64,000 nucleotides of DNA from a virus: IMG/VR virus record IMGVR_UViG_3300021138_000002, positions 62,001 to 126,000 of that record; one strand, 5' to 3'. How positions within the stretch are numbered: the stretch's first letter is position 1; every line of letters starts with the position of its first letter. Shown in pieces: positions 1 through 64,000 of this stretch. The notes beneath the pieces are model-generated. The model ran no database searches. It was not told the DNA's origin and saw only the letters and a list, made by a program, of their open reading frames with translations. A program made the translations under genes and the position numbers.

Positions 1-498
1 TATTTTTCTTTCAATCAAGACAACATTGACCGTATAAGAAATTTGTCTAGATCTTTGGGTTGTGATCAGTTTCAAACTGTCAAAAGCTCAAAATTCAACG
101 GCAGGTACGTACACAACAACACAGATTTGCTGAGACCAGCCGACGAGTTGGTAGCCGAGACAGCCGTGTACGAAACCACCACAGAATCATTCAATCAAAC
201 TAAGTATGTGTCTATTGTGCCCGAGATCAGCCCAACGCCGCATACATGGGCCAAATGTTTGAATTATAAAAAAGATTTATTTGTTGGAATTGACGGGCTG
301 GTGTCTCCGTGTCCGTGGTTCAACAACGGGTACCAAGACAATCGTTTTGTAAAACAGCATCGCGATCGGTTGTTGATTAAAAATCGATCGTTTTTTGACA
401 TAATCGACGATGCCGAACTATGGTCACAGTTGATGCAAAGTTTTGAAACTGACCCTTTGGAAATTTGTTTAATAAAGTGTAAAAATGGCCAACAGTGA
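1..498 (+). CDS. C-terminal part of a radical SAM/SPASM-type protein (5' truncated by window edge)
   Basis: The frame is open from base 1, so the start lies outside the window. The first possible internal initiator is a TTG at 43. The visible part has a cysteine arrangement like the C-terminal auxiliary cluster region (SPASM) of radical SAM enzymes: a CLNYKKDLF segment, then a glycine-rich VGIDGLVSPCPWF turn, then a late CLIKC pair near the end. It overlaps the next radical SAM gene by 14 nt, so the two are probably translated together. The catalytic CxxxCxxC domain is not in the window, so the family call rests on the C-terminal pattern and on the neighbour. Confidence 0.5.
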   Translation, partial: YFSFNQDNIDRIRNLSRSLGCDQFQTVKSSKFNGRYVHNNTDLLRPADELVAETAVYETTTESFNQTKYVSIVPEISPTPHTWAKCLNYKKDLFVGIDGLVSPCPWFNNGYQDNRFVKQHRDRLLIKNRSFFDIIDDAELWSQLMQSFETDPLEICLIKCKNGQQ

Positions 499-1798
499 TA
501 TTTTTTGTAACATTCCCTGGTTCGAATTGAACATCAATCATGATGGCAGTTATGATCTTTGCGGATGCCAAAACGACAAAATAGTAGGCACCGAACTAGG
601 AAAAATATACAATATCAAAAAAATACCAATCGCCGATTATTGGAACAGCGAGCGATTGCGACAGGCACGACTTCGCAAGTTGGGTGATACACCGGATCCC
701 ATGTGTCGTATGTGTCAGCAAAAAGAACAGGTTGGATACAGTAGCAATCGCATAAAAGAAAATCATAAATCTGTTATTTTTAAAGAATCCTTTGAACGCA
801 GTTTTTTGCAGAGCCCAAATTACAAACATTTTGAATACAGTCAACAGAATCAAGGGTTTACTACCAGTCACGTACACAGCCTGCATGTGAATCTAGGTGA
901 TGTTTGCAATTTCGCCTGTCGCATGTGCAACCCATTTGCCAGCAGTCGTCTCCAAGACGAGTATAAAAAATTACAATGGGTTGACTCAAATACTGTTTTT
1001 GAACACTGGACCGACAACGACACAGCCTGGTGCAATTTTTTAACTTTCTTGGATGCCCAGGTTGCCAATATCAAGGTATTACACATCATAGGCGGTGAGG
1101 TCGAATTCATGCCTAAATTTTTATTTTTGATTGATTATTTTATTCAAGCCGGAGTGGCACCCACAGTCAACATCAGTTTCACATCAAACGGCAGCATCGA
1201 TTACTCGAAATATTTTGAAAAATTATCCAAGTTTAAAAGATGCGAAATTGGAATCAGCATAGAAAGTGTTGACCCCATTGGGAACTACATCAGGCAAGGA
1301 GGAAACATTGTTGATATTTTAAAAAATATCCAAGACATGAACAACCGTAGGCCCAACAACACACAATTTGTCATACGAACTGTGCCCAGTATTCTGAGCT
1401 TGCCTTTTTATGCCAACTTGATCAAATGGGCCCTGGATACAAAAATACCCATTGACAACAGTCTGTTGGTTCAACCCAACTGGCTCCAAGCCGTGCTATT
1501 GCCAGATCATATCAAAAAAACCATTGTTGATTCAGTATCAACTGTGTTGGAAAGTTTGCCCAAAGACGGTCATGAATTCAACAATCAAAAAGATCCAACC
1601 AGGATCGATACCAGCATACGCAACGAATGCGAAAGCATTATTAAATTGGCACAGGAACCTGTGCCCGTTGATGCCGACCTGTTAAGAAAAAAATGTGCTG
1701 AAAAATTAAATCAATGGGATCAATACAAGAACATCAGCATCAAGACCTATTCGATCGACCTTTACAATTTTTTATCGGAGTTTGGATATGATGCGTGA
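485..1798 (+). CDS. Radical SAM protein with N-terminal twitch/SPASM-like cluster domain
   Basis: This is a 437-residue protein. The radical SAM signature CNFACRMC (C141, C145, C148) should bind the 4Fe-4S cluster that cleaves S-adenosylmethionine. A GGE motif (about residues 203-205) contacts SAM in this family. Upstream of the core are C8, C26, C28 and a CRMC pair (C74, C77), which look like a half-SPASM (twitch) auxiliary cluster placed before the core. The same order is seen in the gene at 61685. Such enzymes usually modify peptides or sugars, but the substrate here is unknown. It begins inside the preceding gene and ends inside the next, as part of a tight operon. The ATG at 485 is taken as the start because the frame matches the twitch motif. 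Confidence 0.85.
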   Translation: MANSDIFCNIPWFELNINHDGSYDLCGCQNDKIVGTELGKIYNIKKIPIADYWNSERLRQARLRKLGDTPDPMCRMCQQKEQVGYSSNRIKENHKSVIFKESFERSFLQSPNYKHFEYSQQNQGFTTSHVHSLHVNLGDVCNFACRMCNPFASSRLQDEYKKLQWVDSNTVFEHWTDNDTAWCNFLTFLDAQVANIKVLHIIGGEVEFMPKFLFLIDYFIQAGVAPTVNISFTSNGSIDYSKYFEKLSKFKRCEIGISIESVDPIGNYIRQGGNIVDILKNIQDMNNRRPNNTQFVIRTVPSILSLPFYANLIKWALDTKIPIDNSLLVQPNWLQAVLLPDHIKKTIVDSVSTVLESLPKDGHEFNNQKDPTRIDTSIRNECESIIKLAQEPVPVDADLLRKKCAEKLNQWDQYKNISIKTYSIDLYNFLSEFGYDA

Positions 1799-2261
1799 CG
1801 TCAACCTGGGACTGGTAGTAGACCCGGTATACTGGGCCGACTGTCCAGAAATACAAATCAAATTCAATCAAGATATTTTGTTTTCTGGCATGCTCAAACA
1901 ACCGCACACATTCAACTGGTTGTTGCCGGCGCAAGATCTAAATCGAATCAGCGTGTTCATGCTGAACAAACAAGACACTGACACAGTGGGCAACCAGGAC
2001 AAAGCAGTCATCGTCAAAAAAGTCAAATTGGAAGGCTTGAGTTATCCGACTTTTTTAAACTCTAGTCGATACCGCCCTGACTATTCGCAGGGGTACTATC
2101 ACTATGCCAAACAAAACAACATTGTGGTTGAACCTGTCATACATTCAAACTATCTGGGCTTCAACGGTGAATGGTTTTTGGAATTTACCTGGCCGACCTT
2201 TTCGTGGATATACGAAACCGAAACTGGCGGGCTCGGTTGGATTTATGAAAAAAATATATGA
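1788..2261 (+). CDS. Conserved hypothetical beta-rich protein
   Basis: About 157 residues, with ATG codons at 1788 and 1791, both inside the end of the radical SAM gene (11 or 8 nt overlap). Either could start it. The sequence alternates hydrophobic and polar residues with many aromatics (YW, WFLEF, FSWIYE), which suggests a beta-sandwich like a carbohydrate-binding or C2-like domain. I do not recognise a family. The overlap implies translational coupling with the radical SAM enzyme, so it could be a partner or a substrate, but nothing in the sequence proves this. No signal peptide or membrane segment is visible. Confidence 0.55.
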   Translation: MMRDVNLGLVVDPVYWADCPEIQIKFNQDILFSGMLKQPHTFNWLLPAQDLNRISVFMLNKQDTDTVGNQDKAVIVKKVKLEGLSYPTFLNSSRYRPDYSQGYYHYAKQNNIVVEPVIHSNYLGFNGEWFLEFTWPTFSWIYETETGGLGWIYEKNI

Positions 2262-2274
2262 TTTATAAAATTTG

Positions 2275-2280
2275 TATAAT
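2275..2280 (+). promoter_or_regulatory. Candidate sigma70-type -10 box (TATAAT)
   Basis: A perfect TATAAT lies 10 nt before the ATG of the GIY-YIG gene, in an A/T-rich gap after the preceding stop. No clear -35 box is visible at 17 nt spacing, so strength is doubtful. No Shine-Dalgarno lies between it and the start. Confidence 0.35.
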
Positions 2281-2289
2281 TACTAGTCC

Positions 2290-2718
2290 ATGGTATGGCT
2301 GTATGAAAACACTCAAATTGAAACCCTGCCCGAAGATTGTGTCGGCTTTGTTTACTTGATCACAAACAACGTAACCGGCAGAAGATATATTGGAAAAAAA
2401 TTAGCAAAATTCAGCAAGACAACGTACAAAGTAGTAAAATTAAAGAACGGCAACAAAAAACGCAAGAAAATCAAGTCAAAAATAGATTCAGACTGGCAGA
2501 CATACTATGGTAGCAACGATCAACTCAACCAAGACATCAAGAGCCTGGGTGCAGACAACTTCACAAGAGAAATATTATTTTATTGCAGATCACGAGCCGA
2601 ATGCAGTTATATAGAAGCTAGAGAACAATTCAATCATAGAGTACTAGAATCTGACGCGTGGTACAACGGACAAATTGTCTGTCGTATACACGGTAGTCAC
2701 ATAAAAAACAAAATCTAA
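2290..2718 (+). CDS. GIY-YIG nuclease-like protein
   Basis: A 142-residue protein. Near the N-terminus, residues about 19-36 read GFVYLITN, then TGRRYIGKK, which corresponds to the two halves of the GIY-YIG motif (here VYL and YIG). The arginine before YIG matches the conserved catalytic region. A later glutamate lies in the EAREQF segment. A lysine-rich stretch (residues about 50-67) may bind DNA. Similar single-domain proteins occur in T4-like phages, often annotated as Seg-like endonucleases. It lies directly upstream of the structured non-coding stretch at 2719-3146. Mobility as a homing endonuclease is possible, but no intron boundary is visible. Its role could equally be in DNA processing. 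Confidence 0.7.
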   Translation: MVWLYENTQIETLPEDCVGFVYLITNNVTGRRYIGKKLAKFSKTTYKVVKLKNGNKKRKKIKSKIDSDWQTYYGSNDQLNQDIKSLGADNFTREILFYCRSRAECSYIEAREQFNHRVLESDAWYNGQIVCRIHGSHIKNKI

Positions 2719-3146
2719 ACTTAGACAGGCAACTAACCGACCGTGTTTGATCGAGGCAGCTCGATCCCCGTTGAGGGCTGGTGTGATACCCAGCCCGGAT
2801 AGAATGGACCAAGGTTCACTCGGGTGTCAAAGGCAAATGCTAACTCAAGGCAGCAAAGGATTTGGGCTCTGTGAAAAAGATACAACCCATGCTCGTAGGA
2901 CTTGGATCGATAATCGGGTCACTAGGGTTCCGTTGATATGTGAAGCTAGAGTAGGGGGTACCGGTCAACCGCCTCCGTGTGTGCAAACACAATCTCTTTA
3001 GGATCGATGACAGCTCAACTCAGATAATGTGTGGAGAATCATATTCACCGTGTGTACGGTGAATTGTGACCGCGTAATCTAGATAATGCAGAAGAGAAAC
3101 AATCGTTTCTGAGCTTTAGCGAAAGAAACAGATCTCTAAGAGATCT
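2719..3146 (+). ncRNA. Candidate large structured non-coding RNA
   Basis: About 430 nt without a credible gene but with many perfect local hairpins on the plus strand: 2749-2766 (7 bp, GCAG loop), 2775-2796 (7 bp, GGGCTGG/CCAGCCC), 2978-2991 (5 bp closed by a GCAA tetraloop), 3043-3064 (8 bp plus one, GTGT loop), 3095-3110 (6 bp), 3114-3125 (4 bp) and 3130-3146 (7 bp). ATCGAT occurs at 2906-2911 and 3003-3008 and could pair over long range. The base composition is richer in G than the neighbouring intergenic spacers. The density of stems and a GNRA loop are typical of large ornate phage RNAs such as GOLLD or ROOL, but I cannot assign a class. An 84-codon open frame here (2747-3001) has no Shine-Dalgarno and does not look coding. 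Strand is inferred. Confidence 0.6.
3130..3146 (+). terminator. Hairpin at the junction of the RNA and the minus-strand operon
   Basis: AGATCTC and GAGATCT form a 7-bp perfect stem with a TAA loop. It touches the stop codon of the minus-strand gene ending at 3146. On the minus strand it is followed by GTTTCTTTC, a weak T-rich tail. It could end both the structured RNA and the converging operon. There is no strong U tract on the plus strand. Confidence 0.4.
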
Positions 3147-3481
3147 CAAAACTGATCAGGATAATCTCTCCAAAGAGCATGTTGTATGTCTCCAGCAACA
3201 AACTGATTGAAACTGCGATGTTTGTCTTCCAGTTCGCCTTTGAGTGGAGCAACACGACGGAATGCCTCATCGATCTGTGCCATGTTCTCAAACTCCATGA
3301 TGATAAACCATTCGGGCATGTCGGCTATGCTGCGGAATCCCATTTTGCATCTGGTAATCCTGTAAGATATCATTTTACCTTCATCAACCAGGTGTTGTAA
3401 AAAACTTTTCATGTTGTTGACAAAATCAAGGTCGCTGATGTCGCCTTCCTTGTTTGCCCATATTGTGTATAAGTCTGACAT
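3146..3481 (-). CDS. DUF6614-like small protein
   Basis: A 111-residue protein with the look of the DUF6614 family known from proteobacteria: an N-terminal MSDLYTIWANKEG strand, a helix around DFVNNMKSFLQHL, a strand ending in YRITRCKMGF, a WFIIMEFENMAQIDEAF segment, and a C-terminal ALWRDYPDQF. The pattern fits a small alpha-beta (ferredoxin-like, possibly dimeric) fold. Function is unknown. It is the last gene of a minus-strand operon that starts with gp26, and its ATG overlaps the stop of the upstream gene by one base. The family match is from memory of the consensus, so it is moderate. If correct, it looks like a gene taken from a bacterial host. Confidence 0.5.
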   Translation of the reverse strand: MSDLYTIWANKEGDISDLDFVNNMKSFLQHLVDEGKMISYRITRCKMGFRSIADMPEWFIIMEFENMAQIDEAFRRVAPLKGELEDKHRSFNQFVAGDIQHALWRDYPDQF

Positions 3482-3915
3482 TATTGTAGTGGTCCTAGTA
3501 GTTCAAAGCCGTCAAGGCCCTGTTTGTACAAGTGTGCTTGATCCAGATAGAGATATTGGAATCCTCGATCTCGATAGATGGCACACTCGGTTTTTAAACT
3601 TTCTATGCCCAATCGCAACCGGGGATTGTGATAATTCCAGGCAAATTGAGCACACAAAGCATTGTGACTGTCGTAGCGTTTGATCATGCTCCAGGCTACC
3701 AGTCGTCCTTGGTCTCGATAGCCGATTAGATCTGTGTCTGGATCACGGTATTGGCTATCAAATATGGGCATCACACTAGCAAAGTGTTTGTAGATGCAAT
3801 AGGTTCTATAGATGTCGTTTAACAGGTCAATATCAGGATTGGTGATGTAGTACCAGTCCACCGTGGGCCGATAGGAGACCTTTTCAAGATTGATTCTGGC
3901 ATATTGATAGGTCAT
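3481..3915 (-). CDS. Conserved hypothetical protein, possibly GNAT-like
   Basis: A 144-residue protein translated in overlap with both neighbours (4 nt upstream, 1 nt downstream). The middle reads as a strand-strand-helix pattern: DLIGYRDQGRLVAW, then a strand around CAQFAWNYHNPRLRLGI, then a helix and a YLYLDQAH strand. This resembles the core of a small acyltransferase (GNAT) fold, but the acetyl-CoA pyrophosphate loop (Q/RxxGxG/A) is not clear. I therefore make no functional claim. Its position in the gp26 operon suggests late expression. Confidence 0.5.
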   Translation of the reverse strand: MTYQYARINLEKVSYRPTVDWYYITNPDIDLLNDIYRTYCIYKHFASVMPIFDSQYRDPDTDLIGYRDQGRLVAWSMIKRYDSHNALCAQFAWNYHNPRLRLGIESLKTECAIYRDRGFQYLYLDQAHLYKQGLDGFELLGPLQ

Positions 3916-4415
3916 GGTCTGGGATCCTGTCGGTGTTGGAACAGTTCTTTGAGATAGGGTTCAGGCCAGGTGTCATAAAATCCTCGCTGACCCAGTGTTG
4001 CGGCCTTTTGATCAAGGTCTGTAAGACGCTGTATCAAGATCAAGGCATAAGTTCCTTGATTCATAGCGACACTGTTTACTATTTCGGGCAGACCCGGGTG
4101 ATCCACCAGGGCTATCAAATCGTTGGGCAATAGATATTCCTCACAGGCAGTTTTCACAGCCAGTTCAAAATTGAATCCTGAGTACCGGTCTGGATCGTAG
4201 GCCAAGATTACTACATCGCGATTGCCCAATCCGGTGCGACCAATTTCCATCAGGTCAAACAAGATGTTGTCGCCCGTGCGTACTTCGTAGGCTTGTTCCA
4301 GCCTGGCACGGCGTGCATACGGGCACGGTGCCCAGTTGTTGAGTGCTGGATTGGGCACTTCCAAGAAAGTTTCAATCCATCTATCGATGTCGGATTTTAT
4401 CTGTTCAAGATTCAT
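3912..4415 (-). CDS. Conserved hypothetical protein with WAPCPYARRAR motif
   Basis: A 167-residue soluble protein. The N-terminal third holds a helix (RWIETFLEVPNP) and the motif WAPCPYARRAR, followed by an alpha/beta region (RDVVILAYDP, then a helix ACEEYLLPNDLIALVDHPG). No catalytic motif that I can name is visible, and there is no signal or membrane segment. It starts one base after the stop of the -1 frame extension of gp26 and overlaps the next gene by 4 nt, so all are one transcription unit. Function is unknown. Confidence 0.55.
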   Translation of the reverse strand: MNLEQIKSDIDRWIETFLEVPNPALNNWAPCPYARRARLEQAYEVRTGDNILFDLMEIGRTGLGNRDVVILAYDPDRYSGFNFELAVKTACEEYLLPNDLIALVDHPGLPEIVNSVAMNQGTYALILIQRLTDLDQKAATLGQRGFYDTWPEPYLKELFQHRQDPRP

Positions 4416-4416
4416 G

Positions 4417-4698
4417 TTAGAAAAATGGTAGTCCTGATTTTTTGGTAGTTTCCAAATTGGTCTTGATCAGCCGGTTGATCAACTTGCGTTCGGTCACGCT
4501 GAGCTGTAGTGCATGATCGTAACTGAGTCCTCCACGCATGTACCAACTCAACTGCAGGGCCTCTTCTCTAATTTCTTCACACTCATGATCCATTCGGTCA
4601 ACTATTTTGCCAATTTCGTCAGAGTTAGAGACTAGGAGGCGGGAGCGAAAAAACTGGACATGTCCAAGGTCAGCAATTGATCGTATTCGTGATTGCAT
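4417..4698 (-). CDS. 51: gp51-like small helical protein, probably made as a -1 frameshift extension of gp26
   Basis: A 93-codon open frame in the -1 frame relative to gp26. Its first 67 nt lie inside the gp26 gene. The part beyond gp26 encodes a compact helical segment (EIGKIVDRMDHECEEIREEALQ, WYMRGGLSYDHALQLS, then LINRLIKTNLETTKKSGLPFF). The WYMRGG...NLETTKKSG pattern recurs next to gp26 in T4-like phages, in the place of the hub assembly catalyst gp51. The ATG at 4698 has no Shine-Dalgarno, and no ATG exists near the gp26 stop. The slippery heptamer at 4653-4647 puts ribosomes exactly into this frame. The fusion would be about 351 residues. Assignment to gp51 is by position and motif and is moderate. 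Confidence 0.6.
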   Translation of the reverse strand: MQSRIRSIADLGHVQFFRSRLLVSNSDEIGKIVDRMDHECEEIREEALQLSWYMRGGLSYDHALQLSVTERKLINRLIKTNLETTKKSGLPFF

Positions 4699-5471
4699 TC
4701 ATCACAGACCAAGTGCAAGGGTTTTATTTCCGACACAGATTTCAAATTGATCGCATAGTCTCTGATCTGATTGAACAGCTTGCGATCGCAGTGCAACAGC
4801 ATTTCTTCAATGAATTCGGATTCGGTCACCATGGCCGACGGTGTTTTGACCATGGCTATACTCATGGCCAAGGCTTTTACAGTGATTTCGGTTATTTTTT
4901 TCAAGGCGTCGCTGACCATGGTGACTTTTTGATCGTCGACTACTTCTAGATCTGGCATCATCTGTATGATTTTTTGATTCTCGTACTGCATCTTGCTGTT
5001 GTCGGTGATATTCTTGTAGTTCATGGGCCGAAAGAAAATTTCCATGTCACCAGATTTTATACTGGCACTGTAGTCGGGCGATTTCAACGAATCCATGACC
5101 AACCGCAAATCCAAGCTACGATCTGCACTAGCTTGACAGGCCGGGCAGGTTGACCCAAACTCCATTTCGTGTCCGTAACTGGCTATGCGTATGGCTACCA
5201 AGATAGCATCAAGATCCATGGCCGGCACGTCCCAGGCATTCACAATGTCGGGAATACAGCTCTGTATCACGCTCACAGTGGCCTGTCCGTTAAACATGGC
5301 ATCGGGCGTGCGATAGGTGATTTCGTCAATGGCTGTCATGGGATACACTGCGTACTCGCCGGTCACACTAGGCTTGAGCGAACCAGACGGATAATACTTG
5401 CCCTGGCTGGGCAATCGTATGTAAATGGCGGGCTGTCTGAAATACTGCTGGAGCGGGTTGTTTGGGTTCAT
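4632..5471 (-). CDS. 26: Baseplate hub protein gp26 (T4_baseplate family)
   Basis: A 279-residue homologue of T4 gp26, a subunit of the baseplate hub assembly. The N-terminus (QYFRQPAIYIRLPSQGKYY) and the segment AVYPMTAIDEITYRTPDAMFNG are hallmarks of this family. Two cysteine pairs (C109/C112 in STCPAC and C256/C259 in VCDEC) look like the halves of a zinc ribbon. The start at 5471 has GAGG upstream. It is divergent from the tape measure gene with only 23 nt between the starts. The last codons hold a slippery site that could extend it into the overlapping gp51-like frame, in the manner of tail assembly chaperones of other tailed phages. Confidence 0.85.
   Translation of the reverse strand: MNPNNPLQQYFRQPAIYIRLPSQGKYYPSGSLKPSVTGEYAVYPMTAIDEITYRTPDAMFNGQATVSVIQSCIPDIVNAWDVPAMDLDAILVAIRIASYGHEMEFGSTCPACQASADRSLDLRLVMDSLKSPDYSASIKSGDMEIFFRPMNYKNITDNSKMQYENQKIIQMMPDLEVVDDQKVTMVSDALKKITEITVKALAMSIAMVKTPSAMVTESEFIEEMLLHCDRKLFNQIRDYAINLKSVSEIKPLHLVCDECNHEYDQLLTLDMSSFFAPAS
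4647..4653 (-). promoter_or_regulatory. Candidate -1 ribosomal frameshift site (T TTT TTC)
   Basis: Read on the minus strand in the gp26 frame, codons AGT TTT TTC give the heptamer T TTT TTC, four codons before the gp26 stop. A -1 slip leads directly into the frame of the gp51-like segment. No strong downstream stem is obvious by eye. Confidence 0.55.
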
Positions 5472-5483
5472 TTTTTTCCTCGG

Positions 5484-5489
5484 TAAATA
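5484..5489 (+). promoter_or_regulatory. Late promoter box (TAAATA) before tape measure gene
   Basis: GGTAAATAT fits the T4-type late -10 box. Its last A is 6 nt before the ATG at 5495, so transcription would begin at or next to the start codon. No Shine-Dalgarno lies in between. Confidence 0.6.
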
Positions 5490-5494
5490 TAATT

Positions 5495-7678
5495 ATGGCT
5501 GACACATACACCCCTGAAGAAATTGATGAAATATTTGGCGCCTATAATCGAGCCATAAAAGACGGTACTCCGATCACGGCCGATCTGACCCGGCAGATGA
5601 AAGATGCCGCCACTGGTGTCAAAAATTACACAGCCAATCTAAATAACAGTCTCAAAGGACTGGGCAATTCGGCCCTGAAACTGGCTGACCAAATCAAAGA
5701 CGGTGCACAGGGTGCAGCAGTATTCAACGACAGCATAAATGCCACAGCCACAGTGCTGGACAATTTCCTGTCACGGTTTGGTGTGCTTGGACGCATGTTG
5801 GGTACAGCAATAACAGCTGGTGCCAAATATGCTTCTGAAGCCAACAAGCAAGGCGATGCACTGTTCAAAAGCTATCAGGACCTGACTAGATTTGGGCAAG
5901 GCACTGCACGTGGCATGAGCGACGTGTTTGACACCATGCAGAAGTTCAGCTACGGCATTGGCGAACTGGATCAAATGACTGCCCTGCTCAGGGACAACGC
6001 CAAGAATTTGGCCCTGTTTGGTGGCACTGTAGCACAAGGCACCGACGCCTTGGCCAACACATCAGCACAATTCAGAGATTCAGGATTACAAGATTATTTT
6101 CGAAGAATGGGCATGGATGTTGACACCCAAAATCGTGCCATAGCCGGTTACATAAAACAGTTGGGCATGCTGGGGCAGACACAAGGAAAAACACAGAACG
6201 ATCTGACCCAGGGGGCAGCAGCCTACCTGAGAGAAATAGAAGGGCTTACACGACTGACCGGTCAAAATCGTGAAGAATTGGAACAGCAACGTGAAGCAGC
6301 CATGCGGGTGGATCAGTTTGCAGTCACAGTGCAAGATCTGGGCAAACAAGGCAAAGAGCTACAAAAAGTTTTCAATATATTGAACAGCATAGATCCCAAA
6401 TATGCACAGGCTTTTGCCGAAAGTTCCACTGGATTCTTGACCGGTTCGGCTGAACAAACCCAGCTGTTCCAGCTGTCGGGTGGACGATTGTTGAGCTTGA
6501 TGGACCAACTCAAGACCGGGGCCATAAATGCCGGACAGTTTGTGGATGCATTAAAACCAACTGGAAATCAGCTGGAACTGTTCAAAAACATGGCCCGAGT
6601 TCCGGGTCAACTGGCCGGATTTGCTGGGTCCTACAGCAGTGTTATCAAACTGACCAACAAGAGCTGGGAACAGTCAGCAGAAGCCGCGGATAGGTCAATC
6701 GAAGTCACAGACGAAACCACCGACGCATCAGTGGACCTTAGAAAAAAACAGATGCAGACTCGAGATGCGTTACAAAGCATGATCCATGATGGGGTACTGC
6801 CGGCCACTCAAGCCATGGCCAAATTGGCCGGAATCACAGACCAAGCTGCCGAAGGTAGCAAAGGTTTTTGGGATAAGGTGGGTGACTTTTTTAGCGGAGA
6901 TAAAAACAAAGTAAAATCAGATTCTGATCTAGATAAATTGTTAGGCGCTATACGCAAAGTAGAAAGCGGCAGCATTGCGGGCAATTACAAAATTAAAAGC
7001 CCATCATCTAGTGCATCAGGGGCATATCAATTTCTTGACAAGACCTGGCAAGAACAAACTAAAAAACAAAATCTTGGTACCGAATACAGACGAGCTGCAG
7101 ACGCACCCAAAGAAATACAGGATGCTGTGGCAAAAACTTTTATAAAAGAATTGTTGAGGATCAACAAAGGCGACATTGATGCTGTACTGAATCAATATTT
7201 CACCGGCGATCCTAGAGGTAAAATGAACAAACAGCAATTGGATGCCAACTCTGGACTCGATTCTGGTGGGTATCGACAGCGAGCCTATAATGCACTAAAA
7301 GAGCAAGGCGGACTAAGTTCAGGGTCAACCTCAACTAACAATACTTTGGCCGGAACTACGCCAAATGCACCGTTAGGTATGGCCAACGGCTTTGAAGGAT
7401 TTATGTCAGGACCAAAATCTGGATATCGACCCAACATAATCATGCACGGAACCGAGTCTATCAAGGTCACGCCAGAAAATCAGTTAGGACAATCAACAAC
7501 TCCAGTACACAGTGCGTTAAGCCAGCAGACTGCAAAGTTGGATCAAATGGTACAGGCCTTGCAAGACAGCAATGGCCAAGAAATGATGATGATGCAACTT
7601 GACAAACTGGATCGTCTGATACATGTCATGCAAAATCAAGTCAACATCAGTCAAAAGATATTGCAACAGAGTCACTAA
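5495..7678 (+). CDS. Tail tape measure/hub protein (gp29-like) with lytic transglycosylase-like domain
   Basis: About 727 residues from the ATG at 5495. The upstream TTG at 5462 is disfavoured because the promoter box lies between. The long N-terminal part is helical and rich in A, G, Q and D (residues about 1-450), as in tape measures. Around residues 480-590 comes an SLT-type lysozyme-like domain: LLGAIRKVESG with the likely catalytic glutamate near residue 490, then SGAYQFLDKTW, then a helix ending in VLNQYFTG. The C-terminus has a coiled coil (MVQALQDSN, MMMMQLDKLDRLIHVMQNQ). The enzyme part would open peptidoglycan during DNA entry. T4 gp29 is shorter (590 aa) and lacks this domain. The position beside gp26 fits. 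Gene 29 itself is not proven. Confidence 0.7.
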   Translation: MADTYTPEEIDEIFGAYNRAIKDGTPITADLTRQMKDAATGVKNYTANLNNSLKGLGNSALKLADQIKDGAQGAAVFNDSINATATVLDNFLSRFGVLGRMLGTAITAGAKYASEANKQGDALFKSYQDLTRFGQGTARGMSDVFDTMQKFSYGIGELDQMTALLRDNAKNLALFGGTVAQGTDALANTSAQFRDSGLQDYFRRMGMDVDTQNRAIAGYIKQLGMLGQTQGKTQNDLTQGAAAYLREIEGLTRLTGQNREELEQQREAAMRVDQFAVTVQDLGKQGKELQKVFNILNSIDPKYAQAFAESSTGFLTGSAEQTQLFQLSGGRLLSLMDQLKTGAINAGQFVDALKPTGNQLELFKNMARVPGQLAGFAGSYSSVIKLTNKSWEQSAEAADRSIEVTDETTDASVDLRKKQMQTRDALQSMIHDGVLPATQAMAKLAGITDQAAEGSKGFWDKVGDFFSGDKNKVKSDSDLDKLLGAIRKVESGSIAGNYKIKSPSSSASGAYQFLDKTWQEQTKKQNLGTEYRRAADAPKEIQDAVAKTFIKELLRINKGDIDAVLNQYFTGDPRGKMNKQQLDANSGLDSGGYRQRAYNALKEQGGLSSGSTSTNNTLAGTTPNAPLGMANGFEGFMSGPKSGYRPNIIMHGTESIKVTPENQLGQSTTPVHSALSQQTAKLDQMVQALQDSNGQEMMMMQLDKLDRLIHVMQNQVNISQKILQQSH

Positions 7679-7681
7679 GCC

Positions 7682-7689
7682 CATAAATA
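7682..7689 (+). promoter_or_regulatory. Late promoter box (CATAAATA) before portal gene
   Basis: Matches the T4-type late box. It ends 8 nt before the portal ATG (7697), with no Shine-Dalgarno in between. Confidence 0.6.
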
Positions 7690-7696
7690 ATAGACT

Positions 7697-9532
7697 ATGG
7701 CAGAAAACACTAACGGCGGTCAAGGGCGCGGATGGCGCAAGTATTTCAAGGTCGCAAGCACCAGCGGTCAACTCAGTCCAATTTCAGGATCAAATCAATT
7801 TGGCCTTCCTGGCTACAGCAAACAAAACGGTGCTGACTACAGCACACCGGGCACCGGCAACGAGTTCAGCTATCGCAACTATGCCAGTCGATTGCCCGAA
7901 GTTTATTCAGGACATCCCAACAGGATCGAACGCTATAACCAGTACGAAAACATGGACTGCGATTCGGAAGTCAATGCCTGTTTAGACATCATTGCCGAGT
8001 TTAGCACACAGATCAACCAAGACAACAAGACACCGTTTGATATCAATTTCACCGACAAACCAACCGATCACGAAGTTGAAATTATCAAAAAACAACTGCA
8101 ACAGTGGACCAAACTGAACAAGCTGGATCAACGCATATTCAAACTGTTCCGAAACGTGATCAAGTACGGCGATCAGGTGTTTGTGCGTGACCCAGAGACA
8201 TTTGAAATGTACTGGGTAGACATGGTCAAGGTGGCTCGTGTTATTGTAAACGAAAGCGAAGGCAAACGGCCCGAGCAGTACATCATACGCGACATCAATC
8301 CCAATTTCCAAAACATGAGCATAGCTCAAAAGACCACTAGTGATTACTATGTGAGCCGTGCCACTGGCAGCATAGGACAAAACAACTACACAGCACCCAA
8401 TGGTGGTGGCTATGGCGGTGCCGGCGGCGGAACTGGCAACAACAGATTTACTCAGGCCATGAATGAAACTTGCCTGGACAGTCGACACATTGTACACATC
8501 AGCCTGAATGAAGGCTTGGATTTTTTCTGGCCATTTGGACAAAGCATCTTGGAAAACATATTTAAGGTCTACAAGCAGAAAGAATTGTTAGAAGATTCTG
8601 TGTTGATCTATCGTGTGCAACGTGCACCAGAACGCCGAGTTTTCAAGATTGACGTGGGCAACATGCCCAGCCATTTGGCCATGCAGTTTGTGGAACGTGT
8701 CAAAAACGAAATGCATCAACGCAGGATTCCTACCAACACCGGTGGCGGTGCCAACATGATGGACGCCAGCTACAATCCGCTCAGTATCAACGAAGATTAC
8801 TTTTTCCCTAGCACCAGCGACGGACGTGGTAGCAGTGTGGAAGTGTTGCCAGGCGGTACCAATCTAGGCGAAATTGACGATTTAAAATACTTCAACAACA
8901 AAATGGCCCGCGGTCTGCGTGTGCCATCTAGCTATTTGCCGACCGGTCCTGACGATTCAGACCGTGCATTTACCGACGGAAAAGTGGGCACAGCTCTCAT
9001 ACAAGAATACCGATTCAATCAGTATTGCAAACGCCTGCAAAACTTGATCATGCAAAAGCTAGACGACGAATTTAAAATGTTCTTACACTGGCGCGGATTC
9101 AACATTGATTCGGGTCTGTTCACGATCACCTTTTGCGAGCCACAAAACTTTGCGACCTATCGCCAGGCCGAAATGGACAACAGCCGTATCACAGCATTTA
9201 CTCAATTGGAGCAATTGCCTTACATGAGCAAGCGATTCATGATGAAACGCTTCCTGGGCTTGACCGAAGAAGAAATTGTAGAAAACGAAAAATACTGGCG
9301 AGAAGAACGCGAAGAGCCCGAAGTTGAAACCACGCAAGGCCAGGATCTGCGTTCGATTGGTATCACACCAGCCGGTCTTGAAAGCGACATCACTACCGGA
9401 GCCGATCTTGCTGGTGCCGAAATCATGCCAGGTCCTGGACAACCGGGTGCCACACCGCCCATAGCTGGACAGCCAGCCGGCACAGGAGCACCGCCCGCAG
9501 GTGGGGCCGCCGGCGGAGTACCTCCGTTATAA
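7697..9532 (+). CDS. 20: Portal vertex protein gp20
   Basis: A 611-residue T4 gp20 homologue, the dodecameric portal through which DNA is packaged and ejected. Family hallmarks are the N-terminal SYRNYASRLPEVYSGHPNR region, YNQYENMDCDSEVNACLDIIAEF (residues about 80-103), the KYGDQVFVRD segment, the LEDSVLIYRVQRAPERRVFKIDVG clip region, and KMARGLRVPSSYLPTG. The C-terminus is a glycine-, alanine- and proline-rich tail (from about residue 570). T4 gp20 is 524 aa, so this version is longer. There are glycine-rich insertions near residue 235. It heads the head-gene operon gp20-67-68-21-22-23. Confidence 0.95.
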   Translation: MAENTNGGQGRGWRKYFKVASTSGQLSPISGSNQFGLPGYSKQNGADYSTPGTGNEFSYRNYASRLPEVYSGHPNRIERYNQYENMDCDSEVNACLDIIAEFSTQINQDNKTPFDINFTDKPTDHEVEIIKKQLQQWTKLNKLDQRIFKLFRNVIKYGDQVFVRDPETFEMYWVDMVKVARVIVNESEGKRPEQYIIRDINPNFQNMSIAQKTTSDYYVSRATGSIGQNNYTAPNGGGYGGAGGGTGNNRFTQAMNETCLDSRHIVHISLNEGLDFFWPFGQSILENIFKVYKQKELLEDSVLIYRVQRAPERRVFKIDVGNMPSHLAMQFVERVKNEMHQRRIPTNTGGGANMMDASYNPLSINEDYFFPSTSDGRGSSVEVLPGGTNLGEIDDLKYFNNKMARGLRVPSSYLPTGPDDSDRAFTDGKVGTALIQEYRFNQYCKRLQNLIMQKLDDEFKMFLHWRGFNIDSGLFTITFCEPQNFATYRQAEMDNSRITAFTQLEQLPYMSKRFMMKRFLGLTEEEIVENEKYWREEREEPEVETTQGQDLRSIGITPAGLESDITTGADLAGAEIMPGPGQPGATPPIAGQPAGTGAPPAGGAAGGVPPL

Positions 9533-9535
9533 ATA
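9528..9535 (+). promoter_or_regulatory. Consensus late promoter TATAAATA overlapping portal stop
   Basis: Perfect T4 late consensus. The portal stop codon TAA (9530-9532) lies inside it. Its last base is 5 nt before the next ATG (9540). Confidence 0.65.
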
Positions 9536-9539
9536 CAAC

Positions 9540-9761
9540 ATGATACTCAAAGAAATTTACGATCGAAACCACCCAGGCTATCAAGACGACAGTCAAGACA
9601 ATAGCCAGCCCGAGCTGGGCGATCTACGTAAAACTCGTTTGACTCTACGTCAGTTGAACAAACTGCGTCAGATGAACGATGTACGCAGCTACGAGTACAA
9701 AGAAAAACTCAAGCTGGTCAAGCAACAGTACGCACCACCTCCGGCTGCACCCGGACTGTAA
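9540..9761 (+). CDS. Small prohead core-type protein in gp67 position
   Basis: A 73-residue charged protein starting at the ATG at 9540, just after the portal stop. The central helix GDLRKTRLTLRQLNKLRQMNDVRSYE is very basic, and the tail is proline-rich (QQYAPPPAAPG). Its place between gp20 and the acidic core protein is that of T4 gene 67, a prohead core component. Sequence similarity to T4 gp67 is not obvious, so the assignment is by synteny. Similar small proteins with the LRKTRLTLRQLNKLR pattern follow the portal in aquatic T4-like phages. It probably belongs to the scaffold core. Confidence 0.65.
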   Translation: MILKEIYDRNHPGYQDDSQDNSQPELGDLRKTRLTLRQLNKLRQMNDVRSYEYKEKLKLVKQQYAPPPAAPGL

Positions 9762-9783
9762 CGCTACAGTCACAATCTCTGTC

Positions 9784-9800
9784 AAAAACTACCAGTTTTT
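9784..9800 (+). terminator. Possible weak terminator hairpin
   Basis: AAAAACT and AGTTTTT form a 7-bp stem with a 3-nt loop, the T run being in the 3' arm. It lies between the gp67-like and gp68-like genes. The stem is A/T-rich and weak. Confidence 0.3.
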
Positions 9801-9833
9801 GGCCTCAAAACTACCAATATTTCTCTTTTGACG

Positions 9834-9858
9834 TAAGTAATATACGAGCCATTACTTA
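9834..9858 (+). promoter_or_regulatory. Hairpin abutting the Shine-Dalgarno of the core protein gene
   Basis: TAAGTAAT (9834-9841) pairs with ATTACTTA (9851-9858) over 8 bp. The 3' arm overlaps the start of the strong Shine-Dalgarno AAGGAG (9857-9862), which precedes the ATG at 9869. It could tune translation or protect the 5' end of the mRNA. Confidence 0.4.
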
Positions 9859-9868
9859 AGGAGATATT

Positions 9869-10714
9869 ATGACATCGAAATTTGAACAGTTGATCGAATA
9901 TGTGATCAACGATGAAGAAGACAAAGCTAAAGAGCTTTTCCACGACATAGTAGTTGAAAAAAGTCGTGAAATCTATGAAAACCTCATGAACGAAGAAGAT
10001 CAGGACGACGAGGAAGAAGACGGCGAAGAGGAAGACCTCGACGAAGGCATGGAAGATGAAAGCATGGGCGGTGACGCCAGTGACAGCTTGATTGACGACG
10101 TTGAGAGCGAAGAAGCCGGCATGCAGATGGAAGGCGACGAAGAGTTTGACGACGAAGCCGAAGAAGACGGCGAAGATTTAACTCACGACATGGAAAAAGA
10201 CCATGACGAAGACGGTGATATCGAAGACAGAGTCATTGACTTGGAAGACAAGTTAGACGAACTCATGGCCGAATTTGAAGCCATGATGGGCAATGACGAA
10301 GGCGGTATCGACAGCGATTTACAAGGCGAAGAAGGCGACGAATTGGCCGGTGATGCTCTAGAAATGGACGACACCCAGGCATTTGCCGACAACGACATGG
10401 ACGAAATGGGCATGATGGAAAACGTACAGTTAGACAAAGTTCCTGCTCCAAAGCACGGCGATGACGGTGCCAACAACAAAAGCGTAGTGGCTTTCAACTC
10501 CGGCGCCAAAGGCATGCAAGGTGCTCCAGTCAAAATGACCGGCGATGTAGCACAAGGCCGTCCAGCTCCTAAAACTGCTGATTTACCCGAAGCCGGCAAG
10601 TTCAAAAACACCCCCGGTAAAGGCACAAGCAACACCAAGTTAGATGCGGCCCCAAAGCCAACTTTGACACAGGCTGCTGGTACAAACACTAGAACTCCTT
10701 TTCCAAAAGGATAA
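9869..10714 (+). CDS. 68: Acidic prohead core protein (gp68-like)
   Basis: A 281-residue protein with a strong AAGGAG Shine-Dalgarno. The N-terminal 40 residues (FEQLIEYVINDEEDKAKELFHDIVVEKSREIYENLM) are helical and match the core protein found between gp67 and gp21 in T4-like phages. The middle (residues about 43-175) is extremely rich in D and E, including a coiled-coil segment IEDRVIDLEDKLDELMAEFEAMM. The C-terminal 80 residues are basic and disordered (G, K, P, T). Such a layout suits an internal scaffold that is degraded by gp21 during maturation. It is twice as long as T4 gp68 (141 aa). Confidence 0.75.
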   Translation: MTSKFEQLIEYVINDEEDKAKELFHDIVVEKSREIYENLMNEEDQDDEEEDGEEEDLDEGMEDESMGGDASDSLIDDVESEEAGMQMEGDEEFDDEAEEDGEDLTHDMEKDHDEDGDIEDRVIDLEDKLDELMAEFEAMMGNDEGGIDSDLQGEEGDELAGDALEMDDTQAFADNDMDEMGMMENVQLDKVPAPKHGDDGANNKSVVAFNSGAKGMQGAPVKMTGDVAQGRPAPKTADLPEAGKFKNTPGKGTSNTKLDAAPKPTLTQAAGTNTRTPFPKG

Positions 10715-10723
10715 TAGGCAGAT

Positions 10724-11371
10724 ATGGCTCGATATCTAAAAGAACATCTCAGCTTTACTCAGGCCAACATTGAACTGTTGACTGAGGAAGCTGCTGATGG
10801 ACACGGCAAAACTTTAAAACTCAAAGGAATTTGCATTGAGGGCGGCGTAAGAAACGCCAACGAGCGTGTGTATCCAGTAACCGAAATAGCCAAAGCAGTA
10901 GACACCATCAATGAACAAATCAAGAGTGGTCACAGTGTGTTGGGTGAAGTAGATCATCCAGACGATTTGAAAATCAATCTAGATCGAGTCAGTCACATGA
11001 TTGAACGCATGTGGATGGAAGGTCCTTGCGGATACGGCACATTAAAAATATTACCCACACCCATGGGCGAACTGGTAAAAACCATGTTGACCAACGGTGT
11101 AAAACTAGGTGTTAGCAGTCGTGGATCAGGAAATGTCAACGACGCCAACGGACATGTCAGTGACTTTGAAATCGTCACTGTGGATGTGGTTGCTCAGCCC
11201 AGTGCTCCAAATGCATATCCCACAGCAATATACGAAGGCCTGTTAAATCATGCCGGCGGACAACGCTTGTTGGATATGTTCAAAGACCCGGCTAAAAGCA
11301 ACAAAGCAAAGAGCTATGTACGAGACGAAGTGATTCGCCTTATACGTGGTCTCAAAATAGAAGGGAAATAA
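10724..11371 (+). CDS. 21: Prohead maturation protease gp21
   Basis: A 215-residue serine protease of the T4 gp21 family, which cleaves scaffold, core and capsid proteins after glutamate in (L/I)xE sites. The family motifs are GGVRNANERVYP (residues about 40-51), GEVDHP with the likely catalytic H78, and GVSSRGSG with the catalytic serine S131 or S132, followed by DFEIVTVDVVAQPSAPNAY. It begins 10 nt after the core protein and is followed by gp22 within 5 nt. The likely cleavage targets in this phage are the core, gp22, gp23 and the putative internal proteins at 55133-60044. Confidence 0.93.
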   Translation: MARYLKEHLSFTQANIELLTEEAADGHGKTLKLKGICIEGGVRNANERVYPVTEIAKAVDTINEQIKSGHSVLGEVDHPDDLKINLDRVSHMIERMWMEGPCGYGTLKILPTPMGELVKTMLTNGVKLGVSSRGSGNVNDANGHVSDFEIVTVDVVAQPSAPNAYPTAIYEGLLNHAGGQRLLDMFKDPAKSNKAKSYVRDEVIRLIRGLKIEGK

Positions 11372-11375
11372 TACT

Positions 11376-12461
11376 ATGTTAGATAGTTTAAAACCGTTAC
11401 TAGACAGCGACTTGATCAACGAGGAAGCTCAACAGCAGATCACTGAAGCCTGGGAAGCCAAGCTCAATGAAGCTCGTGAACAAGTGCGTGCAGAACTCCG
11501 CGAAGAGTTTGCACAACGTTTAGAGCATGACAAACAAGTAATGGTGGAAGCCCTGGATCGTATGGTAACAGAAGGTCTACAAGCAGAGATCCAAGCAGTT
11601 CAAGCTGAAAAGCAACAACTTGCTGAAGATCGTGTACGTTTTCAAGCCAAAATGAAAGAAAGTTCCACCAAGTTTAACGACTTTATGGTAACCAAATTGG
11701 CTGAAGAAATCGGCGAACTGCGTAAAGATCGCAAGATGCATACCGAAGGTATTGAGAAGTTAGAAAACTTTGTGGTACATGCACTTGCCAGCGAAATTCG
11801 TGAATTTGCACAAGACAAACAGGACGTGGTTAAAACCAAGGTCCGTTTGGTTCGCGAAGCTCGTCGTCAGTTGGAAACACTCAAAGCACGTTTCGTAACA
11901 GAAAGTGCCAAGAAAATGTCCAACGCTGTTGGCCGTCATCTCAAGGCTGAACTCAATCAGTTGCAGGAAGATATCAAAGTTGCTCGCGAGAACAATTTTG
12001 GTCGTAGAATTTTTGAAGCATACGCAGCAGAATTTGGTGCTACCCATTTAAATGAGAAAGCCGAAGTTCGCAAGTTGCACAGCATTATTGCTCAAAGAGA
12101 AAAACAACTGGGTGAGGCCATCCAACTTTCAGCCAAGGCAAAAACCTTAGTTGAAAGCAAAGAACGCGAAATACGCATAATCAAGGAATCCAATGAACGC
12201 GAAAGCACCATGGACGAATTGCTTGCTCCTTTAAACAAGGAAAAACAAGCACTAATGCGTAATTTGTTGGAAAGTGTACAGACAGCTAGACTGTCCAGTG
12301 CTTTCGAAAAGTATCTACCGGCTGTATTGGCAGACAAATCTGTGAAAGCACCACGAGTGATCACAGAGAACGTTTCCGTTGCAACTGGCGATAAATCTGC
12401 CCGTGTCCAGGAAGAAGATCACAGCAATGTGATTGACCTCAAGCGTCTGGCAGGGCTTTAA
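11376..12461 (+). CDS. 22: Prohead scaffold protein gp22
   Basis: A 361-residue protein, almost entirely helical and charged (E, K, Q, R and A), typical of the T4 major scaffold gp22. The N-terminus MLDSLKPLLDSDLINEEAQQQITEAWEAKL is characteristic. A long coiled coil spans roughly residues 30-280. The tail ends in DHSNVIDLKRLAGL, like gp22 homologues. T4 gp22 is 269 aa. It lies between protease and capsid genes in the canonical order. It would form the core on which gp23 assembles and would then be destroyed by gp21. Confidence 0.9.
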   Translation: MLDSLKPLLDSDLINEEAQQQITEAWEAKLNEAREQVRAELREEFAQRLEHDKQVMVEALDRMVTEGLQAEIQAVQAEKQQLAEDRVRFQAKMKESSTKFNDFMVTKLAEEIGELRKDRKMHTEGIEKLENFVVHALASEIREFAQDKQDVVKTKVRLVREARRQLETLKARFVTESAKKMSNAVGRHLKAELNQLQEDIKVARENNFGRRIFEAYAAEFGATHLNEKAEVRKLHSIIAQREKQLGEAIQLSAKAKTLVESKEREIRIIKESNERESTMDELLAPLNKEKQALMRNLLESVQTARLSSAFEKYLPAVLADKSVKAPRVITENVSVATGDKSARVQEEDHSNVIDLKRLAGL

Positions 12462-12486
12462 AATTAGATAGAAAAAGGAGACTTAA

Positions 12487-13683
12487 ATGTCACAAGAATT
12501 ATTAGAAAGTCGTTGGGGAGAAACCAAAGAAGCATTGCTCGAGGGCTTAAATGGCTCAAAACGCAATTCAATGGCAGTTATCCTTGAAAATACCAAAAAG
12601 TACTTGAAAGAGAACGCAACTTCTGGTTCTACTGCAAGCGGCAACATCGCTACCTTGAACAGAGTGATTCTGCCAGTGATACGACGTGTTATGCCAACTG
12701 TTATCGCTAACGAGTTGGTAGGCGTACAGCCAATGACAGGTCCAGTGGGTCAAATCCACACATTGCGTGTAAGATACGCACAGAGCTTGACTGACAACAG
12801 CCAAGCAGCAACTAGTGTAACAGCCGGCCAAGAAGCATTAAGCCCGTTCACTATTGCAACTGCATACTCCACAGTTCCACAAGGTGCTACTACTGCTAGC
12901 GGTTACACTGGCAATAACACAGCTACCATGGAAGGTACTGGCGGTAAGCAGATTAGTGTTCAGATCTTGAAACAGGCTGTTGAAGCTAAGACTCGTAAGT
13001 TACAAGCACGTTGGACTTTTGAATCTGCACAAGACGCACAAGCCATGCATGGTATTGACGTTGAAGCAGAAATCATGGCTGCTCTTGCACAAGAGATCAC
13101 AGCTGAGATCGATCAAGAGATCCTCTTGAGCTTGCAGACTTTGGCTGCAACCGAGTACACATACAACCAAGCTACTGTATCTGGTACTGCTACATTCGTT
13201 GGTGACGAGCACGCTGCTTTGGCTGTTCTTATCAACAGAGTTGCAAACTTGATCGCTCAGCGTACACGTCGTGGTGCTGGTAACTGGTGTGTTGTAAGTC
13301 CAGCAAGTTTAACTGTTTTACAAAGTGCAACAACTAGTGCATTTGCTCGTACAACAGAAGGTACTTTTGAAGCTCCTACAAACACCAAGTTTGTTGGTAC
13401 TTTAAACGGTGCTATGCGTGTGTTTGTAAACAGCTATGCTCAAGACACACAGAGCGTATTGGTAGGTTACAAAGGTACATCAGAAGCTGATGCTGCCGCG
13501 TTCTACTGCCCATACATTCCGTTAATGAGCTCTGGCGTTGTATTAGATCCGTCAACCTTCGAACCAGTCGTATCATTTATGACACGTTATGGCTTCGTAG
13601 AATTAACGAACACTGCCTCGAGTTTCGGGAACGCCGCCGACTACGTGGGGGAGATTGCCGTCCAGAACCTTAGTTTTTCCTAA
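12487..13683 (+). CDS. 23: Major capsid protein gp23
   Basis: A 398-residue HK97-fold capsid protein with a strong AAAAAGGAG Shine-Dalgarno. Family motifs are RVILPVIRRVMPTVIANELVGVQPMTGPVGQI (from about residue 58), the AEIMAALAQEITAEIDQEIL helix, GAGNWCVVSPASLTVLQ, and SYAQDTQSVLVGYKG. It is shorter than T4 gp23 (521 aa). LLE/S (after E7) and LLE/G (after E19) are candidate gp21 cleavage sites in the N-terminal delta region. The last 25 codons use GCC, GGG, GTG, GAG and CAG, unlike the GCT/GCA, GGT, GAA, CAA style of the rest. A strong terminator follows. Confidence 0.95.
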   Translation: MSQELLESRWGETKEALLEGLNGSKRNSMAVILENTKKYLKENATSGSTASGNIATLNRVILPVIRRVMPTVIANELVGVQPMTGPVGQIHTLRVRYAQSLTDNSQAATSVTAGQEALSPFTIATAYSTVPQGATTASGYTGNNTATMEGTGGKQISVQILKQAVEAKTRKLQARWTFESAQDAQAMHGIDVEAEIMAALAQEITAEIDQEILLSLQTLAATEYTYNQATVSGTATFVGDEHAALAVLINRVANLIAQRTRRGAGNWCVVSPASLTVLQSATTSAFARTTEGTFEAPTNTKFVGTLNGAMRVFVNSYAQDTQSVLVGYKGTSEADAAAFYCPYIPLMSSGVVLDPSTFEPVVSFMTRYGFVELTNTASSFGNAADYVGEIAVQNLSFS

Positions 13684-13756
13684 TCGAAAAACAAAAGGTT
13701 TGTACTGCGTCTATCAGACGTATCAAAAACAAAAACAACCCAGGGATGGGGAGTTG

Positions 13757-13784
13757 CAAGAAAGCACCGCAAGGTGCTTTCTTG
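13757..13784 (+). terminator. Strong hairpin terminator after gp23
   Basis: CAAGAAAGCACC and GGTGCTTTCTTG form a perfect 12-bp stem closed by a GCAA tetraloop, about 75 nt after the gp23 stop. The T-rich part lies within the 3' arm. It ends the head operon. Confidence 0.75.
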
Positions 13785-13813
13785 TTGACCGCAGTATCAA
13801 TCCTGCCCATCAG

Positions 13814-13821
13814 TATAAATA
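13814..13821 (+). promoter_or_regulatory. Consensus late promoter TATAAATA
   Basis: Perfect late box 20 nt before the ATG at 13841, with a Shine-Dalgarno (AAAGGAAC) in the short leader. Confidence 0.7.
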
Positions 13822-13840
13822 CTCCAAACAAAGGAACACT

Positions 13841-14920
13841 ATGGGATTTTCAATTGGACCAGGATGGAATTTTGCCGGCGGCTGGGCCGTTGGTCCTGCA
13901 ATAGGTGGCGGCGGTGGTGGCTTGACCTGGACTGCTGTTTCTACCATGGGCACGGCAACGGTTCTTGGTGGTATTGGTCAAGTGGTCTATGGTTCGGGAA
14001 CTACCTTTGTGGCAGTTGGTATAAATTCGGTCAATGTACCGGTGTACTCAATCAGTACCAATGGCCTTACCTGGAGCACTCCGGTCGCTATAAACGGAAC
14101 AAACACCGCGGTCAGTCAGATGACAGCCATAGCCTATGGATCGGGAACTTATGTGGCACTGGGCTACGATAACAGTTATAATTCGCTTTACACTTATAGC
14201 ACCAACGGTACCACCTGGATAACTCCAACTGCCCTGGCCGGCGATTCTGCCGGAAACGGGCTGAGTACCCTGGCCTATGATGGAACAAAATTTGTGGCGG
14301 TTGGGACCAATAGTACCAATGCCAGATTCTCCTACAGCTCCGACGGTATCAGCTGGGCCAGCATTGCCAATCTTGGTTCTGGATCTGCAGGATACAACCC
14401 ATACGATATCTGTTATGCCAACGGTAAATTTGTCGTGGTTGGTACTGACACCAACGGCTATGCGTCGGTAGTGACCAGCGCCAATGGTACCACCTGGAGC
14501 AATCCCAGCGTGATGGGCTCAAACGGTGCAACTTTTATACAACCGTGCGGTATTGCTTATACCGGTTCAAAATACATAGCCACTGCCAATGATGAAATCA
14601 ACAATTATCCGGTTTATAGTACCAGCACCGATGGTTCCACCTGGACAGCATGGTCATCCTTTAATGGCTATACCACATATTCTTTTGTGTTAACTCATAA
14701 CTGTGCTTACGGCAATGGAAACACAGTGGTGATAGCTCAACGTGTCAGCGACCTGGCGCCTATCTATTCGGTATCGTCTGATGGTGGTTCTACCTGGACT
14801 ACGCCGTCTGCAACTGCTGTAATTGATCAATTTGGCGCAACCTTGTGTTACGGAAATCTAGAGTTTATGGCTGTGGGTCTTGGTTCTTCCAACAACGCTT
14901 CTTATCAGATTTACAAATAA
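13841..14920 (+). CDS. Beta-propeller-type surface protein
   Basis: A 360-residue protein from the ATG at 13841, chosen because it follows a late promoter and AAAGGAAC. The N-terminal 28 residues (GFSIGPGWNF...GGGGGG) resemble the glycine-rich module at the start of the genes at 14985 and 16049. The rest is about six repeats of YGSGTFVAVG...YSTNGTTW type (YGSGTTFVAVG, YGSGTYVALG, YDGTKFVAVG, YANGKFVVVG, YGNLEFMAVG), each with an S-[TSD]-DG-x-[ST]-W turn. This is the signature of sialidase/BNR-like beta-propeller blades. The catalytic residues of sialidases are not apparent, so a binding role on the capsid or a fibre is more likely. Confidence 0.7.
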   Translation: MGFSIGPGWNFAGGWAVGPAIGGGGGGLTWTAVSTMGTATVLGGIGQVVYGSGTTFVAVGINSVNVPVYSISTNGLTWSTPVAINGTNTAVSQMTAIAYGSGTYVALGYDNSYNSLYTYSTNGTTWITPTALAGDSAGNGLSTLAYDGTKFVAVGTNSTNARFSYSSDGISWASIANLGSGSAGYNPYDICYANGKFVVVGTDTNGYASVVTSANGTTWSNPSVMGSNGATFIQPCGIAYTGSKYIATANDEINNYPVYSTSTDGSTWTAWSSFNGYTTYSFVLTHNCAYGNGNTVVIAQRVSDLAPIYSVSSDGGSTWTTPSATAVIDQFGATLCYGNLEFMAVGLGSSNNASYQIYK

Positions 14921-14953
14921 TTGTTTCTAGTACTGTGACATTTGTGATTTCCA

Positions 14954-14961
14954 TATAAATA
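14954..14961 (+). promoter_or_regulatory. Consensus late promoter TATAAATA
   Basis: Perfect late box 24 nt before the ATG at 14985, with AAAGGAAC as Shine-Dalgarno in between. Confidence 0.7.
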
Positions 14962-14984
14962 CTCTAAACAATAAAGGAACACAC

Positions 14985-15719
14985 ATGGTCGCACCATTAA
15001 TAATTGGAACAGGAATCACAGTAGAAGGCGGTATTTCAATAGGCCCAGGCGGCCCTTCGGCACCAATAGCCGGCAGCTTTACAATTAATCACACAGATGG
15101 CGGCGGTGGCGGAGTGGCTAATCAAAGTACCGGTGTTGCAGGCTATATAACCGGGACCTATGACTCGTTGACCATAGTGAGCACTGTGGTGACTGGTAGC
15201 GGAACTGGATCAGCTACAGTATCTGGACTTGACATCCTGTATTCAGCCAATCCCAACGTGTCCAATCCTGCCCCGACTGTTACAATCACGATCACTTACT
15301 ATGCTTCAAATGGTGGTGCTAATAGTTCTAACGGAGTTATTACAGTAAATGACAAGTGTTGTGTTGTTGCCAACGCCATGACTGAAACCGGCATGTGGGA
15401 TCGCAGTCAGTTGTATCAACTCAATGTTTGGGGTTCCAAAGTACTGGATCAAACATTTATGGGACGTGCTGTACACAAAGGTTACCATGTCATAGCACCC
15501 AAGGTATGGGTTCCGCAGATACAGAAACAAACTGCGATAGGACGTTACTTTGGTTGGACATTCGAAAATGGTACCAATATGTTGCGTGGCAAAAAGTATG
15601 ATCGCCGTGCTCTAGTAAGTATAGTACCCTGGATTGCTGTGTTTACTGTGGTTGGTTTGTTTACCAAGCAAGAAACAGCGACTCGTAGTTGGCAAAATAG
15701 CAACAAGGAAACCAAATAA
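14985..15719 (+). CDS. Virion surface/fibre protein with glycine-rich N-terminal module
   Basis: A 244-residue protein. Residues 1-30 (LIIGTGITVEGGISIGPGGP) are the shared glycine-rich module that also starts the proteins at 13841 and 16049. Residues about 35-120 look like a beta-sandwich rich in T, V, G and S (TVTITITYYASNGG). The C-terminal half changes character: CCVVANAMTETGMWD, then WGSKVLDQTFMGRAVHKGYHVIAPKVW, then a basic region and a hydrophobic stretch (SIVPWIAVFTVVGLF, residues about 210-225) that could be a membrane or packing segment. Similar C-terminal modules occur on tail fibre proteins. The exact role is unknown. Its stop overlaps the next start (TAATG). Confidence 0.55.
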   Translation: MVAPLIIGTGITVEGGISIGPGGPSAPIAGSFTINHTDGGGGGVANQSTGVAGYITGTYDSLTIVSTVVTGSGTGSATVSGLDILYSANPNVSNPAPTVTITITYYASNGGANSSNGVITVNDKCCVVANAMTETGMWDRSQLYQLNVWGSKVLDQTFMGRAVHKGYHVIAPKVWVPQIQKQTAIGRYFGWTFENGTNMLRGKKYDRRALVSIVPWIAVFTVVGLFTKQETATRSWQNSNKETK

Positions 15720-16009
15720 TGACACCAAATTTTGATAATTGTATTCTGCATCATGTAATTTCTGCGGCCGCCAGTATGCCAAATTATGTAAGCCCGGTTG
15801 ATCGGTTAAATCAGCACTTGGCCAATTTGCCAGCGGAATTTGTACAAGAATACTGCACACGATGCGAGAGTATTTTGAAAAGCCGGAGTTTTACTGTTGA
15901 ACAGTTGCAAGGTATGTACATCAACACAGTCTTGCCGATGTTGAACAACACCAACACAGCAGAAGATTTTGGCCGAGAGTTGTTGGCGCTGGTTGGCACA
16001 CTCAACTAA
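15719..16009 (+). CDS. Small hypothetical helical protein
   Basis: A 96-residue protein starting on the ATG that overlaps the preceding stop by one base, with AAGGAAA as Shine-Dalgarno. It is predicted to be mostly helical (VDRLNQHLANLPAEFVQEYCTRCESILKS, then VEQLQGMYINTVLPMLNN and FGRELLALVGTL). No family is recognised. Tight coupling to the preceding fibre-type gene suggests a chaperone or partner, which is only an inference from position. Confidence 0.55.
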   Translation: MTPNFDNCILHHVISAAASMPNYVSPVDRLNQHLANLPAEFVQEYCTRCESILKSRSFTVEQLQGMYINTVLPMLNNTNTAEDFGRELLALVGTLN

Positions 16010-16048
16010 CAATTTAAAAACAATATTTTACTATAAGGAAAACAAGTC

Positions 16049-16501
16049 ATGTCGGCAGTGGGGATAAAAATAGAATCAGGAATTACCATGGGGGCCGGTA
16101 TTTCAATCGGCGCAGGCTCGGCACCCGGTCCGGCCCCAGGCGGCTCCAACGGAGTGGTCAGCTTTTCAGAAATGACAGCAACTGGAAATATTGTCCAATG
16201 GATCGAAGCCGGAGCGTCGGGCAACGCCACAATGATCACAAACGGATTTATTCAAACTGCCAACGTGGGTACTCCTGGCATCTACAACGGTGTTGCTATT
16301 GTATCGTTGACAGCCAACAATCAGGCATTCTTCAGCACTTACGGCACAGGAAATAGAACGGCCACATGGAGTGCAGGCAGCACCTATACCAGTCCAATGA
16401 CTGTGAATCTTGCTAACAATTCTGGTAATGCAATAGTATTTTACATGAACAACGTGCCTGCTTTCCCGGCCACATTCATATTCCCAGTAACATTCAGCTA
16501 A
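16049..16501 (+). CDS. Small virion surface protein with glycine-rich N-terminal module
   Basis: A 150-residue protein with AAGGAAAAC as Shine-Dalgarno. Residues 1-32 (GIKIESGITMGAGISIGAGS) repeat the glycine-rich module of the proteins at 13841 and 14985. After a proline-glycine linker comes a beta-rich domain of about 110 residues (FSEMTATGNIVQWIEAG, YNGVAIVSLTANNQAFFSTYG, PMTVNLANNSGNAIVFYMN, FIFPVTF). It is probably a small head or tail decoration. It ends 21 nt before the converging glycosyltransferase gene. Confidence 0.55.
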   Translation: MSAVGIKIESGITMGAGISIGAGSAPGPAPGGSNGVVSFSEMTATGNIVQWIEAGASGNATMITNGFIQTANVGTPGIYNGVAIVSLTANNQAFFSTYGTGNRTATWSAGSTYTSPMTVNLANNSGNAIVFYMNNVPAFPATFIFPVTFS

Positions 16502-16522
16502 AAATCATCTAGGTATATTTGT

Positions 16523-17410
16523 TTAATTGGGCAACAGAAACTGTTGCACCTGCGGCAAATCAAATATCATCTGCGGCAACTGATCGTGTGGAAACGGTCT
16601 CAATACCGAATTGGGATCCCAGGTCAAGCTGGCGCCTTCTCGGAATTGGATACCTCGTTGTACATGAGCCTGGTGTCCGCGATTGGGCCAGTGTGCATAA
16701 CTCCTGCTTTTGGTGGTGATTCTGTCGTCGCCGCCCATCCAGCTAAAATGCCAACCAAATTCGTCAAATATCTTGCCGTCTAAAGTAGGAGCCAAGATCT
16801 CAAACGGCACATGATACTCGCATCTGATTCTGTGCGGAGTGGTCTGTGCTATCAGAGATTTACGACAGATGCTCATGGCCGTGCGCCAGGTAAACGGCCA
16901 GCCCGCAGTTGAATACGGACGCAGATCGGCCCGACCGTAGAGATTGATCAAGGGCAATTTTATCACAGCACCGGGATTGCCCTGTGCCACGTTTAACGCA
17001 AATCCGATATGGTCGGGATTGATGATTTCGTCGCAGTCGCTCATTATGATCCAATCATTGTTGTCAAATTGGTCAATGACTTTTAGTAATCCGTTGCGTT
17101 GATGGCGATCGCGGGCCACAGCTTGTATAGATGCAATGTCTCCGCGATCTTCGGCAAATTGGGCATCAAAATCTTGTCGTTCCATCTGCAAGTTGATGTC
17201 ATCGGCATGGTTAAGCTCGATCACAGTGATTCGTTCTTGCGGCAAGCCCAGTTCCGCAATTAGGTTTTTTACTTGAAATGTCCTGGGCAGGCCAGTGTGA
17301 GTTTTGTCAGCTTCGCAAATCACAAAATGATCTACATGGTCCTGTAGGAGCCGTATTCGTAATTCCAGTAATTCGCGTTCGATAAAATAGGGAAAATAGT
17401 CAACCAGCAT
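16523..17410 (-). CDS. Glycosyltransferase family 17-like protein
   Basis: About 295 residues from the ATG at 17410. An open frame extends 33 codons further upstream, but that part lies inside the preceding gene and lacks family similarity. The start MLVDYFPYFIERELLELRIRLL and the DHFVICEADKTHTG segment are typical of the GT17 family (N-acetylglucosaminyltransferase type). The DxD-like metal site is SDCDE with D125 and D127. A later WHFSWMGG motif fits as well. The ATG overlaps the stop of the TPR glycosyltransferase (TGATG). It probably transfers a sugar to a phage or host acceptor. The acceptor is unknown. Confidence 0.75.
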   Translation of the reverse strand: MLVDYFPYFIERELLELRIRLLQDHVDHFVICEADKTHTGLPRTFQVKNLIAELGLPQERITVIELNHADDINLQMERQDFDAQFAEDRGDIASIQAVARDRHQRNGLLKVIDQFDNNDWIIMSDCDEIINPDHIGFALNVAQGNPGAVIKLPLINLYGRADLRPYSTAGWPFTWRTAMSICRKSLIAQTTPHRIRCEYHVPFEILAPTLDGKIFDEFGWHFSWMGGDDRITTKSRSYAHWPNRGHQAHVQRGIQFREGASLTWDPNSVLRPFPHDQLPQMIFDLPQVQQFLLPN

Positions 17411-18558
17411 CAGACCTTGAACCAACTGAGATATTGATGTATCTTGTCGGTCACTGTGGCCCAGTCGCCCATTTTGGGCTGTCTGAACAGTCTTGCTGTG
17501 CTGTACCACGGACTGCTATCTCTATTCAACAACCAGCGCCAATCCAGGGCAAACCAGCTGAGCATGACCCAGGTTGGACGGCCTAATGCTCCAGATAAGT
17601 GTGCGACCGCAGTGTCCACAGCCAAGACCACATCGCAATGATGTATCAAGGCAGCACTGTCAGCAAAACTTTGTACTGATCCTGGATAGCAGGCCACGCC
17701 TGCTGCCATCAATGCGTCATTTTCTTCTTGGGTGCAATCAACCTGTAGATTGATCCATTCGTAATTGGGATTGCGTTTTATCAAAGCCAGCATGTCAGCG
17801 AACGGCATGCCCTTGTGTCTGTTGATCCAGGTATCTCTGCGTCCTGACCAACAAAAGCCCACACGTAATCGACGTTTCAATCCCAGACGATCTTGCCAGG
17901 TACGGACGCGACCTGCATCGGCTGCAAGATAATACTGCATGTGACCAAGATTTTCCAAGGTAGTGCCAATCACACCCGGAATGCTCATGATCGGAATCCA
18001 GTAATCAAATCCCACTGGAGTTTCTTCGTAAGGAATCAGTCTGGCAATAGTTTTGGAATTTTCAAGCAACGGAATCAGGCTGGCATTAACATGTACCCAA
18101 ACCTGAGCACCGCGTTGGGCCAAGTCTCCCACAAAGCGTATAAATTGTATGTTGTCCCCGTGACCTTGCTCGCCCACGACCAATATGGTCTTGCCTTGCA
18201 GATCCTGTCCAGTCCATCTGGGCTGTTCGTATTTGGGCAGGAGGCCGTTTAGATGTTCGTATTGCCAGCGGTATTCGTACTGTTTCCAACCATTGGCATA
18301 GTCGCCCATCAAGAGCCAGGCCACGGCCAGATTGAACCGGGCTGTGATATTGGCCGGATCCAGCTGTATGGCTCGTTGCAAAAATGGCACAGCCGCTTCG
18401 GGCTCGGCACACTCTCTCAGCACATTACCGTAGTTGTTGAAGGCAGCCGCACAGTTTCTGTCCTGGGCGATAGCTTGCACATAACAGGCCAAGGCCTGTT
18501 CGGGATTGTTTTGTTCTCTATGGGCATTGCCCTGGGCGATCAGTTCGTTTACGTTCAT
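17410..18558 (-). CDS. TPR protein with GT9/GT41-like glycosyltransferase domain
   Basis: About 382 residues from the ATG at 18558, chosen because a TAAATA box lies 6 nt upstream. Residues about 1-110 are TPR repeats (ELIAQGNAHREQNNPEQALACYVQAI, AAFNNYGNVLRECAEPEAAVPFLQRAI, ARFNLAVAWLLMGDYANGWKQYEYRW). Residues about 125-380 form a GT-B fold: ILVVGEQGHGDNIQFIRF, VGFCWSGR, and near the end DVVLAVDTAVAHLSGALGRPTWVML, the nucleotide-sugar binding region of ADP-heptose and O-GlcNAc transferase-like enzymes. TPR plus this domain suggests transfer to a protein. It is cotranscribed with the GT17 gene. Confidence 0.8.
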   Translation of the reverse strand: MNVNELIAQGNAHREQNNPEQALACYVQAIAQDRNCAAAFNNYGNVLRECAEPEAAVPFLQRAIQLDPANITARFNLAVAWLLMGDYANGWKQYEYRWQYEHLNGLLPKYEQPRWTGQDLQGKTILVVGEQGHGDNIQFIRFVGDLAQRGAQVWVHVNASLIPLLENSKTIARLIPYEETPVGFDYWIPIMSIPGVIGTTLENLGHMQYYLAADAGRVRTWQDRLGLKRRLRVGFCWSGRRDTWINRHKGMPFADMLALIKRNPNYEWINLQVDCTQEENDALMAAGVACYPGSVQSFADSAALIHHCDVVLAVDTAVAHLSGALGRPTWVMLSWFALDWRWLLNRDSSPWYSTARLFRQPKMGDWATVTDKIHQYLSWFKV

Positions 18559-18563
18559 GGCAA

Positions 18564-18571
18564 TATTTAAT
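18564..18571 (-). promoter_or_regulatory. Late promoter box (ATTAAATA) for glycosyltransferase pair
   Basis: Minus-strand TAAATA (18569-18564) ends 6 nt before the ATG at 18558. No Shine-Dalgarno lies in between. It lies 32 nt from the divergent plus-strand box at 18604. Confidence 0.55.
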
Positions 18572-18603
18572 TGGGTGTCAGTCCTGGTAAAATATTTTGA
18601 CGC

Positions 18604-18611
18604 CATAAATA
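18604..18611 (+). promoter_or_regulatory. Late promoter box (CATAAATA) with long leader
   Basis: The box lies 94 nt before the ATG at 18705, the longest leader among the late genes here. The leader contains CGCAATGGTGCG, a small hairpin (CGCA/TGCG), and ends in a strong AAGGAG. Confidence 0.6.
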
Positions 18612-18704
18612 CTAATCAACGCAATGGTGCGTTTTATGCTGGTCGGGAAACCCAACAGCGTAGCAGAATAGAACCTGCATTGGACTTCTTTAAGGAGAAA
18701 ACAA

Positions 18705-19664
18705 ATGGGTCGTCCGTTAAAAATTAAAAAATCCACAACCAAGGATATTGGTTTTAATGACTTTGGTAATGTAGAAGTGCCTGTAATTCCGGTTGGCATA
18801 ACAAGCACAGAATTTTTGGGTGTGGTAGGTGGTGCCAATACTGGCATCGCAACTTCCAGCTATCCAGTAGTGCAAATCACAGCCAACGTGAATGGTCAGC
18901 AGGGCAGTGCTTACATCATTACACAAAAAGGTCAAACCAAATACTTGGTGGCCGGCGAAGATTCAGTTTACGCCAACAGTCTCACACAAGGTTTCAGCTA
19001 TCAAATCACCAATTTAGGTACAGGCACAAACTGGACACAGTTAGGCGCTGGTATCAACCCACAAGTGGGACAAGTTTTCACCTGTACTCTCCCAATTGGG
19101 TCCGGCACCGGAAACGGCACAGCCAGCGATTGCGGACAGTGCACCTTGGTAACCAGCGGCACACTTAGCTCTGGTCAAATGAACATGGTATTCAATGCCA
19201 ATGGTGGATCAGCTTACGCCAGCCGTCTCACAAACAAGTACATCTGGGATGCCTCAAATACTCGCTATGCTGTAAACTTCTTTGTGGCAGGTACCAATAC
19301 TCCGCTTGCTTTGGCCAACGTCACCATCACCGGCAACGCAGGCACATTCACTTGTTCTAACACCAATATTGGTCTAGGCGAATTGATCACAGTCACTGGC
19401 ACATTGAGCAACGTGGCCACTGGCACAATCTCTGGTTACAGCAACCCAACCACTTATTATGTGATCAACACTAACGGCGTCAATACCTTTACTTTGAGTA
19501 CCACAGAAGGCGGTGCCAATATCACTACTGGCACTGGTAATACTACTGGATTGACATTCAACACCATAAGTTCAACCACATTCAAGTCTGGAGCAGATCC
19601 GGTAACTTGGACCAATGGTACTGGCAATTTGATCCTGGCACAGGTTCAGAATTACACATCATAA
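18705..19664 (+). CDS. Structural protein with MGRPLKIKKS N-terminus
   Basis: A 319-residue protein with a strong AAGGAG Shine-Dalgarno. The basic N-terminus MGRPLKIKKSTTKDIGFNDFG is followed by a long beta-rich sequence dominated by G, T, N, S and V (for example VTITGNAGTFTCSNTNIGLGELITVTGTL). There is no transmembrane segment and no catalytic motif. Such composition is typical of virion surface proteins. It is flanked by a late promoter and a strong terminator, so it is a single-gene transcription unit with a long leader, which suggests high expression. It could be a head decoration or a fibre. I cannot name a family. Confidence 0.6.
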   Translation: MGRPLKIKKSTTKDIGFNDFGNVEVPVIPVGITSTEFLGVVGGANTGIATSSYPVVQITANVNGQQGSAYIITQKGQTKYLVAGEDSVYANSLTQGFSYQITNLGTGTNWTQLGAGINPQVGQVFTCTLPIGSGTGNGTASDCGQCTLVTSGTLSSGQMNMVFNANGGSAYASRLTNKYIWDASNTRYAVNFFVAGTNTPLALANVTITGNAGTFTCSNTNIGLGELITVTGTLSNVATGTISGYSNPTTYYVINTNGVNTFTLSTTEGGANITTGTGNTTGLTFNTISSTTFKSGADPVTWTNGTGNLILAQVQNYTS

Positions 19665-19680
19665 CGCAGTTTTGTGTGGA

Positions 19681-19707
19681 AAAAACCCGTACCTGTTACG
19701 GGTTTTT
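19681..19707 (+). terminator. Rho-independent terminator
   Basis: AAAAACCCGTA and TACGGGTTTTT form an 11-bp stem with a CCTGT loop, 17 nt after the stop codon, ending in five T within the 3' arm. Confidence 0.85.
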
Positions 19708-19753
19708 AAATGAGTCAAAATTCTAAACACAGTCCCGGTTTTATGCGGGCACT

Positions 19754-19761
19754 GGTAAATA
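19754..19761 (+). promoter_or_regulatory. Late promoter box (GGTAAATA)
   Basis: The box lies 21 nt before the GTG start at 19782, with AGGAG in the leader. Confidence 0.65.
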
Positions 19762-19781
19762 TATCATAATAGGAGAAAACC

Positions 19782-22700
19782 GTGGCCGTCACAAGAATAA
19801 AAAATAACCAGATCACTGATGCATCAGCTGGCAATACCCAACTTGGTATCAATGCAAATACCAAAGTACAAGATTATAGCGTAACTTCAGTCAAGTTAGC
19901 TAACAATATTACCTATGGTTCAGACCTTACCATTTCGGGTAACCTAAGCGTAACTGGTACAACCACAGCGGTTGATACCACATATACCAACATACAAGAT
20001 CCCCTGATCGTATTAGCAGACGGACAGACTAGTGGTAGCCCGGCCGTGGACATCGGCTATATCGGTCTACGTGGAAACCAAGCCAATATTGCTCTTATCT
20101 GGAATGAGGCCAACAGCACTTTTGCTGCTACCTATACCAACAGCGGTGTGAACGATAACACCGTTGTTGCGATCAACAGCTATGCCGACTTCAAGGCCAA
20201 CAATGTAAACACTGTGACTGATGTTTCAGCAGGCGGTAACGTATCGGGTGGCAATGTCTCTGCCACAACTGATGTATCAGCTGGTGGCAATGTAGCAGGT
20301 GGCAATGTGACTGCTACTACCAATGTGAGTGCTGGCGGAAACGTTTTGGCCAATACTGATGTTTCGGCTGGCGGTAACGTAGTTGGTGGCAATGTAAATG
20401 TAACTACCAACGTAAGTGCTGGTGGCAACATCTACGGTGCAAATTTTGCAACAACAGGATCGGGTGGCAATATCACTGGTGCCAATGTTATTTCTGCAAC
20501 TACAGTGACCACTACTGGTGATGTCAGTGCAGGTGGCAATGTTGTAACTGGTGCCAATGTCAGCGTAGGCGGAAACGTTTCAGTTGCTGGCAATATTACT
20601 GCGGTAGGCAACATTGGTGCTGGTCAGTACCTGTTTGGTGATGGTTATTATATCAGCAACATCAACTCAGGCAATATTGCAGCCAGTAAAATTGTAAACG
20701 GCGGTAGCTTTGCTAATATAGCCACAACTGACGGCAACTTGGTAGTTGCCATTGGTAACGCTTCGAGCACAGTGGCCACATTCTATGACACTGGTATCAA
20801 CACCAACGGCAATCTCAGTGCCAGTGGTAATATACTAGCCGGGGCTGACATAAGTGCTGGTGGTAACGTAACTGCAACTACCAATATCTCAGCCGGTAGC
20901 AATGTTTTGGCCAATACCGATGTTTCAGCAGGCGGTAATGTGTTAGGTGGCAACGTAACTGCCACTACCAATGTTTCAGCTGGTAGCAATGTTCTTGCTA
21001 ACACAGACGTTTCGGCTGGTGGTAACGTAATTGGTGGCAATGTAACTGCAACTACTAATGTTTCAGCTGGTAGCAACGTTTTAGCAAATACTGATGTAAG
21101 TGCTGGCGGTAATGTAATTGGTGGTAACGTAACTGCAACTACCAATGTTTCAGCTGGTAGCAATGTTCTTGCCAACACAGATGTAAGTGCTGGCGGTAAT
21201 GTAATTGGTGGTAACGTAATCGCAACTACCACCGTGAGTGCTGGCACCAATGTAATTTCTGGACAAGATATCAGTGCAGGCGGCAATGTATTGGCCTACA
21301 ACAGTGTTTCTGCTAACGGAAATATAGCAGGTGACAATGTAATTGCTGGCACTACCATTTCATCAGGCGGAAATGTATTGGTTTATGGTTTGGTGACAGC
21401 TGGTGGCAACATACAGTCCAATCAAAATGTACAGGCTTTCCAGGATGTCAGTGCCGGTGGTAACATAATTGCAAATTACAACGTAACTGCTACAGGCAAC
21501 GTAACTGGTGGTAACGTAAATGCGGTTGGTATAGGTGCAGTAGTAAGTGCAGACGGCAACGTGGTTGGTGGCAACATAGTCACTCAAGGCACTATCACAG
21601 CCACAGGTACATTGGAAGCTGGCAACATAGTCACCGGCGGATATGTAACTGCCACAGGTAACGTACAAGCCGGCAATATCAACACAGCAGGCGACGTAAG
21701 CGCCACAGCCAATGTCAACAGCGGCAACGTAAACAGTGGCACTATCAGTGCCACAGGTGCGATATATGGTGCCAACATCAACAGCAACTATCTCTACAGT
21801 GCCAACAGCAGTTTGGTTATCAGTGCAGTAGGTACCAATAGCGGTATCAGCATATTCACCAACGGCTCGGGCAACATTGGTGTGGGCAATGCCTATATCA
21901 ACAACTTGGCTGATCCACAGCAGAATCAAGATGCGGCTACCAAGTTCTATGTTGACAGCGTGGCACAAGGTTTAGCAGTAAAAGCTTCTGTGAGTGTGAG
22001 TGAAGTTTCCACATTGGCCAACGTGACCAACGTGACCAACGTGACTTACAACAACGGCACGTCCGGAGTTGGTGCCACATTGACCATAACCAGTACAGCT
22101 CAAATCAGTTTAGACGGAGTTAATCTCAGTACATTGCCGGCCAATGCCAGAGTATTGATACAGAACGAAACCGGATCCGGTGCTGGCGATACCAATGCTG
22201 CCTGGAACGGTATCTATTACATATCAACCAATACTCCAACCAACACTGTGCTCACACGTAGCTTGGATATGAATCAACCGAGCGAATTCTACGGTGCATT
22301 TACCTTTGTTGAAGACGGTACTGTGTACAAGGCCTCGGGTTGGGTATGTACCAATACTGCTGAGGCTAGCCCGATCACGATCGGTACCACAGCAGTTACT
22401 TGGAGCCAGTTCTCGGGTGCAGGTGCTTACACACAAGGCAACGGTATCGCGATTACAGGCACAATCATCAGCACCAGAATCAACACTGGCAATTTAGAGT
22501 ATGATGGTAGCGGAAACCTACAAGTATCCAGCTATGCCAATTTGACTTATCCAAATATTGGATCAGCAACTGGTACCACATTGAGCTTGACCGGTAATTT
22601 GGTTGCCAGTGCGATTGGCTCAACCGACAGCATGAGTGCTGCAGGCAATGTTTATGCAGGCAATATCAGTACAAGTGGCACTGTAGTTGCGGTAGCCAAC

Positions 22701-25061
22701 ATAACTGGTGGCAACTTGTTGACCGGCAACGTGGTCAGTGCAACTGGTAACGTAACAGGTGGCAATTTGATCACTGCAGGTTATGTTTCTGCTACTGGCA
22801 ATTTGTACGGTGGTAACCTCAGCTTGTCAGGCAACGTACTCAGCGATATCAACATGTTGGGCAACATCACTGCAGGTGGATATATCACCGCAGTTGGCAA
22901 CGTGTCAGCTGGCAATGTAAACACTGGCATAGTATCAGCTAGCGGTAACATATATTCAGCCAATATATTTGCCACAGGCGCTATTATTCCTACCACAGAC
23001 AACACATTTACACTGGGTAACTCAACCAACAGTTGGCAAAGCCTGTATGTTAGCGGAAGCACCATTTACTTGGGCAACATCCAACTCAAACAAACCGCGG
23101 CAAATACCCTTAGCGTGGTAGCCAGCGATGGTACTACACCAGCCAGCTTGTCTATCAACAGTATCAGTGCCAGTGGAAATATCACTGCTAATGGAAACAT
23201 GAGTGCCGGCGGCAATGTATGGTCTTCGGCAGACGTCAGCGCCACAGGCAATGTGTACGGCAACAATCTTTCAGCAGTCAGCAATGTAGCAGGTGGCAAT
23301 ATAGTTGCAACTACCGATGTAAGTGCTGGTGGTAATGTTTTAGCCAATACCGACCTAAGTGCTGGCGGCAATGTTGTGGGTGGCAATGTAAACGTAACTA
23401 CCAACGTAAGTGCTGGTGGTAACGTCTATGGTGCCAATTTTGCAACAACGGGCCCAAGTGGCAACATTACTGGTGCCAATGTTATTTCTGCAACCACATT
23501 CACTGCCAGCGGCAATGTCACTGCCAACAATGTAACAGTTGGAAACATAGTGAGTGCAGTTGGCAATATTGTTACTAGCAACTACTTTGTGGGCGATGGT
23601 TACTACATCAGCAACATCAACGCCGGCAACGTGGCCACAACCAAAATCTTTAACGGCAACAGCTATGCCAACGTAACTGCCAGCAACGGCAACGTCACAA
23701 TTGGTGTAAACAGCAATTTGGTAGCCACATTCTATGACACTGGTATCAGTTCAACTGGCAATGTAAACGTTGACGGATTAACTATTGCAGTAGGTCAGAG
23801 TTTGATTGGTACCACAGCCAATGCCAATATTACCATAACACCAAACGGATCGGGCGTACTTGCAGTACAAAGTTCCAGCAACGTTGGTATAGTTGTAAGT
23901 ACAACTAGTGCTAATTTAAAAAATCAAATTAGAGTGCAGACTGTTGGAACCACCCTGGGCGGAAGCGGCGGCGGAGCATTTGTTGGAACTTATGTACTAG
24001 GTAACGGCACACCAACACAAAGTCAAAATCGTTTGGTAACCATTGTTGGTGAAGGATCTGAAGACGGCACAACTGCCGGCCCAAGTGCTGCAACCAAGAT
24101 CACGTTGGATGCTGCAGCCGATTGGTCAACAGGAAACACACCGGCTCACATCAGTTTTTGGACCACACCAAGTGGAAGCAACGTCAGTGTTGAATCAGTA
24201 CGAGCCGAATCCAACGGCGATTTGAGTATTTTTAATGGTAACTTGAATGCAGCCAACGGTAACGTTTACACAACCAGTGTCAGCGCCAGCGGTTCGATTG
24301 TGGCAGACGCCAATATCACCGGTGGTAATATATACACTGGCGGCGAAATCAGTTCAACTGGTAACGTCACATCTGGCACATTCTTCTATGTTGATCCTGT
24401 AGACAGCACTGTGTTGATCGGCAACAGCTCGATCGTGGCCTGTTCTGTATTGAGTTTGAACACCACAACCAGCTTTGTAGTTCCAGTTGGTAACACAGCA
24501 CAACGTCCAAGTTCAACTTACACTGGTATGGTTCGTTTCAATACCAGCCAAAACAACTTGGAAGTGTACGACAACGCACAATGGAGCCCAGTTGGTTCAA
24601 CCACATACACTGTGATTGCTGACGAACAGTTCAACGGCGACGGTGCTACTGTGGCCTTTACATTGGGTAGCACACAAACTACCAACAGTTGTATTGTAAG
24701 CATCAACGGTGTGGTACAGATCCCAACATTGGCTTATGCTGTGTCAGGAACTTACCCAACTTGTGTGTTGACATTCACAGAAGCTCCAGAACTTGGTGAC
24801 GTAATTGATGTAAGAGAAATCACAACCACAGTGACCTTGACCGAATTGGCCAGCCAAAGCGGTAATGCAACTGTAACTGTAAGCAACACCAGCGCCGAAG
24901 TTGACATCAAGGGTAACTTGGTAACCACAGTTAATAGCTCAGCTCCAACCCTGTCGACCAACCAGACCTTGAGCTTCCAGCTAGTATCAAATACCAGCTT
25001 GAAGATCTTGGTACGCGGCAGCGACGGTGTAACAAGAAGCGCCACATTGACCCTGAGCTAA
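19782..25061 (+). CDS. Giant repetitive tail fibre protein
   Basis: A 1759-residue protein with a GTG start preceded by AGGAG. The N-terminus (AVTRIKNNQITDASAGNTQLG, then SDLTISGNLSVTGTTTAVDTTYTNIQDPLIVLADG) is the standard fibre start of aquatic T4-like phages. Residues about 145-650 and 940-1420 are short repeats of SAGGNVxGGNVxATT type, probably a beta-helix or trimeric beta-prism. Residues about 720-900 are a non-repetitive domain (LADPQQNQDAATKFYVDSVAQGL, then NGIYYIS). The end (RPSSTYTGMVRFNTSQNNLEVYDNAQW, then FNGDGATVAFTLGSTQTTNSCIVSINGVVQIP) is a typical C-terminal fibre domain. It is probably a host-recognition fibre. Its own promoter and terminator flank it. Confidence 0.8.
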   Translation: MAVTRIKNNQITDASAGNTQLGINANTKVQDYSVTSVKLANNITYGSDLTISGNLSVTGTTTAVDTTYTNIQDPLIVLADGQTSGSPAVDIGYIGLRGNQANIALIWNEANSTFAATYTNSGVNDNTVVAINSYADFKANNVNTVTDVSAGGNVSGGNVSATTDVSAGGNVAGGNVTATTNVSAGGNVLANTDVSAGGNVVGGNVNVTTNVSAGGNIYGANFATTGSGGNITGANVISATTVTTTGDVSAGGNVVTGANVSVGGNVSVAGNITAVGNIGAGQYLFGDGYYISNINSGNIAASKIVNGGSFANIATTDGNLVVAIGNASSTVATFYDTGINTNGNLSASGNILAGADISAGGNVTATTNISAGSNVLANTDVSAGGNVLGGNVTATTNVSAGSNVLANTDVSAGGNVIGGNVTATTNVSAGSNVLANTDVSAGGNVIGGNVTATTNVSAGSNVLANTDVSAGGNVIGGNVIATTTVSAGTNVISGQDISAGGNVLAYNSVSANGNIAGDNVIAGTTISSGGNVLVYGLVTAGGNIQSNQNVQAFQDVSAGGNIIANYNVTATGNVTGGNVNAVGIGAVVSADGNVVGGNIVTQGTITATGTLEAGNIVTGGYVTATGNVQAGNINTAGDVSATANVNSGNVNSGTISATGAIYGANINSNYLYSANSSLVISAVGTNSGISIFTNGSGNIGVGNAYINNLADPQQNQDAATKFYVDSVAQGLAVKASVSVSEVSTLANVTNVTNVTYNNGTSGVGATLTITSTAQISLDGVNLSTLPANARVLIQNETGSGAGDTNAAWNGIYYISTNTPTNTVLTRSLDMNQPSEFYGAFTFVEDGTVYKASGWVCTNTAEASPITIGTTAVTWSQFSGAGAYTQGNGIAITGTIISTRINTGNLEYDGSGNLQVSSYANLTYPNIGSATGTTLSLTGNLVASAIGSTDSMSAAGNVYAGNISTSGTVVAVANITGGNLLTGNVVSATGNVTGGNLITAGYVSATGNLYGGNLSLSGNVLSDINMLGNITAGGYITAVGNVSAGNVNTGIVSASGNIYSANIFATGAIIPTTDNTFTLGNSTNSWQSLYVSGSTIYLGNIQLKQTAANTLSVVASDGTTPASLSINSISASGNITANGNMSAGGNVWSSADVSATGNVYGNNLSAVSNVAGGNIVATTDVSAGGNVLANTDLSAGGNVVGGNVNVTTNVSAGGNVYGANFATTGPSGNITGANVISATTFTASGNVTANNVTVGNIVSAVGNIVTSNYFVGDGYYISNINAGNVATTKIFNGNSYANVTASNGNVTIGVNSNLVATFYDTGISSTGNVNVDGLTIAVGQSLIGTTANANITITPNGSGVLAVQSSSNVGIVVSTTSANLKNQIRVQTVGTTLGGSGGGAFVGTYVLGNGTPTQSQNRLVTIVGEGSEDGTTAGPSAATKITLDAAADWSTGNTPAHISFWTTPSGSNVSVESVRAESNGDLSIFNGNLNAANGNVYTTSVSASGSIVADANITGGNIYTGGEISSTGNVTSGTFFYVDPVDSTVLIGNSSIVACSVLSLNTTTSFVVPVGNTAQRPSSTYTGMVRFNTSQNNLEVYDNAQWSPVGSTTYTVIADEQFNGDGATVAFTLGSTQTTNSCIVSINGVVQIPTLAYAVSGTYPTCVLTFTEAPELGDVIDVREITTTVTLTELASQSGNATVTVSNTSAEVDIKGNLVTTVNSSAPTLSTNQTLSFQLVSNTSLKILVRGSDGVTRSATLTLS
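20919..21266 (+). repeat. Tandem 87-bp repeat inside the fibre gene
   Basis: Four units start at 20919, 21006, 21093 and 21180, exactly 87 nt (29 codons) apart. Each encodes DVSAGGNVIGGNVTATTNVS-type text, the last unit being more diverged. The period is a multiple of 3, so copy number can change without loss of frame. Confidence 0.85.
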
Positions 25062-25077
25062 AAACTATAGGGTTTAG

Positions 25078-25110
25078 AAAAAATAGGACTCTCCGGAGTT
25101 CTATTTTTTT
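25078..25110 (+). terminator. Rho-independent terminator
   Basis: A 14-bp stem (AAAAAATAG plus GACTC with GAGTT plus CTATTTTTT, one G-T pair) with a TCCG loop and a T7 run, 16 nt after the fibre stop. Confidence 0.9.
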
Positions 25111-25111
25111 G

Positions 25112-25119
25112 GCTAAATA
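25112..25119 (+). promoter_or_regulatory. Late promoter box (GCTAAATA)
   Basis: The box follows the terminator directly and lies 22 nt before the ATG at 25141. The leader has GGATAGG. Confidence 0.6.
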
Positions 25120-25140
25120 TACAATAGGATAGGTAAAAAA

Positions 25141-25872
25141 ATGGCTCTAACTAAACCCCGTGCGTATCAGATATACGACATAGATTACAAACAAGCGACC
25201 CGAGTAGTAACAGTTACCAACGTTTCTTTAACTGGCGGAGCCCCAAACAATGTGGACGGAGTAACGCTCAGCCTCAACGATCGAGTGCTAGTCACCGGCC
25301 AGGCTGACCAGACACAAAACGGTATCTACATCATAACCACTGTGGGATCGGGTGCCAACGGAACTTGGGCTCGTAGCAACGATACCAACGAAACAGGAGA
25401 ACTATTAGCCGGCACCATTGTCATGGTCACCGAAGGTGTAATCTACGCAGATACTCAGTGGAAACTGATCACAGACAATCCGATCATGATCGGAACCACG
25501 CCCTTAGTATTCACACAAAATTATTTGGCCAACGTATTACACGCTGGCAACAGCAATGTCACAGTTTACAGCAACGCCAATGTGACCATAACAGCTGCCG
25601 GTGCAGCCAATGTGCTCACCGTAGCCTCGGATGGTGTGTACGTGATTGGCAATGTGTCGGCTTCTGGCAATGTCACAGCCGGTCGTGTGTCAGCTACCGG
25701 CAATGTGACCGGTAACAATGTGGTTGCTGTGGCAGGATTTTTGGGCAATAATATCAGTGTGTCTGGCAACGTGACCCTGGGCAACCGACTGGATTGGACA
25801 TCAAACGGTACCAGTGCGGTATACCAAGTGTACAATGCCAGCACCGGAAGCCTGGATACCATATTTGGGTAA
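25141..25872 (+). CDS. Fibre-associated structural protein
   Basis: A 243-residue protein. Residues about 15-120 form a module common in phage fibres and tail appendages: VVTVTNVSLTGGAPNNVDGVTLSLNDRVLV, then QNGIYIITTVGSG, then TWARSNDTNETGELLAGTIVMVTEG and TQWKLIT. From residue 150 on, the protein changes to the same SASGNVTAG / SATGNVTGNN repeats as the large fibre. It ends in TSNGTSAVYQVYN. It probably attaches to, or extends, the fibre. It runs directly into the LamG gene (3 nt gap), so both are cotranslated. Confidence 0.65.
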   Translation: MALTKPRAYQIYDIDYKQATRVVTVTNVSLTGGAPNNVDGVTLSLNDRVLVTGQADQTQNGIYIITTVGSGANGTWARSNDTNETGELLAGTIVMVTEGVIYADTQWKLITDNPIMIGTTPLVFTQNYLANVLHAGNSNVTVYSNANVTITAAGAANVLTVASDGVYVIGNVSASGNVTAGRVSATGNVTGNNVVAVAGFLGNNISVSGNVTLGNRLDWTSNGTSAVYQVYNASTGSLDTIFG

Positions 25873-25875
25873 TGT

Positions 25876-26745
25876 ATGTCTACATTAGCGACCCGACTCA
25901 CCAGTGATGGCATACTGCTAACCAATGCCTACTTTGACGAAATCACCAAGACCTGGGTCAGTATAGCACCTGATGCTGTGTATGCCGGCCAGTTTGACGA
26001 AGTTTTTCTAGCCACCGGCAGTTTGTTGTTCTCGGGATCCACCGATTTTCTCTACGGAACCAACTCGGTATTTGACATCAGTGCACCTGGCACAGCCTGG
26101 ACATTTGAAACTTGGATTTATCCTGCAACAGCCGGTGCTGTGTTCAGCATCGGCGACGGTACCCAGTACGGGCAGAGTTTTGCATTAGATTGGGGCGTTA
26201 CTGCCACTGACAAATTTACGCTAAAGCAAGGTGATGGATCCAGTTATCCCATTTCGATTACCACTGCTGGCACCTATGCCAGCGGATCTTGGTATCACGT
26301 GGCTGTGAGTTACACTGCCAGCGGCCTGAGAGCCATCTATGTCAACGGTGTGGATGATGCCAGTTACATGGCATCGGTCACGTTGAGTTCGGCCACCCAG
26401 TGGGTGGTCAACGGCTACTACGACAACAACGGTCTGGGCAATGCTGGCGGATCCGGGCACCTGAGCAATCTGAGATTTGTGTTGGGCACAGCCCTGTACA
26501 CAGCCAATTTTACGCCGCCTTACGCACCCCTAGTGCCGGTCACCAACACACAACTGCTGTTGTGCATGCCCGACAATGGTGGTGTCTTGATTGATACCAG
26601 TGCCAACGCTTTCAAAATTCAGAGCCAAGGAACACCGGTAGCAACTGTTTTAAAACCATTCGTGGTAAATACTGTACAACGAGAATTAAACACAGGAACC
26701 TTACAGGTTTCTGGATATTTTGATGAAGAAACTGGCATCATTTAA
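25876..26745 (+). CDS. LamG/concanavalin A-like lectin protein
   Basis: A 289-residue protein. Residues about 70-235 form a LamG-type jelly roll: TAWTFETWIYP, then VFSIGDG, then GSWYHVAVSYTASGLRAIYVNG, then GSGHLSNLRFVLGTALYTANFTPP and TQLLLCMPD. This is a carbohydrate-binding fold. The first 45 residues (LATRLTSDGILLTNAYFDEITKTW) and the last 15 (GYFDEETGII) match the ends of the 80-residue protein at 29059, which lacks the lectin. So the lectin looks inserted into a small structural frame. It probably binds a host glycan at the fibre. There is no clear Shine-Dalgarno; translation is likely coupled. Confidence 0.8.
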   Translation: MSTLATRLTSDGILLTNAYFDEITKTWVSIAPDAVYAGQFDEVFLATGSLLFSGSTDFLYGTNSVFDISAPGTAWTFETWIYPATAGAVFSIGDGTQYGQSFALDWGVTATDKFTLKQGDGSSYPISITTAGTYASGSWYHVAVSYTASGLRAIYVNGVDDASYMASVTLSSATQWVVNGYYDNNGLGNAGGSGHLSNLRFVLGTALYTANFTPPYAPLVPVTNTQLLLCMPDNGGVLIDTSANAFKIQSQGTPVATVLKPFVVNTVQRELNTGTLQVSGYFDEETGII

Positions 26746-26763
26746 CAATTAGGACAATAAAAA

Positions 26764-29046
26764 ATGGCTAAACTGCTATCAGGAACCACGGTATACGGAA
26801 ATGCCGTAATCCAAACATATATAACCGTTACCGGTAACGTGATCGGTGGCAACGTACTAGTAACCGGATCCGGACAGATCAGCACAGCTGGAAATGTCTA
26901 TGCCAACAACACAATCATAGCTGGATCAGAAACTGTGACTGGAAATATCACTGGTGGTAACATATTGACAGGTGGACAAATAAGTGCCACTGGCAATATC
27001 ACCATACCGCAAGGCAACTTCTTTATCGGTAATGGTAGCCAACTTACCGGTGTTGTTGCTACTTCGGCCAATGCCCAAACATTGACTGGCACATACCTTG
27101 CCAACAATGTTGTAACTTCCAATTTGACCAGTTTTGGTCTTGTAACTTCTATCAGCTCAACCGGCAACGTCACTACCACAGGTAATGTAATTGGTGGCAA
27201 CGTATTAACAGGTGGTTTGATTTCGGCGGCTGGTACGATCACCAGTGCAGCCAACATCACTGGCGGTAATGTATTAACTGCTGGCTTGATCAGCTCGACC
27301 GGCACAATCACTTCGGCAGCAAACGTGATCGGCGGCAATTTGGTCACTGCTGGATCAGTCACAGCCACAGCCAACATCACCGGCGGTAATGTATTAACAG
27401 CCGGTTTGGTAAGTGCTACAGGCAATGTCACAGGCGGCAACATAACCACCGCTGGTTTAATCACTGCAACCGGTGCAATCACCAGTTCTGCCAACATCAC
27501 AGGTGGTAATGTACTAACTGGTGGTTTGATCAGTGCCACAGGTAATGTGATCAGCGGCAACATAAACACCGGCAGTATCAGCCAAACCGGAAACTTATAT
27601 GTGGGCGGATCGGCCAACATTATCGGTAACTTGAACGTACAGGGCAATGTAACATTCGTCAACAGCAACGTAATCACTGTAAACGATTTATACATCGAAC
27701 TGGCCAACAACATCACTACCTATGCCAACGCTAACAGTGCTGGTTTGGTAGTTGGACCTGCCGGCAACAGCTTGTTCAATTGGCAGTATCTCAATTCAGC
27801 CAATGCCTGGTCAACCAACATCGGTATCAGTGCCCAGGGCAACATAAACGGTGGTAATGTAATCACAGGTGGTTTGGTAAACGCCACAGGCAATTTAACA
27901 GGTGGAAATGTAAACACAGCCGGTCTAATCAGTGCCGCAGGCAATATCTACGGTGGCAATTTGAGCATCACCGGAAGCATTACATTTGCTACAGTGACTG
28001 GAACTACAATCAGTGTCACTGGTAATGTGATTGGTGGTAATCTATTGACAGGTGGTGGCGTAAGTGCTGCCGGACAGATCAGTGCCACAGCCAACATCAC
28101 TGGTGGCAATTTGCTCACAGCTGGTCTAATCAGCTCAACTGGCTCTATCACCAGTGCTGCGAACGTGACCGGTGGTAATGTATTGACTGCTGGATTGGTA
28201 AGTGCCACGGGTAACATAACTGGCGGTAACATATTAAGTGCTGGCTTGGCCAGTTTGACCGGCAACATCACAGGCGGTAACATATTAACTGCTGGTTTGA
28301 TCAGCTCAACTGGCACAATCACCAGTGCTGCTAATATCACAGGTGGTAACGTATTAACTGCTGGTTTGATCAGCTCAACTGGTAATTTGACCAGCGGCAA
28401 CATTACAACCAGCGGCTCAGTGACAGCCACAGCCAATATTACCGGCGGCAACATATTAACTGCCGGCTTGATCAGCTCAACTGGTACTATCACTAGTTCT
28501 GCCAACATTGCAGGTGGTAATGTACTCACAGCTGGATTGATATCAGCAACCGGTAACGTAACAGGTAATTACATATTGGGTAACGGTAGTCAATTGACCG
28601 GTATTGATGTTGGACCACAACCCAACATTGTGAACGGAACTACCAACGTAAGTATTGCCACAGCCAATGCCAATGTGACAGTGAGTGTCGGCGGTGTTGG
28701 CAACGTAGCAGTATTTTCGACAGCCGGACTCAGTGTATCAGGCACAGTACAAGCCAACGGAACTGTCACAGGCGGTAATTTGGCCACAGCCGGCACCGCC
28801 AGTGCAACCGGCAACATCACCGGCGGTAACATACTGACAGCTGGATTGGTCAGCGCCACAGGCACCATTACTAGTGCTGCCAATATCACTGGTGGTAACT
28901 TGTTAACAGGTGGACAAATAAGTGCTACTGGTAATATTGCCACAAGCGCCTATTTAAACTTGGCCAACAGTGCTAATGCTGCCGGCCCAGGTGGACACAT
29001 AACTTATAACTCAAGTCTGATCAGCATAGACTTTACCTTTGGATAA
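26764..29046 (+). CDS. Repetitive tail fibre protein
   Basis: A 760-residue protein. It starts MAKLLSGTTVYGNAVIQTY and then consists of about 35 short repeats of the type [16 protein letters not shown]. It contains a conserved module (about residues 270-360: [19 protein letters not shown], then [14 protein letters not shown], then NANSAGLVVGPAG and [11 protein letters not shown]) that recurs almost identically in the 1529-residue fibre. The motif FFIGNGSQLTGV (near residue 85) also recurs in both. The end (ITYNSSLISIDFTFG) is a fibre tip-like strand. It probably forms a trimeric beta-structured rod. The paralogue at 29310 shares its first 90 residues. Confidence 0.75.
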   Translation: MAKLLSGTTVYGNAVIQTYITVTGNVIGGNVLVTGSGQISTAGNVYANNTIIAGSETVTGNITGGNILTGGQISATGNITIPQGNFFIGNGSQLTGVVATSANAQTLTGTYLANNVVTSNLTSFGLVTSISSTGNVTTTGNVIGGNVLTGGLISAAGTITSAANITGGNVLTAGLISSTGTITSAANVIGGNLVTAGSVTATANITGGNVLTAGLVSATGNVTGGNITTAGLITATGAITSSANITGGNVLTGGLISATGNVISGNINTGSISQTGNLYVGGSANIIGNLNVQGNVTFVNSNVITVNDLYIELANNITTYANANSAGLVVGPAGNSLFNWQYLNSANAWSTNIGISAQGNINGGNVITGGLVNATGNLTGGNVNTAGLISAAGNIYGGNLSITGSITFATVTGTTISVTGNVIGGNLLTGGGVSAAGQISATANITGGNLLTAGLISSTGSITSAANVTGGNVLTAGLVSATGNITGGNILSAGLASLTGNITGGNILTAGLISSTGTITSAANITGGNVLTAGLISSTGNLTSGNITTSGSVTATANITGGNILTAGLISSTGTITSSANIAGGNVLTAGLISATGNVTGNYILGNGSQLTGIDVGPQPNIVNGTTNVSIATANANVTVSVGGVGNVAVFSTAGLSVSGTVQANGTVTGGNLATAGTASATGNITGGNILTAGLVSATGTITSAANITGGNLLTGGQISATGNIATSAYLNLANSANAAGPGGHITYNSSLISIDFTFG

Positions 29047-29058
29047 TAGGGGAACACC

Positions 29059-29301
29059 ATGACATTTTTAGCCGCTAGACTGTTGAGCACCGGCAACCTG
29101 ATGATAGCCAACACTATCCAGTTTGACGAAGTCACGTACAGCAATGTACACATTGCTCAGAATGGATGCTATGCGGGATTGCTGGATGAAGTCACCCAAC
29201 CAGCCAATGTGCCCATGCGTATACTGAACAACCAAACCATACAAACTGGTAATGTAGCAGGAGCCAACGGAATATTTGACGAGTATACCGGCATAAGTTA
29301 A
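29059..29301 (+). CDS. Small structural protein, lectin-less paralogue of the LamG protein
   Basis: An 80-residue protein with AGGGGAA as Shine-Dalgarno. The start (LAARLLSTGNLMIANTIQFDEVTY, then YAGLLDEV) and the end (GIFDEYTGIS) align with the two ends of the LamG protein at 25876. The 200-residue lectin in between is absent. It is therefore a compact version of the same building block. Function is probably structural, connecting fibre proteins. It is followed by a gene paralogous to the fibre at 26764, so the gene pair is duplicated. Confidence 0.65.
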   Translation: MTFLAARLLSTGNLMIANTIQFDEVTYSNVHIAQNGCYAGLLDEVTQPANVPMRILNNQTIQTGNVAGANGIFDEYTGIS

Positions 29302-29309
29302 AGGATACT

Positions 29310-29687
29310 ATGGCCAAATTACAAAGCGGAACCACGGTATACGGAAATGCCAATGTCACTACATACCTAACAGTTGGAAGCTATGTATCGGCTGCGGGCA
29401 ACGTGTATGCCGGCAACATTGTCAGCACCGGTTCAGAATCAGTCGCAGGAAACATTATCGGTGGTAACATACTCACTGCCGGACAGATCAGTGCCACCGG
29501 TAACATCACAGCTGATCCTAGCAGTTTTTTCATTGGTAATGGTAGTTTACTGACTGGTGTACAAACCAGTAACGGTGGTAATCTATTGGTATTACAAAGA
29601 ACAGGCATCCTAAAGGTGCCAATTAGCTATGGTTATCTGCTGGTGGTGGGTCGATCTGGAAATGTACAATGTCCAATTGTTGCATAA
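29310..29687 (+). CDS. Short fibre protein, truncated paralogue of the 26764 fibre
   Basis: A 125-residue protein with AAAGGA as Shine-Dalgarno. The first 90 residues (AKLQSGTTVYGNANVTTYLT, then NIVSTGSESVAGNIIGGNIL, SATGNITADPSSFFIGNGSLLTGV) match the start of the 760-residue fibre at 26764. After that it has a different 35-residue end (LLVLQRTGILKVPISYGYLLVVGRSGNVQCPIVA). This may be a real short protein with a new tip, or the remnant of a deleted fibre. It has a good Shine-Dalgarno and an intact frame, which favours a functional protein. Confidence 0.6.
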   Translation: MAKLQSGTTVYGNANVTTYLTVGSYVSAAGNVYAGNIVSTGSESVAGNIIGGNILTAGQISATGNITADPSSFFIGNGSLLTGVQTSNGGNLLVLQRTGILKVPISYGYLLVVGRSGNVQCPIVA

Positions 29688-29690
29688 ATA
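29683..29690 (+). promoter_or_regulatory. Late promoter box (CATAAATA) overlapping a stop codon
   Basis: The TAA stop of the preceding gene lies in the box. The ATG at 29709 follows after 19 nt with AGGATAA as Shine-Dalgarno. Confidence 0.6.
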
Positions 29691-29708
29691 TGATAATAGG
29701 ATAATAAC

Positions 29709-32700
29709 ATGACAAATCGTTTTCCACTAATATCTAATGCAACAGCAAATCAGATACAAGAAATCGCCGTTGGCGATTTTCTAGATTTAAGCCAAAGTGG
29801 TATAGCCAACAGCGGTAATATTACAGTAGCTTCCGGTAGCTTTTTTATCGGAGACGGATCAAAACTAACCGGAGTAACTGCCGAAGGAGCAAATGCTGCT
29901 GAGCTGATAGGAAATACTCTCAGTTCTAATGTGCTTTTTTCAAGTTTAACCTCGGTGGGCACATTGACCACTGTTAGTGTATCGGGCAATATAGGTGGCG
30001 GAAACGTTTTAACCGGTGGCCTGATCAGTGCCAGTGGCAATATTACTGGAAATTACATATTAGGTAATGGTGCTTGTTTGACTGGTGTGATCACTAGTGT
30101 GGCCAATATCAATAACGGTACTTCAAATGTCGCAATCACCACTTCGGGTGGAAATGTCAATGTGGCAATTGCCGGCAATGCTATTGCTGCATTTACAGCC
30201 AATGGCTTGATGCCAGCTGCTAATGTCACATACAGTCTTGGATCAACTACCCAAAGATGGAAAGATCTTTGGGTCGCTAACAGTACAATTTACATGGGCA
30301 ATGTCAGTCTTGCCACAACTGGAGACACATTAACGGTCAACGGTGCTAATGTTTTAACTGGTACCAATGGTGGATTTAGCACTGCTGGCAATATCACCGG
30401 CGGTAATATTTTAAACAACGGATTGATCAGTTCAACCGGCAACAGCACAGCAGCCAATTATCAGACTGCAGGACTGGTATCAGCCACAGGTAACATTACC
30501 GGTGGCAATGTGTTAACCGGTGCTGTATCAGCTTCGGGCAACATAACTGGCGCCAACATCTTGACTGTTGGGCTAGTAAGTGCTGGCGCCAACATTACCA
30601 GTGCAACCAACATCAACGGTGGCAATTTGATTGCAACCGGTATAAACGGTTTTGTGAGTGCTAACGGTAACATTGTGACAGCATTTGGTAGTTTTATTGG
30701 AACAGCTATGTCTGTGAGTGGCAACATTGCAGGCGGCAATGTCAATACCGGCAGCATCAGTCAAACCGGCAATTTATATGTGGGCGGTAGTGCCAACATT
30801 ATCGGTAACTTGAATGTGTCGGGCAACGTGACATTCGTCAACAGCAACGTGATCACAGTCAATGACTTGTACATTGAGTTGGCCAACAATATTAACACTT
30901 ATGCCAATGCTAATTCGGCTGGATTGGCTGTTGGACCTGCCGGAAACGCATTATTCAACTGGCAATATCTTAACTCGGCTAACGCTTGGTCAACCAACAT
31001 CGGTATCAGTGCCGCAGGCAATGTCACAGTTGGCAATATTATCAACAAAGGATCTGAGACTGTTGTAGGCAATGTGATAGCAGCCGGATTCCAATATGCC
31101 AATGGTACTCCGGTACAAGGATCAGGCGCACAAGGCACAACCGGAACACAAGGCACTACTGGAGCTCAGGGCACAACCGGAGCACAAGGAACAACAGGTG
31201 CTCAAGGCACAACTGGAACACAAGGCACAACCGGAGCTCAAGGAACGCAAGGCACTACAGGTGCACAGGGAACCACAGGTGCACAGGGCACAACTGGAGC
31301 CCAGGGCACAACTGGAGCCCAGGGCACAACTGGAGCCCAGGGAACAACTGGTGCACAAGGTACAACCGGAGCCCAAGGAACCACAGGTGCACAGGGCACA
31401 ACCGGAGCACAAGGAACCACAGGAACACAAGGCACTACCGGAGCTCAAGGCACAACCGGAGCTCAAGGAACCACAGGTGCTCAAGGCACAACCGGATCAT
31501 TTAATGGCAATTTGACAGCCAATGTAAACGGCAATGGTTTCAGTATCAGCAATGTAGCTTATATCAGTACAAACAATAATATTACAGCTACCGGCAACGT
31601 AATTGGTGGCAATTTGCTTACCACTCTTGGCATCATCAGCACTGGTGGTAACATTTTTGGCTATCAAGAGTCATTGAGTGGTTCAAGTCAAGCAGCCAGC
31701 TACAGTGCCAGTGGTAACATAACCGGCGGTAACATAAACGCGGCTGTACTAATTTCGTCTGCCGGTAATGTATACGGAAACAATTTTGTAACCGCAGGTT
31801 CGGGCGGAGCATTATCGGGCACAGGTAATATAATTGGCGGTAACTTATTGACCAGTGGTGGCATAAGTGCTACCGGACAGATCAGTGCCACAGCCAACGT
31901 TACTGGTGGTAATGTCTTAACCGGCGGATTAGTTTCAGCCACAGCCAACGTTACTGGTGGCAATGTCTTAACCGGCGGATTAGTTTCAGCCACAGCCAAC
32001 GTTACTGGTGGCAATGTCATAACCGGCGGATTAGTCAGTGCCAACGGTACCATTACTGGCGGTAACATAAACACCGGTGGCGCAATATCAGCCAATGGCA
32101 ACGTCACTATAGGTACAGTTGGCTCAGGATCAGGCACCTATATTTCCGCACAAGGAAATATATCAGCTGCCAATATCATAACAACCGGTGCCAATGTAAG
32201 CAATATCATAATGCCTGGGTCGGGATATATCAGCGCCTATGGCAATATATATGGCGGTAATTTGATAGCAACCGCCGCAAGTGGATTTGTCAGTGCCAAT
32301 GGTAATATCGTGACAGCATTTGGTAGTTTTATTGGAACAGCAATGTCTGTGAGTGGCAATGTAAACAGTGGCAACATTAGAACTCTTGGTGTAGTCACAG
32401 CGTCTGGTAACGTAGTAGCGGCCGGATTCCAATATGCCAACGGTACCGCAGTACAAGGATCTGGAGCTCAAGGCACTACCGGTACACAGGGTACTACCGG
32501 AGCTCAAGGCACCACAGGTGCTCAAGGCACCACCGGTACACAGGGTACTACCGGAGCTCAAGGCACCACCGGTACACAGGGCACCACCGGTACACAGGGC
32601 ACAACTGGGGCTCAAGGCATTCAAGGTGTAGTTGGAACACAAGGTACAGTTGGCACTACGGGTGCTCAAGGAACTGTAGGTGCTCAAGGCATTCAAGGTG

Positions 32701-34298
32701 TAGTTGGAACACAAGGTGTAGTTGGAACACAAGGTACAGTTGGCACCACAGGTGCACAAGGCACAACAGGTACAACTGGATCAACCGGAGCACAGGGAAC
32801 CACAGGTGCACAAGGCACAACAGGTACAACTGGATCAACCGGTGCACAAGGAACCACAGGTGCACAAGGCACAACAGGTACAACTGGAGCACAAGGAACC
32901 ACAGGTGCACAAGGCATCACTGGATCAACCGGTCTAGGATATTCTGGATTGACATCCTCAAGTAGCCAAACTATTGCATCAAGCGGCACATTCACGCTTA
33001 CCACAAACTTGGCATCAACAGCGACAGCGTTTGCCATTGGACAACGTGTACGAGTATTCAACACACCAACTCCGGCCAACTTTATTGAGGGTACTATTGC
33101 CACGTTCTCTAGTACTTCGATGACTGTAACCATAACTAACAGCGGCGGTTCGGGAACATTCAGTGCTTGGACTATTGTTGACGCAGGTGTACAAGGTGCA
33201 CAAGGTACAACAGGTACAACCGGTAGCCAAGGTACCACAGGTAACACTGGTAGCCAAGGTACAGCTGGTACCAACGGAAACAACGGAAGCCAAGGTACAA
33301 CAGGTACTACAGGTAGCCAAGGTACCGCTGGTAACAACGGAAATAACGGAAGCCAAGGTACTGCTGGTAACAACGGAAACAACGGAAGCCAAGGTACAAC
33401 AGGTACAACCGGTAGCCAGGGTGCCACTGGACCACAGGGCAATCAGGGTAACACCGGTACACAAGGTACTACAGGTACAACCGGTAGCCAAGGCACAACA
33501 GGACCACAAGGCAATCAGGGTAATACTGGTAGCCAAGGTACTACAGGTGCAACAGGTAGCCAAGGTGCGACTGGACCACAGGGCAATCAGGGTAATACAG
33601 GTAGCCAAGGCGCAACAGGACCACAGGGCAATCAGGGTAATACAGGTAGCCAAGGTACTACAGGTGCAACAGGTAACCAAGGTAATCCGGGTAATACCGG
33701 TAGCCAAGGTACTGCTGGATCAACTGGTAGCCAAGGTGCCACAGGTCCAAGCACAGCAATCAATGCCACGGCAGTTAGTACCGGTACATACTATCCGGTA
33801 TTTGTTGCCTCAGCTGGATCAAATCAGACTCCAAGCATAAGAACCACTGCTACTGCATTCAGCTTCAATGCTGGAACCAACGTGCTTACTGTTACTGCAA
33901 CCACAGCACAATACGCCGACTTGGCAGAATGCTATGCAGCCGATGCCGAATATGCTCCTGGAACAGTAGTAGTGTTTGGTGGAACAAACGAAGTCACAAT
34001 CAGCGATATCGCAAGTAATCCTGCGGTAGCTGGTGTGGTCAGTACCGAACCAGCTCACTTGATGAATGCATTCCAACCGGGCAAAAACATAGTACCAGTT
34101 GCGTTGGTTGGACGTGTGCCTTGTCAAGTTACGGGTACGATCACCAAGGGCGATCGTTTGGTGACCAGCTCCATTCCGGGTGTGGCAGTTCGACTAGATC
34201 CAGATCTATATCAACCAGGTTGCTTGATTGGTAAAGCCCTGCAAGACTACGACAGTGACGCCATTGGCACCATCGAAGTAGCGGTAGGTCGAGCCTAA
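29709..34298 (+). CDS. Large chimeric tail fibre with collagen-like repeats and peptidase G2-like C-terminal domain
   Basis: A 1529-residue protein. It starts [25 protein letters not shown], then GN-type repeats, then the [16 protein letters not shown] module shared with the 26764 fibre. Three collagen-like blocks follow (about residues 471-597, 917-1075 and 1160-1347) with glycine at every third position, rich in T, Q, A and S and nearly free of proline. The last 130 residues ([24 protein letters not shown], then [44 protein letters not shown]) are the C-terminal domain of many phage fibres. That domain resembles the peptidase G2 intramolecular-chaperone type, which can cut itself off after trimerisation. 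Confidence 0.8.
31119..33750 (+). repeat. Collagen-like repeat blocks (three) in fibre gene
   Basis: Blocks at about 31119-31500, 32458-32935 and 33187-33750. The first two are 9- and 18-nt repeats encoding GTTGAQ and GTTGTQ. The third encodes GSQGTTG and GPQGNQG. The blocks are separated by GN-repeats and a small domain. Such arrays vary readily by recombination. Confidence 0.85.
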
Positions 34299-34315
34299 AA
34301 CACACAAAAATATCA

Positions 34316-34348
34316 GTACTATCATTCGGCAGTCATAAATGATAGTAC
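34316..34348 (+). promoter_or_regulatory. Inverted repeat enclosing a late promoter-like box
   Basis: GTACTATCATT (34316-34326) and AATGATAGTAC (34338-34348) form a perfect 11-bp inverted repeat ending one base before the ATG at 34349. The CATAAATG box (34334-34341) sits at the junction of loop and 3' arm. It could end the fibre transcript and start the next. Confidence 0.5.
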
Positions 34349-35356
34349 ATGATGAACATTGCACAACAAATCAAAAAAACCGGCCTGGTAAAATCCTCAC
34401 TTGATCGGGGTGGAAGCATACATCCCTTGATCATTCCAGCCGAGCTCACAAACGGTACTGGGCTGATGAATCCCAGCATTTACTTGGACAACGATCAACT
34501 GGTGGTCAACATACGCCACGTAAATTACACCTTGTATCACTCAGAGAATAAAAAATTCCAACACAGATACGGACCTTTGCAGTACCTACATCCTGAAAAT
34601 GACCGTAATCTGCGTACCTGGAACTTTTATTGTACACTGAACGATGATCTTTCTCTGAGCCAAATCACCACAGTGGACACATCAAAACTGGATGTTGAAC
34701 CAATCTGGGAGTTTGTTGGCTTGGAAGATGCTAGACTGTTTAGATGGGACAACAAGATGTATCTGTGCGGAGTACGCAGGGACACTACCACAAACGGCCA
34801 AGGTCGTATGGAACTCAGCGAACTCAGTGTCAAAACCAATATTGTAAGAGAAATCAAACGTACCCGGATTCCGGCACCGGGTGCCAACGCTACCTACTGC
34901 GAAAAAAACTGGATGCCCATCATAGATCAGCCGTTCCACTATGTCAAATGGTCCAATCCTACCGAAGTGGTCCGATTCAATCCGATCGATGGAACTACTG
35001 TGACAGTGCATCTGGATGAAACCAAATTCATAAGCGGTCAACCTGATTTCCGCGGTAGCAGTCAAGTCATACCCTACGGCGATTACTACCTGGCACTCAT
35101 ACACGAAGTTGATTTATTCAAAAGCGAAACTGGCGAAAAAGATGCGGCCTACAAGCATAGATTTTTGGTCTGGGATCGGTCATGGAATATTGTAAAATTT
35201 ACCGACTCATTCACTTTCATGAATGCCGACATTGAGTTTTGTTGTGGTGCTACCTTCTTCCAAGATGATTTACTGTTGAGTTTTGGCTTCCAAGACAACT
35301 GTGCTTTTATCTTGCGTATGCCCACGACCATGCTGGCAGAATATCTAGGAGTTTGA
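34349..35356 (+). CDS. GH130-like glycoside phosphorylase/hydrolase family protein
   Basis: A 335-residue protein with five-bladed propeller motifs as in GH130 (mannoside phosphorylases) and related GH43/62-like folds: NPSIYLDNDQLVVNIRHVNY, then WEFVGLEDARLFRWDNKMYLCGVRRD, EKNWMPI, FRGSSQVIPYGDYYLALIHEV, YKHRFLVWD and FCCGATFFQDDLLLSFGFQDN. The GLEDAR motif around residue 130 is typical. In phages such proteins lie next to glycosyltransferases, as here. It may trim or rearrange glycans on virion or host. Start codons ATG 34349 and 34352 are both possible. There is no Shine-Dalgarno. It runs straight into the next gene (1 nt gap). Confidence 0.7.
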   Translation: MMNIAQQIKKTGLVKSSLDRGGSIHPLIIPAELTNGTGLMNPSIYLDNDQLVVNIRHVNYTLYHSENKKFQHRYGPLQYLHPENDRNLRTWNFYCTLNDDLSLSQITTVDTSKLDVEPIWEFVGLEDARLFRWDNKMYLCGVRRDTTTNGQGRMELSELSVKTNIVREIKRTRIPAPGANATYCEKNWMPIIDQPFHYVKWSNPTEVVRFNPIDGTTVTVHLDETKFISGQPDFRGSSQVIPYGDYYLALIHEVDLFKSETGEKDAAYKHRFLVWDRSWNIVKFTDSFTFMNADIEFCCGATFFQDDLLLSFGFQDNCAFILRMPTTMLAEYLGV

Positions 35357-35357
35357 C

Positions 35358-37247
35358 ATGCTGACCCAATGCTTACACGAATATATACAGAATCCCAATT
35401 TGGCCCAGGCCAATTTTGATCTAGGCTGGGCCTATGAATCAATAGGACAAACCGGGGCAGCCATCAGTTTTTATTTGCGTACTGCTGAACGATCTGAAAC
35501 TGATCTTGAGCAATACGAAGCCCTGTTAAGGATGGCCTTGTGTTTTGAACGCCAACGCACCAGAGATGACACCGAAAAAGTCATACTGCAAAAAGCCATC
35601 AGCTTGTTACCCAGGAGACCCGAAGCCTATTTCGTATTGAGTCGCTTGCACGAAGTCAATCGCGAATGGCACGATGCTTATACCATGGCCAGCATTGGAT
35701 TGTCCACTTGTGATTTTGATTTGCCCGCACTGTCAACTGATGTACAATATCCAGGAAGATATGGACTGCTGTTTGAAAAGGGTGTAGCTGCATGGTGGGT
35801 GGGACAGACCGAACAGTCTAGAGAGATCATGCATGATCTAAAATTCAGTCACCGCATAACCGAAGCGTTCACAAACGCAGTCAACAGGAATCTGGCCAGC
35901 ATAGGATGGCCAAACACCACAACTCCGTACAAGCCCGACATGCAATCACGGTCTCGGGTACAATTTGCCGGTATTGCCACAGTTGAAAAGAATTACTCAC
36001 AGAGCTATCAAGATCTTTTTGTGTTATCAGCTACCAACGGAAAACGACAAGGTCGTTATTTGGAAATTGGCAGTGCTGAGCCATTCAAAAACAACAACAC
36101 AGCACTGTTGGAAACTGAATTTGGTTGGACCGGAGTCAGTGTAGATATCAATCAAGCTGTGGTAACCGACTTCATGAACAAACGCAACAATCTTGTGTTC
36201 TGTTTAGATGCTACCAAAATTGACTACGCCAAGTTCCTGGCCACGCTGGGATTTGCTGGCGACATGGACTATTTGCAAGTAGATTGCGATCCGCCCACTT
36301 ACTCGTTTGAAATATTGAAACGCATTCCTTTTGATCAGATGAGATTTGCTACTATCACGTTCGAGCACGATTACTATGTGGATACCACGATCAGGGATCA
36401 AGCAAGACAATATTTACGATCAAAAGGATATCGGTTGGCCGCTGGCAACGTGGCCTACAACAAGATACACAGCTACGAAGATTGGTGGATACATCCTGAC
36501 TTGGTTGATCCGGCTATACAGAAACTGTTGATAGAACCCGATGACACAATTAAATTTGCCGGTGATTATCTTTTTCCGACCGAGACTGTGGCATTGCCAA
36601 CCATCGCCGTTGAACCAGATCTGCCGGCAATCAATCGACCCAGATCAGTCATCTCAAGACCCAAGTCTGACTTGATCAATGCCAACTACATGCCGGGATT
36701 CTGGGTGGTGGACAATTTTTATAGTGATCCTGATGCTGTCAGAGCTTTTGCGTTACAACAAGAATATGAGCCCAGTGGTCCGGGAAAACCTTACATAGGC
36801 AGTCGTACCTACAAGCAATTTTTGTTTCCTGGCCTCAAGGAAGAATTTGAATACATCATGGGCAGAAAAATAACCGAATGGGAATCGCACGGCATGAACG
36901 GTCGATTCCAGTTCAATGTCGAGGGCGAACCCTTGGTCTATCATGCCGATCTACAACAGTGGGCGGCCATGTTGTATCTCACTCCCAATGCTCCTTATCA
37001 AACAGGAACCATGACACACGCTCTCAAAGGCACAGACATACGACACAGCAGTCATCCTGAGTTTGGTCGCTGTTTTAGACCGGGTTCAAGAAATCTTGAC
37101 AAAACACCGTTTGAAGATGTGGATATCCTGGGTAATGTGTACAACCGCCTGGTCATATTCAATGCCGGATACCTGCACAGTGCTTGTGGGTATTTTGGTT
37201 GGACACAAGAAAATTCACGATTGTGGCAAATGTTCTTTTTTGATTAA
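35358..37247 (+). CDS. Three-domain protein: TPR, FkbM-type methyltransferase, 2OG-Fe(II) oxygenase-like (DUF6445)
   Basis: A 629-residue fusion. Residues about 1-190 are TPR-like helices (NLAQANFDLGWAYESIGQTGAAISFYLRTAE). Residues about 205-410 are an FkbM-type methyltransferase: SYQDLFVLSATNGKRQGRYLEIGSAEPF (SAM loop), WTGVSVDIN, and DYLQVDCDPPTYSFEIL. Residues about 440-629 look like a DUF6445/2OG oxygenase domain: NYMPGFWVVDNFYSDPDAVRAFAL, LVYHADLQQWAAMLYLTPNAP with a likely metal-binding H-x-D near residue 525, and NRLVIFNAGYLHSACGYFG with a distal H. It may methylate and hydroxylate a protein or glycan. The substrate is unknown. It is cotranslated with the GH130-like gene. Confidence 0.75.
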   Translation: MLTQCLHEYIQNPNLAQANFDLGWAYESIGQTGAAISFYLRTAERSETDLEQYEALLRMALCFERQRTRDDTEKVILQKAISLLPRRPEAYFVLSRLHEVNREWHDAYTMASIGLSTCDFDLPALSTDVQYPGRYGLLFEKGVAAWWVGQTEQSREIMHDLKFSHRITEAFTNAVNRNLASIGWPNTTTPYKPDMQSRSRVQFAGIATVEKNYSQSYQDLFVLSATNGKRQGRYLEIGSAEPFKNNNTALLETEFGWTGVSVDINQAVVTDFMNKRNNLVFCLDATKIDYAKFLATLGFAGDMDYLQVDCDPPTYSFEILKRIPFDQMRFATITFEHDYYVDTTIRDQARQYLRSKGYRLAAGNVAYNKIHSYEDWWIHPDLVDPAIQKLLIEPDDTIKFAGDYLFPTETVALPTIAVEPDLPAINRPRSVISRPKSDLINANYMPGFWVVDNFYSDPDAVRAFALQQEYEPSGPGKPYIGSRTYKQFLFPGLKEEFEYIMGRKITEWESHGMNGRFQFNVEGEPLVYHADLQQWAAMLYLTPNAPYQTGTMTHALKGTDIRHSSHPEFGRCFRPGSRNLDKTPFEDVDILGNVYNRLVIFNAGYLHSACGYFGWTQENSRLWQMFFFD

Positions 37248-37250
37248 ATA
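37243..37250 (+). promoter_or_regulatory. Late promoter box (ATTAAATA) overlapping a stop codon
   Basis: The TAA stop of the fusion gene is inside the box. The next ATG (37269) follows after 19 nt with AAGGAAC. Confidence 0.55.
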
Positions 37251-37268
37251 TTACAACAAGGAACAACC

Positions 37269-37931
37269 ATGGACGCACGATACAGACGAGATTATCCCGG
37301 AGAGTTTGTAATACTAAACACCCGCTGGGCCGGTGGTAAAAAAGAAGAAACACGAGAGTGGATTGCCAACCCTATTGAAAATCATCATATCAGCGGCCGT
37401 GCTGCCTGCATAGGACACACAGCAGAAAAACAATACTTTGACTATACACGACTACAACGCCATCGAGGCGGTTTGCTTGGTTCAAAAAAATTACAAACCT
37501 ATGGCATAGGTGATATAGCTCAAGAAATGCGACTGGATTTCACAATCGAAACACGCAGACCGCAGTTGGCTGACTTGATCGAATCTGGATATACCAAAAA
37601 CAACATCGTGTATACTGATGCCAGAAACTGTATCACCAACCCAGGCGAATTTTATCTTATTCCTTACAAGCCCAAATTGCTGGACCTGGTCATACTCATG
37701 TATTTGGCCGCATTTGACGGACACAGCGAAATATTCATGATAGGTTACCACAAAGAAACTGACGCAGGGAATCCCGGCTGGATCGATCAGGTCTGTGAAG
37801 TGATGCGTGCCTATTCGGGTACTCAATTTACTTTTGCTGGTGAACCCACAAACATGCCCGACAGTTGGTTGGATTTGCCCAATGCTCGTGCGTTAAACTA
37901 TCGAGACTTCATAGGCTACTGCGACATTTGA
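37269..37931 (+). CDS. Conserved hypothetical protein (DARYRRDYPGEF family)
   Basis: A 220-residue protein with AAGGAAC as Shine-Dalgarno. The N-terminus MDARYRRDYPGEFVILNTRW, then REWIANPIENHHISGRAACIGH and YDYTRL-type text, then HRGGLLGSKKLQTYG, and a C-terminal alpha/beta region (LLDLVILMYLAAFDGHSEIFMIGYHKE) form a pattern I associate with conserved unknown proteins of T4-like phages near neck genes. The last part could be a Rossmann-type half. No catalytic residues can be named. The end overlaps the converging Nudix gene by 16 nt. Confidence 0.55.
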   Translation: MDARYRRDYPGEFVILNTRWAGGKKEETREWIANPIENHHISGRAACIGHTAEKQYFDYTRLQRHRGGLLGSKKLQTYGIGDIAQEMRLDFTIETRRPQLADLIESGYTKNNIVYTDARNCITNPGEFYLIPYKPKLLDLVILMYLAAFDGHSEIFMIGYHKETDAGNPGWIDQVCEVMRAYSGTQFTFAGEPTNMPDSWLDLPNARALNYRDFIGYCDI

Positions 37932-38356
37932 ATCTGTGCTTCCATCACATGGATTTTGTCTTGCACAGCATCAAAATTCACGGTGCTCCATAGTCCCGGA
38001 TGTAAAGGTTTAGGCCAGCGTCCGGATGCTATCCAGGCCCAACCCACGTGCTCGTCGTTTAGGACCGGTGCGAATTCGGCCGACACACTGCAAAAAAATG
38101 TATGATACGCAAAGCCCGAATCGGCTGTGGTAAATTTTTCCAAAGGTACCAGTTTCAAATAGTCGGGCATTGAGCCCAATTCCTCAGTGCATTCTCGCAC
38201 CATGGCCTGCATGAGAGTTTCTCCAGGTTCAACACGACCGCCTGGTAATCCCCAGGTGTCTGGATGCTTGTGATCGTTACGCATGAGATACAGGTAGGTG
38301 TTGGTTTTCACACTATAAAACCAAATGCCCACTGCATTTACAATACCAGAGTCCAT
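37916..38356 (-). CDS. Nudix hydrolase
   Basis: A 146-residue protein from the ATG at 38356, which has a perfect AAAGGAGG Shine-Dalgarno. An 18-codon upstream extension exists but lies in the gp15 gene. The Nudix box reads GGRVEPGETLMQAMVRE-CTEELG (residues 39-61), with the metal-binding REx2EE at 54-59. Before it, LMRNDHKHPDTWGLPGG is typical of phage and bacterial Nudix enzymes that hydrolyse nucleoside diphosphate derivatives (nucleotide sugars, NADH, oxidised dNTPs, or RNA 5' ends). It is cotranscribed with gp15 (19 nt overlap). The substrate cannot be told from sequence. Confidence 0.9.
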   Translation of the reverse strand: MDSGIVNAVGIWFYSVKTNTYLYLMRNDHKHPDTWGLPGGRVEPGETLMQAMVRECTEELGSMPDYLKLVPLEKFTTADSGFAYHTFFCSVSAEFAPVLNDEHVGWAWIASGRWPKPLHPGLWSTVNFDAVQDKIHVMEAQIQMSQ

Positions 38357-39741
38357 GAGCCTCCTTTGTATAGACCTTGATAGCTTTTGACCCAAGCGTC
38401 GCCGGTCCATCTATATTGCAGTTCGGTGTTTATGTTGGTCACATACTGATAGTTGTCGGGGCTGGTTGTGCTGTCAAAAGACACCACCCAACTGCCGCCA
38501 TCATATTCCACGATGTCATTGGCATTGGCCACCATGGGTTGTCCAGCCAGACCCGACCATGCAGCAGCATTGGCAGTGTTGTCGTTCCAACTGCCGGTGC
38601 TTTCGGTCAGCAAATATCTAGTGCCTTCCGCAGCGTCAGGCAGGCCGGCTCCGGGTCCACTCAACAACGGATTGATAACAGCGTTGACCGGTGACAGGGT
38701 ATTGGCTGGCACAGTGTCTATGTTCACATTGAACAACAAGAATCTATCATCGGTAGGATCAAAACTCACAGTGCCGATCACATCGGTGCCGTCGGGCTGT
38801 TCCAGGCTGACATAACTGATTCCCGGTCTCAATGTACCATACATGCCGACCACAGAGGACCACATGAGGTTGCTGTCTGGACTGTCTGGCGGAATCAAAC
38901 TGGCGTCAGACTGATCGATCACTTCGGGTGCTCTTAACACTTGTAGAGTGTTGTTGATCAACAACACCTGATAGTTGAAAGGTGTAAAGGCCTGTCTGGT
39001 TCCTAGCAATAGATCGTTATCAGTAATGGCCAAGCTGGCGTCACCGTTGGCATTGTAGATACTAGCCACGATGCGTTCGACCACGCCCAGCTTTTTGACC
39101 TTGGCTGGACTGGAAATCCACATGGGCAATTTGAATCTTAAGGTGGCTATGTCGATGGGATTTTCTGTACCTACCGGAATACTGCGACTGCTCCACGTGA
39201 CATCATCCAAATATAACGTACTGAGACTGGTCCAATCTATGTAGTTATCGGTACTTTGTATTTCTAAACTGGGATTGAATAGCACCAGGATCTGTTCCAA
39301 CAACTGCATTTTTTGATTGGTATTCGACGTCCATAGGTCCAAATTTATTGTGAGTTCAAACGGCACTGGCATGACTCGATCTATGGTAAATGCATTGCCT
39401 TGCGTGGTTTCGTAAGTGTCGGTCATGCTGTCGTAGGTTCTTTGACGCACCTGGATGGTGCTGACAAAGTTGGGCTCCTGGATCATGGACCTGTTGTATT
39501 TGAGATCAGTAATATAAAAAGTCATTAACGGCGTGCTGGGCAATTCATTAGCCGAGTTTTGTTGTATGATGGTCTGGGCCTGTCGGCTGCTGTCACCGTA
39601 GCGTACTGGCACACGAACTAGTGTGTCGTTTTTACCTTCTTCGTTGCGACCGTATTCAACTTGAAAGTTACTAAAAATCCTAGAAAATTGCAAAAGGAAT
39701 CTTCTGATCTGGGCATCATAAAAATATTGTGTAACTGCCAT
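38338..39741 (-). CDS. 15: Tail completion and sheath stabiliser gp15
   Basis: A 467-residue homologue of T4 gp15, which caps the tail and joins it to the head. Family signatures: AVTQYFYDAQIRRFLLQFSRIFSNFQVEYG, RVPVRYGDSSRQAQTIIQQNSAN, PTPLMTFYITDLKYNR-type text, PFELTINLDLWTSNTNQKMQLLEQILVLFNP, and DNYIDWTSLSTLYLDDVTWSSRS. T4 gp15 is 272 aa. The extra C-terminal part (from about residue 270) has the NDIVEYDGGSWVVSFDS and LQYRWTGDAWVKSYQGLY repeats seen in aquatic relatives. It is next to gp14 with 2 nt between. Confidence 0.88.
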   Translation of the reverse strand: MAVTQYFYDAQIRRFLLQFSRIFSNFQVEYGRNEEGKNDTLVRVPVRYGDSSRQAQTIIQQNSANELPSTPLMTFYITDLKYNRSMIQEPNFVSTIQVRQRTYDSMTDTYETTQGNAFTIDRVMPVPFELTINLDLWTSNTNQKMQLLEQILVLFNPSLEIQSTDNYIDWTSLSTLYLDDVTWSSRSIPVGTENPIDIATLRFKLPMWISSPAKVKKLGVVERIVASIYNANGDASLAITDNDLLLGTRQAFTPFNYQVLLINNTLQVLRAPEVIDQSDASLIPPDSPDSNLMWSSVVGMYGTLRPGISYVSLEQPDGTDVIGTVSFDPTDDRFLLFNVNIDTVPANTLSPVNAVINPLLSGPGAGLPDAAEGTRYLLTESTGSWNDNTANAAAWSGLAGQPMVANANDIVEYDGGSWVVSFDSTTSPDNYQYVTNINTELQYRWTGDAWVKSYQGLYKGGSWTLVL

Positions 39742-39743
39742 GA

Positions 39744-41117
39744 TTATCGTCCTGGTGGTCTTGGGTTTGGTGGTAAATTACCGCCTTGATCCCCATTGTC
39801 GGCCAAGGGTTTGAGTATTTGGCTGAGACTTTGACGACTCGGTATGTTACCCATATCGGTGGTCGGTACAGTGTATGTATTGTTTACGAAGCTGTTGCGT
39901 TGAGTTTGTGCAGCCGGTGCCAGGTCAAGGTCGGTGCGAACAGCATCTTCGATTGCTATCCATCTGGCACCATCGTAACGGAACAGCCTGTTGGGCACAT
40001 AATCTAGGCGTAATGCGTAGGTTCCGGCAACCGGGTTGGGTGGAAAACTCACACCAGGCACAACTGGCAAGCCGTTTGGCGGTAACAGGTATCCGGTTTC
40101 AGGATCATATCCACCGGTCAAATAACCCAGTGTGTAACCAAATCCAGTTGGGGTGTCGCCCACGCCAGTCTGTGTGCCGCTGACCAAACTGCCATCATCA
40201 CTGGCCAACAGTCCATCTCCACTGGGCCCGCCCAGTTGATTGGTCGGCAATATATAAAATTTTGTAGTGTCGTATCCACTAAACGGCACATCTGCCTGCG
40301 CCTGTGTCAATAATGCATCATTGATCTGTAAGTCTTTGGGACGAGTGCTCATACGATCGCCTACTGTGGCCGGATTGTCAACGGGAGTCCAGTAGGCGGT
40401 ATCGGTTATGGGCGTGCCCGGTGGTACCGGTCCATTGGCTTGATAATAGGTGTTGCCATCTAACACAGTGGTTCCTCCTGGATAAAAATTTCCTGGATCC
40501 CAGATGTTGTCGGGCATGAAAGGTTTGTTCACGATCTGTTGAAACTCTTGGGCATTGACCATTGGTGTGGCCTTCACACGCCACAGGTGCGGCAACCAGG
40601 TTTGGCTGAATCCTTCTGATGCATAGTCGGCATCTTGTATCACATAATACTTGGGCAACGGTAATGGTATAGTGGGATCCAGCGGATAGTAATCTTTGAG
40701 ATTGGGCAATTCCAACACATCACCTGACATCAGTTTACGACCAAAAGTGTCAATCATTTTATTGTAGGCAAATGTAATAAACAAAGTATCATTGGCTAGG
40801 AATAGGCCAAATTGTGTAAGGTCAAAATCAAGGTCTTGCTGGCGATAAACACCACGCATAATGTACACATCGGGATCATATGCTCTATCTCTATTTTCTA
40901 ACAACAGTAAGTCTTCGATATACAACGGATTACTACTATCGTAGACTGGCAATGTGGCATCATTGTTGCCAGGATTCGGTGAATTATCCACAATTGGACC
41001 AAGATATTTATGTATCAGTACATCAACACCTCCTACGGTGTACATCTCAGTTATTGTACGATCAAAAAATTGATAATCTTTTGTCCGATTTGGACGATAC
41101 ATGGAAAGTCTTGGCAT
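39744..41117 (-). CDS. 14: Neck protein gp14
   Basis: A 457-residue homologue of T4 gp14 (256 aa), which together with gp13 closes the filled head and binds the tail. The N-terminus MPRLSMYRPNRTKDYQFFDRTITEMYTVGGVDVLIHKYLGP, then YIEDLLLLENRDRAYDPDVYIMRGVYRQQDLDFDLTQFGLFL, and KLMSGDVLELPNLKDYYPLD are characteristic. The middle and the C-terminus (from about residue 230) carry a long insertion rich in P, D, G and T (PQ- and PPN-containing), absent in T4. It starts 7 nt from the end of the HNH gene, with a TAAATA box inside that gene. Confidence 0.88.
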   Translation of the reverse strand: MPRLSMYRPNRTKDYQFFDRTITEMYTVGGVDVLIHKYLGPIVDNSPNPGNNDATLPVYDSSNPLYIEDLLLLENRDRAYDPDVYIMRGVYRQQDLDFDLTQFGLFLANDTLFITFAYNKMIDTFGRKLMSGDVLELPNLKDYYPLDPTIPLPLPKYYVIQDADYASEGFSQTWLPHLWRVKATPMVNAQEFQQIVNKPFMPDNIWDPGNFYPGGTTVLDGNTYYQANGPVPPGTPITDTAYWTPVDNPATVGDRMSTRPKDLQINDALLTQAQADVPFSGYDTTKFYILPTNQLGGPSGDGLLASDDGSLVSGTQTGVGDTPTGFGYTLGYLTGGYDPETGYLLPPNGLPVVPGVSFPPNPVAGTYALRLDYVPNRLFRYDGARWIAIEDAVRTDLDLAPAAQTQRNSFVNNTYTVPTTDMGNIPSRQSLSQILKPLADNGDQGGNLPPNPRPPGR

Positions 41118-41123
41118 AATATA

Positions 41124-41699
41124 CTATTTAGCGGATTTTATTGTCTTGCAGTTATCCCCGTGCCATCGTTTATAATTAGTACCACCCTTACCGGTATGAT
41201 TACAATTTGGGCACACCCATTTTACAAGAGATGTATGTGTGCCACGATTTATTGAATCTTGTGCTAATGTGTTGCCCAATAAATGATGTGTTCCTGCTTC
41301 TCTGCGACGTTTGTTGCTTTCTCTTTGTATAGCACCACCTAACATATGATGCGTGCCTTCTTGCAAACGTTTAAGCTGAACATTTCTTTGAAATCCTTCT
41401 CTTAAAAATGGATGATCGCCCCTGGCTAATCTAGCTTGAGAGTGCTTACTTGCTAATTCTGATTTTTCTTGAGGAGATATACCCATACGTTTTGACATTA
41501 TTAAACACGCACCATAATCACCTTGAGAATAGTGTATGGCGTAATGTTCTTCTATGGTTACTAGTTTAAGATTGCTAATATCGTTATTTTCGTGATTGCC
41601 ATCTATATGATGAACTTCGTAACTACGGTTGTTAGCATCTTTGGGAATCTCACCAAAATATTTTTTGTATATAGCTCGTGGGTATATTCTTTTACGCAT
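41124..41699 (-). CDS. HNH homing endonuclease
   Basis: A 191-residue protein from the ATG at 41699, chosen because a perfect TATAAATA box lies 6 nt upstream. The upstream open frame of 18 codons is then not translated. The HNH nuclease motif is RSYEVHHIDGNHENNDISNLKLVT (H-H followed by N, in the beta-beta-alpha metal arrangement), with a later EEHYAIHY segment. The C-terminus has a zinc-finger-like CPNC...HGDNC. The middle is rich in RESNKRRREAGTHH-type repeats that may bind DNA. It is a free-standing, likely selfish, gene between the gp14 operon and an unknown gene. It has AT-rich codons compared with its neighbours. Confidence 0.85.
   Translation of the reverse strand: MRKRIYPRAIYKKYFGEIPKDANNRSYEVHHIDGNHENNDISNLKLVTIEEHYAIHYSQGDYGACLIMSKRMGISPQEKSELASKHSQARLARGDHPFLREGFQRNVQLKRLQEGTHHMLGGAIQRESNKRRREAGTHHLLGNTLAQDSINRGTHTSLVKWVCPNCNHTGKGGTNYKRWHGDNCKTIKSAK
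41125..41132 (-). promoter_or_regulatory. Late promoter box (GCTAAATA) for gp14
   Basis: On the minus strand GCTAAATAG ends 8 nt before the gp14 ATG (41117). The TAG stop of the HNH gene is part of it. Confidence 0.5.
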
Positions 41700-41704
41700 A
41701 AGAG

Positions 41705-41712
41705 TATTTATA
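41705..41712 (-). promoter_or_regulatory. Consensus late promoter TATAAATA (minus)
   Basis: Perfect late box on the minus strand ending 6 nt before the ATG at 41699 of the HNH gene. Confidence 0.65.
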
Positions 41713-41771
41713 ATAATATGATTGATATAGTAAAAGTTTGACCAAAAATCCAAAACAGGATAAAATACTAT

Positions 41772-42026
41772 ATGGACAAATTACTAGAACGAGTAGAACA
41801 GGCTGAACGTCAAATCGCCGCTGTACGCAATCGGACAGCACGCAGAGATCTGATCAAAATGCTCAAACCCATAGATTCTGCTTTGAACCGAATGAGCCAA
41901 GAAAGTGTAGAATGCCGTAGACTACATCGAGCCACAGCACGTTATCAGCAGTTGGAGCAAGAAGCCCAGGATTTGATAAATCATCTGGAAAAATACCTGG
42001 TGTTTGCCTGTTTGTTGGGCGGTTGA
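41772..42026 (+). CDS. Small coiled-coil hypothetical protein
   Basis: An 84-residue protein, helical and charged (LERVEQAERQIAAVRNRTARRDLIK, then RLHRATARYQQLEQEAQDLINHLEKYL). It forms a probable coiled coil. No family is recognised. The ATG lies 6 nt after TAAAAT (41761-41766), a possible sigma70 -10 box, without Shine-Dalgarno. It is followed at short distance by the 384-residue conserved unknown. Confidence 0.5.
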   Translation: MDKLLERVEQAERQIAAVRNRTARRDLIKMLKPIDSALNRMSQESVECRRLHRATARYQQLEQEAQDLINHLEKYLVFACLLGG

Positions 42027-42078
42027 CCAAAAACGGCAATGGCGCTATAATAAACAACAAAATACTCAAGGACAAAGC

Positions 42079-43230
42079 ATGGTCAAAACTAAAAAAACCG
42101 CCTCAGAAATCAAATCGTTAAATCCCAAAAGTGCCGATGTAAAATATACCGGAACTGAACCTGCCTGGCGATTGGTCTTGACTGACGGTGATCGCGTCAG
42201 TGCCATGCTCAAGGCCTTTGCTTGGTACAACTATCACTATGGTAAAAAAGAAGCCAAGGACATGATAGCACACTGGCTCGAGCATCACGATCGTGCTCGA
42301 GATGCCAAACTGTTGAGAGGTATTCCTGACAGCCAGATCCGCAGTACCACGGCCTGGGTATGTAGGATGAACATGGTTGGGTTAGAATTGAGTGAACACG
42401 AGCTGAGTGTTGTTGACTCACAAATTGCCGACATGTTGAAAATCAAACAGGAAGTGGTCAAGACTGTGAGTGCGGAAGAAACTGCACAGGCTCGCATGAC
42501 CATACAAGATCATTTACGAGAGCGTATAAGTGAATGTGCCGGCGAACTAGAAGGCATGCTTGATGAGTTTTTGAATCAAGGTGCCAAGATGTCAGCTGAC
42601 TTCAAGCCCATAGCACAGATACGCGGCATGAATGTGGCTCCGCAAATGATAGGTACCATTGCTGATTCTTGGAAACAACGTCTGGCCGAATTTGAAGAAA
42701 CCCTAGAAGGTCGTGACGGAGATCTAGTTGAAGCATACGGACATTTGACCAAATTGCAGTTGCGTAACTGCATAAAATTCTGCGAAACTGTGATCAACGA
42801 CTGTGCCAGTTATGTACAGATCAAAAAGGTCGAACGCAAACCCCGGGCTAAAAAAGCTGTGAGCCCAGAAAAATTATCCAGTCGATTCAAGTATCTCAAA
42901 CAGTTTGATGAATTGGCGTTGACATCAATCAGTCCGGCCACGTTGGTCAATGCCAGTGAAGCTTGGCTGTACGATACCAAAAAACGCAAACTGATCCACG
43001 TGGTAGCCGACACTCATGTGGGCACGTTCACTGTGAAAGGAAGCAGCATCGTGGCCTTTGATGCGGCCAACAGCTCACAGAAAACCCTGCGTCGACCGGC
43101 CGAGCAGATCAAGTCCATAACTTCGGTTGGCAAACCAGCGGCTCGCAAAGTGTACAAAGATATCAAGAGCACCGAAATCAAATTCAACGGACGTGGCAAC
43201 GAAAACTTGATCATACTACGAGCCTGGTAA
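42079..43230 (+). CDS. Conserved phage protein of unknown function
   Basis: A 383-residue protein with an AAGGA Shine-Dalgarno (an upstream TTG at 42004 is less likely). A TATAAT box lies at 42046. The N-terminal half is helical (VSAMLKAFAWYNYHYGKKEAKDMIAHWL, then ISECAGELEGMLDEFLNQG). The C-terminal part has a basic stretch (VERKPRAKKAVSPEKLSSRFKYLKQ) and a beta-rich end (LTSISPATLVNASEAWLYDTKKRKLIHVVADTHVGTFTVKG). Similar proteins occur in T4-like phages beside structural genes. No enzymatic motif is visible. The basic helix suggests nucleic-acid binding, which is only an inference. Confidence 0.6.
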   Translation: MVKTKKTASEIKSLNPKSADVKYTGTEPAWRLVLTDGDRVSAMLKAFAWYNYHYGKKEAKDMIAHWLEHHDRARDAKLLRGIPDSQIRSTTAWVCRMNMVGLELSEHELSVVDSQIADMLKIKQEVVKTVSAEETAQARMTIQDHLRERISECAGELEGMLDEFLNQGAKMSADFKPIAQIRGMNVAPQMIGTIADSWKQRLAEFEETLEGRDGDLVEAYGHLTKLQLRNCIKFCETVINDCASYVQIKKVERKPRAKKAVSPEKLSSRFKYLKQFDELALTSISPATLVNASEAWLYDTKKRKLIHVVADTHVGTFTVKGSSIVAFDAANSSQKTLRRPAEQIKSITSVGKPAARKVYKDIKSTEIKFNGRGNENLIILRAW

Positions 43231-43233
43231 ATA
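43226..43233 (+). promoter_or_regulatory. Late promoter box (GGTAAATA) before radical SAM gene
   Basis: The box ends 5 nt before the GTG start at 43238. The TAA stop of the preceding gene is inside. There is no Shine-Dalgarno. Confidence 0.55.
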
Positions 43234-43237
43234 TCCA

Positions 43238-44152
43238 GTGACCGACAATCGAATTATAATCCCCAAAGTTGAATTTTATATAACCAATGTTTGTAATCTG
43301 ACCTGTCATAATTGTAATCGTTACAACAATTATGATTTCCGTGGATGGCAACGCTGGAGTGACTATGAAGAAATTTATACCGAATGGGCCAAAAAGATAA
43401 ACATCAAACACATTGTGATCCTGGGCGGAGAACCATTGTTAAATCCCACAATTTGTGAGTGGATTGATGGGATTACCCAATTGTGGGGCCACTCGTGTCA
43501 AATAATAACCAATGGTACATATCTTAACAAAACACCTGGGTTGTACGATCTAGTTAAAAGACACAAGGCCTGGATACAGGTCAGCATACACAATGTCAAC
43601 GATCTAGATCGACATTTTCAAAATATTCGAGAGTTTCTTCAAGAGCCAATTGATTTTTTTCAAGACAAAACACAACTAGATGCGCACGGACACTCGGTTA
43701 CCAACGGATCTGATTATTTGTTTAAAGATCGTAACGGTGCCCAGGTGGCTGCATCTGTACAAGATTCTTTCTATAACATATCCATCTACCCCAACGAACG
43801 CAATCAGCTGACCTTGCACAACAACGATCCTGAACTGGCACATCAAGATTGTGGATTTGTAAAATATAAAAACTATCATTTCATTCGCGGCAAGTTGTAC
43901 AAATGCGGACCAGTGGCATTGTTGCCCGAATTTGATCTGCAATATCCATTGGCCATTTCAGACGCAGATCGACAGCTCTTAAACAGTTATCAACCCTTGG
44001 GCATTGATGAGTTTGAACAACATGGACGAGATTTTTTAAATAACATAGATCGTGTGATACCGCAGTGTAAATTCTGTCCTACCAAATTTGCCAACCAGCA
44101 AATTTTTGCCTTGAACAAAGCCGCAGGGGCCCACAGCTCCTTCAAGAATTAA
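43238..44152 (+). CDS. Radical SAM protein with C-terminal SPASM-like cluster (tandem copy 1)
   Basis: A 304-residue protein with a GTG start. Core motif CNLTCHNC (C19, C23, C26), GGEP at 63-66, then ITNGTYL. The C-terminal part has DCGFVKYKNYHFIRGKLYKCGPVALLPEF and CKFCPTK, which should ligate an auxiliary Fe-S cluster. The segment RGKLYKCGPVAL is shared with the next gene. The protein is about 55% identical by eye to the gene at 44173, so the pair is a tandem duplication. Such enzymes often modify ribosomally made peptides. The substrate is unknown. Confidence 0.88.
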   Translation: MTDNRIIIPKVEFYITNVCNLTCHNCNRYNNYDFRGWQRWSDYEEIYTEWAKKINIKHIVILGGEPLLNPTICEWIDGITQLWGHSCQIITNGTYLNKTPGLYDLVKRHKAWIQVSIHNVNDLDRHFQNIREFLQEPIDFFQDKTQLDAHGHSVTNGSDYLFKDRNGAQVAASVQDSFYNISIYPNERNQLTLHNNDPELAHQDCGFVKYKNYHFIRGKLYKCGPVALLPEFDLQYPLAISDADRQLLNSYQPLGIDEFEQHGRDFLNNIDRVIPQCKFCPTKFANQQIFALNKAAGAHSSFKN

Positions 44153-44158
44153 ACGCCC

Positions 44159-44166
44159 GGTAAATA
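44159..44166 (+). promoter_or_regulatory. Late promoter box (GGTAAATA) before second radical SAM gene
   Basis: The box ends 7 nt before the ATG at 44173. There is no Shine-Dalgarno. Confidence 0.55.
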
Positions 44167-44172
44167 TAGCAC

Positions 44173-45141
44173 ATGATTGATCCTTTAGTCCAGTGGCCCG
44201 ACGAATCACCCGATGACCCACGATTATACGTTCCAAACATCGAAGTTTACATAACAAATGTTTGTAATATAGCCTGTAAAAATTGCAATCGATTTAACAA
44301 TTACAATTTTAAAGGTCAACAACTATGGAACGACTACCGAGACATTTACACAGCATGGTCTAAAAAAATCCGACTACAGAAAATCACCATCTTGGGCGGC
44401 GAACCGTTGATGAATCCCACAGTGGTAGATTGGATAAGAGGATTCAATCAGCTGTGGGACAAACGTGTGCAACTGCTGACCAACGGCACACGGTTAACCG
44501 TGGTACCAGGATTGTACGAAGTCATGCAGGAATATCGTCGAGATGGTGGTAACTGGATAGGTGTGAGCGTACACAACCCACTGGAACTGGATCGTTACTT
44601 TGAAGAGATACATAAATTTTTAAAAGGTCCTGTCAAAATGTGGAAAGGCAAAGACAGCCTGAATGAGTTTGGCGGCAGTGCCACCTGGGGAGCCGATTAT
44701 GCGTTTGAAGATCGTAACGGAGTACGTGTACATGTGTGGCTGTACGACAGTTTTTACAATGTGGGAATACATCAAAATTTGTCAGGAAACCTGACCTTGT
44801 GCAACAGCGATCCCGAACGGGCACATGACGTTTGTGGCATGGTCAAGTTCAAAAACTATCATTTTGTTCGCGGCAAATTGTACAAATGTGGACCGGTGGC
44901 ATTATTTCCTGAATTTGATCAACAACATGCCCTGGCTATTTCAGATGAGGATCGCCAGTTGCTGAACAGTTATCAACCGTTGTCGGTTGATGAATTTGAC
45001 CAAAGAGGACGAGATTTTTGGAACAATATCGATCGTGTAATACCGCAATGTAAGTTTTGCCCAACAAAATTCATAAATGAACCATTGTTTGCGACCAATA
45101 AAATAAAAGGTTCTACGACTGTATTTAAAATTACACAATAA
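44173..45141 (+). CDS. Radical SAM protein with C-terminal SPASM-like cluster (tandem copy 2)
   Basis: A 322-residue paralogue of the preceding gene. Core CNIACKNC (C31, C35, C38), then ITILGGEPLMNP and LLTNGTRL. The C-terminus again has KFKNYHFVRGKLYKCGPVALFPEF and QCKFCPTKF. Differences cluster in the middle (residues about 120-200: WKGKDSLNEFGGSATWGADYAFEDRNG), which may set substrate specificity. It has its own TAAATA box. The stop overlaps the late promoter of gp13. Confidence 0.88.
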   Translation: MIDPLVQWPDESPDDPRLYVPNIEVYITNVCNIACKNCNRFNNYNFKGQQLWNDYRDIYTAWSKKIRLQKITILGGEPLMNPTVVDWIRGFNQLWDKRVQLLTNGTRLTVVPGLYEVMQEYRRDGGNWIGVSVHNPLELDRYFEEIHKFLKGPVKMWKGKDSLNEFGGSATWGADYAFEDRNGVRVHVWLYDSFYNVGIHQNLSGNLTLCNSDPERAHDVCGMVKFKNYHFVRGKLYKCGPVALFPEFDQQHALAISDEDRQLLNSYQPLSVDEFDQRGRDFWNNIDRVIPQCKFCPTKFINEPLFATNKIKGSTTVFKITQ

Positions 45142-45144
45142 ATA
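45137..45144 (+). promoter_or_regulatory. Late promoter box (AATAAATA) before gp13
   Basis: The TAA stop of the radical SAM gene is inside. The gp13 ATG (45163) is 19 nt downstream with AGGAG in the leader. Confidence 0.6.
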
Positions 45145-45162
45145 TACAACAGGAGCAATCAA

Positions 45163-45933
45163 ATGGCTATCCAATCAGAATCAAGTTTAGAAACACTGAA
45201 ACAAGACCTATTCAAATATGTGCAGTATCAGCTGGGCAGTCAGATCATTGATCTTGAACTGGATGCCGAGCACTATGAAGCAGCCTATAGAAACACAGTG
45301 GGAACCTATCGTCAGCGGGCACAAAACGCCTACGAAGAAAGTTACACTTTTATGGAACTGGTTACCAATGTCAACATCTATGAATTACCTCAAGAAGTGT
45401 ACAGTGTGCGTCAGATCTTCCGCAGAACGTTCGGCGACAGCACTGGCCCATTTGCCAGCAATTTTGACCCGTTTAGCCAAGCATCTCTGAACGTTTACTT
45501 GATGAATTTCAACGTGGCTGGTGGACTTGCTACCTACGATTTTTACAGCCAATATGTGGAATTGGCTGGACGCATGTTTGGTGCCTACATGAACTACACA
45601 TTCAATCCGGTTACCAAAAAACTACAGTTGATCCGTGACCCCAAAGGCACCGGCGAAGCTGTTCTACTTTGGACCTACAACTACAAGCCCGAATTCAACA
45701 TGCTGAGCGATCCTTTGATCAGTCAGTGGATGCGCAACTACATGGTAGGGAACTGCAAGCTCATAATCGGCGAAGCAAGAGAAAAATTCTCAACAATCGC
45801 CGGTCCACAGGGAGGTGGTACATTAAACGGCACAGCCATGAAAGCTGAAGGCCTGGCAATCATGCAACAGGGCATTGAAGACCTCAAGAACTATGTGGAT
45901 GGCAGCCAGCCGTTGGCATGGGTCATCGGCTAA
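45163..45933 (+). CDS. 13: Neck protein gp13
   Basis: A 256-residue homologue of T4 gp13 (309 aa), the head completion/neck protein that binds the portal after packaging. Recognisable by SSLETLKQDLFKYVQYQLGSQIIDLELDAEHYEAAYRNTVGTYRQRA, then EESYTFMELV, YELPQEVYSVRQIFRRTFG, and LWTYNYKPEFNMLSDPLISQWMRNYMVGNCKLIIGEAREKFSTIAGPQGGGTLNG. The AGGAG Shine-Dalgarno and late promoter suit abundant expression. gp13 is separated from gp14 (on the other strand) by four genes, unlike T4 where they are adjacent. Confidence 0.88.
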   Translation: MAIQSESSLETLKQDLFKYVQYQLGSQIIDLELDAEHYEAAYRNTVGTYRQRAQNAYEESYTFMELVTNVNIYELPQEVYSVRQIFRRTFGDSTGPFASNFDPFSQASLNVYLMNFNVAGGLATYDFYSQYVELAGRMFGAYMNYTFNPVTKKLQLIRDPKGTGEAVLLWTYNYKPEFNMLSDPLISQWMRNYMVGNCKLIIGEAREKFSTIAGPQGGGTLNGTAMKAEGLAIMQQGIEDLKNYVDGSQPLAWVIG

Positions 45934-45962
45934 CCTTTTTCCAACACTTTTTTCAAGTTTTC

Positions 45963-45971
45963 TGTTATACT
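45963..45971 (+). promoter_or_regulatory. Extended -10 promoter (TGT TATACT)
   Basis: TG at 45963-45964, one base, then TATACT (45966-45971), an extended -10 typical of sigma70. It ends 7 nt before the ATG at 45978. No good -35 is seen, as is usual for extended -10 promoters. It probably serves early expression. Confidence 0.5.
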
Positions 45972-45977
45972 AGCTGT

Positions 45978-46502
45978 ATGGCAGACTTAATGATCGATCT
46001 AGAAGGTTTGGGCACTGGTCCTGACACCACAATACTCACTATCGCAGCTCAGAGTTTTGATCCATTGGGGTCAGGCTATCACGAGTCAAAATACTATGCC
46101 AGAATAACTCTGGAAAGCCAGGAAAACCGTAGCATACAGCAAAGCACCATTGACTGGTGGGCCACCCAGCCTGCAACCGCCAGAGACGAAGCGTTCAATG
46201 AAGAAGGTCGTATACCGTTAGATCAAGCCTTGGATGAACTGGGTCGACTGATCTGGCACAGCAAACGAGTATGGGCCCAAGGTCCCACCTATGACATGAA
46301 TATACTAGAGCACGCCTACAAAAGTTACGGCAAACCCATACCATGGCAGTTTTATGCGGTACGTGATAGCAGAACAGTATTCAGCTTGTGGCCCGGTCTG
46401 CCAAAACCGCCCGTCAGTCACCATGCATTGGAAGATTGTCGCAGGCAGATCGCGTTACTACAAACCACTTTGAAACATTTTAACATAAGGGAATTGGCAT
46501 GA
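45978..46502 (+). CDS. 3'-5' exonuclease-like protein (DnaQ-like/Rv2179c type)
   Basis: A 174-residue protein from the ATG at 45978. DEDD-type motifs: MIDLEGLGTGPDTTILTIAAQSFDP near the start (D6, E8 as exo I), then VWAQGPTYDMNILEHAYKS (exo II with D) and SHHALEDCRRQIALL (exo III with H and D). This matches the exonuclease group represented by Rv2179c-like domains and by T4 DexA. It probably degrades RNA or DNA 3' ends. It overlaps the dNMP kinase start by 4 nt, so both are one unit for nucleotide metabolism. Confidence 0.8.
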   Translation: MADLMIDLEGLGTGPDTTILTIAAQSFDPLGSGYHESKYYARITLESQENRSIQQSTIDWWATQPATARDEAFNEEGRIPLDQALDELGRLIWHSKRVWAQGPTYDMNILEHAYKSYGKPIPWQFYAVRDSRTVFSLWPGLPKPPVSHHALEDCRRQIALLQTTLKHFNIRELA

Positions 46503-47152
46503 TTATTGGCCTTGTTGGTTTAATAGGTTCTGGCAAAGACACCATTGCAGATTATCTGGTAAACATACACGAGTTTAAACGTGAAAGTTTTGCCAACACT
46601 CTCAAAGATGCTGTTGCCCATATATTTGGCTGGGATCGTGAACTGTTAGAAGGTCGTACCAAACAAAGTCGCGCCTGGAGAGAACAACGCGATCAATGGT
46701 GGAGCGACCGTCTAAAAATGGACATAACACCCAGGTGGGTCTTACAGTATTGGGGCACAGAAGTGGCCCGCCGCAACTTCCATGACGATATCTGGATTGC
46801 CAGTCTAGAAAACAAACTGCGTAAAATAACCGATGATGTGGTAATCAGTGACTGTAGATTTCCTAACGAAATCGCCGCTATCAAATCAGCCGGTGGACGA
46901 GTGATACGTGTTGTCCGCGGACCCGAACCCGAATGGTACGAATTTGCCCGAATGGTCAATCAAGGACCTGATCATAATTTACAGTGGAGTTGGGCCAAAA
47001 CCCAATTGTCAAAATTCACGATCCATGCCAGCGAAACTGCCTGGATTGGCACTGCTTTCGACGCCGTGGTTGAAAACAATTCCAGCCTTGATGCGTTATA
47101 TCAACAGATCACAAGTCTGGTTCAAGATCTCCCGCCCGCCACGGCAAGTTAG
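46499..47152 (+). CDS. 1: Deoxynucleoside monophosphate kinase (T4 gp1-like)
   Basis: A 217-residue protein with an AAGGGAA Shine-Dalgarno. P-loop GLIGSGKDT (residues 7-15) binds ATP. The T4 dNMP kinase family motifs are FANTLKDAVAHIFGWDRELLEGRTKQSRAWRE, QYWGTEVARRNFHDDIW, and VVISDCRFPNEIAAI. It phosphorylates dNMPs to dNDPs, supplying DNA synthesis. It is cotranscribed with the exonuclease. Its end overlaps the converging zinc-finger gene by 44 nt. Confidence 0.9.
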   Translation: MIIGLVGLIGSGKDTIADYLVNIHEFKRESFANTLKDAVAHIFGWDRELLEGRTKQSRAWREQRDQWWSDRLKMDITPRWVLQYWGTEVARRNFHDDIWIASLENKLRKITDDVVISDCRFPNEIAAIKSAGGRVIRVVRGPEPEWYEFARMVNQGPDHNLQWSWAKTQLSKFTIHASETAWIGTAFDAVVENNSSLDALYQQITSLVQDLPPATAS

Positions 47153-47456
47153 ATCTGGCAACTTCGATCACGCAGTTTTGACATATGGTTCGTAGATTAC
47201 GAACTGCAACATTGTTCATGTCGCCGTCCATGTGATAGACCAACAACTGTGCCGAATACTTGGATCTAAACCCACAGCGTTCGCAGGTGGGTTTTTTCTT
47301 GTAGCCTTGTGTTTGCCATCTAGGGGCAGGAGCTTTTGCTCGTTGATTCTTTTTGATACAGTATTCGCAACGTGTGCGATAGTGTACCACCTGATCTCGA
47401 TGATAGTTTACAGCACAAAATCTCTGCTTGCATACGTTACATATAGGTCTGGACAT
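47109..47456 (-). CDS. Zinc-finger HNH-like phage protein
   Basis: A 115-residue protein from the ATG at 47456 (MSRPICNVC), chosen over an upstream extension of 24 codons because a TAAATA box lies 5 nt before it. Three cysteine pairs CNVC, CEYC and CERC, plus CQNC near the end, suggest two zinc sites. A segment YHMDGDMNNVAVRNLRTIC follows the HNH-like pattern (H-D...N...H replaced), as in phage HNH relatives. Proteins of this type are conserved in T4-like phages of aquatic bacteria. The role may be nucleic-acid binding or cleavage. The catalytic activity is unproven. Confidence 0.65.
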   Translation of the reverse strand: MSRPICNVCKQRFCAVNYHRDQVVHYRTRCEYCIKKNQRAKAPAPRWQTQGYKKKPTCERCGFRSKYSAQLLVYHMDGDMNNVAVRNLRTICQNCVIEVARSNLPWRAGDLEPDL

Positions 47457-47460
47457 GGTG

Positions 47461-47468
47461 TATTTACA
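47461..47468 (-). promoter_or_regulatory. Late promoter box (TGTAAATA, minus)
   Basis: On the minus strand TAAATA ends 5 nt before the ATG at 47456. There is no Shine-Dalgarno. Confidence 0.5.
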
Positions 47469-47516
47469 ACAAACCTTTGCAAAGGGAATACAACCACCTG
47501 TCTTTTTGTCTCCGGC

Positions 47517-47524
47517 CATAAATA
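47517..47524 (+). promoter_or_regulatory. Late promoter box (CATAAATA) before tail sheath gene
   Basis: The box ends 28 nt before the ATG at 47552, with AAAAAAGGA in the leader. Confidence 0.65.
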
Positions 47525-47551
47525 TCATTACTAGAAAAAAGGATTTTTGAT

Positions 47552-50500
47552 ATGGCCTTACTATCCCCAGGTGTACAAGTTAGCATAATTGATCAGAGCA
47601 ATTATGTACCAGCCGCTACCAATTCGGTTCCCTATATTTTATTGGCAACAGCTCAGAACAAAGTTTCTGGTGCCGGTGTTGGTGTAGCCTCAGGCACACT
47701 GGCTGCCAATGCAAACAAAACTTATTTGATGACAAGTCAACGAGACTTGCTCAATACTTTTGGTGTTCCGTTCTTTTACAACACCACAGCAGGAACTCCG
47801 ATCAACGGCTACGAGCTCAACGAATACGGACTGTTGGCAGCTTACAGTGCATTGGGCGTTACCAATCAATGCTATGTACAACGTGTTGATATCGATCTGG
47901 CGGCTCTTACAGCCAGCCTGACTAGACCAACTGGCAAACCAAACAACAATACCTATTGGTTGGATACCACCAACACTGCTTGGGGTATCTTTGAATGGAA
48001 TTCAACAACTGGTGCGTTTACCAACAAGATTCCTAGTGTTATTACCAGCACTGCCAATTTAGAAACTGGTAACACAGTTCCAACTTTTAGTTACGGTAGT
48101 ATCGGTGACTACACAGTGGTCGCTGCTGGAACTCAACCGGCCAATGTGGCTGGTGCTTTACAAAATCCTGAATACTACAAGCGTGGTGGTCCAACTGCCT
48201 CACAAACCAGTTCGGCAAATTTGAGTGGTCTATACAACAGCTGGGTATCGGTAGGTAGCGACGATTGGAAAACTGCATGGCCTACCATCAGTGGCACACA
48301 GGCTCCTGCAAATTTAACAGCTACCAACACTGTGGTAATCAACAACACACATACAATCACTGTTCCATCAAGCCCTAATAATACTCCGGCCAATGTGTCT
48401 ATTCAAATTAACTCGGCCAATATTACCGGTGTATATTCTGGCGTAATTGGTGGTGCATTGTTTGTTTATGCCGACAGTCAATCTGTTGGTTTTACTGGTA
48501 ATGTCACAGCCGGTACAGCCAATGTTTCTGCTGGTACAGCAACCTTGACATTTACCAATCTTGGTAACGCAGTTCCTACTCCGTATCCGGTTGGTAGCAC
48601 CATTACTGTTACAGGTACTGCAAGCAACAATTACGATGGTACCTATGATGTAGTTGCCAGCAGCAATACTTCGGTCACTTTTGATTTTGCCGGAGCCAAT
48701 ATTGCAACCAGTGGCGGTACAATCACCTGGCCCGACAGCGTCAGCATCAGCGGAACAGCATTGACCAGCCTGGGAATCACAGCCGGATCATACTCAACTC
48801 CACAATACTTGGCCAGCAACAGTTATCAAAATCCACGCTGGTCCAGCACCAGCGCCACAGCGGCACCAACCGGTTCTGTATGGCAAAAAACCAACAATGT
48901 GAATCTAGGTACTAACTTTGTTGTTAAAAAATACAACTCAACTCTGGGCGTATTTGTACAACAAAACTGTCCGGTCTACAGCGACGATGCTGCAGCCTTG
49001 TATGCACTCGACCCAGCTGGTGGTGGCACAAATATTGCAGCGGGTTCAACCTATGCTCAAATTGATGCCTACGGCAATGGAACTGGCACCTTTATGATCT
49101 GGGAAAGATACGCAACTGGACCGACCAACATCACTGGCTATGGAATAGCCAGTGATACATTCACCAGTGGCAATCAATTTACCATATCAGCAACACAGGC
49201 CGGTAGTACCGGAATCAACACTGCAACTGCCACACTTGAAGGCACTACACCTTCTGACTTCTGTGCCGCAGTATCAGCAGCCGGAGTTCCTTATGTGAGT
49301 GCTACCATAAACAGTTCAGGTTACATAGTATTCTCACACAGCCAAGGTGGCGACATTTATCTTACTCCGATCAGCGGTAGTCCAATCAGTGAAGCCGGTT
49401 TTGATCTTGGACACGGTATTGTTGGGTTAACAGCTCAAAACGTCACAGGCGAAACACTAGTGCTCAGTAACTGGGTAAGCTATCCAACATTTACCTACAC
49501 TGTGAGCAGTGTTGCCCCAGACCAAAATCCATTAAATGGCACTTACTGGTACTACAGCGATACCACACAGGTAGATATCATGATCCAGAACAATGGACAG
49601 TGGGTGGGTTATCAGACCGTCAACAGCGATTTCCGTGGTTACGATCTCAGCCAGACCAATGCCAGCGGGCCACAGATTTCGGTAACAGCACCGACTACAC
49701 AAAATGACACAGCACAAAGTCCATTGGTGTATGGCGACCTCTGGATTGACATCAGCAATCTTGATCTGTATCCAGTAATCAATCGTTGGGAAAGTGTCAC
49801 CGGACAAGATCAATGGGTACAAATTGACAACACCAATCAGACCACTTCGAGTGGGGTGTTGTTTGCAGATGCACGTTGGGCACCAAATGGAACCACAGAT
49901 CCTGTGGCCGATCCATTGCCAACAATCACCAGTTTGTTGACCAGCAACTATCTTGATCCAGACGCTCCAAATCCAGCTCTATATCCAGATGGTATTTTGT
50001 TATGGAACACTAGAAGAAGCGGATTCAATGTCAAGACATTTGAATCAAACTATTTCAATACTACCACATATCCGGCCTATGCCTGGAACGCTTACACAGC
50101 CTACAGCATTGGTAATCTTGTGATTGATGGTGGTATCGAATACATCTGTCTCAAGGCCAATACCGGTCAAGCCACAGGAACCAATGTTTATTGGACTCCG
50201 ATCACTGTGACCAATACCTGGTTGACAGCCAGCGGCAACAGACCAGATGGTAGTGCATACATGGGTCGTCAAGCACAGCGAGCTATTATTGTAAAAGCTC
50301 TCAAGAGTGGAATTGACAGCAATACAACCATCAGAGAAGAACAAAATCAGTTCAACTTATTGGCCTGCCCGCAATACCCAGAATTGGCACCTAACTTGGC
50401 AGTACTCAATACAGATCGTGGTCAGACTGGATTTGTAGTAGTTGATACTCCGCTAAGATTAACACCAGATGACATCGTGACCTGGGCTGGTAATAACAAC

Positions 50501-51211
50501 GGCTTAGGTTTAGCTACTGCTGATGGTAATCTTGACAGTGGCGATGCTTATGCTGGCGCATTTTATCCAAGCTGTACCACTACAGATTTAAGCGGTAATC
50601 TGGTAGTAACTGCACCAAGCCACATGATGTTGCGTACGATCATACGCAGCGACGAAGTAAGCTATCCATGGTTGGCACCGGCTGGTACACGTCGTGGTGT
50701 AGTAGACAATGCCACACAGATTGGTTATATCGTAGCACAGACCGGTGAGTTTACACCTTTGGGTGTGAGCCAAAGTCTACGTGATGTGTTGTATCAAAAC
50801 GACATCAATCCAATTACCTTTATACCAGGAGTGGGTATTACCAACTTTGGTAACCATACCCTACAAGGCACAGCCACAGCACTGGATCGCATCAATGTGG
50901 CCAGATTGGTCGCTTATCTACGTGCCAGATTGTCACAGATTGGTAAGACTTATCTATTTGAACCAAACGACACTATCACTCGCAATCAAATTACCAACAG
51001 TATCACTAACTTGATGATTGATTTGGTGGCCAAGCGCGGTATCTATGACTACTTGGTTGTGTGTGATCTTACAAACAACACACCAGCCAGAATCGATGCC
51101 AACGAACTATGGGTAGATATAGCCATTGAGCCGGTCAAAGCTGTTGAGTTTATATACATACCAGTACGTATACAGAACACAGGAACAATTCAGGCACAAA
51201 CATTAGCATAA
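47552..51211 (+). CDS. 18: Tail sheath protein gp18 (enlarged)
   Basis: A 1219-residue homologue of the T4 contractile sheath gp18 (659 aa). The N-terminus LLSPGVQVSIIDQSNYVPAATNSVPYILLATAQNKV is characteristic. The C-terminal core (about residues 960-1219) has RQAQRAIIVKALKSGID, VVDTPLRLTPDDIVTW, SHMMLRTIIRSDEVSYPWLAPAGTRRGVVDN, PITFIPGVGITNFGNHTLQGTATALDRINVARLVAYLRARLSQIGKTYLFEPND. Between them (about 140-900) lies a very large insertion of beta-rich repeats (NTYWLDTTNTAWGIFEW; TWPDSVSISGTA; WVSYPTFTYTV). It probably covers the tail surface. Its start is strong, and a terminator follows. Confidence 0.92.
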   Translation: MALLSPGVQVSIIDQSNYVPAATNSVPYILLATAQNKVSGAGVGVASGTLAANANKTYLMTSQRDLLNTFGVPFFYNTTAGTPINGYELNEYGLLAAYSALGVTNQCYVQRVDIDLAALTASLTRPTGKPNNNTYWLDTTNTAWGIFEWNSTTGAFTNKIPSVITSTANLETGNTVPTFSYGSIGDYTVVAAGTQPANVAGALQNPEYYKRGGPTASQTSSANLSGLYNSWVSVGSDDWKTAWPTISGTQAPANLTATNTVVINNTHTITVPSSPNNTPANVSIQINSANITGVYSGVIGGALFVYADSQSVGFTGNVTAGTANVSAGTATLTFTNLGNAVPTPYPVGSTITVTGTASNNYDGTYDVVASSNTSVTFDFAGANIATSGGTITWPDSVSISGTALTSLGITAGSYSTPQYLASNSYQNPRWSSTSATAAPTGSVWQKTNNVNLGTNFVVKKYNSTLGVFVQQNCPVYSDDAAALYALDPAGGGTNIAAGSTYAQIDAYGNGTGTFMIWERYATGPTNITGYGIASDTFTSGNQFTISATQAGSTGINTATATLEGTTPSDFCAAVSAAGVPYVSATINSSGYIVFSHSQGGDIYLTPISGSPISEAGFDLGHGIVGLTAQNVTGETLVLSNWVSYPTFTYTVSSVAPDQNPLNGTYWYYSDTTQVDIMIQNNGQWVGYQTVNSDFRGYDLSQTNASGPQISVTAPTTQNDTAQSPLVYGDLWIDISNLDLYPVINRWESVTGQDQWVQIDNTNQTTSSGVLFADARWAPNGTTDPVADPLPTITSLLTSNYLDPDAPNPALYPDGILLWNTRRSGFNVKTFESNYFNTTTYPAYAWNAYTAYSIGNLVIDGGIEYICLKANTGQATGTNVYWTPITVTNTWLTASGNRPDGSAYMGRQAQRAIIVKALKSGIDSNTTIREEQNQFNLLACPQYPELAPNLAVLNTDRGQTGFVVVDTPLRLTPDDIVTWAGNNNGLGLATADGNLDSGDAYAGAFYPSCTTTDLSGNLVVTAPSHMMLRTIIRSDEVSYPWLAPAGTRRGVVDNATQIGYIVAQTGEFTPLGVSQSLRDVLYQNDINPITFIPGVGITNFGNHTLQGTATALDRINVARLVAYLRARLSQIGKTYLFEPNDTITRNQITNSITNLMIDLVAKRGIYDYLVVCDLTNNTPARIDANELWVDIAIEPVKAVEFIYIPVRIQNTGTIQAQTLA

Positions 51212-51216
51212 TGAAT

Positions 51217-51245
51217 CAGGACAAAATGGCCAAAATTTTGTCCTG
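51217..51245 (+). terminator. Hairpin terminator after gp18
   Basis: CAGGACAAAAT and ATTTTGTCCTG form an 11-bp perfect stem with a 7-nt loop. The 3' T run is within the stem. It lies between gp18 and the gp19 promoter. Confidence 0.7.
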
Positions 51246-51254
51246 GCTCAGTGC

Positions 51255-51262
51255 CATAAATA
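51255..51262 (+). promoter_or_regulatory. Late promoter box (CATAAATA) before tail tube gene
   Basis: The box ends 26 nt before the ATG at 51288, with AGGAG in the leader. Confidence 0.65.
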
Positions 51263-51287
51263 ACAGTAACTAGGAGATTAAAGAAAA

Positions 51288-51920
51288 ATGGCTACATCAT
51301 CATTAACAAATATGACCGTGCCTCTGGCCAGTGATCAAAGCACCACTAACCAAGGCTTGTTGATGCCAAAACTGAAGTATCGCTTTAGAGTGAGCTTCCA
51401 GAACTTTGGAGTATCGACACCGGTAACAGAATTGACCAAACAGGTGGTTGATTTCCAACGTCCCAATGTGACATTTGAAAATATTGATCTTCCTATCTAC
51501 AACAGCACAATCAAGCTGGCCGGCAAGTATAGTTGGCAAGATATCACCTGCAACCTGCGTGATGACGCTGCTGGCAATGTCAGCAGATTGGTTGGCGAAC
51601 AGTTACAGAAACAATTAGACTTTGCTGAAATGAGTTCAGCCAGTTCTGGTATTGACTACAAGTTTACCACTGTGTTTGAAGTACTTGATGGTGGCAACGG
51701 CAACAATGTTCCGATTGCATTGGAAACCTGGAACATACTTGGTTGCTATCTGCAAGGAGTCAACTACGGCGACATGAACTATGGAACTAATGAAGCAGCT
51801 CAAATTGCGTTGACCATACGCTTTGACAATGCCGTACAGAATCCGCCTGGACAAGGCGTTGGTGCAGTAGTTGGTAGAACATTGGGTGATGTGGCCACAG
51901 GCGTTGGTGTAGCACAATAA
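51288..51920 (+). CDS. 19: Tail tube protein gp19
   Basis: A 210-residue homologue of T4 gp19 (163 aa), the subunit of the inner tail tube. Family signatures: LLMPKLKYRFRVSFQNFG, TELTKQVVDFQRPNVTFENIDLPIYNSTIKLAGKYSWQDITCNLRDDAAGNVSRLVGEQLQKQLDF, then ALETWNILGCYLQGVNYGDMNYGTNEAAQIALTIRFDNA. The tail end (GVGAVVGRTLGDVATGVG) is extra. It follows gp18 in the standard T4 order. Its late promoter and AGGAG indicate high expression. Confidence 0.92.
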   Translation: MATSSLTNMTVPLASDQSTTNQGLLMPKLKYRFRVSFQNFGVSTPVTELTKQVVDFQRPNVTFENIDLPIYNSTIKLAGKYSWQDITCNLRDDAAGNVSRLVGEQLQKQLDFAEMSSASSGIDYKFTTVFEVLDGGNGNNVPIALETWNILGCYLQGVNYGDMNYGTNEAAQIALTIRFDNAVQNPPGQGVGAVVGRTLGDVATGVGVAQ

Positions 51921-51933
51921 CTGATCGCTCGCT

Positions 51934-53127
51934 ATGACCAATTTGGCCTCATTTGGCGACAACATACTCCAGGGATTTTTTGGTACCAACGGTCTTAAAG
52001 ATTACAGTCACGCCAGCAAGACTTTTAGGACCAACAACTACGAGCTTACTCCTAGAACCAAGTACCTATTTCATTGCTATTTCAATGTCAACATAGGGCA
52101 GATTCCTGCATTACAAGGTCAATTCCAAAACAATGATATCAGCAGCATAGGCCTCATGGTCAAGACTGCAGATCTCCCCAGTTTCCAGATCACCAACGAA
52201 ACACTAAATCAATACAATCGCAAAAGAGTGGTACAGACCAAGATCAACTATCAACCGGTCACTATCACCTTGCACGATGATCAAAGCGATCTTATAAGAA
52301 ATCTCTGGTACAACTACTATACCTACTATTACAAAGACCCAACCTACGGCTACAACAATGTGCCCAATCAAAGCGGAAGCCTCGGCAAGTCGGCCACATT
52401 ACAAAATGGGTTTGGCTACAATACCGCCGACACCTATAGTGGTAGACAAAACACCGATTGGGGTTTTATAGGCGAAGGATATGCTGATAGCAGTCCAGGC
52501 ACAGCAGATGGTCAAAACAACGGCAAACCCAGATTTTTCAATGATATAACCATTTATGGCCTGGCAGCAAAAAGATTTGCATCTTATGTGTTGATCAATC
52601 CGATCATCACTGATTGGAAAAGTGACCAATACGATTACAGTCAAGGTGGCGGCACCATGAGCCATACTTTGACCATTGCATACGAAACAGTAAAATACAA
52701 CAGCGGCCCTGTTGGCGGAGCTACTCCTAGCAATGCTGTGGTTGGATTTGCTGACCCATCACACTACGATACAACCAAGAGCAGCTTATCAAGGCCTGGC
52801 GGAACAGCCACAGTGTTTGGTCAAGGTGGTATCGTTGATGCAGTAGAAGGATTTACCGACGATCTACAGGCGTTGGCATCAGGCCAAGGTGGATTGCAAA
52901 ATGTATTGGGTGCTGTGCAAACTGCCGGTACTGCTTATAACACATTCAAAAATGTAAATCTTGCACAAGTGGCCGGACAAGAAATTCAAAACATTGCTAC
53001 CAATGTGGCACAACAAGGTCTCACCGGCAGTGTAAGACAGGCAATCAATGCCGGTAACGGACAGTTTTTTCCAAGTGCACCACGTTTATCAACCGGTACC
53101 ACAGTACAATCACAATTGGGATTTTGA
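51934..53127 (+). CDS. Tail-tube-like baseplate or initiator protein (gp48/gp54 type)
   Basis: A 397-residue protein, 13 nt after gp19. The N-terminal half is tube-like (YLFHCYFNVNIGQIPALQGQFQNN, SIGLMVKTADLPSFQITNETLNQYNRKRVVQTKINYQPVTITLHDDQSDLIRNLWYNYYTYYYKD), and a later strand SHTLTIAYETVKYNSGPV continues the fold. The C-terminal 120 residues are low-complexity, rich in G, A, Q, T and S. In aquatic T4-like phages a protein like this occurs next to the tube gene and is thought to be a baseplate tube initiator or cap (T4 gp48 or gp54 class). Which one cannot be decided by sequence alone. Confidence 0.6.
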   Translation: MTNLASFGDNILQGFFGTNGLKDYSHASKTFRTNNYELTPRTKYLFHCYFNVNIGQIPALQGQFQNNDISSIGLMVKTADLPSFQITNETLNQYNRKRVVQTKINYQPVTITLHDDQSDLIRNLWYNYYTYYYKDPTYGYNNVPNQSGSLGKSATLQNGFGYNTADTYSGRQNTDWGFIGEGYADSSPGTADGQNNGKPRFFNDITIYGLAAKRFASYVLINPIITDWKSDQYDYSQGGGTMSHTLTIAYETVKYNSGPVGGATPSNAVVGFADPSHYDTTKSSLSRPGGTATVFGQGGIVDAVEGFTDDLQALASGQGGLQNVLGAVQTAGTAYNTFKNVNLAQVAGQEIQNIATNVAQQGLTGSVRQAINAGNGQFFPSAPRLSTGTTVQSQLGF

Positions 53128-53130
53128 TCC

Positions 53131-53490
53131 GTGAGCACAGTAAACTACGCCAACCCTAACAAAGATACCACGGTAAGAATCTTTGATCAATTTTACGGTT
53201 ACGAAACCTATGTGCCAGTTGATACCTATGATGTGGTCAACAGTTATTTTCGCAGTGTGTTTGGCACCGGCGAAGCAGCTGGAAATTTTACTGTTAGTTT
53301 ATTTAGAACAGCCGAACTCAGTGGCACACCGGTCTTGACCTTGCTAGAGCAGATACAAGGACAAACAGGCCCAGATCTAACCTTGAGCTTGGCCTATTAC
53401 CTCAATGCCACTCGCAGTACCAGCACCTTATTAGGATTAAACTTGGCCACACAACCCAATTACTATGTGGCACACAACATACGCAGTTAA
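53131..53490 (+). CDS. Conserved hypothetical phage protein
   Basis: A 119-residue protein, GTG start 3 nt after the preceding stop and no evident Shine-Dalgarno, so coupled translation is likely. The text DTTVRIFDQFYGYETYVPVDTYDVVNSYFRSVFG and AGNFTVSLFRTAELSGTPVLTLLEQIQGQTGPDLTLSLAYYLN is mixed alpha/beta. Homologues in T4-like phages lie between tail tube and head completion genes. It may be a tail or head structural part. No domain is named. Confidence 0.6.
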   Translation: MSTVNYANPNKDTTVRIFDQFYGYETYVPVDTYDVVNSYFRSVFGTGEAAGNFTVSLFRTAELSGTPVLTLLEQIQGQTGPDLTLSLAYYLNATRSTSTLLGLNLATQPNYYVAHNIRS

Positions 53491-53498
53491 GGTAATCT

Positions 53499-53942
53499 AT
53501 GCCTAAATTTGCACAAGGTCCCTACACAGTACGAAACGCCCAAAAATATGCCGGCAATGGTGTGCCCAAATATCGCAGCAGTTGGGAATGGGCCTTCATG
53601 AATTTTTGCGACGACAACAACAACATAATACAATGGGCCAGCGAACCAGTAAGGATACCCTATCGTCATCCGCTCACTGGTCGAATGACCACCTATGTGC
53701 CCGACTTTATCGTAACCTACCGCGGGCCCAACAATACTACTAGAGCCGAACTGATTGAAATCAAACCCAGCAGCCAGAGTCGCTTGCTGGAAAAACAAAG
53801 CCAACGCGATCGTGCCCAGGTGGCCATCAACTACTGCAAGTGGGCAGCCGCCCAGGCTTGGTGCAAACAGAATGGCCTGTTTTTCAGGATCATAACCGAA
53901 GACGACATTTTCCACCGAGGCGGTAAAAAACGCGGTAAATAG
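53499..53942 (+). CDS. 4: Head completion protein gp4 (nuclease fold)
   Basis: A 147-residue homologue of T4 gp4 (150 aa). Conserved: PKFAQGPYTVRNAQKYAGNG, YRSSWEWAFMNFCD (E30), WASEPVRIPYRHPLTGRMTTYVPDF (D69), AELIEIKP with E87 and K89. The E-D-ExK arrangement is a PD-(D/E)XK-type nuclease like TnsA. gp4 is needed for the head to become competent for tail joining. It has an AAGG Shine-Dalgarno. Its stop codon lies in the TAAATA box of the next gene. Confidence 0.9.
   Translation: MPKFAQGPYTVRNAQKYAGNGVPKYRSSWEWAFMNFCDDNNNIIQWASEPVRIPYRHPLTGRMTTYVPDFIVTYRGPNNTTRAELIEIKPSSQSRLLEKQSQRDRAQVAINYCKWAAAQAWCKQNGLFFRIITEDDIFHRGGKKRGK
53934..53941 (+). promoter_or_regulatory. Late promoter box (GGTAAATA) before homing endonuclease
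   Basis: The TAG stop of gp4 (53940-53942) overlaps this box. Its last A is 5 nt before the ATG at 53946. There is no Shine-Dalgarno. Confidence 0.55.
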
Positions 53943-53945
53943 GTT

Positions 53946-54635
53946 ATGACCCATTATCTCTATAAAAAAACTCACAAAGAAACTGGTTTAAAATATTTAG
54001 GAAAAACTATATCAAAAAATCCCTACAACTACAAGGGGTCTGGGGTATATTGGAAATATCATATCAAAAAATATGGATACAATGTAGAAACAGAAATATT
54101 AAAAGAATGTTCAACCGAAGAAGAACTCAAACACTGGGGTCAATATTATAGCAAGTTATGGAACGTTGTTGAAAGTGAAGAATGGGCAAATCTTAAACCC
54201 GAAGAAGGAAGTGGCGGAGGTATGGTAGCAGGATCTGCCTCTGCTCAAAAACATTCGTCTAAAATGATAGGACATCCAAACTGGTTAAAATCTCAATCGG
54301 AATCAGCTAAAAAATTAATCAAAAAAGCTCAACAAGAGCTTATATCTAAATTAACACCCGATGAATTAATTTCTCGTATGAAAAATTCTTGTTGTCGCCC
54401 CGACAGTTATACTCCTGAAAGATCTAAAAAGATTAGCGAGGCATTAACAGGAAGGACTCTTAGCGACGAACATAAAAAAAATGTAAGTATCGGAGGTTCT
54501 AAATACAAAAAATCTCTTACACAAGAAGAAAAAATCATCAAATACGGTCGAGCAAATAATGGAAAAACTTGGAAAATTATCAATGGTAAACGAGTTTGGA
54601 TGGAAAAAGGAGATCCAAAATTACAAAGAAATTAG
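53946..54635 (+). CDS. GIY-YIG homing endonuclease with NUMOD3 repeat
   Basis: A 229-residue protein of the Seg type. The N-terminus HYLYKKTHKETGLKYLGKT holds the YLY...YLG variant of GIY-YIG, followed by NPYNYKGSG (arginine replaced by G-S-G). The C-terminal part has SKKISEALTGRTLSDEHKKNVS, a NUMOD3 DNA-binding repeat, and KTWKIINGKRVWMEKGDPK, as in many HEGs. It has AT-rich codons compared with gp4 and gp16, a sign of separate origin. It is inserted between gp4 and gp16. Its last 16 nt overlap the likely gp16 start. A separate late box precedes it. Confidence 0.88.
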   Translation: MTHYLYKKTHKETGLKYLGKTISKNPYNYKGSGVYWKYHIKKYGYNVETEILKECSTEEELKHWGQYYSKLWNVVESEEWANLKPEEGSGGGMVAGSASAQKHSSKMIGHPNWLKSQSESAKKLIKKAQQELISKLTPDELISRMKNSCCRPDSYTPERSKKISEALTGRTLSDEHKKNVSIGGSKYKKSLTQEEKIIKYGRANNGKTWKIINGKRVWMEKGDPKLQRN

Positions 54636-55111
54636 AAGAATTATTTCAGTTCGATCGACTCGACCCTGTCTCGGAACCTGATGAACCCACACTCTCTGTA
54701 GAACAAACTCGTGCGGCCATCGTGGCCATTGACACAAACATAGACAAAATTGATTTGGCATTGCCGGCCGTGCGTGATCTTGACACCAGCGATCAGGAAC
54801 TGGATGAGCTGGCCGAGTTGGCCAAACAGAGCTATCAGGATCTCAGTGATCTTGGCATGCAAGTAGAATCGAGATTTGCTGCCGAACTGTTTGCAGTGGC
54901 TGGAACCATGCTAGGGCATGCTCTTACAGCCAAGACTACCAAGCTGAACAAACGATTAAAAATGATTGATCTACAGTTGAAAAAAGCTCGTTTGGATCAA
55001 ACAGCCGTCAAGGAAGAACAGTTGCCCACTGCCGAAGGGCAGATCCTGAGCCGCAATGATTTGTTGGAACGCTTGATTGGCAGTAGAGATCAAAAAGACA
55101 AAAGTTCATAA
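54620..55111 (+). CDS. 16: Terminase small subunit gp16
   Basis: A 163-residue homologue of T4 gp16 (164 aa). Family pattern: TKKLEELFQF at the N-terminus, then ALPAVRDLDTSDQELDELAELAKQSYQDLSDLGMQVESRFAAELFAVAGTMLGHALTAKTTKLNKRLKMIDLQLKKARLDQ, and LSRNDLLERLIG at the end. It recognises DNA for packaging and stimulates gp17. The start is unusual. The Shine-Dalgarno AAGGAG (54607-54612) has optimal spacing to an ATT at 54620, exactly where relatives have ATG (M-x-KKLEELF). The only other option is a TTG at 54596. Both codons lie inside the homing endonuclease gene. Confidence 0.85.
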   Translation: MTKKLEELFQFDRLDPVSEPDEPTLSVEQTRAAIVAIDTNIDKIDLALPAVRDLDTSDQELDELAELAKQSYQDLSDLGMQVESRFAAELFAVAGTMLGHALTAKTTKLNKRLKMIDLQLKKARLDQTAVKEEQLPTAEGQILSRNDLLERLIGSRDQKDKSS

Positions 55112-55114
55112 ATA
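55107..55114 (+). promoter_or_regulatory. Late promoter box (CATAAATA) overlapping gp16 stop
   Basis: The gp16 stop TAA (55109-55111) is inside. The next ATG (55133) is 19 nt downstream with AGGG. Confidence 0.6.
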
Positions 55115-55132
55115 TCATATAGGGAAAAACGT

Positions 55133-55741
55133 ATGAAAAAATTTCAAGAATACCTCGCTGAATCAGAAAGAACCTACAATTATCGCATCAAAGTTGTAGG
55201 CGACACTCCTCCAAACTTCATGAAAGACATGGAAGAGAAACTCAAACAATTTGATATTGTCAAAATCTCAGCTCCAAAAACCACACCAGTACAGGCCAAA
55301 CCTGCAGATTTTCCAGCGTTTGACAATGACCGTGTGACACATGTGGATGTGGAATTCCGTTATCCGGCCATCGAACCACAGATCAAACAGATAGCTCAGC
55401 TGTTGATGTTTGATCCCAATCGTATTCGCATGCTCACTACACCATACGAAGACAGCATGGATACCGAGCGTGCCAAGATTGAAGAACAAAACAAAGATTT
55501 ATTAACTGATACCGATTTCCCTGCACCTGACAAGGAACAAAAAGCCTTGTACAAAGACTACAGCACCGAATATAACAACCATGCTGTGCTCAAAAATGCC
55601 TATCGCAGCGACTTCACTGTGGCTGGTGGCAAGACACCAGCGGCCAAAACAACTAACGATCTACCCATGGGCAAGAACAGTCCAATGACCACGATCAAGT
55701 TGCCACCCAAGCCAGCAACTGGCAACCGACCAAGAGGATAA
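55133..55741 (+). CDS. Putative internal head protein with T4-type capsid targeting sequence
   Basis: A 202-residue protein. The first ten residues MKKFQEYLAE are very like the T4 internal protein capsid-targeting peptide MKTYQEFIAE, and E10/S11 (L-A-E/S) fits the gp21 cleavage site. After that comes an alpha/beta domain (TYNYRIKVVGDTPPNFMKDMEEKLKQFDIVKISAP, then RVTHVDVEFRYPAIEPQIKQIAQLL). The C-terminal 70 residues are low-complexity, rich in K, T, P and G. It is likely packaged in the prohead and cut by gp21. Function in the host after injection is unknown. Confidence 0.65.
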   Translation: MKKFQEYLAESERTYNYRIKVVGDTPPNFMKDMEEKLKQFDIVKISAPKTTPVQAKPADFPAFDNDRVTHVDVEFRYPAIEPQIKQIAQLLMFDPNRIRMLTTPYEDSMDTERAKIEEQNKDLLTDTDFPAPDKEQKALYKDYSTEYNNHAVLKNAYRSDFTVAGGKTPAAKTTNDLPMGKNSPMTTIKLPPKPATGNRPRG

Positions 55742-55744
55742 ACC

Positions 55745-57856
55745 ATGGATAACTTTTTTCACAACATAAACAAACGCCTAAACGACATCGACAGTCGTCA
55801 AGATATCGCCGAGAGTGCCGTTAGTGAAATAGCACACGATACTGGCAAAAAGTTGCTGAGCAAAGGCGAACGCAGTGGACTGGCCAAACAGGCTCGTGCT
55901 GGCAAAGACATTGGCAAGCCTGGCAAAATGTTTAAAAAAGTTGCCGGTGATGCCGCCAAGCGTTACGGTAGCAAAGAAGCCGGCGAGCGTGTTGCTGCCG
56001 CGGCCATGTTTAAAAATGCTGCCAAGCACGAAAGTATCAGCAGTACCAGTGGTACCTTGGAAGAAGGACATTGTCCTACCTGTGATTGCTCACCATGCAG
56101 TTGCAACGAAGGCAATGCATTTAGTGGTGCAGTGGCCAAAGCCAAAGCAGATGGCATCCAAAAAGGCGAAAAGATTCGTGTGGGTGGTAAGACATATCCA
56201 GTCAAAGAAGCCGATCCAATGGGCATGGAAGAAGGCGCATTTAAAAATCTTGACATAGAACGTCAAGAACGAGAAATGAAAAAAGCACGTCACAGTTCTT
56301 TAAAACAAGTTCCTGGTGTACAAAATCTCAAGCCTGGTGCCAAAGAGCATCCATTAAAGAATGTGGCCAAAGGTATCAAAGCATTTGTGACCGGCAAAGA
56401 AGAGCCAATGGATGAGGCCAAAGCCAAACCCGATTATATCGATCTAGATCATGATGGTGACAAAAAAGAAACAATGAAAAAAGCTGCCGCTGACAAAAAG
56501 CGTAGCACTGGTACAGCGTTTGATCCAGAAGCCCGTAAACAAATGAAAACCGATCGGGAAGGTACTGGCAACTTTGACAAGAAAAAGATCAGCACCGGTA
56601 CAGTATATACTCGCCGTCACAAAGAAGATGACGACGAAGAAGTTACGAGCGATCAGCCAAAGAAAAAAGGCCGTCCTAAGGGACCAGCCAAAGGCCCTGA
56701 GCGTGTAACAGCCAAGGCTTGGAAGCATAAAGGTGGTCGTACTGTCAAAGAAATGGAAATTCCTCTAATCAATCGTGGCGAATACGATCAAGAAGGCGAC
56801 GAAGTCAAGGGCGACATGCATACCGTGATCCGTCATGCTCAAGAACTTGAAAAGCATTTGAGAGACAGCGAAAACTTGCCGACCTGGATTATCGAAAAAG
56901 TAGGCCAGATCAAAGGCATGATGACCAGCATTAGCGATTACATGTTGTCACAACACGAGCGTAATGCCGAACATGAAACCGGTCAAGAAGGTATCCGTAT
57001 TGCCGAGAAGATTACTAAAAATACACCAACCGGTGAAGTGATACATGATTTTGTACACAGCAAGAATCCCAAGTTTGCTGGCAAGAGCAAAAAAGAACGT
57101 ATCAATCAGGCTTTGGGTGCCAGTTATGGTATGAAGAAAAGCAAGATGGAAGAAGAATCTACAGCTGAAAAAGACGATCGTGCTGAGCATGCTGGCAAGA
57201 AGGTTGCCAAAGACATCGAGTATGATGACAAGAAAGACAAAAATTGGACAGCAGAACGCAAAGCTGCCGCAAAGAAAAAAGGCGAATGGGAGCCAAAAGT
57301 TGACGAAACAACAACTTCCGGCAGTGTAGCACCTGTGGCCAATGCTGCACCCAAGGCCAAAGGCATGTCATTTGGCAAAGGCGTATACGAAGGTGCTATC
57401 GCCGAAAGTTTTGACAAAAAATTATCCAGCGTACTCAACGAAGGTATGAATGTAAGCCTAAACATGAATGCCGAAGGTCAAAAATCAATCAATGTCAGTG
57501 CTGACGGTGATGATGCTGAGAAATTGGCTGAAATCCTAAAGTTAGCTGGCATGGGCGGTCATGCTGGTTGTAGTTCATGTGGTGAGTCACCATGTGGCTG
57601 TGACACTGTTGAAGAAGCTTACGGCGATACTACAGCCAACGAGAATCATCCAGATTGGCCAACCGATACAGAAACTGTAGATGCCGATGATCCACATTTA
57701 CGCAGATTCAGTGGCGGCTTGAATGGTCCTAAATCAACCGGACAGACCACAATCCCAGTCATAGCCGGTCAGCGTCGTAGAATGAGCACCATGGAAGAAA
57801 ACGTTACTCTTGAACGTAGCCTGTTTAAACTATACAAGGATTATAAAGGTCAATGA
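55745..57856 (+). CDS. Large putative head protein with multiple gp21-type cleavage sites and cysteine-rich motifs
   Basis: A 703-residue basic, low-complexity protein (K, E, A, G and D rich). Glutamate sites of the type (L/I/M/V)xE/(A,G,S) lie after E23, E107, E155, E163, E224, E554, E566 and E624. Two cysteine clusters occur: CPTCDCSPCSC (C110-C120) and CSSCGESPCGC (C609-C619). An EF-hand-like DLDHDGD (233-239) could bind calcium. A C-terminal domain (FDKKLSSVLNEGMNVSLNMNAEGQKSINVSADGDDAEKLAEILKLAGM) is conserved in aquatic T4-like phages. It may be a head core or internal protein processed into peptides. No enzymatic motif is seen. Confidence 0.6.
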   Translation: MDNFFHNINKRLNDIDSRQDIAESAVSEIAHDTGKKLLSKGERSGLAKQARAGKDIGKPGKMFKKVAGDAAKRYGSKEAGERVAAAAMFKNAAKHESISSTSGTLEEGHCPTCDCSPCSCNEGNAFSGAVAKAKADGIQKGEKIRVGGKTYPVKEADPMGMEEGAFKNLDIERQEREMKKARHSSLKQVPGVQNLKPGAKEHPLKNVAKGIKAFVTGKEEPMDEAKAKPDYIDLDHDGDKKETMKKAAADKKRSTGTAFDPEARKQMKTDREGTGNFDKKKISTGTVYTRRHKEDDDEEVTSDQPKKKGRPKGPAKGPERVTAKAWKHKGGRTVKEMEIPLINRGEYDQEGDEVKGDMHTVIRHAQELEKHLRDSENLPTWIIEKVGQIKGMMTSISDYMLSQHERNAEHETGQEGIRIAEKITKNTPTGEVIHDFVHSKNPKFAGKSKKERINQALGASYGMKKSKMEEESTAEKDDRAEHAGKKVAKDIEYDDKKDKNWTAERKAAAKKKGEWEPKVDETTTSGSVAPVANAAPKAKGMSFGKGVYEGAIAESFDKKLSSVLNEGMNVSLNMNAEGQKSINVSADGDDAEKLAEILKLAGMGGHAGCSSCGESPCGCDTVEEAYGDTTANENHPDWPTDTETVDADDPHLRRFSGGLNGPKSTGQTTIPVIAGQRRRMSTMEENVTLERSLFKLYKDYKGQ

Positions 57857-58590
57857 AAGCCTTAAGAGATTACATCACCGAAAGTGAACACTGGATGCAC
57901 CATCCGGCCGAGGGCGACGAATTTGCCATTGAGTTGGCCGATGGAACCCTGGTGGAATCTTATATCTTGGAAACAGTGGAAGACTGTATCCTGTTGGATT
58001 CCAACCCAGAGATTGTATCCGTGTTAGAATCCTGGAACCTGCTGAGTGATCAAGAATCCGATGATGCTGTAATACTTGAAACCATGGGCTACGGTACCTT
58101 AGTTGGTGAAAATCGTGGCGGTAATTACGAAGAAATGGGTTACAGAAAATCAACTTCGGACAAATTTGTTTTACTTGATAGATTCCTTGATGCTGTTATA
58201 TTGACTACTAACAGTCTAAGAGAAGCCGAAAAAGAAGCTATAGAATGGGCCGAGCACGACGATATTGAAACTGAAGTTGTTGATCAAAAAACAGGTCAAA
58301 CTATATTTTCAGTTGATGGTGCTGCTGGTGCAGAAGAGCATATGGACGAAGCCAAGTATCATGGTAGAGAAGTGCCGTTAGGCAAACCCATGAAGGGCGA
58401 TGTAAAAAAATCTAAAGTATATGTGAGAGATCCAAAAACCGGCAACATCAAAAAAGTAAACTTTGGCGATCCCAACATGAGAATCAAAAAAAGCAGTCCC
58501 GCACATAGAAAAAGTTTTAGAGCAAGACATCATTGTGAGAATCCCGGATCACGCCTAAAAGCCCGTTACTGGTCATGTCGTGCGTGGTAA
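57853..58590 (+). CDS. Putative internal head protein with CTS-like N-terminus and DUF5872-like C-terminus
   Basis: A 245-residue protein. The N-terminus MKALRDYITE/S fits the capsid-targeting and gp21 site (I-T-E/S). The next 150 residues are acidic and alpha/beta. Then MDE/AKYHGREVPLGKPMKGDVKKSKVYV starts a basic C-terminal domain ending VNFGDPNMRIKKSSPAHRKSFRARHHCENPG and YWSCRAW, the DUF5872 pattern found in phages and large viruses. A second gp21-type site (M-D-E/A) lies exactly at the domain border, so cleavage could free the basic domain. It starts inside the previous gene (4 nt overlap). Confidence 0.65.
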   Translation: MKALRDYITESEHWMHHPAEGDEFAIELADGTLVESYILETVEDCILLDSNPEIVSVLESWNLLSDQESDDAVILETMGYGTLVGENRGGNYEEMGYRKSTSDKFVLLDRFLDAVILTTNSLREAEKEAIEWAEHDDIETEVVDQKTGQTIFSVDGAAGAEEHMDEAKYHGREVPLGKPMKGDVKKSKVYVRDPKTGNIKKVNFGDPNMRIKKSSPAHRKSFRARHHCENPGSRLKARYWSCRAW

Positions 58591-58607
58591 ACAAAGGAAA
58601 ATAAATT

Positions 58608-58901
58608 ATGGCAGAAGCAAACGTAGTTAGCTCGGCAGGTAATATTACCTGGTACACAGACAAGGCCGAAATAGCCGCCTTGGACAACAGCGTGACCTAT
58701 CAGGTCTATGCTACTGCACTGGGTTCTGCTGCCGCAGTCGGCAACATTTACAGTGCTCCTGTAGCCATACCAAACGGTGTTGTAAGACAGATCTACGTTG
58801 GAGCTGGCAACAAACTCACTGTGACCGGTACATTTACTGCCAAAGAACTTGGCACACAAAGTTCAGCACAGCATAGCGTATTCAACTCTTCAGGAGTATA
58901 A
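58608..58901 (+). CDS. Small beta-rich virion protein
   Basis: A 97-residue protein with AAAGGAAA as Shine-Dalgarno. The sequence (NVVSSAGNITWYTDKAEIAALDNSVTYQVYATALGSAAAVGNIY, then YVGAGNKLTVTGTFTAKELG) is a beta-sandwich-like domain typical of decoration or fibre-tip proteins. It has no CTS-like start. It sits in the island of internal proteins and is probably a virion component. No family is recognised. Confidence 0.5.
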   Translation: MAEANVVSSAGNITWYTDKAEIAALDNSVTYQVYATALGSAAAVGNIYSAPVAIPNGVVRQIYVGAGNKLTVTGTFTAKELGTQSSAQHSVFNSSGV

Positions 58902-58903
58902 CC

Positions 58904-59296
58904 GTGCGAGCCCGAGAATTTGTAAGTGAGGCAAGATTCAGTCAACGACCTAAGGCCAAGATGCATCACGACCATGCCCAGGTCCAAAAAGGTGTGCACC
59001 TAGCTCGAGATCCTGGTGGATACGATCGTATCTATCATTTGAATCGTCTCATGATGGCCACAGCCTGTGCCGACGGCAAGGGGACCGGCAAGATACCCAA
59101 TGTTGACAGCAGCAGTTGGTACGAAAAATACAACAGCATACATCCTTATACCGAAGAAGAACACAACATGGTCCGGCAGGCCATGGCCACTGTGCCCACC
59201 GACGGTGGAGAAATTGTCGACGATCATCGCAGTCTTGAACCCGATCATGTGCATCGAATCAGTCCTGTAAAAGGATTTCAGGGCTATCCCAGATGA
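58904..59296 (+). CDS. MRAREFV-family putative internal head protein (copy 1)
   Basis: A 130-residue protein, GTG start with CAGGAG. It starts MRAREFVSE/A, with a capsid-targeting-like decapeptide and V-S-E/A cleavage site. The centre is rich in H, D and R (KMHHDHAQVQKGVHLARDPGGYDRIYHLNRLMMATACADGKG). It ends in HRISPVKGFQGYPR. The two following genes share the same N-terminal peptide and the SP...F.GY.R end. The three genes overlap by 4 nt (ATGA), so they are one translational unit. Function is unknown. Confidence 0.65.
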   Translation: MRAREFVSEARFSQRPKAKMHHDHAQVQKGVHLARDPGGYDRIYHLNRLMMATACADGKGTGKIPNVDSSSWYEKYNSIHPYTEEEHNMVRQAMATVPTDGGEIVDDHRSLEPDHVHRISPVKGFQGYPR

Positions 59297-59661
59297 GAGC
59301 TCGCGAGTTCGTGATCGAAGGGCGACGAAGCAAGATAGATCACAGCTTCCAACACGCCAATCCTGGTGCCGTTATTCCCGGCAATCGAGACAGATTCTAT
59401 GATGGACGCACTTACGATAGTTATCGTATGGCCATGTTGAGCGGTATGCACCCAGATGATCTAGAAAAAGCCGATGTGCATTCCTGGGCCTCAAACATGC
59501 CCATGTACAATGCCTACACCCAAGCCGAACACGATAAAATTACTAGAGCCATGAAAAAAATGGGACACACTGTAAAACACATGGCCTATCAAGGTAGTCA
59601 AGAGCCACCAGACACACACAGGGTTAGCCCAGTAAACCAATTTACAGGATACAGTCGATGA
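59293..59661 (+). CDS. MRAREFV-family putative internal head protein (copy 2)
   Basis: A 122-residue paralogue. Start MRAREFVIE/G, then RRSKIDHSFQHANPGAVIPGNRDRFYDGRTYDSYRMAMLSG, ending RVSPVNQFTGYSR. YDSYRMAMLSG and the preceding gene's YDRIYHLNRLMMA are equivalent. ATG overlaps the previous stop. It is probably packaged into the head. No enzymatic motif. Confidence 0.65.
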   Translation: MRAREFVIEGRRSKIDHSFQHANPGAVIPGNRDRFYDGRTYDSYRMAMLSGMHPDDLEKADVHSWASNMPMYNAYTQAEHDKITRAMKKMGHTVKHMAYQGSQEPPDTHRVSPVNQFTGYSR

Positions 59662-60044
59662 GAGCTCGAGAATTTGTTACCGAAGGTCAACAAACACGTC
59701 TGCCGGCCTATACTAGAGATCCGCTGGAGCATGCTTATTTTTTACCAGGCATCCGTAACAACGACAGTTATCGTACCTACAGATTGGGCGCGGCCATAGC
59801 TCGAGCTCGGGCTGAAAAAGATGGCGGTGCTGATAATTTTCCAGAATGGCACCCTGAAAGTGCTTTTGGCGAAAATTCGGTAGTAATAGGTCCTGAAGTA
59901 GATGTCAAAGATATTGTGACCCGTGCATTAGAAATGACCGGATATGGTGGAGGCCTGGCCAGTGTGGGAAGCCACAAGAGCCACGAACCCGAAAGCGTAA
60001 ATCAAACCAGTCCTATGCGACCATTCAAAGGATATGCAAGATAA
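59658..60044 (+). CDS. MRAREFV-family putative internal head protein (copy 3)
   Basis: A 128-residue paralogue. Start MRAREFVTE/G, then RDPLEHAYFLPGIRNNDSYRTYRLGAAIARARAEKDGG, ending NQTSPMRPFKGYAR. The centre (NSVVIGPEVDVKDIVTRALEMTGYGGG) is more alpha/beta than in its paralogues. Start and stop overlap with its neighbours. Its stop (TAA) overlaps the ATG of the Ntn-hydrolase gene by one base, so the hydrolase is in the same unit. Confidence 0.65.
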   Translation: MRAREFVTEGQQTRLPAYTRDPLEHAYFLPGIRNNDSYRTYRLGAAIARARAEKDGGADNFPEWHPESAFGENSVVIGPEVDVKDIVTRALEMTGYGGGLASVGSHKSHEPESVNQTSPMRPFKGYAR

Positions 60045-60931
60045 TGTGTGTGATCATAGCCCGACATTTTGATACTCACGGCTGGGTGGCGGTGAAAAAT
60101 CGCGACCGCAACTACACACCCGAAATATCATTCAATCGTTATCATGATAAAGATACCGGCATAGAACGCCTGTTGTTTGAAGACGATGTCACACAGTACT
60201 CGGAAGGTATCAACAGTCAAGGTGTAGCCATACTGTCGGCCAGCCTCATGGTACAAGATGACGAAAAAGAAGTGACCAAAAGTGCCAAAGAAAAAAGCCC
60301 CGACGGCGAACGCATACGCAGAGCCTTGCTCAAGGCCACAGCATTTGATGCTGCCCGTGAGTGTGCTCGATTGGGACTGACCGGCAACAGCGTTATACTA
60401 GATCGAAAAGAACTGTATCTGTTGGAAAGTTGTAAAAATCGTGCCGGACGCTATCGTTATGATTTGAGGAAAATACCCACCGACCAAACCGTGGCCCGTA
60501 CCAATCATGGCATATGGTTGCCCTGGGCCGGTTATCAACGTGGCATCGATGAAAGCCAAGATCTCAGCCGTATCAGCAGTGAAGCACGCCGGGTGCAGGC
60601 CGAAATCGTAGTGGAAACTGCACGCACACCTGAAGACATGATCGATGGCCTGTGCAAGATCATGGTGGACAATCCGCAATTGAACGTGATGCGTACCAGT
60701 ACTGAGCGTAAAAAAATGCGTACCACAGCACAAGAAATGGTGATACCTTGGGAAAATACCCTGTTTGTGCGACCGGTAGCCAGCCACATGACTTTTGATT
60801 TTTGGAAACTAAACCAGGCCGACGCCGACACCTGGGTAGAGATACTAAGCAATAGAGCCTTGTACAAAGATATAAGACCCGAGCAGGAACCTCCGTTTGC
60901 TGAGGTAAATACCACTCACAAAGTGGAATAA
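60044..60931 (+). CDS. Ntn-hydrolase-like protein (Cys2 nucleophile)
   Basis: A 295-residue protein. The second residue is cysteine (MCVIIARHFDTHGWVAVKNRDRNYTP). When the initiator Met is removed, Cys becomes the N-terminal nucleophile, as in choloylglycine hydrolase and acyltransferase-type Ntn enzymes. The segment KNRDRNY (residues 18-24) has the conserved Arg. GINSQGVAILSASL, ARTNHGIWLPWAG and SSEARRVQAEIVV fit the fold. It may cleave amide bonds (peptides, N-acyl signals, bile-like amides). The substrate is unknown. It is in the internal-protein island but has no CTS-like peptide. Confidence 0.72.
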   Translation: MCVIIARHFDTHGWVAVKNRDRNYTPEISFNRYHDKDTGIERLLFEDDVTQYSEGINSQGVAILSASLMVQDDEKEVTKSAKEKSPDGERIRRALLKATAFDAARECARLGLTGNSVILDRKELYLLESCKNRAGRYRYDLRKIPTDQTVARTNHGIWLPWAGYQRGIDESQDLSRISSEARRVQAEIVVETARTPEDMIDGLCKIMVDNPQLNVMRTSTERKKMRTTAQEMVIPWENTLFVRPVASHMTFDFWKLNQADADTWVEILSNRALYKDIRPEQEPPFAEVNTTHKVE

Positions 60932-60947
60932 CAAAAAAGGACCAACC

Positions 60948-61661
60948 ATGAAAAAAATTATCGTATTAGCCGCACTGCTGTTTGCATCAGTTGCAGCACA
61001 GGCACAAATCAATGCCCAGTGCCCACAGTTTACTGTGAACGGCACACCACAATATCAAGCTCACCCAGGTGATCAAGAACTTTGTAAAACCAACTATGCT
61101 GTGATACATCGTTGTGATGTCAAGGCACCTGTGGCCGTATTTGAACACCTGACTGTGGCCGCTATGTCAGGTCCGGCCAAACGCAAAGACAACTTCAGAC
61201 CCGATCCCGGTGTGGCTGCACAGTGCCAGGCACAGTTGGCCGACTATGCCACGGCCGGCAACATCTACGATCGCGGACACATGGCTCCAGCTGGCAACAA
61301 CACACAGAACGATGCCATCATGAGCGAAAGTTTTTTCCTGTCAAACATGGTACCACAAGTGGCCAACAACAACAGAGGTATCTGGAAACAGTTGGAAACT
61401 TGGGAACGTGATTGGGCCAGCAAGGGCGGCGATTTTTATATCATTTCGGGCGGCATTTACAACCCTGGACACAAAACCATCGGTAACGGTGTAGGAGTTC
61501 CTGATGCACTCTACAAGATCATCATCAACAAACAGTCTGGACAAGTGATGGCCTATATGATGCCTAATACTGCACTGCCAGTAGCAGATTTGCCCAAGTA
61601 TCAAACCACTATGACTGCTGTAGAACAAGCCACCGGCATGCGTTTTAATTTAGGCAAGTAA
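60948..61661 (+). CDS. Secreted DNA/RNA non-specific endonuclease
   Basis: A 237-residue protein with an AAAAAGGA Shine-Dalgarno. It starts with a clear signal peptide (MKKIIVLAALLFASVAAQAQ, likely cut after AQA). The catalytic motif DRGH (residues 108-111) is followed by MAPAGNNTQNDAIMSESFFLSNMVPQVANNNRGIWKQLE, with the metal-binding Asn and Glu of the NUC1/Serratia nuclease family. Cysteines C25, C46, C56 and C93 may form disulfides in the periplasm. It would degrade DNA or RNA outside the cytoplasm. Confidence 0.9.
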   Translation: MKKIIVLAALLFASVAAQAQINAQCPQFTVNGTPQYQAHPGDQELCKTNYAVIHRCDVKAPVAVFEHLTVAAMSGPAKRKDNFRPDPGVAAQCQAQLADYATAGNIYDRGHMAPAGNNTQNDAIMSESFFLSNMVPQVANNNRGIWKQLETWERDWASKGGDFYIISGGIYNPGHKTIGNGVGVPDALYKIIINKQSGQVMAYMMPNTALPVADLPKYQTTMTAVEQATGMRFNLGK

Positions 61662-61671
61662 TACCTGTAGT

Positions 61672-61679
61672 CATAAATT
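61672..61679 (+). promoter_or_regulatory. Late promoter-like box (CATAAATT)
   Basis: It deviates from the consensus at the last base and ends 6 nt before the ATG at 61685. CTGTA (before) and TACAG (after) could form a 5-bp stem around it. There is no Shine-Dalgarno. Confidence 0.45.
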
Positions 61680-61684
61680 ACAGT

Positions 61685-62830
61685 ATGAATAAAACCTATT
61701 GTGCGGCCCCCTGGCGGGGCTTGCACATCAACCCACGTGGAGATGTCAAAACTTGCTGTGCTGGCAACCCTAACATGCTGGGCAATCTCAACAATCTGAC
61801 CATTGAACAAATCTTGAATGGACCTGTGTTGCGTGAAATACAGGACACTGTGCGTCTGGGTCAATTACATGATCAATATTGTAAAAACTGTATCAATAGA
61901 GAAACCGCTGGCGGCGATAGCGAACGAGTTTGGCACAACACAGTCAATGACAATTTCGCTATTGAGTCTGCTGGAGATTTTGAATTTCCTTCTATCATAG
62001 ACATACGTTGGAACACCACTTGCAATTTGAGTTGTAACTATTGCGATCCTAATGCCAGCTCAAAATGGGCCGGTATATTAAAGCAACCGGTAGTATCGGG
62101 CACTCGACACTACTATGAACAGGTGTGCAACTACATCAAAAAACACTACAATCAAGTACAAGAAGTTGCCTTGGTTGGCGGCGAACCTTTGTTGTTGAAA
62201 GAAAATGAACGTTTGCTAGATGTGATTCCTGACGATTGCGTGGTCACTATTATTACCAACCTTGCCGCAGATTTGGAAAATAACGCTGTGTTCCAAAAAC
62301 TGGCCAAGCGATCCAGAGTAGGATGGAGTATCAGTTTTGAAAATGTTCAAGATCGATTTGAATATGTGCGTTATGGAGCCACATGGCAAAAGCTACTGCA
62401 CAATCTTGATCTAGTGCAGGATCTCATGCGTAATCAAGGACATTGGGGAGGCATACACGCGGTCTACAACTTGTTTACTGCCACAAGGTTGCGTGAAATC
62501 AAAAACTTTAGTCAAGAACGTGGACTAACAATTAAATGGCAAAGTTTACATCATCCGAGCCTGCTAGATCCACGATCATACGGATCAGAAATAGCCGAGT
62601 TGGCCGCAAATGAAATCAAACTCATGTATGAAACCTGTCAAGTTGACGCACTGGATCAACAGTTCTTTGACACAGCCTTGACACATTATCAAAATCAAAC
62701 CCAGACCAATCCAGCAACTCTGGAACAACTGGACCAATACATACAGAGATTGGAATCTGAATATCATCCTGATCAAGCCGGGCAATTTGCCGTGTGCTGG
62801 CCCGAACTAGAAAGTTTATTATGGCACTAG
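61685..62830 (+). CDS. Radical SAM protein with N-terminal twitch/SPASM-like domain
   Basis: A 381-residue protein. The N-terminal cysteines (C6 in YCAAPW, C24 and C25 in KTCCAGN, C66 and C69 in YCKNC) form the twitch-type auxiliary cluster. The core is CNLSCNYC (C113, C117, C120), then LVGGEPLL and IITNLAADL. The architecture matches the gene at 485 (about 30% identity by eye in the N-terminal half). The enzyme class includes peptide and glycan modifying enzymes. It overlaps gp17 by 10 nt, so expression is tied to packaging genes. Confidence 0.88.
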   Translation: MNKTYCAAPWRGLHINPRGDVKTCCAGNPNMLGNLNNLTIEQILNGPVLREIQDTVRLGQLHDQYCKNCINRETAGGDSERVWHNTVNDNFAIESAGDFEFPSIIDIRWNTTCNLSCNYCDPNASSKWAGILKQPVVSGTRHYYEQVCNYIKKHYNQVQEVALVGGEPLLLKENERLLDVIPDDCVVTIITNLAADLENNAVFQKLAKRSRVGWSISFENVQDRFEYVRYGATWQKLLHNLDLVQDLMRNQGHWGGIHAVYNLFTATRLREIKNFSQERGLTIKWQSLHHPSLLDPRSYGSEIAELAANEIKLMYETCQVDALDQQFFDTALTHYQNQTQTNPATLEQLDQYIQRLESEYHPDQAGQFAVCWPELESLLWH

Positions 62831-64000
62831 ACGAAAATACTCTGATCAAGGCTCCGTATCGGCGACAATCATTTACTGAACAACAGTTGACCGAGTTTGT
62901 GGCTTGTGCCGATCCGGTGACTGGTCCTGAATACTTCATGGATCATTTCTTTCATATACAGCACCCAACCAAGGGCAAAATGCTGTATCATCCTTTTGAC
63001 TATCAAAAACGCCTGATACATACCTATCACAACTATAGATTCAGCATCAGCATGATGCCCAGACAGACCGGTAAAAGTACCAGTGCTGCTGGATACCTGT
63101 TATGGATGGCCATGTTCCATCCAGACAGTACCATCCTGATCGCCGCGCACAAATATACTGGCTCACAAGAGATCATGCAACGTATCCGTTATGCCTACGA
63201 GCTGTGTCCGGATCATATTCGTGCCGGAGTGACCAGCTACAACAAAGGTAATCTGGATTTTGAAAACGGGTCAAGGATAGTATCGACCACCACAACTGAA
63301 AACACCGGCCGGGGTATGAGTATATCCTTGCTATACTGTGACGAGTTTGCGTTTGTGCGACCCACCATAGCCAAAGAATTCTGGACATCCATAAGCCCTA
63401 CCTTGGCCACTGGTGGTAAGGCTATTATCACAAGCACACCAAACAGCGACGAAGATCAGTTTGCATTATTGTGGAAAGGTGCCAACCGGTGTGAAGATGA
63501 GTATGGCAATCCCACAGAAATTGGCATCAACGGATTTAGAGCCTATCGTAGTTACTGGAACGAACATCCAGATAGAGATGAACGTTGGGCCTCAGAACAG
63601 CGAGCACAACTGGGCGATGATAGATTCCGTCGTGAAATGGGTTGCGAATTTATTTTAGCTGATGAATCTTTGATTGCTCCGGCCAAATTGATAGAACTAG
63701 TGGGAATTGAGCCAGTGAATAGAACAGGTCAAGTAAGATGGTTCCAAAATCCAAAGGCTGGAAGAATATATGTGGTGGCGCTTGATCCAAGCCTTGGAAC
63801 CGGAGGGGATAACGCTGCTATACAAATTTTTGAAGCTAATACCACTACACAAATTGGAGAATGGAAACATAATCGAACTACAATTCCAGAACAGGTTAAA
63901 ATTTTAGCAGATATATGTAAGTATATCAATTCTTTTGTAAATGCTCCAGAAAATATTTACTACAGTGTGGAAAACAACACCATTGGCGAGGCAGTTCTTA
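62821..64000 (+). CDS. 17: Terminase large subunit gp17 (3' truncated by window edge)
   Basis: The frame runs from the ATG at 62821 to the window end (393 codons). T4 gp17 is 610 aa. Start MALDENTLIKAPYRRQSFTE. Walker A is RQTGKST (residues 81-87), Walker B LLYCDE (170-175), in the ATPase domain. After about residue 315 the nuclease domain begins (VVALDPSLGTGGDNAAIQIFE) with the first catalytic Asp. It pumps DNA into proheads and cuts concatemers. The start overlaps the radical SAM gene by 10 nt. No Shine-Dalgarno is evident. Gene 16 is 7.7 kb upstream, unlike T4, where it is adjacent. Confidence 0.93.
   Translation, partial: MALDENTLIKAPYRRQSFTEQQLTEFVACADPVTGPEYFMDHFFHIQHPTKGKMLYHPFDYQKRLIHTYHNYRFSISMMPRQTGKSTSAAGYLLWMAMFHPDSTILIAAHKYTGSQEIMQRIRYAYELCPDHIRAGVTSYNKGNLDFENGSRIVSTTTTENTGRGMSISLLYCDEFAFVRPTIAKEFWTSISPTLATGGKAIITSTPNSDEDQFALLWKGANRCEDEYGNPTEIGINGFRAYRSYWNEHPDRDERWASEQRAQLGDDRFRREMGCEFILADESLIAPAKLIELVGIEPVNRTGQVRWFQNPKAGRIYVVALDPSLGTGGDNAAIQIFEANTTTQIGEWKHNRTTIPEQVKILADICKYINSFVNAPENIYYSVENNTIGEAVL

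Follow-up and report, generated by a model that had tools for sequence, protein, structure and literature searches.

The closest described systems are the internal head proteins of T4 (IPI, IPII and IPIII) and Alt, which are targeted to the prohead core by a short N-terminal capsid-targeting peptide (CTS) and cut by the prohead protease gp21. Mutagenesis in T4 has shown that positions 4, 7, 8 and 10 of the CTS matter (PMC9026906). The E10D exchange prevents processing in T4. In cyanophages, the cytidylyltransferase of S-SM1 is a virion protein (PMC3037559), and mass spectrometry (MS) has provided a list of virion proteins for S-CREM2, with the caution from its authors that detection may reflect carry-over (PMC10665884). 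The protease of SPN3US prefers AxE (PMC10052503).

Here we have analyzed a T4-like phage of bacteria, IMG/VR record IMGVR_UViG_3300021138_000002 (145,096 b, 137 ORFs). The window, i.e., the whole stretch of DNA analyzed, has 64,000 nucleotides (positions 62,001 to 126,000 of the record), and its coordinates are used throughout, genes being named by their start (Table 1). Between 55133 and 60044 it carries a block of genes that, with high probability, form a late operon and encode internal head proteins which, like the T4 IPs and Alt, reach the prohead core by targeting and are then cut by gp21. The mechanism is already known; the set of proteins is new and so are some of its features.

Table 1. 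Features of the block and of the head module in the window.
Feature	Coordinates	Strand	Support
gp21-type prohead protease (Peptidase_S77)	10724..11371	+	PF03420 E=8e-24
gp22-like scaffold	11376..12461	+	lies between gp21 and gp23; site enrichment
gp23-type major capsid protein	12487..13683	+	aligns to gp23 of T4-like records
gp16-position gene	54596..55111	+	phrog_16202 1e-13; PA5oct EST35_0201 homologue; synteny
T4-type late promoter-like CATAAATA	55107..55114	+	18 nt before first tagged gene (55133)
202-aa protein, virion-protein family phrog_14802	55133..55741	+	PA5oct EST35_0202 marked ESI-MS/MS
Predicted targeting/cleavage peptide MKKFQEYLAE/S of 55133	55133..55162	+	family conservation
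703-aa low-complexity protein, untagged, scaffold-/core-like	55745..57856	+	PA5oct gene in same place marked ESI-MS/MS
245-aa protein: tag, small N-domain, variable linker, conserved C-domain	57853..58590	+	
Predicted targeting/cleavage peptide MKALRDYITE/S of 57853	57853..57882	+	Y7 and E10 25/25
Second predicted cut site MDE166/A167 of 57853	58342..58353	+	homologue junctions
C-terminal domain of 57853, 79 aa, 9.2 kDa, pI 10.7, phrog_7595; release predicted	58351..58587	+	
97-aa untagged protein	58608..58901	+	kept in 64 loci
MRAREFV protein 1 (MRAREFVSE/A), GTG start	58904..59296	+	
MRAREFV protein 2 (MRAREFVIE/G)	59293..59661	+	
MRAREFV protein 3 (MRAREFVTE/G)	59658..60044	+	AlphaFold model pLDDT 86.5

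Start peptides of the form (F/Y)(L/I/V)xE were found in 5 of the 137 ORFs of the whole record, all of them within this operon. The sole extra match of the loose tag pattern in the record was at an internal methionine, and the probability that all five tags fall inside the 8-gene block by chance was 1.5e-7. A strict pattern with the geometry of T4 (M[KR]x[FYLI]xx[FYL][ILVF]xE) matched 55133 and 57853 and none of the 704 internal methionines of this genome; in T4, used as control, IPII and IPIII were its only matches. The clustered occurrence at starts only, together with the internal methionine control, ruled out a chance origin of the tags. The five N-termini are those given by the first-pass annotation, whose glutamate site 9–10 residues from the start is present in all of them, although the three MRAREFV proteins have V at P3 and not the T4-type I or L. 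Its island of tagged genes between gp16 and gp17 has to be qualified: two genes of the block, 55745 and 58608, are untagged; the block is indeed upstream of gp17 (start at 62794), but the untagged genes 60044, 60948 and 61685 intervene; and the gp16 identity of 54596 is drawn solely from its position and its PA5oct homologue.

Judging from the promoter-like sequence at its start, the block would be expressed late, like the T4 internal head proteins; there are 14 [TC]ATAAATA sites in the record, and others sit ahead of the gp20, gp18 and gp19 genes. The Pfam search gave nothing above the cut-off for the genes of the block; for the neighbouring gene 60044 an AAT-like match (E 0.012) was under it. 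Neither Pfam nor PHROG provided IP or Alt family relatives of the tagged bodies, so that the tagged proteins share with these families the class of signal only.

The conservation of an (L/I/V)xE site among homologues, the absence of which had been named beforehand as an argument against the proposal, was examined and found. In the 55133 family F4 (49/52), Y7 (51/52), L8 (50/52) and E10 (50/52) are conserved, exactly the four positions of the T4 CTS, and 57853 has L4 and Y7, I8 and E10. The MRAREFV family has E9 in 145 of 151 members, with I, V or L at position 7, and its conservation halts at E9. The five distinct members without E9 all have [LIVM]xE in residues 10–20, found otherwise in 5/107, and this displaced site resembles that of T4 IPI (MKTFKEF...ITE/A). 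The EF(I/V/L)xE of this family aligns with T4 EFIAE one register off, with Ala3 where T4 has Tyr4. The tags seem thus to be conserved in the manner of a targeting-plus-cleavage signal. Beyond them, the trio proved to be alike only at its ends, as had been noted: across 64 paralogue pairs, each within one locus of the family, identity came to 0.77 for the tag and 0.71 for the last 12 residues, against 0.26 for the body. The family was absent from all named phages, and its model had no PDB or viral structure match (best E 2.9 and 0.91). Profile searches against solved structures gave weak, untrusted matches, the best (E 0.017) to a putative S-layer protein. We found no effector activity or fold for the block proteins.

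The second predicted site of 57853 has its own record of conservation. An xxE/(A/S/G) junction is present in 79/79 extended homologues, with L, V, M or I at P3 in 72/79; one of the patterns used to fetch homologues (EEHMDEAK) included the junction, and the listed homologues from outside the window differ before it, being presumably retrieved through other patterns. In three gp21-less genomes, stand-alone homologues begin M-AKY or M-ATY exactly at the E/A junction. HTVC008M and Melnitz-3 have the junction (E/A or E/S) and merely degenerate N-terminal tags on the 57853 counterpart, indicating that the N-tag is not universal among gp21 phages. The structural model of 57853 was poor (pLDDT 57).

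In the head module of this phage, the predicted maturation site of gp23, KKYLKE42/N43, is of the same type as the tags of the block, and the type is kept elsewhere (KKYLRE/NA, PA5oct RFLVE/NA, C48C1 GFLTE/T, T4 SFLTE/A). Of the 14 records positive for gp23, 13 also have gp21. Tag-bearing records without a gp21 match (e.g., L057, L082 and L145) were rejected as exceptions, since gp23 is missing too and they seem to be fragments lacking the head module. Sites of the type [LIVM]xE[AGSN] are enriched in the gp22-like scaffold (13 vs. 2.8 expected, p<0.0005) and inside the 703-aa protein (10 vs. 3.1 expected, p=0.001).

Location in the virion has been demonstrated by others, solely in relatives and with proteomes of whole virions rather than heads (PA5oct, S-CREM2, S-SM1). 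In PA5oct, ESI-MS/MS has identified as virion proteins the homologue of 55133 and the product of the gene syntenic with that for the 703-aa protein; two further proteins identified in this way start MKINDIITE/G and MKIKDILVE/S. The four strict-tag proteins of S-CREM2 (SAM hydrolase, a kinase, cytidylyltransferase and ORF13) were all MS-positive in purified virions (4/4, p=0.0017), with the reservation that the strict pattern was formulated after a looser scan had already revealed these matches. The virion cytidylyltransferase of S-SM1 begins MKKFSAFLNE/A. No description of the peptide on the virion enzymes of S-CREM2, S-SM1 or Syn9 was found in the literature examined. Sequence conservation, joint occurrence with gp21, the predicted site in gp23 and these proteomes lend good support to the proposal that the peptides serve T4-like capsid targeting and cleavage by gp21.

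In the mechanism that we infer, the tagged precursors would enter the prohead core via their first 9–10 residues and gp21 would then cut behind the glutamate. The 57853 precursor would be cut again at MDE/A, releasing a very basic domain of 79 residues that likely stays with the packaged DNA, and the 703-aa protein, rich in (L/I/V/M)xE(A/G/S/N) sites, would probably be cut into fragments, as gp22 is. The MRAREFV trio would be the variable cargo, and the analogy with T4 IPI and Alt suggests that it may reach the host along with the DNA.

The strongest alternative accepts that the tags are real and cut and takes the proteins as core or assembly factors, like T4 gp22, gp67, gp68 and IPIII, that do nothing further once injection has taken place, in which case "effector" would be a misnomer. 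We regard it as a serious possibility, somewhat short of an even chance. Even in PA5oct, 55133 and the 703-aa gene keep their place beside gp17, with products that are virion proteins, and their degree of conservation would equally fit a role in the core or in assembly; the enrichment of cut-type sites in the latter recalls gp22, and T4 IPIII influences head assembly (PMC9026906). However, the MRAREFV bodies diverge strongly among paralogues of one locus and the genes occur in 1 to 4 copies, as expected of host-facing cargo, and enzymes are found among the tagged proteins of relatives (SAM hydrolase, a kinase, cytidylyltransferase, a nucleotidase).

It is unlikely that the peptides are no more than conserved helices of the ordinary kind, in neck or head structural proteins that stay uncut, with a structural glutamate. 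The 55133 family does agree with it in part, and to that extent counts against our main reading, given that conservation runs beyond E10 and that the homologues of PA5oct (MKSFRDYYDA) and Phosso (MKNFYEYLSS) are devoid of E10, that of PA5oct being thus found in virions with no obvious cut there, but the site shifting in the MRAREFV family, the xxE/(A/S/G) junction at stand-alone starts and the same peptide on unrelated bodies would all be left unexplained. Recent duplication or a constraint on the mRNA (translation) is very improbable as the reason for the shared starts: although the MRAREFV genes lie in tandem as paralogues whose stop and start codons overlap, every codon of their shared residues 2–7 and 9 is synonymously different in at least one of the three window copies, and in other phages the same type of peptide sits atop unrelated bodies.

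Returning to internal head proteins targeted and cut by gp21, a wider reading, to which we give about equal weight for and against as a whole, is that throughout the T4-like phages (those of fresh water and the sea, cyanophages and jumbo phages) a single interchangeable gp21-cut N-terminal address peptide loads a fast-changing, host-facing payload into the head (in cyanophages SAM hydrolase, kinases, nucleotidyltransferases and a nuclease annotated as Cas9, and here the MRAREFV proteins), and that gp21 also liberates a basic domain lying within a fused precursor. If true, it would account for the "non-structural" enzymes of cyanophage virions and offer a testable route for those hitherto unexplained, for which the S-CREM2 authors left carry-over open. 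A short sequence rule would then predict the head-carried proteins of a T4-like phage, among them anti-defence and metabolic enzymes acting ahead of any phage gene expression, and gp21 substrates would be defined beyond T4.

Compared with the T4 IPs and Alt, the block has in common the N-terminal signal of 9–10 residues, small proteins of predicted late expression, a genome that encodes gp21 and unrelated bodies carrying a common signal; in 55133 and 57853 also the aromatic or hydrophobic residues at 4 and 7, the aliphatic one at 8 and the glutamate at 10. In contrast, its bodies are unrelated to those of T4 by any search made, the MRAREFV form has nine residues, in which Ala takes the place of the first aromatic one and P3 is often Val, and 57853 has a second, internal predicted site freeing a domain. 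The genes are placed upstream of gp17, their cleavage is a prediction, and unlike the uniformly basic T4 IPs the tagged proteins range in pI from 5.1 (whole 57853) to 9.3 (59293), with 6.5 for 59658. The cyanophage proteins of S-CREM2, S-SM1 and Syn9 (cytidylyltransferase, SAM hydrolase, APH/ChoK-like kinase) have the same start peptide (MKNFSSFLTE, MKKFSAFLNE, MKDFDSFLEE, MKRFDAFLTE) in genomes that encode gp21, but are recognisable enzymes with bodies unrelated to the block proteins. PhiKZ and SPN3US resemble the block in that N-terminal propeptides are cut off by the prohead protease at xxE and the cargo is internal and ejected. Their protease is nevertheless of another lineage and their propeptides are longer.

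The record is of the T4 type (145,096 b, the window being its bases 62001-126000) and encodes in the window a gp21-type prohead protease (PF03420, E=8e-24), a gp22-like scaffold and a gp23-type capsid protein. The five N-termini that the first-pass annotation had likened to the capsid targeting sequence (CTS) of T4 were all found in place: MKKFQEYLAE (55133), MKALRDYITE (57853) and MRAREFV(S/I/T)E in three tandem genes. Of the 137 ORFs of the whole record, only these five matched a loose tag pattern at their true start, i.e., an N-terminal (F/Y)(L/I/V)xE peptide of 9-10 residues, and all lie within one 8-gene block (chance 1.5e-7). Late promoter-like sequences of the type preceding 55133 were also found upstream of the gp20, gp18 and gp19 genes.

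Features of the window (window positions) and of comparison records (L-numbers)
Feature	Position	Remark
Radical SAM proteins in a T4-like phage	485-1798; 43238-44152; 44173-45141; 61685-62830	four, two with SPASM domains
Homing-endonuclease-like ORF	53946-54640	adjoins gp16-position gene
T4-type late promoter-like CATAAATA	18 nt upstream of 55133	
703-aa gene	55745	untagged
97-aa protein	58608-58901	untagged, within block; kept in 64 loci
MRAREFV genes	58904; 59293; 59658	tagged
DNA/RNA non-specific endonuclease	60948-61661	PF01223, E=5e-41; phrog_14168; a little before gp17; start resembles signal peptide
gp17	62794 (start)	
Atu_ph07 AUZ94910	L171:7001-7756	annotated start 7088 too far in
C48C1 own block	57.3-68.4 kb (L182:287-11408)	about six tagged genes, including DUF6267 protein, cytidylyltransferase, basic C-domain protein
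S-CREM2 (OR473000) cluster	3837-13331 (L256)	small; tagged or tag-like virion proteins: SAM hydrolase, Cas9-annotated nuclease, ORF13, kinase
T4 gp2, DNA end protector	L212 16061-16885	start MAIFQIINES, tag-like (I)xE; possibly coincidence

The PA5oct homologue of the gp16-position gene begins MTKRLEEVF, and here the matching ITKKLEELF comes after AAAAGGAG and an ATT codon, so that this gene may start at the ATT or at TTG 54596.

Relatives were drawn from gp17-anchored loci and from loci with the 57853 domain. Among 52 distinct homologues M1, K2, F4, Y7, L8 and E10 of the decapeptide are conserved, and residues 3, 5, 6 and 9 vary. Mutagenesis of T4 IPIII assigned residues 4 and 7 mainly to targeting and 8 and 10 to processing (PMC9026906); as the conserved positions coincide with these, the tag matches the T4 signal position by position. 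The PA5oct and Phosso homologues keep the targeting residues and lack E10, making cleavage of this family less certain than that of the other two. In Atu_ph07 AUZ94910, an in-frame ATG 87 bases upstream of the annotated start restores the tag (MKTLQDYLTES).

Of 151 unfiltered genes of the MRAREFV family, 145 have E9, and column entropy is low up to residue 9 and rises immediately beyond, in an alignment filtered on residues 2, 5 and 6, columns that are thus not independent evidence. Each of the five distinct members that lack E9 has a new (L/I)xE slightly downstream (MRAREFVSAKITE↓T, MRAREFVSAVLSE↓T, MRAREFVRRNLKE↓E and two others; arrows mark cut positions, predicted except in T4), versus 5 of 107 members with E9. 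In T4 IPI the site is displaced likewise, MKTFKEF being followed by ITE↓A at residue 19. These proteins are the least conserved, with one to four copies per locus, which fits host-facing cargo; structure and profile searches found no fold or activity for them, and the family was not found in named phages.

Gene 57853 ends in a conserved basic domain (79 residues, pI 10.7) found in hundreds of viral contigs. Two pelagiphages, Kolga and HTVC202P, and roseophage CRP-901 have it as a stand-alone protein starting M-AKY or M-ATY; their complete genomes lack gp21. All 79 versions that are extended N-terminally have xxE directly before the domain. P3, the third residue before the predicted cut, is L, V, M or I in 72 of them and T in 7, and the residue after the glutamate is A in 77, with one S and one G. 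The precursor junction therefore coincides exactly with the stand-alone start, and a gp21 cut there would leave the same mature N-terminus as Met removal from the stand-alone form. In HTVC008M and Melnitz-3 the corresponding genes have degenerate tags, a weak point of the case.

The (F/Y)(L/I/V)xE form is common to the tags and the gp23 site. At the position of the T4 gp23 cut (FLTE↓A) this phage reads KKYLKE↓NA; KKYL(K/R)E↓NA is seen in close relatives, RFLVE↓NA in PA5oct and GFLTE↓T in C48C1. [LIVM]xE[AGSN] sites are enriched in the 703-aa protein (10 observed, 3.1 expected, p=0.001) and in the gp22-like scaffold (13 versus 2.8), an enrichment not found in the tail proteins (gp18, tube). The sequence features are observed; targeting and cleavage of the tagged proteins are inferred from them, and injection into the host is possible. 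Most likely, the precursors would late in infection bind the prohead core via their N-terminal helix and be enclosed; once the shell is complete gp21 would cut them after the glutamate, a second cut in 57853 would free its basic domain, and the 703-aa protein would be chopped up as gp22 is.

PA5oct proteins marked as found in virions by ESI-MS/MS include the 55133 homologue, the product of the next gene, which sits at the position of the 703-aa gene, and two more with tag-type starts (MKINDIITE↓G and MKIKDILVE↓S). The S-CREM2 virion proteome includes six 'non-structural' proteins that, according to its authors, may reflect carry-over (PMC10665884). Tagged starts were found in the SAM hydrolase (MKDFDSFLEE), kinase (MKRFDAFLTE), cytidylyltransferase (MKNFSSFLTE) and small ORF13 (MKDLHSFLTE). 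Among the S-CREM2 ORFs only these four have the strict T4 geometry, M[KR]x[FYLI]xx[FYL][ILVF]xE, and each of them was detected by MS (p=0.0017). The positions of this strict pattern derive from T4 work, but it was formalised once a looser scan had already brought up the S-CREM2 matches. It matches only IPII and IPIII in T4, nothing in three gp21-less phages, and one among all internal methionines of ten genomes. ORF12, the Cas9-annotated nuclease, has FASFMAE↓A within its first 25 residues. The cytidylyltransferase present in the S-SM1 virion (PMC3037559) starts MKKFSAFLNE↓A, and all these cyanophages encode gp21. The S-CREM2 cluster looks like an encapsidated anti-defence or host-takeover cassette.

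A search for 'capsid targeting sequence' and 'phage' gave, by title, nothing on these phages. New against the searchable literature are the protein families, the nine-residue MRAREFV form, the domain-freeing second site and the match of the tag to unexplained enzymes in cyanophage virions. The block proteins would work like the T4 CTS/gp21 system, most of whose testable sequence features they display, although their bodies are not homologous to the T4 internal proteins or Alt.
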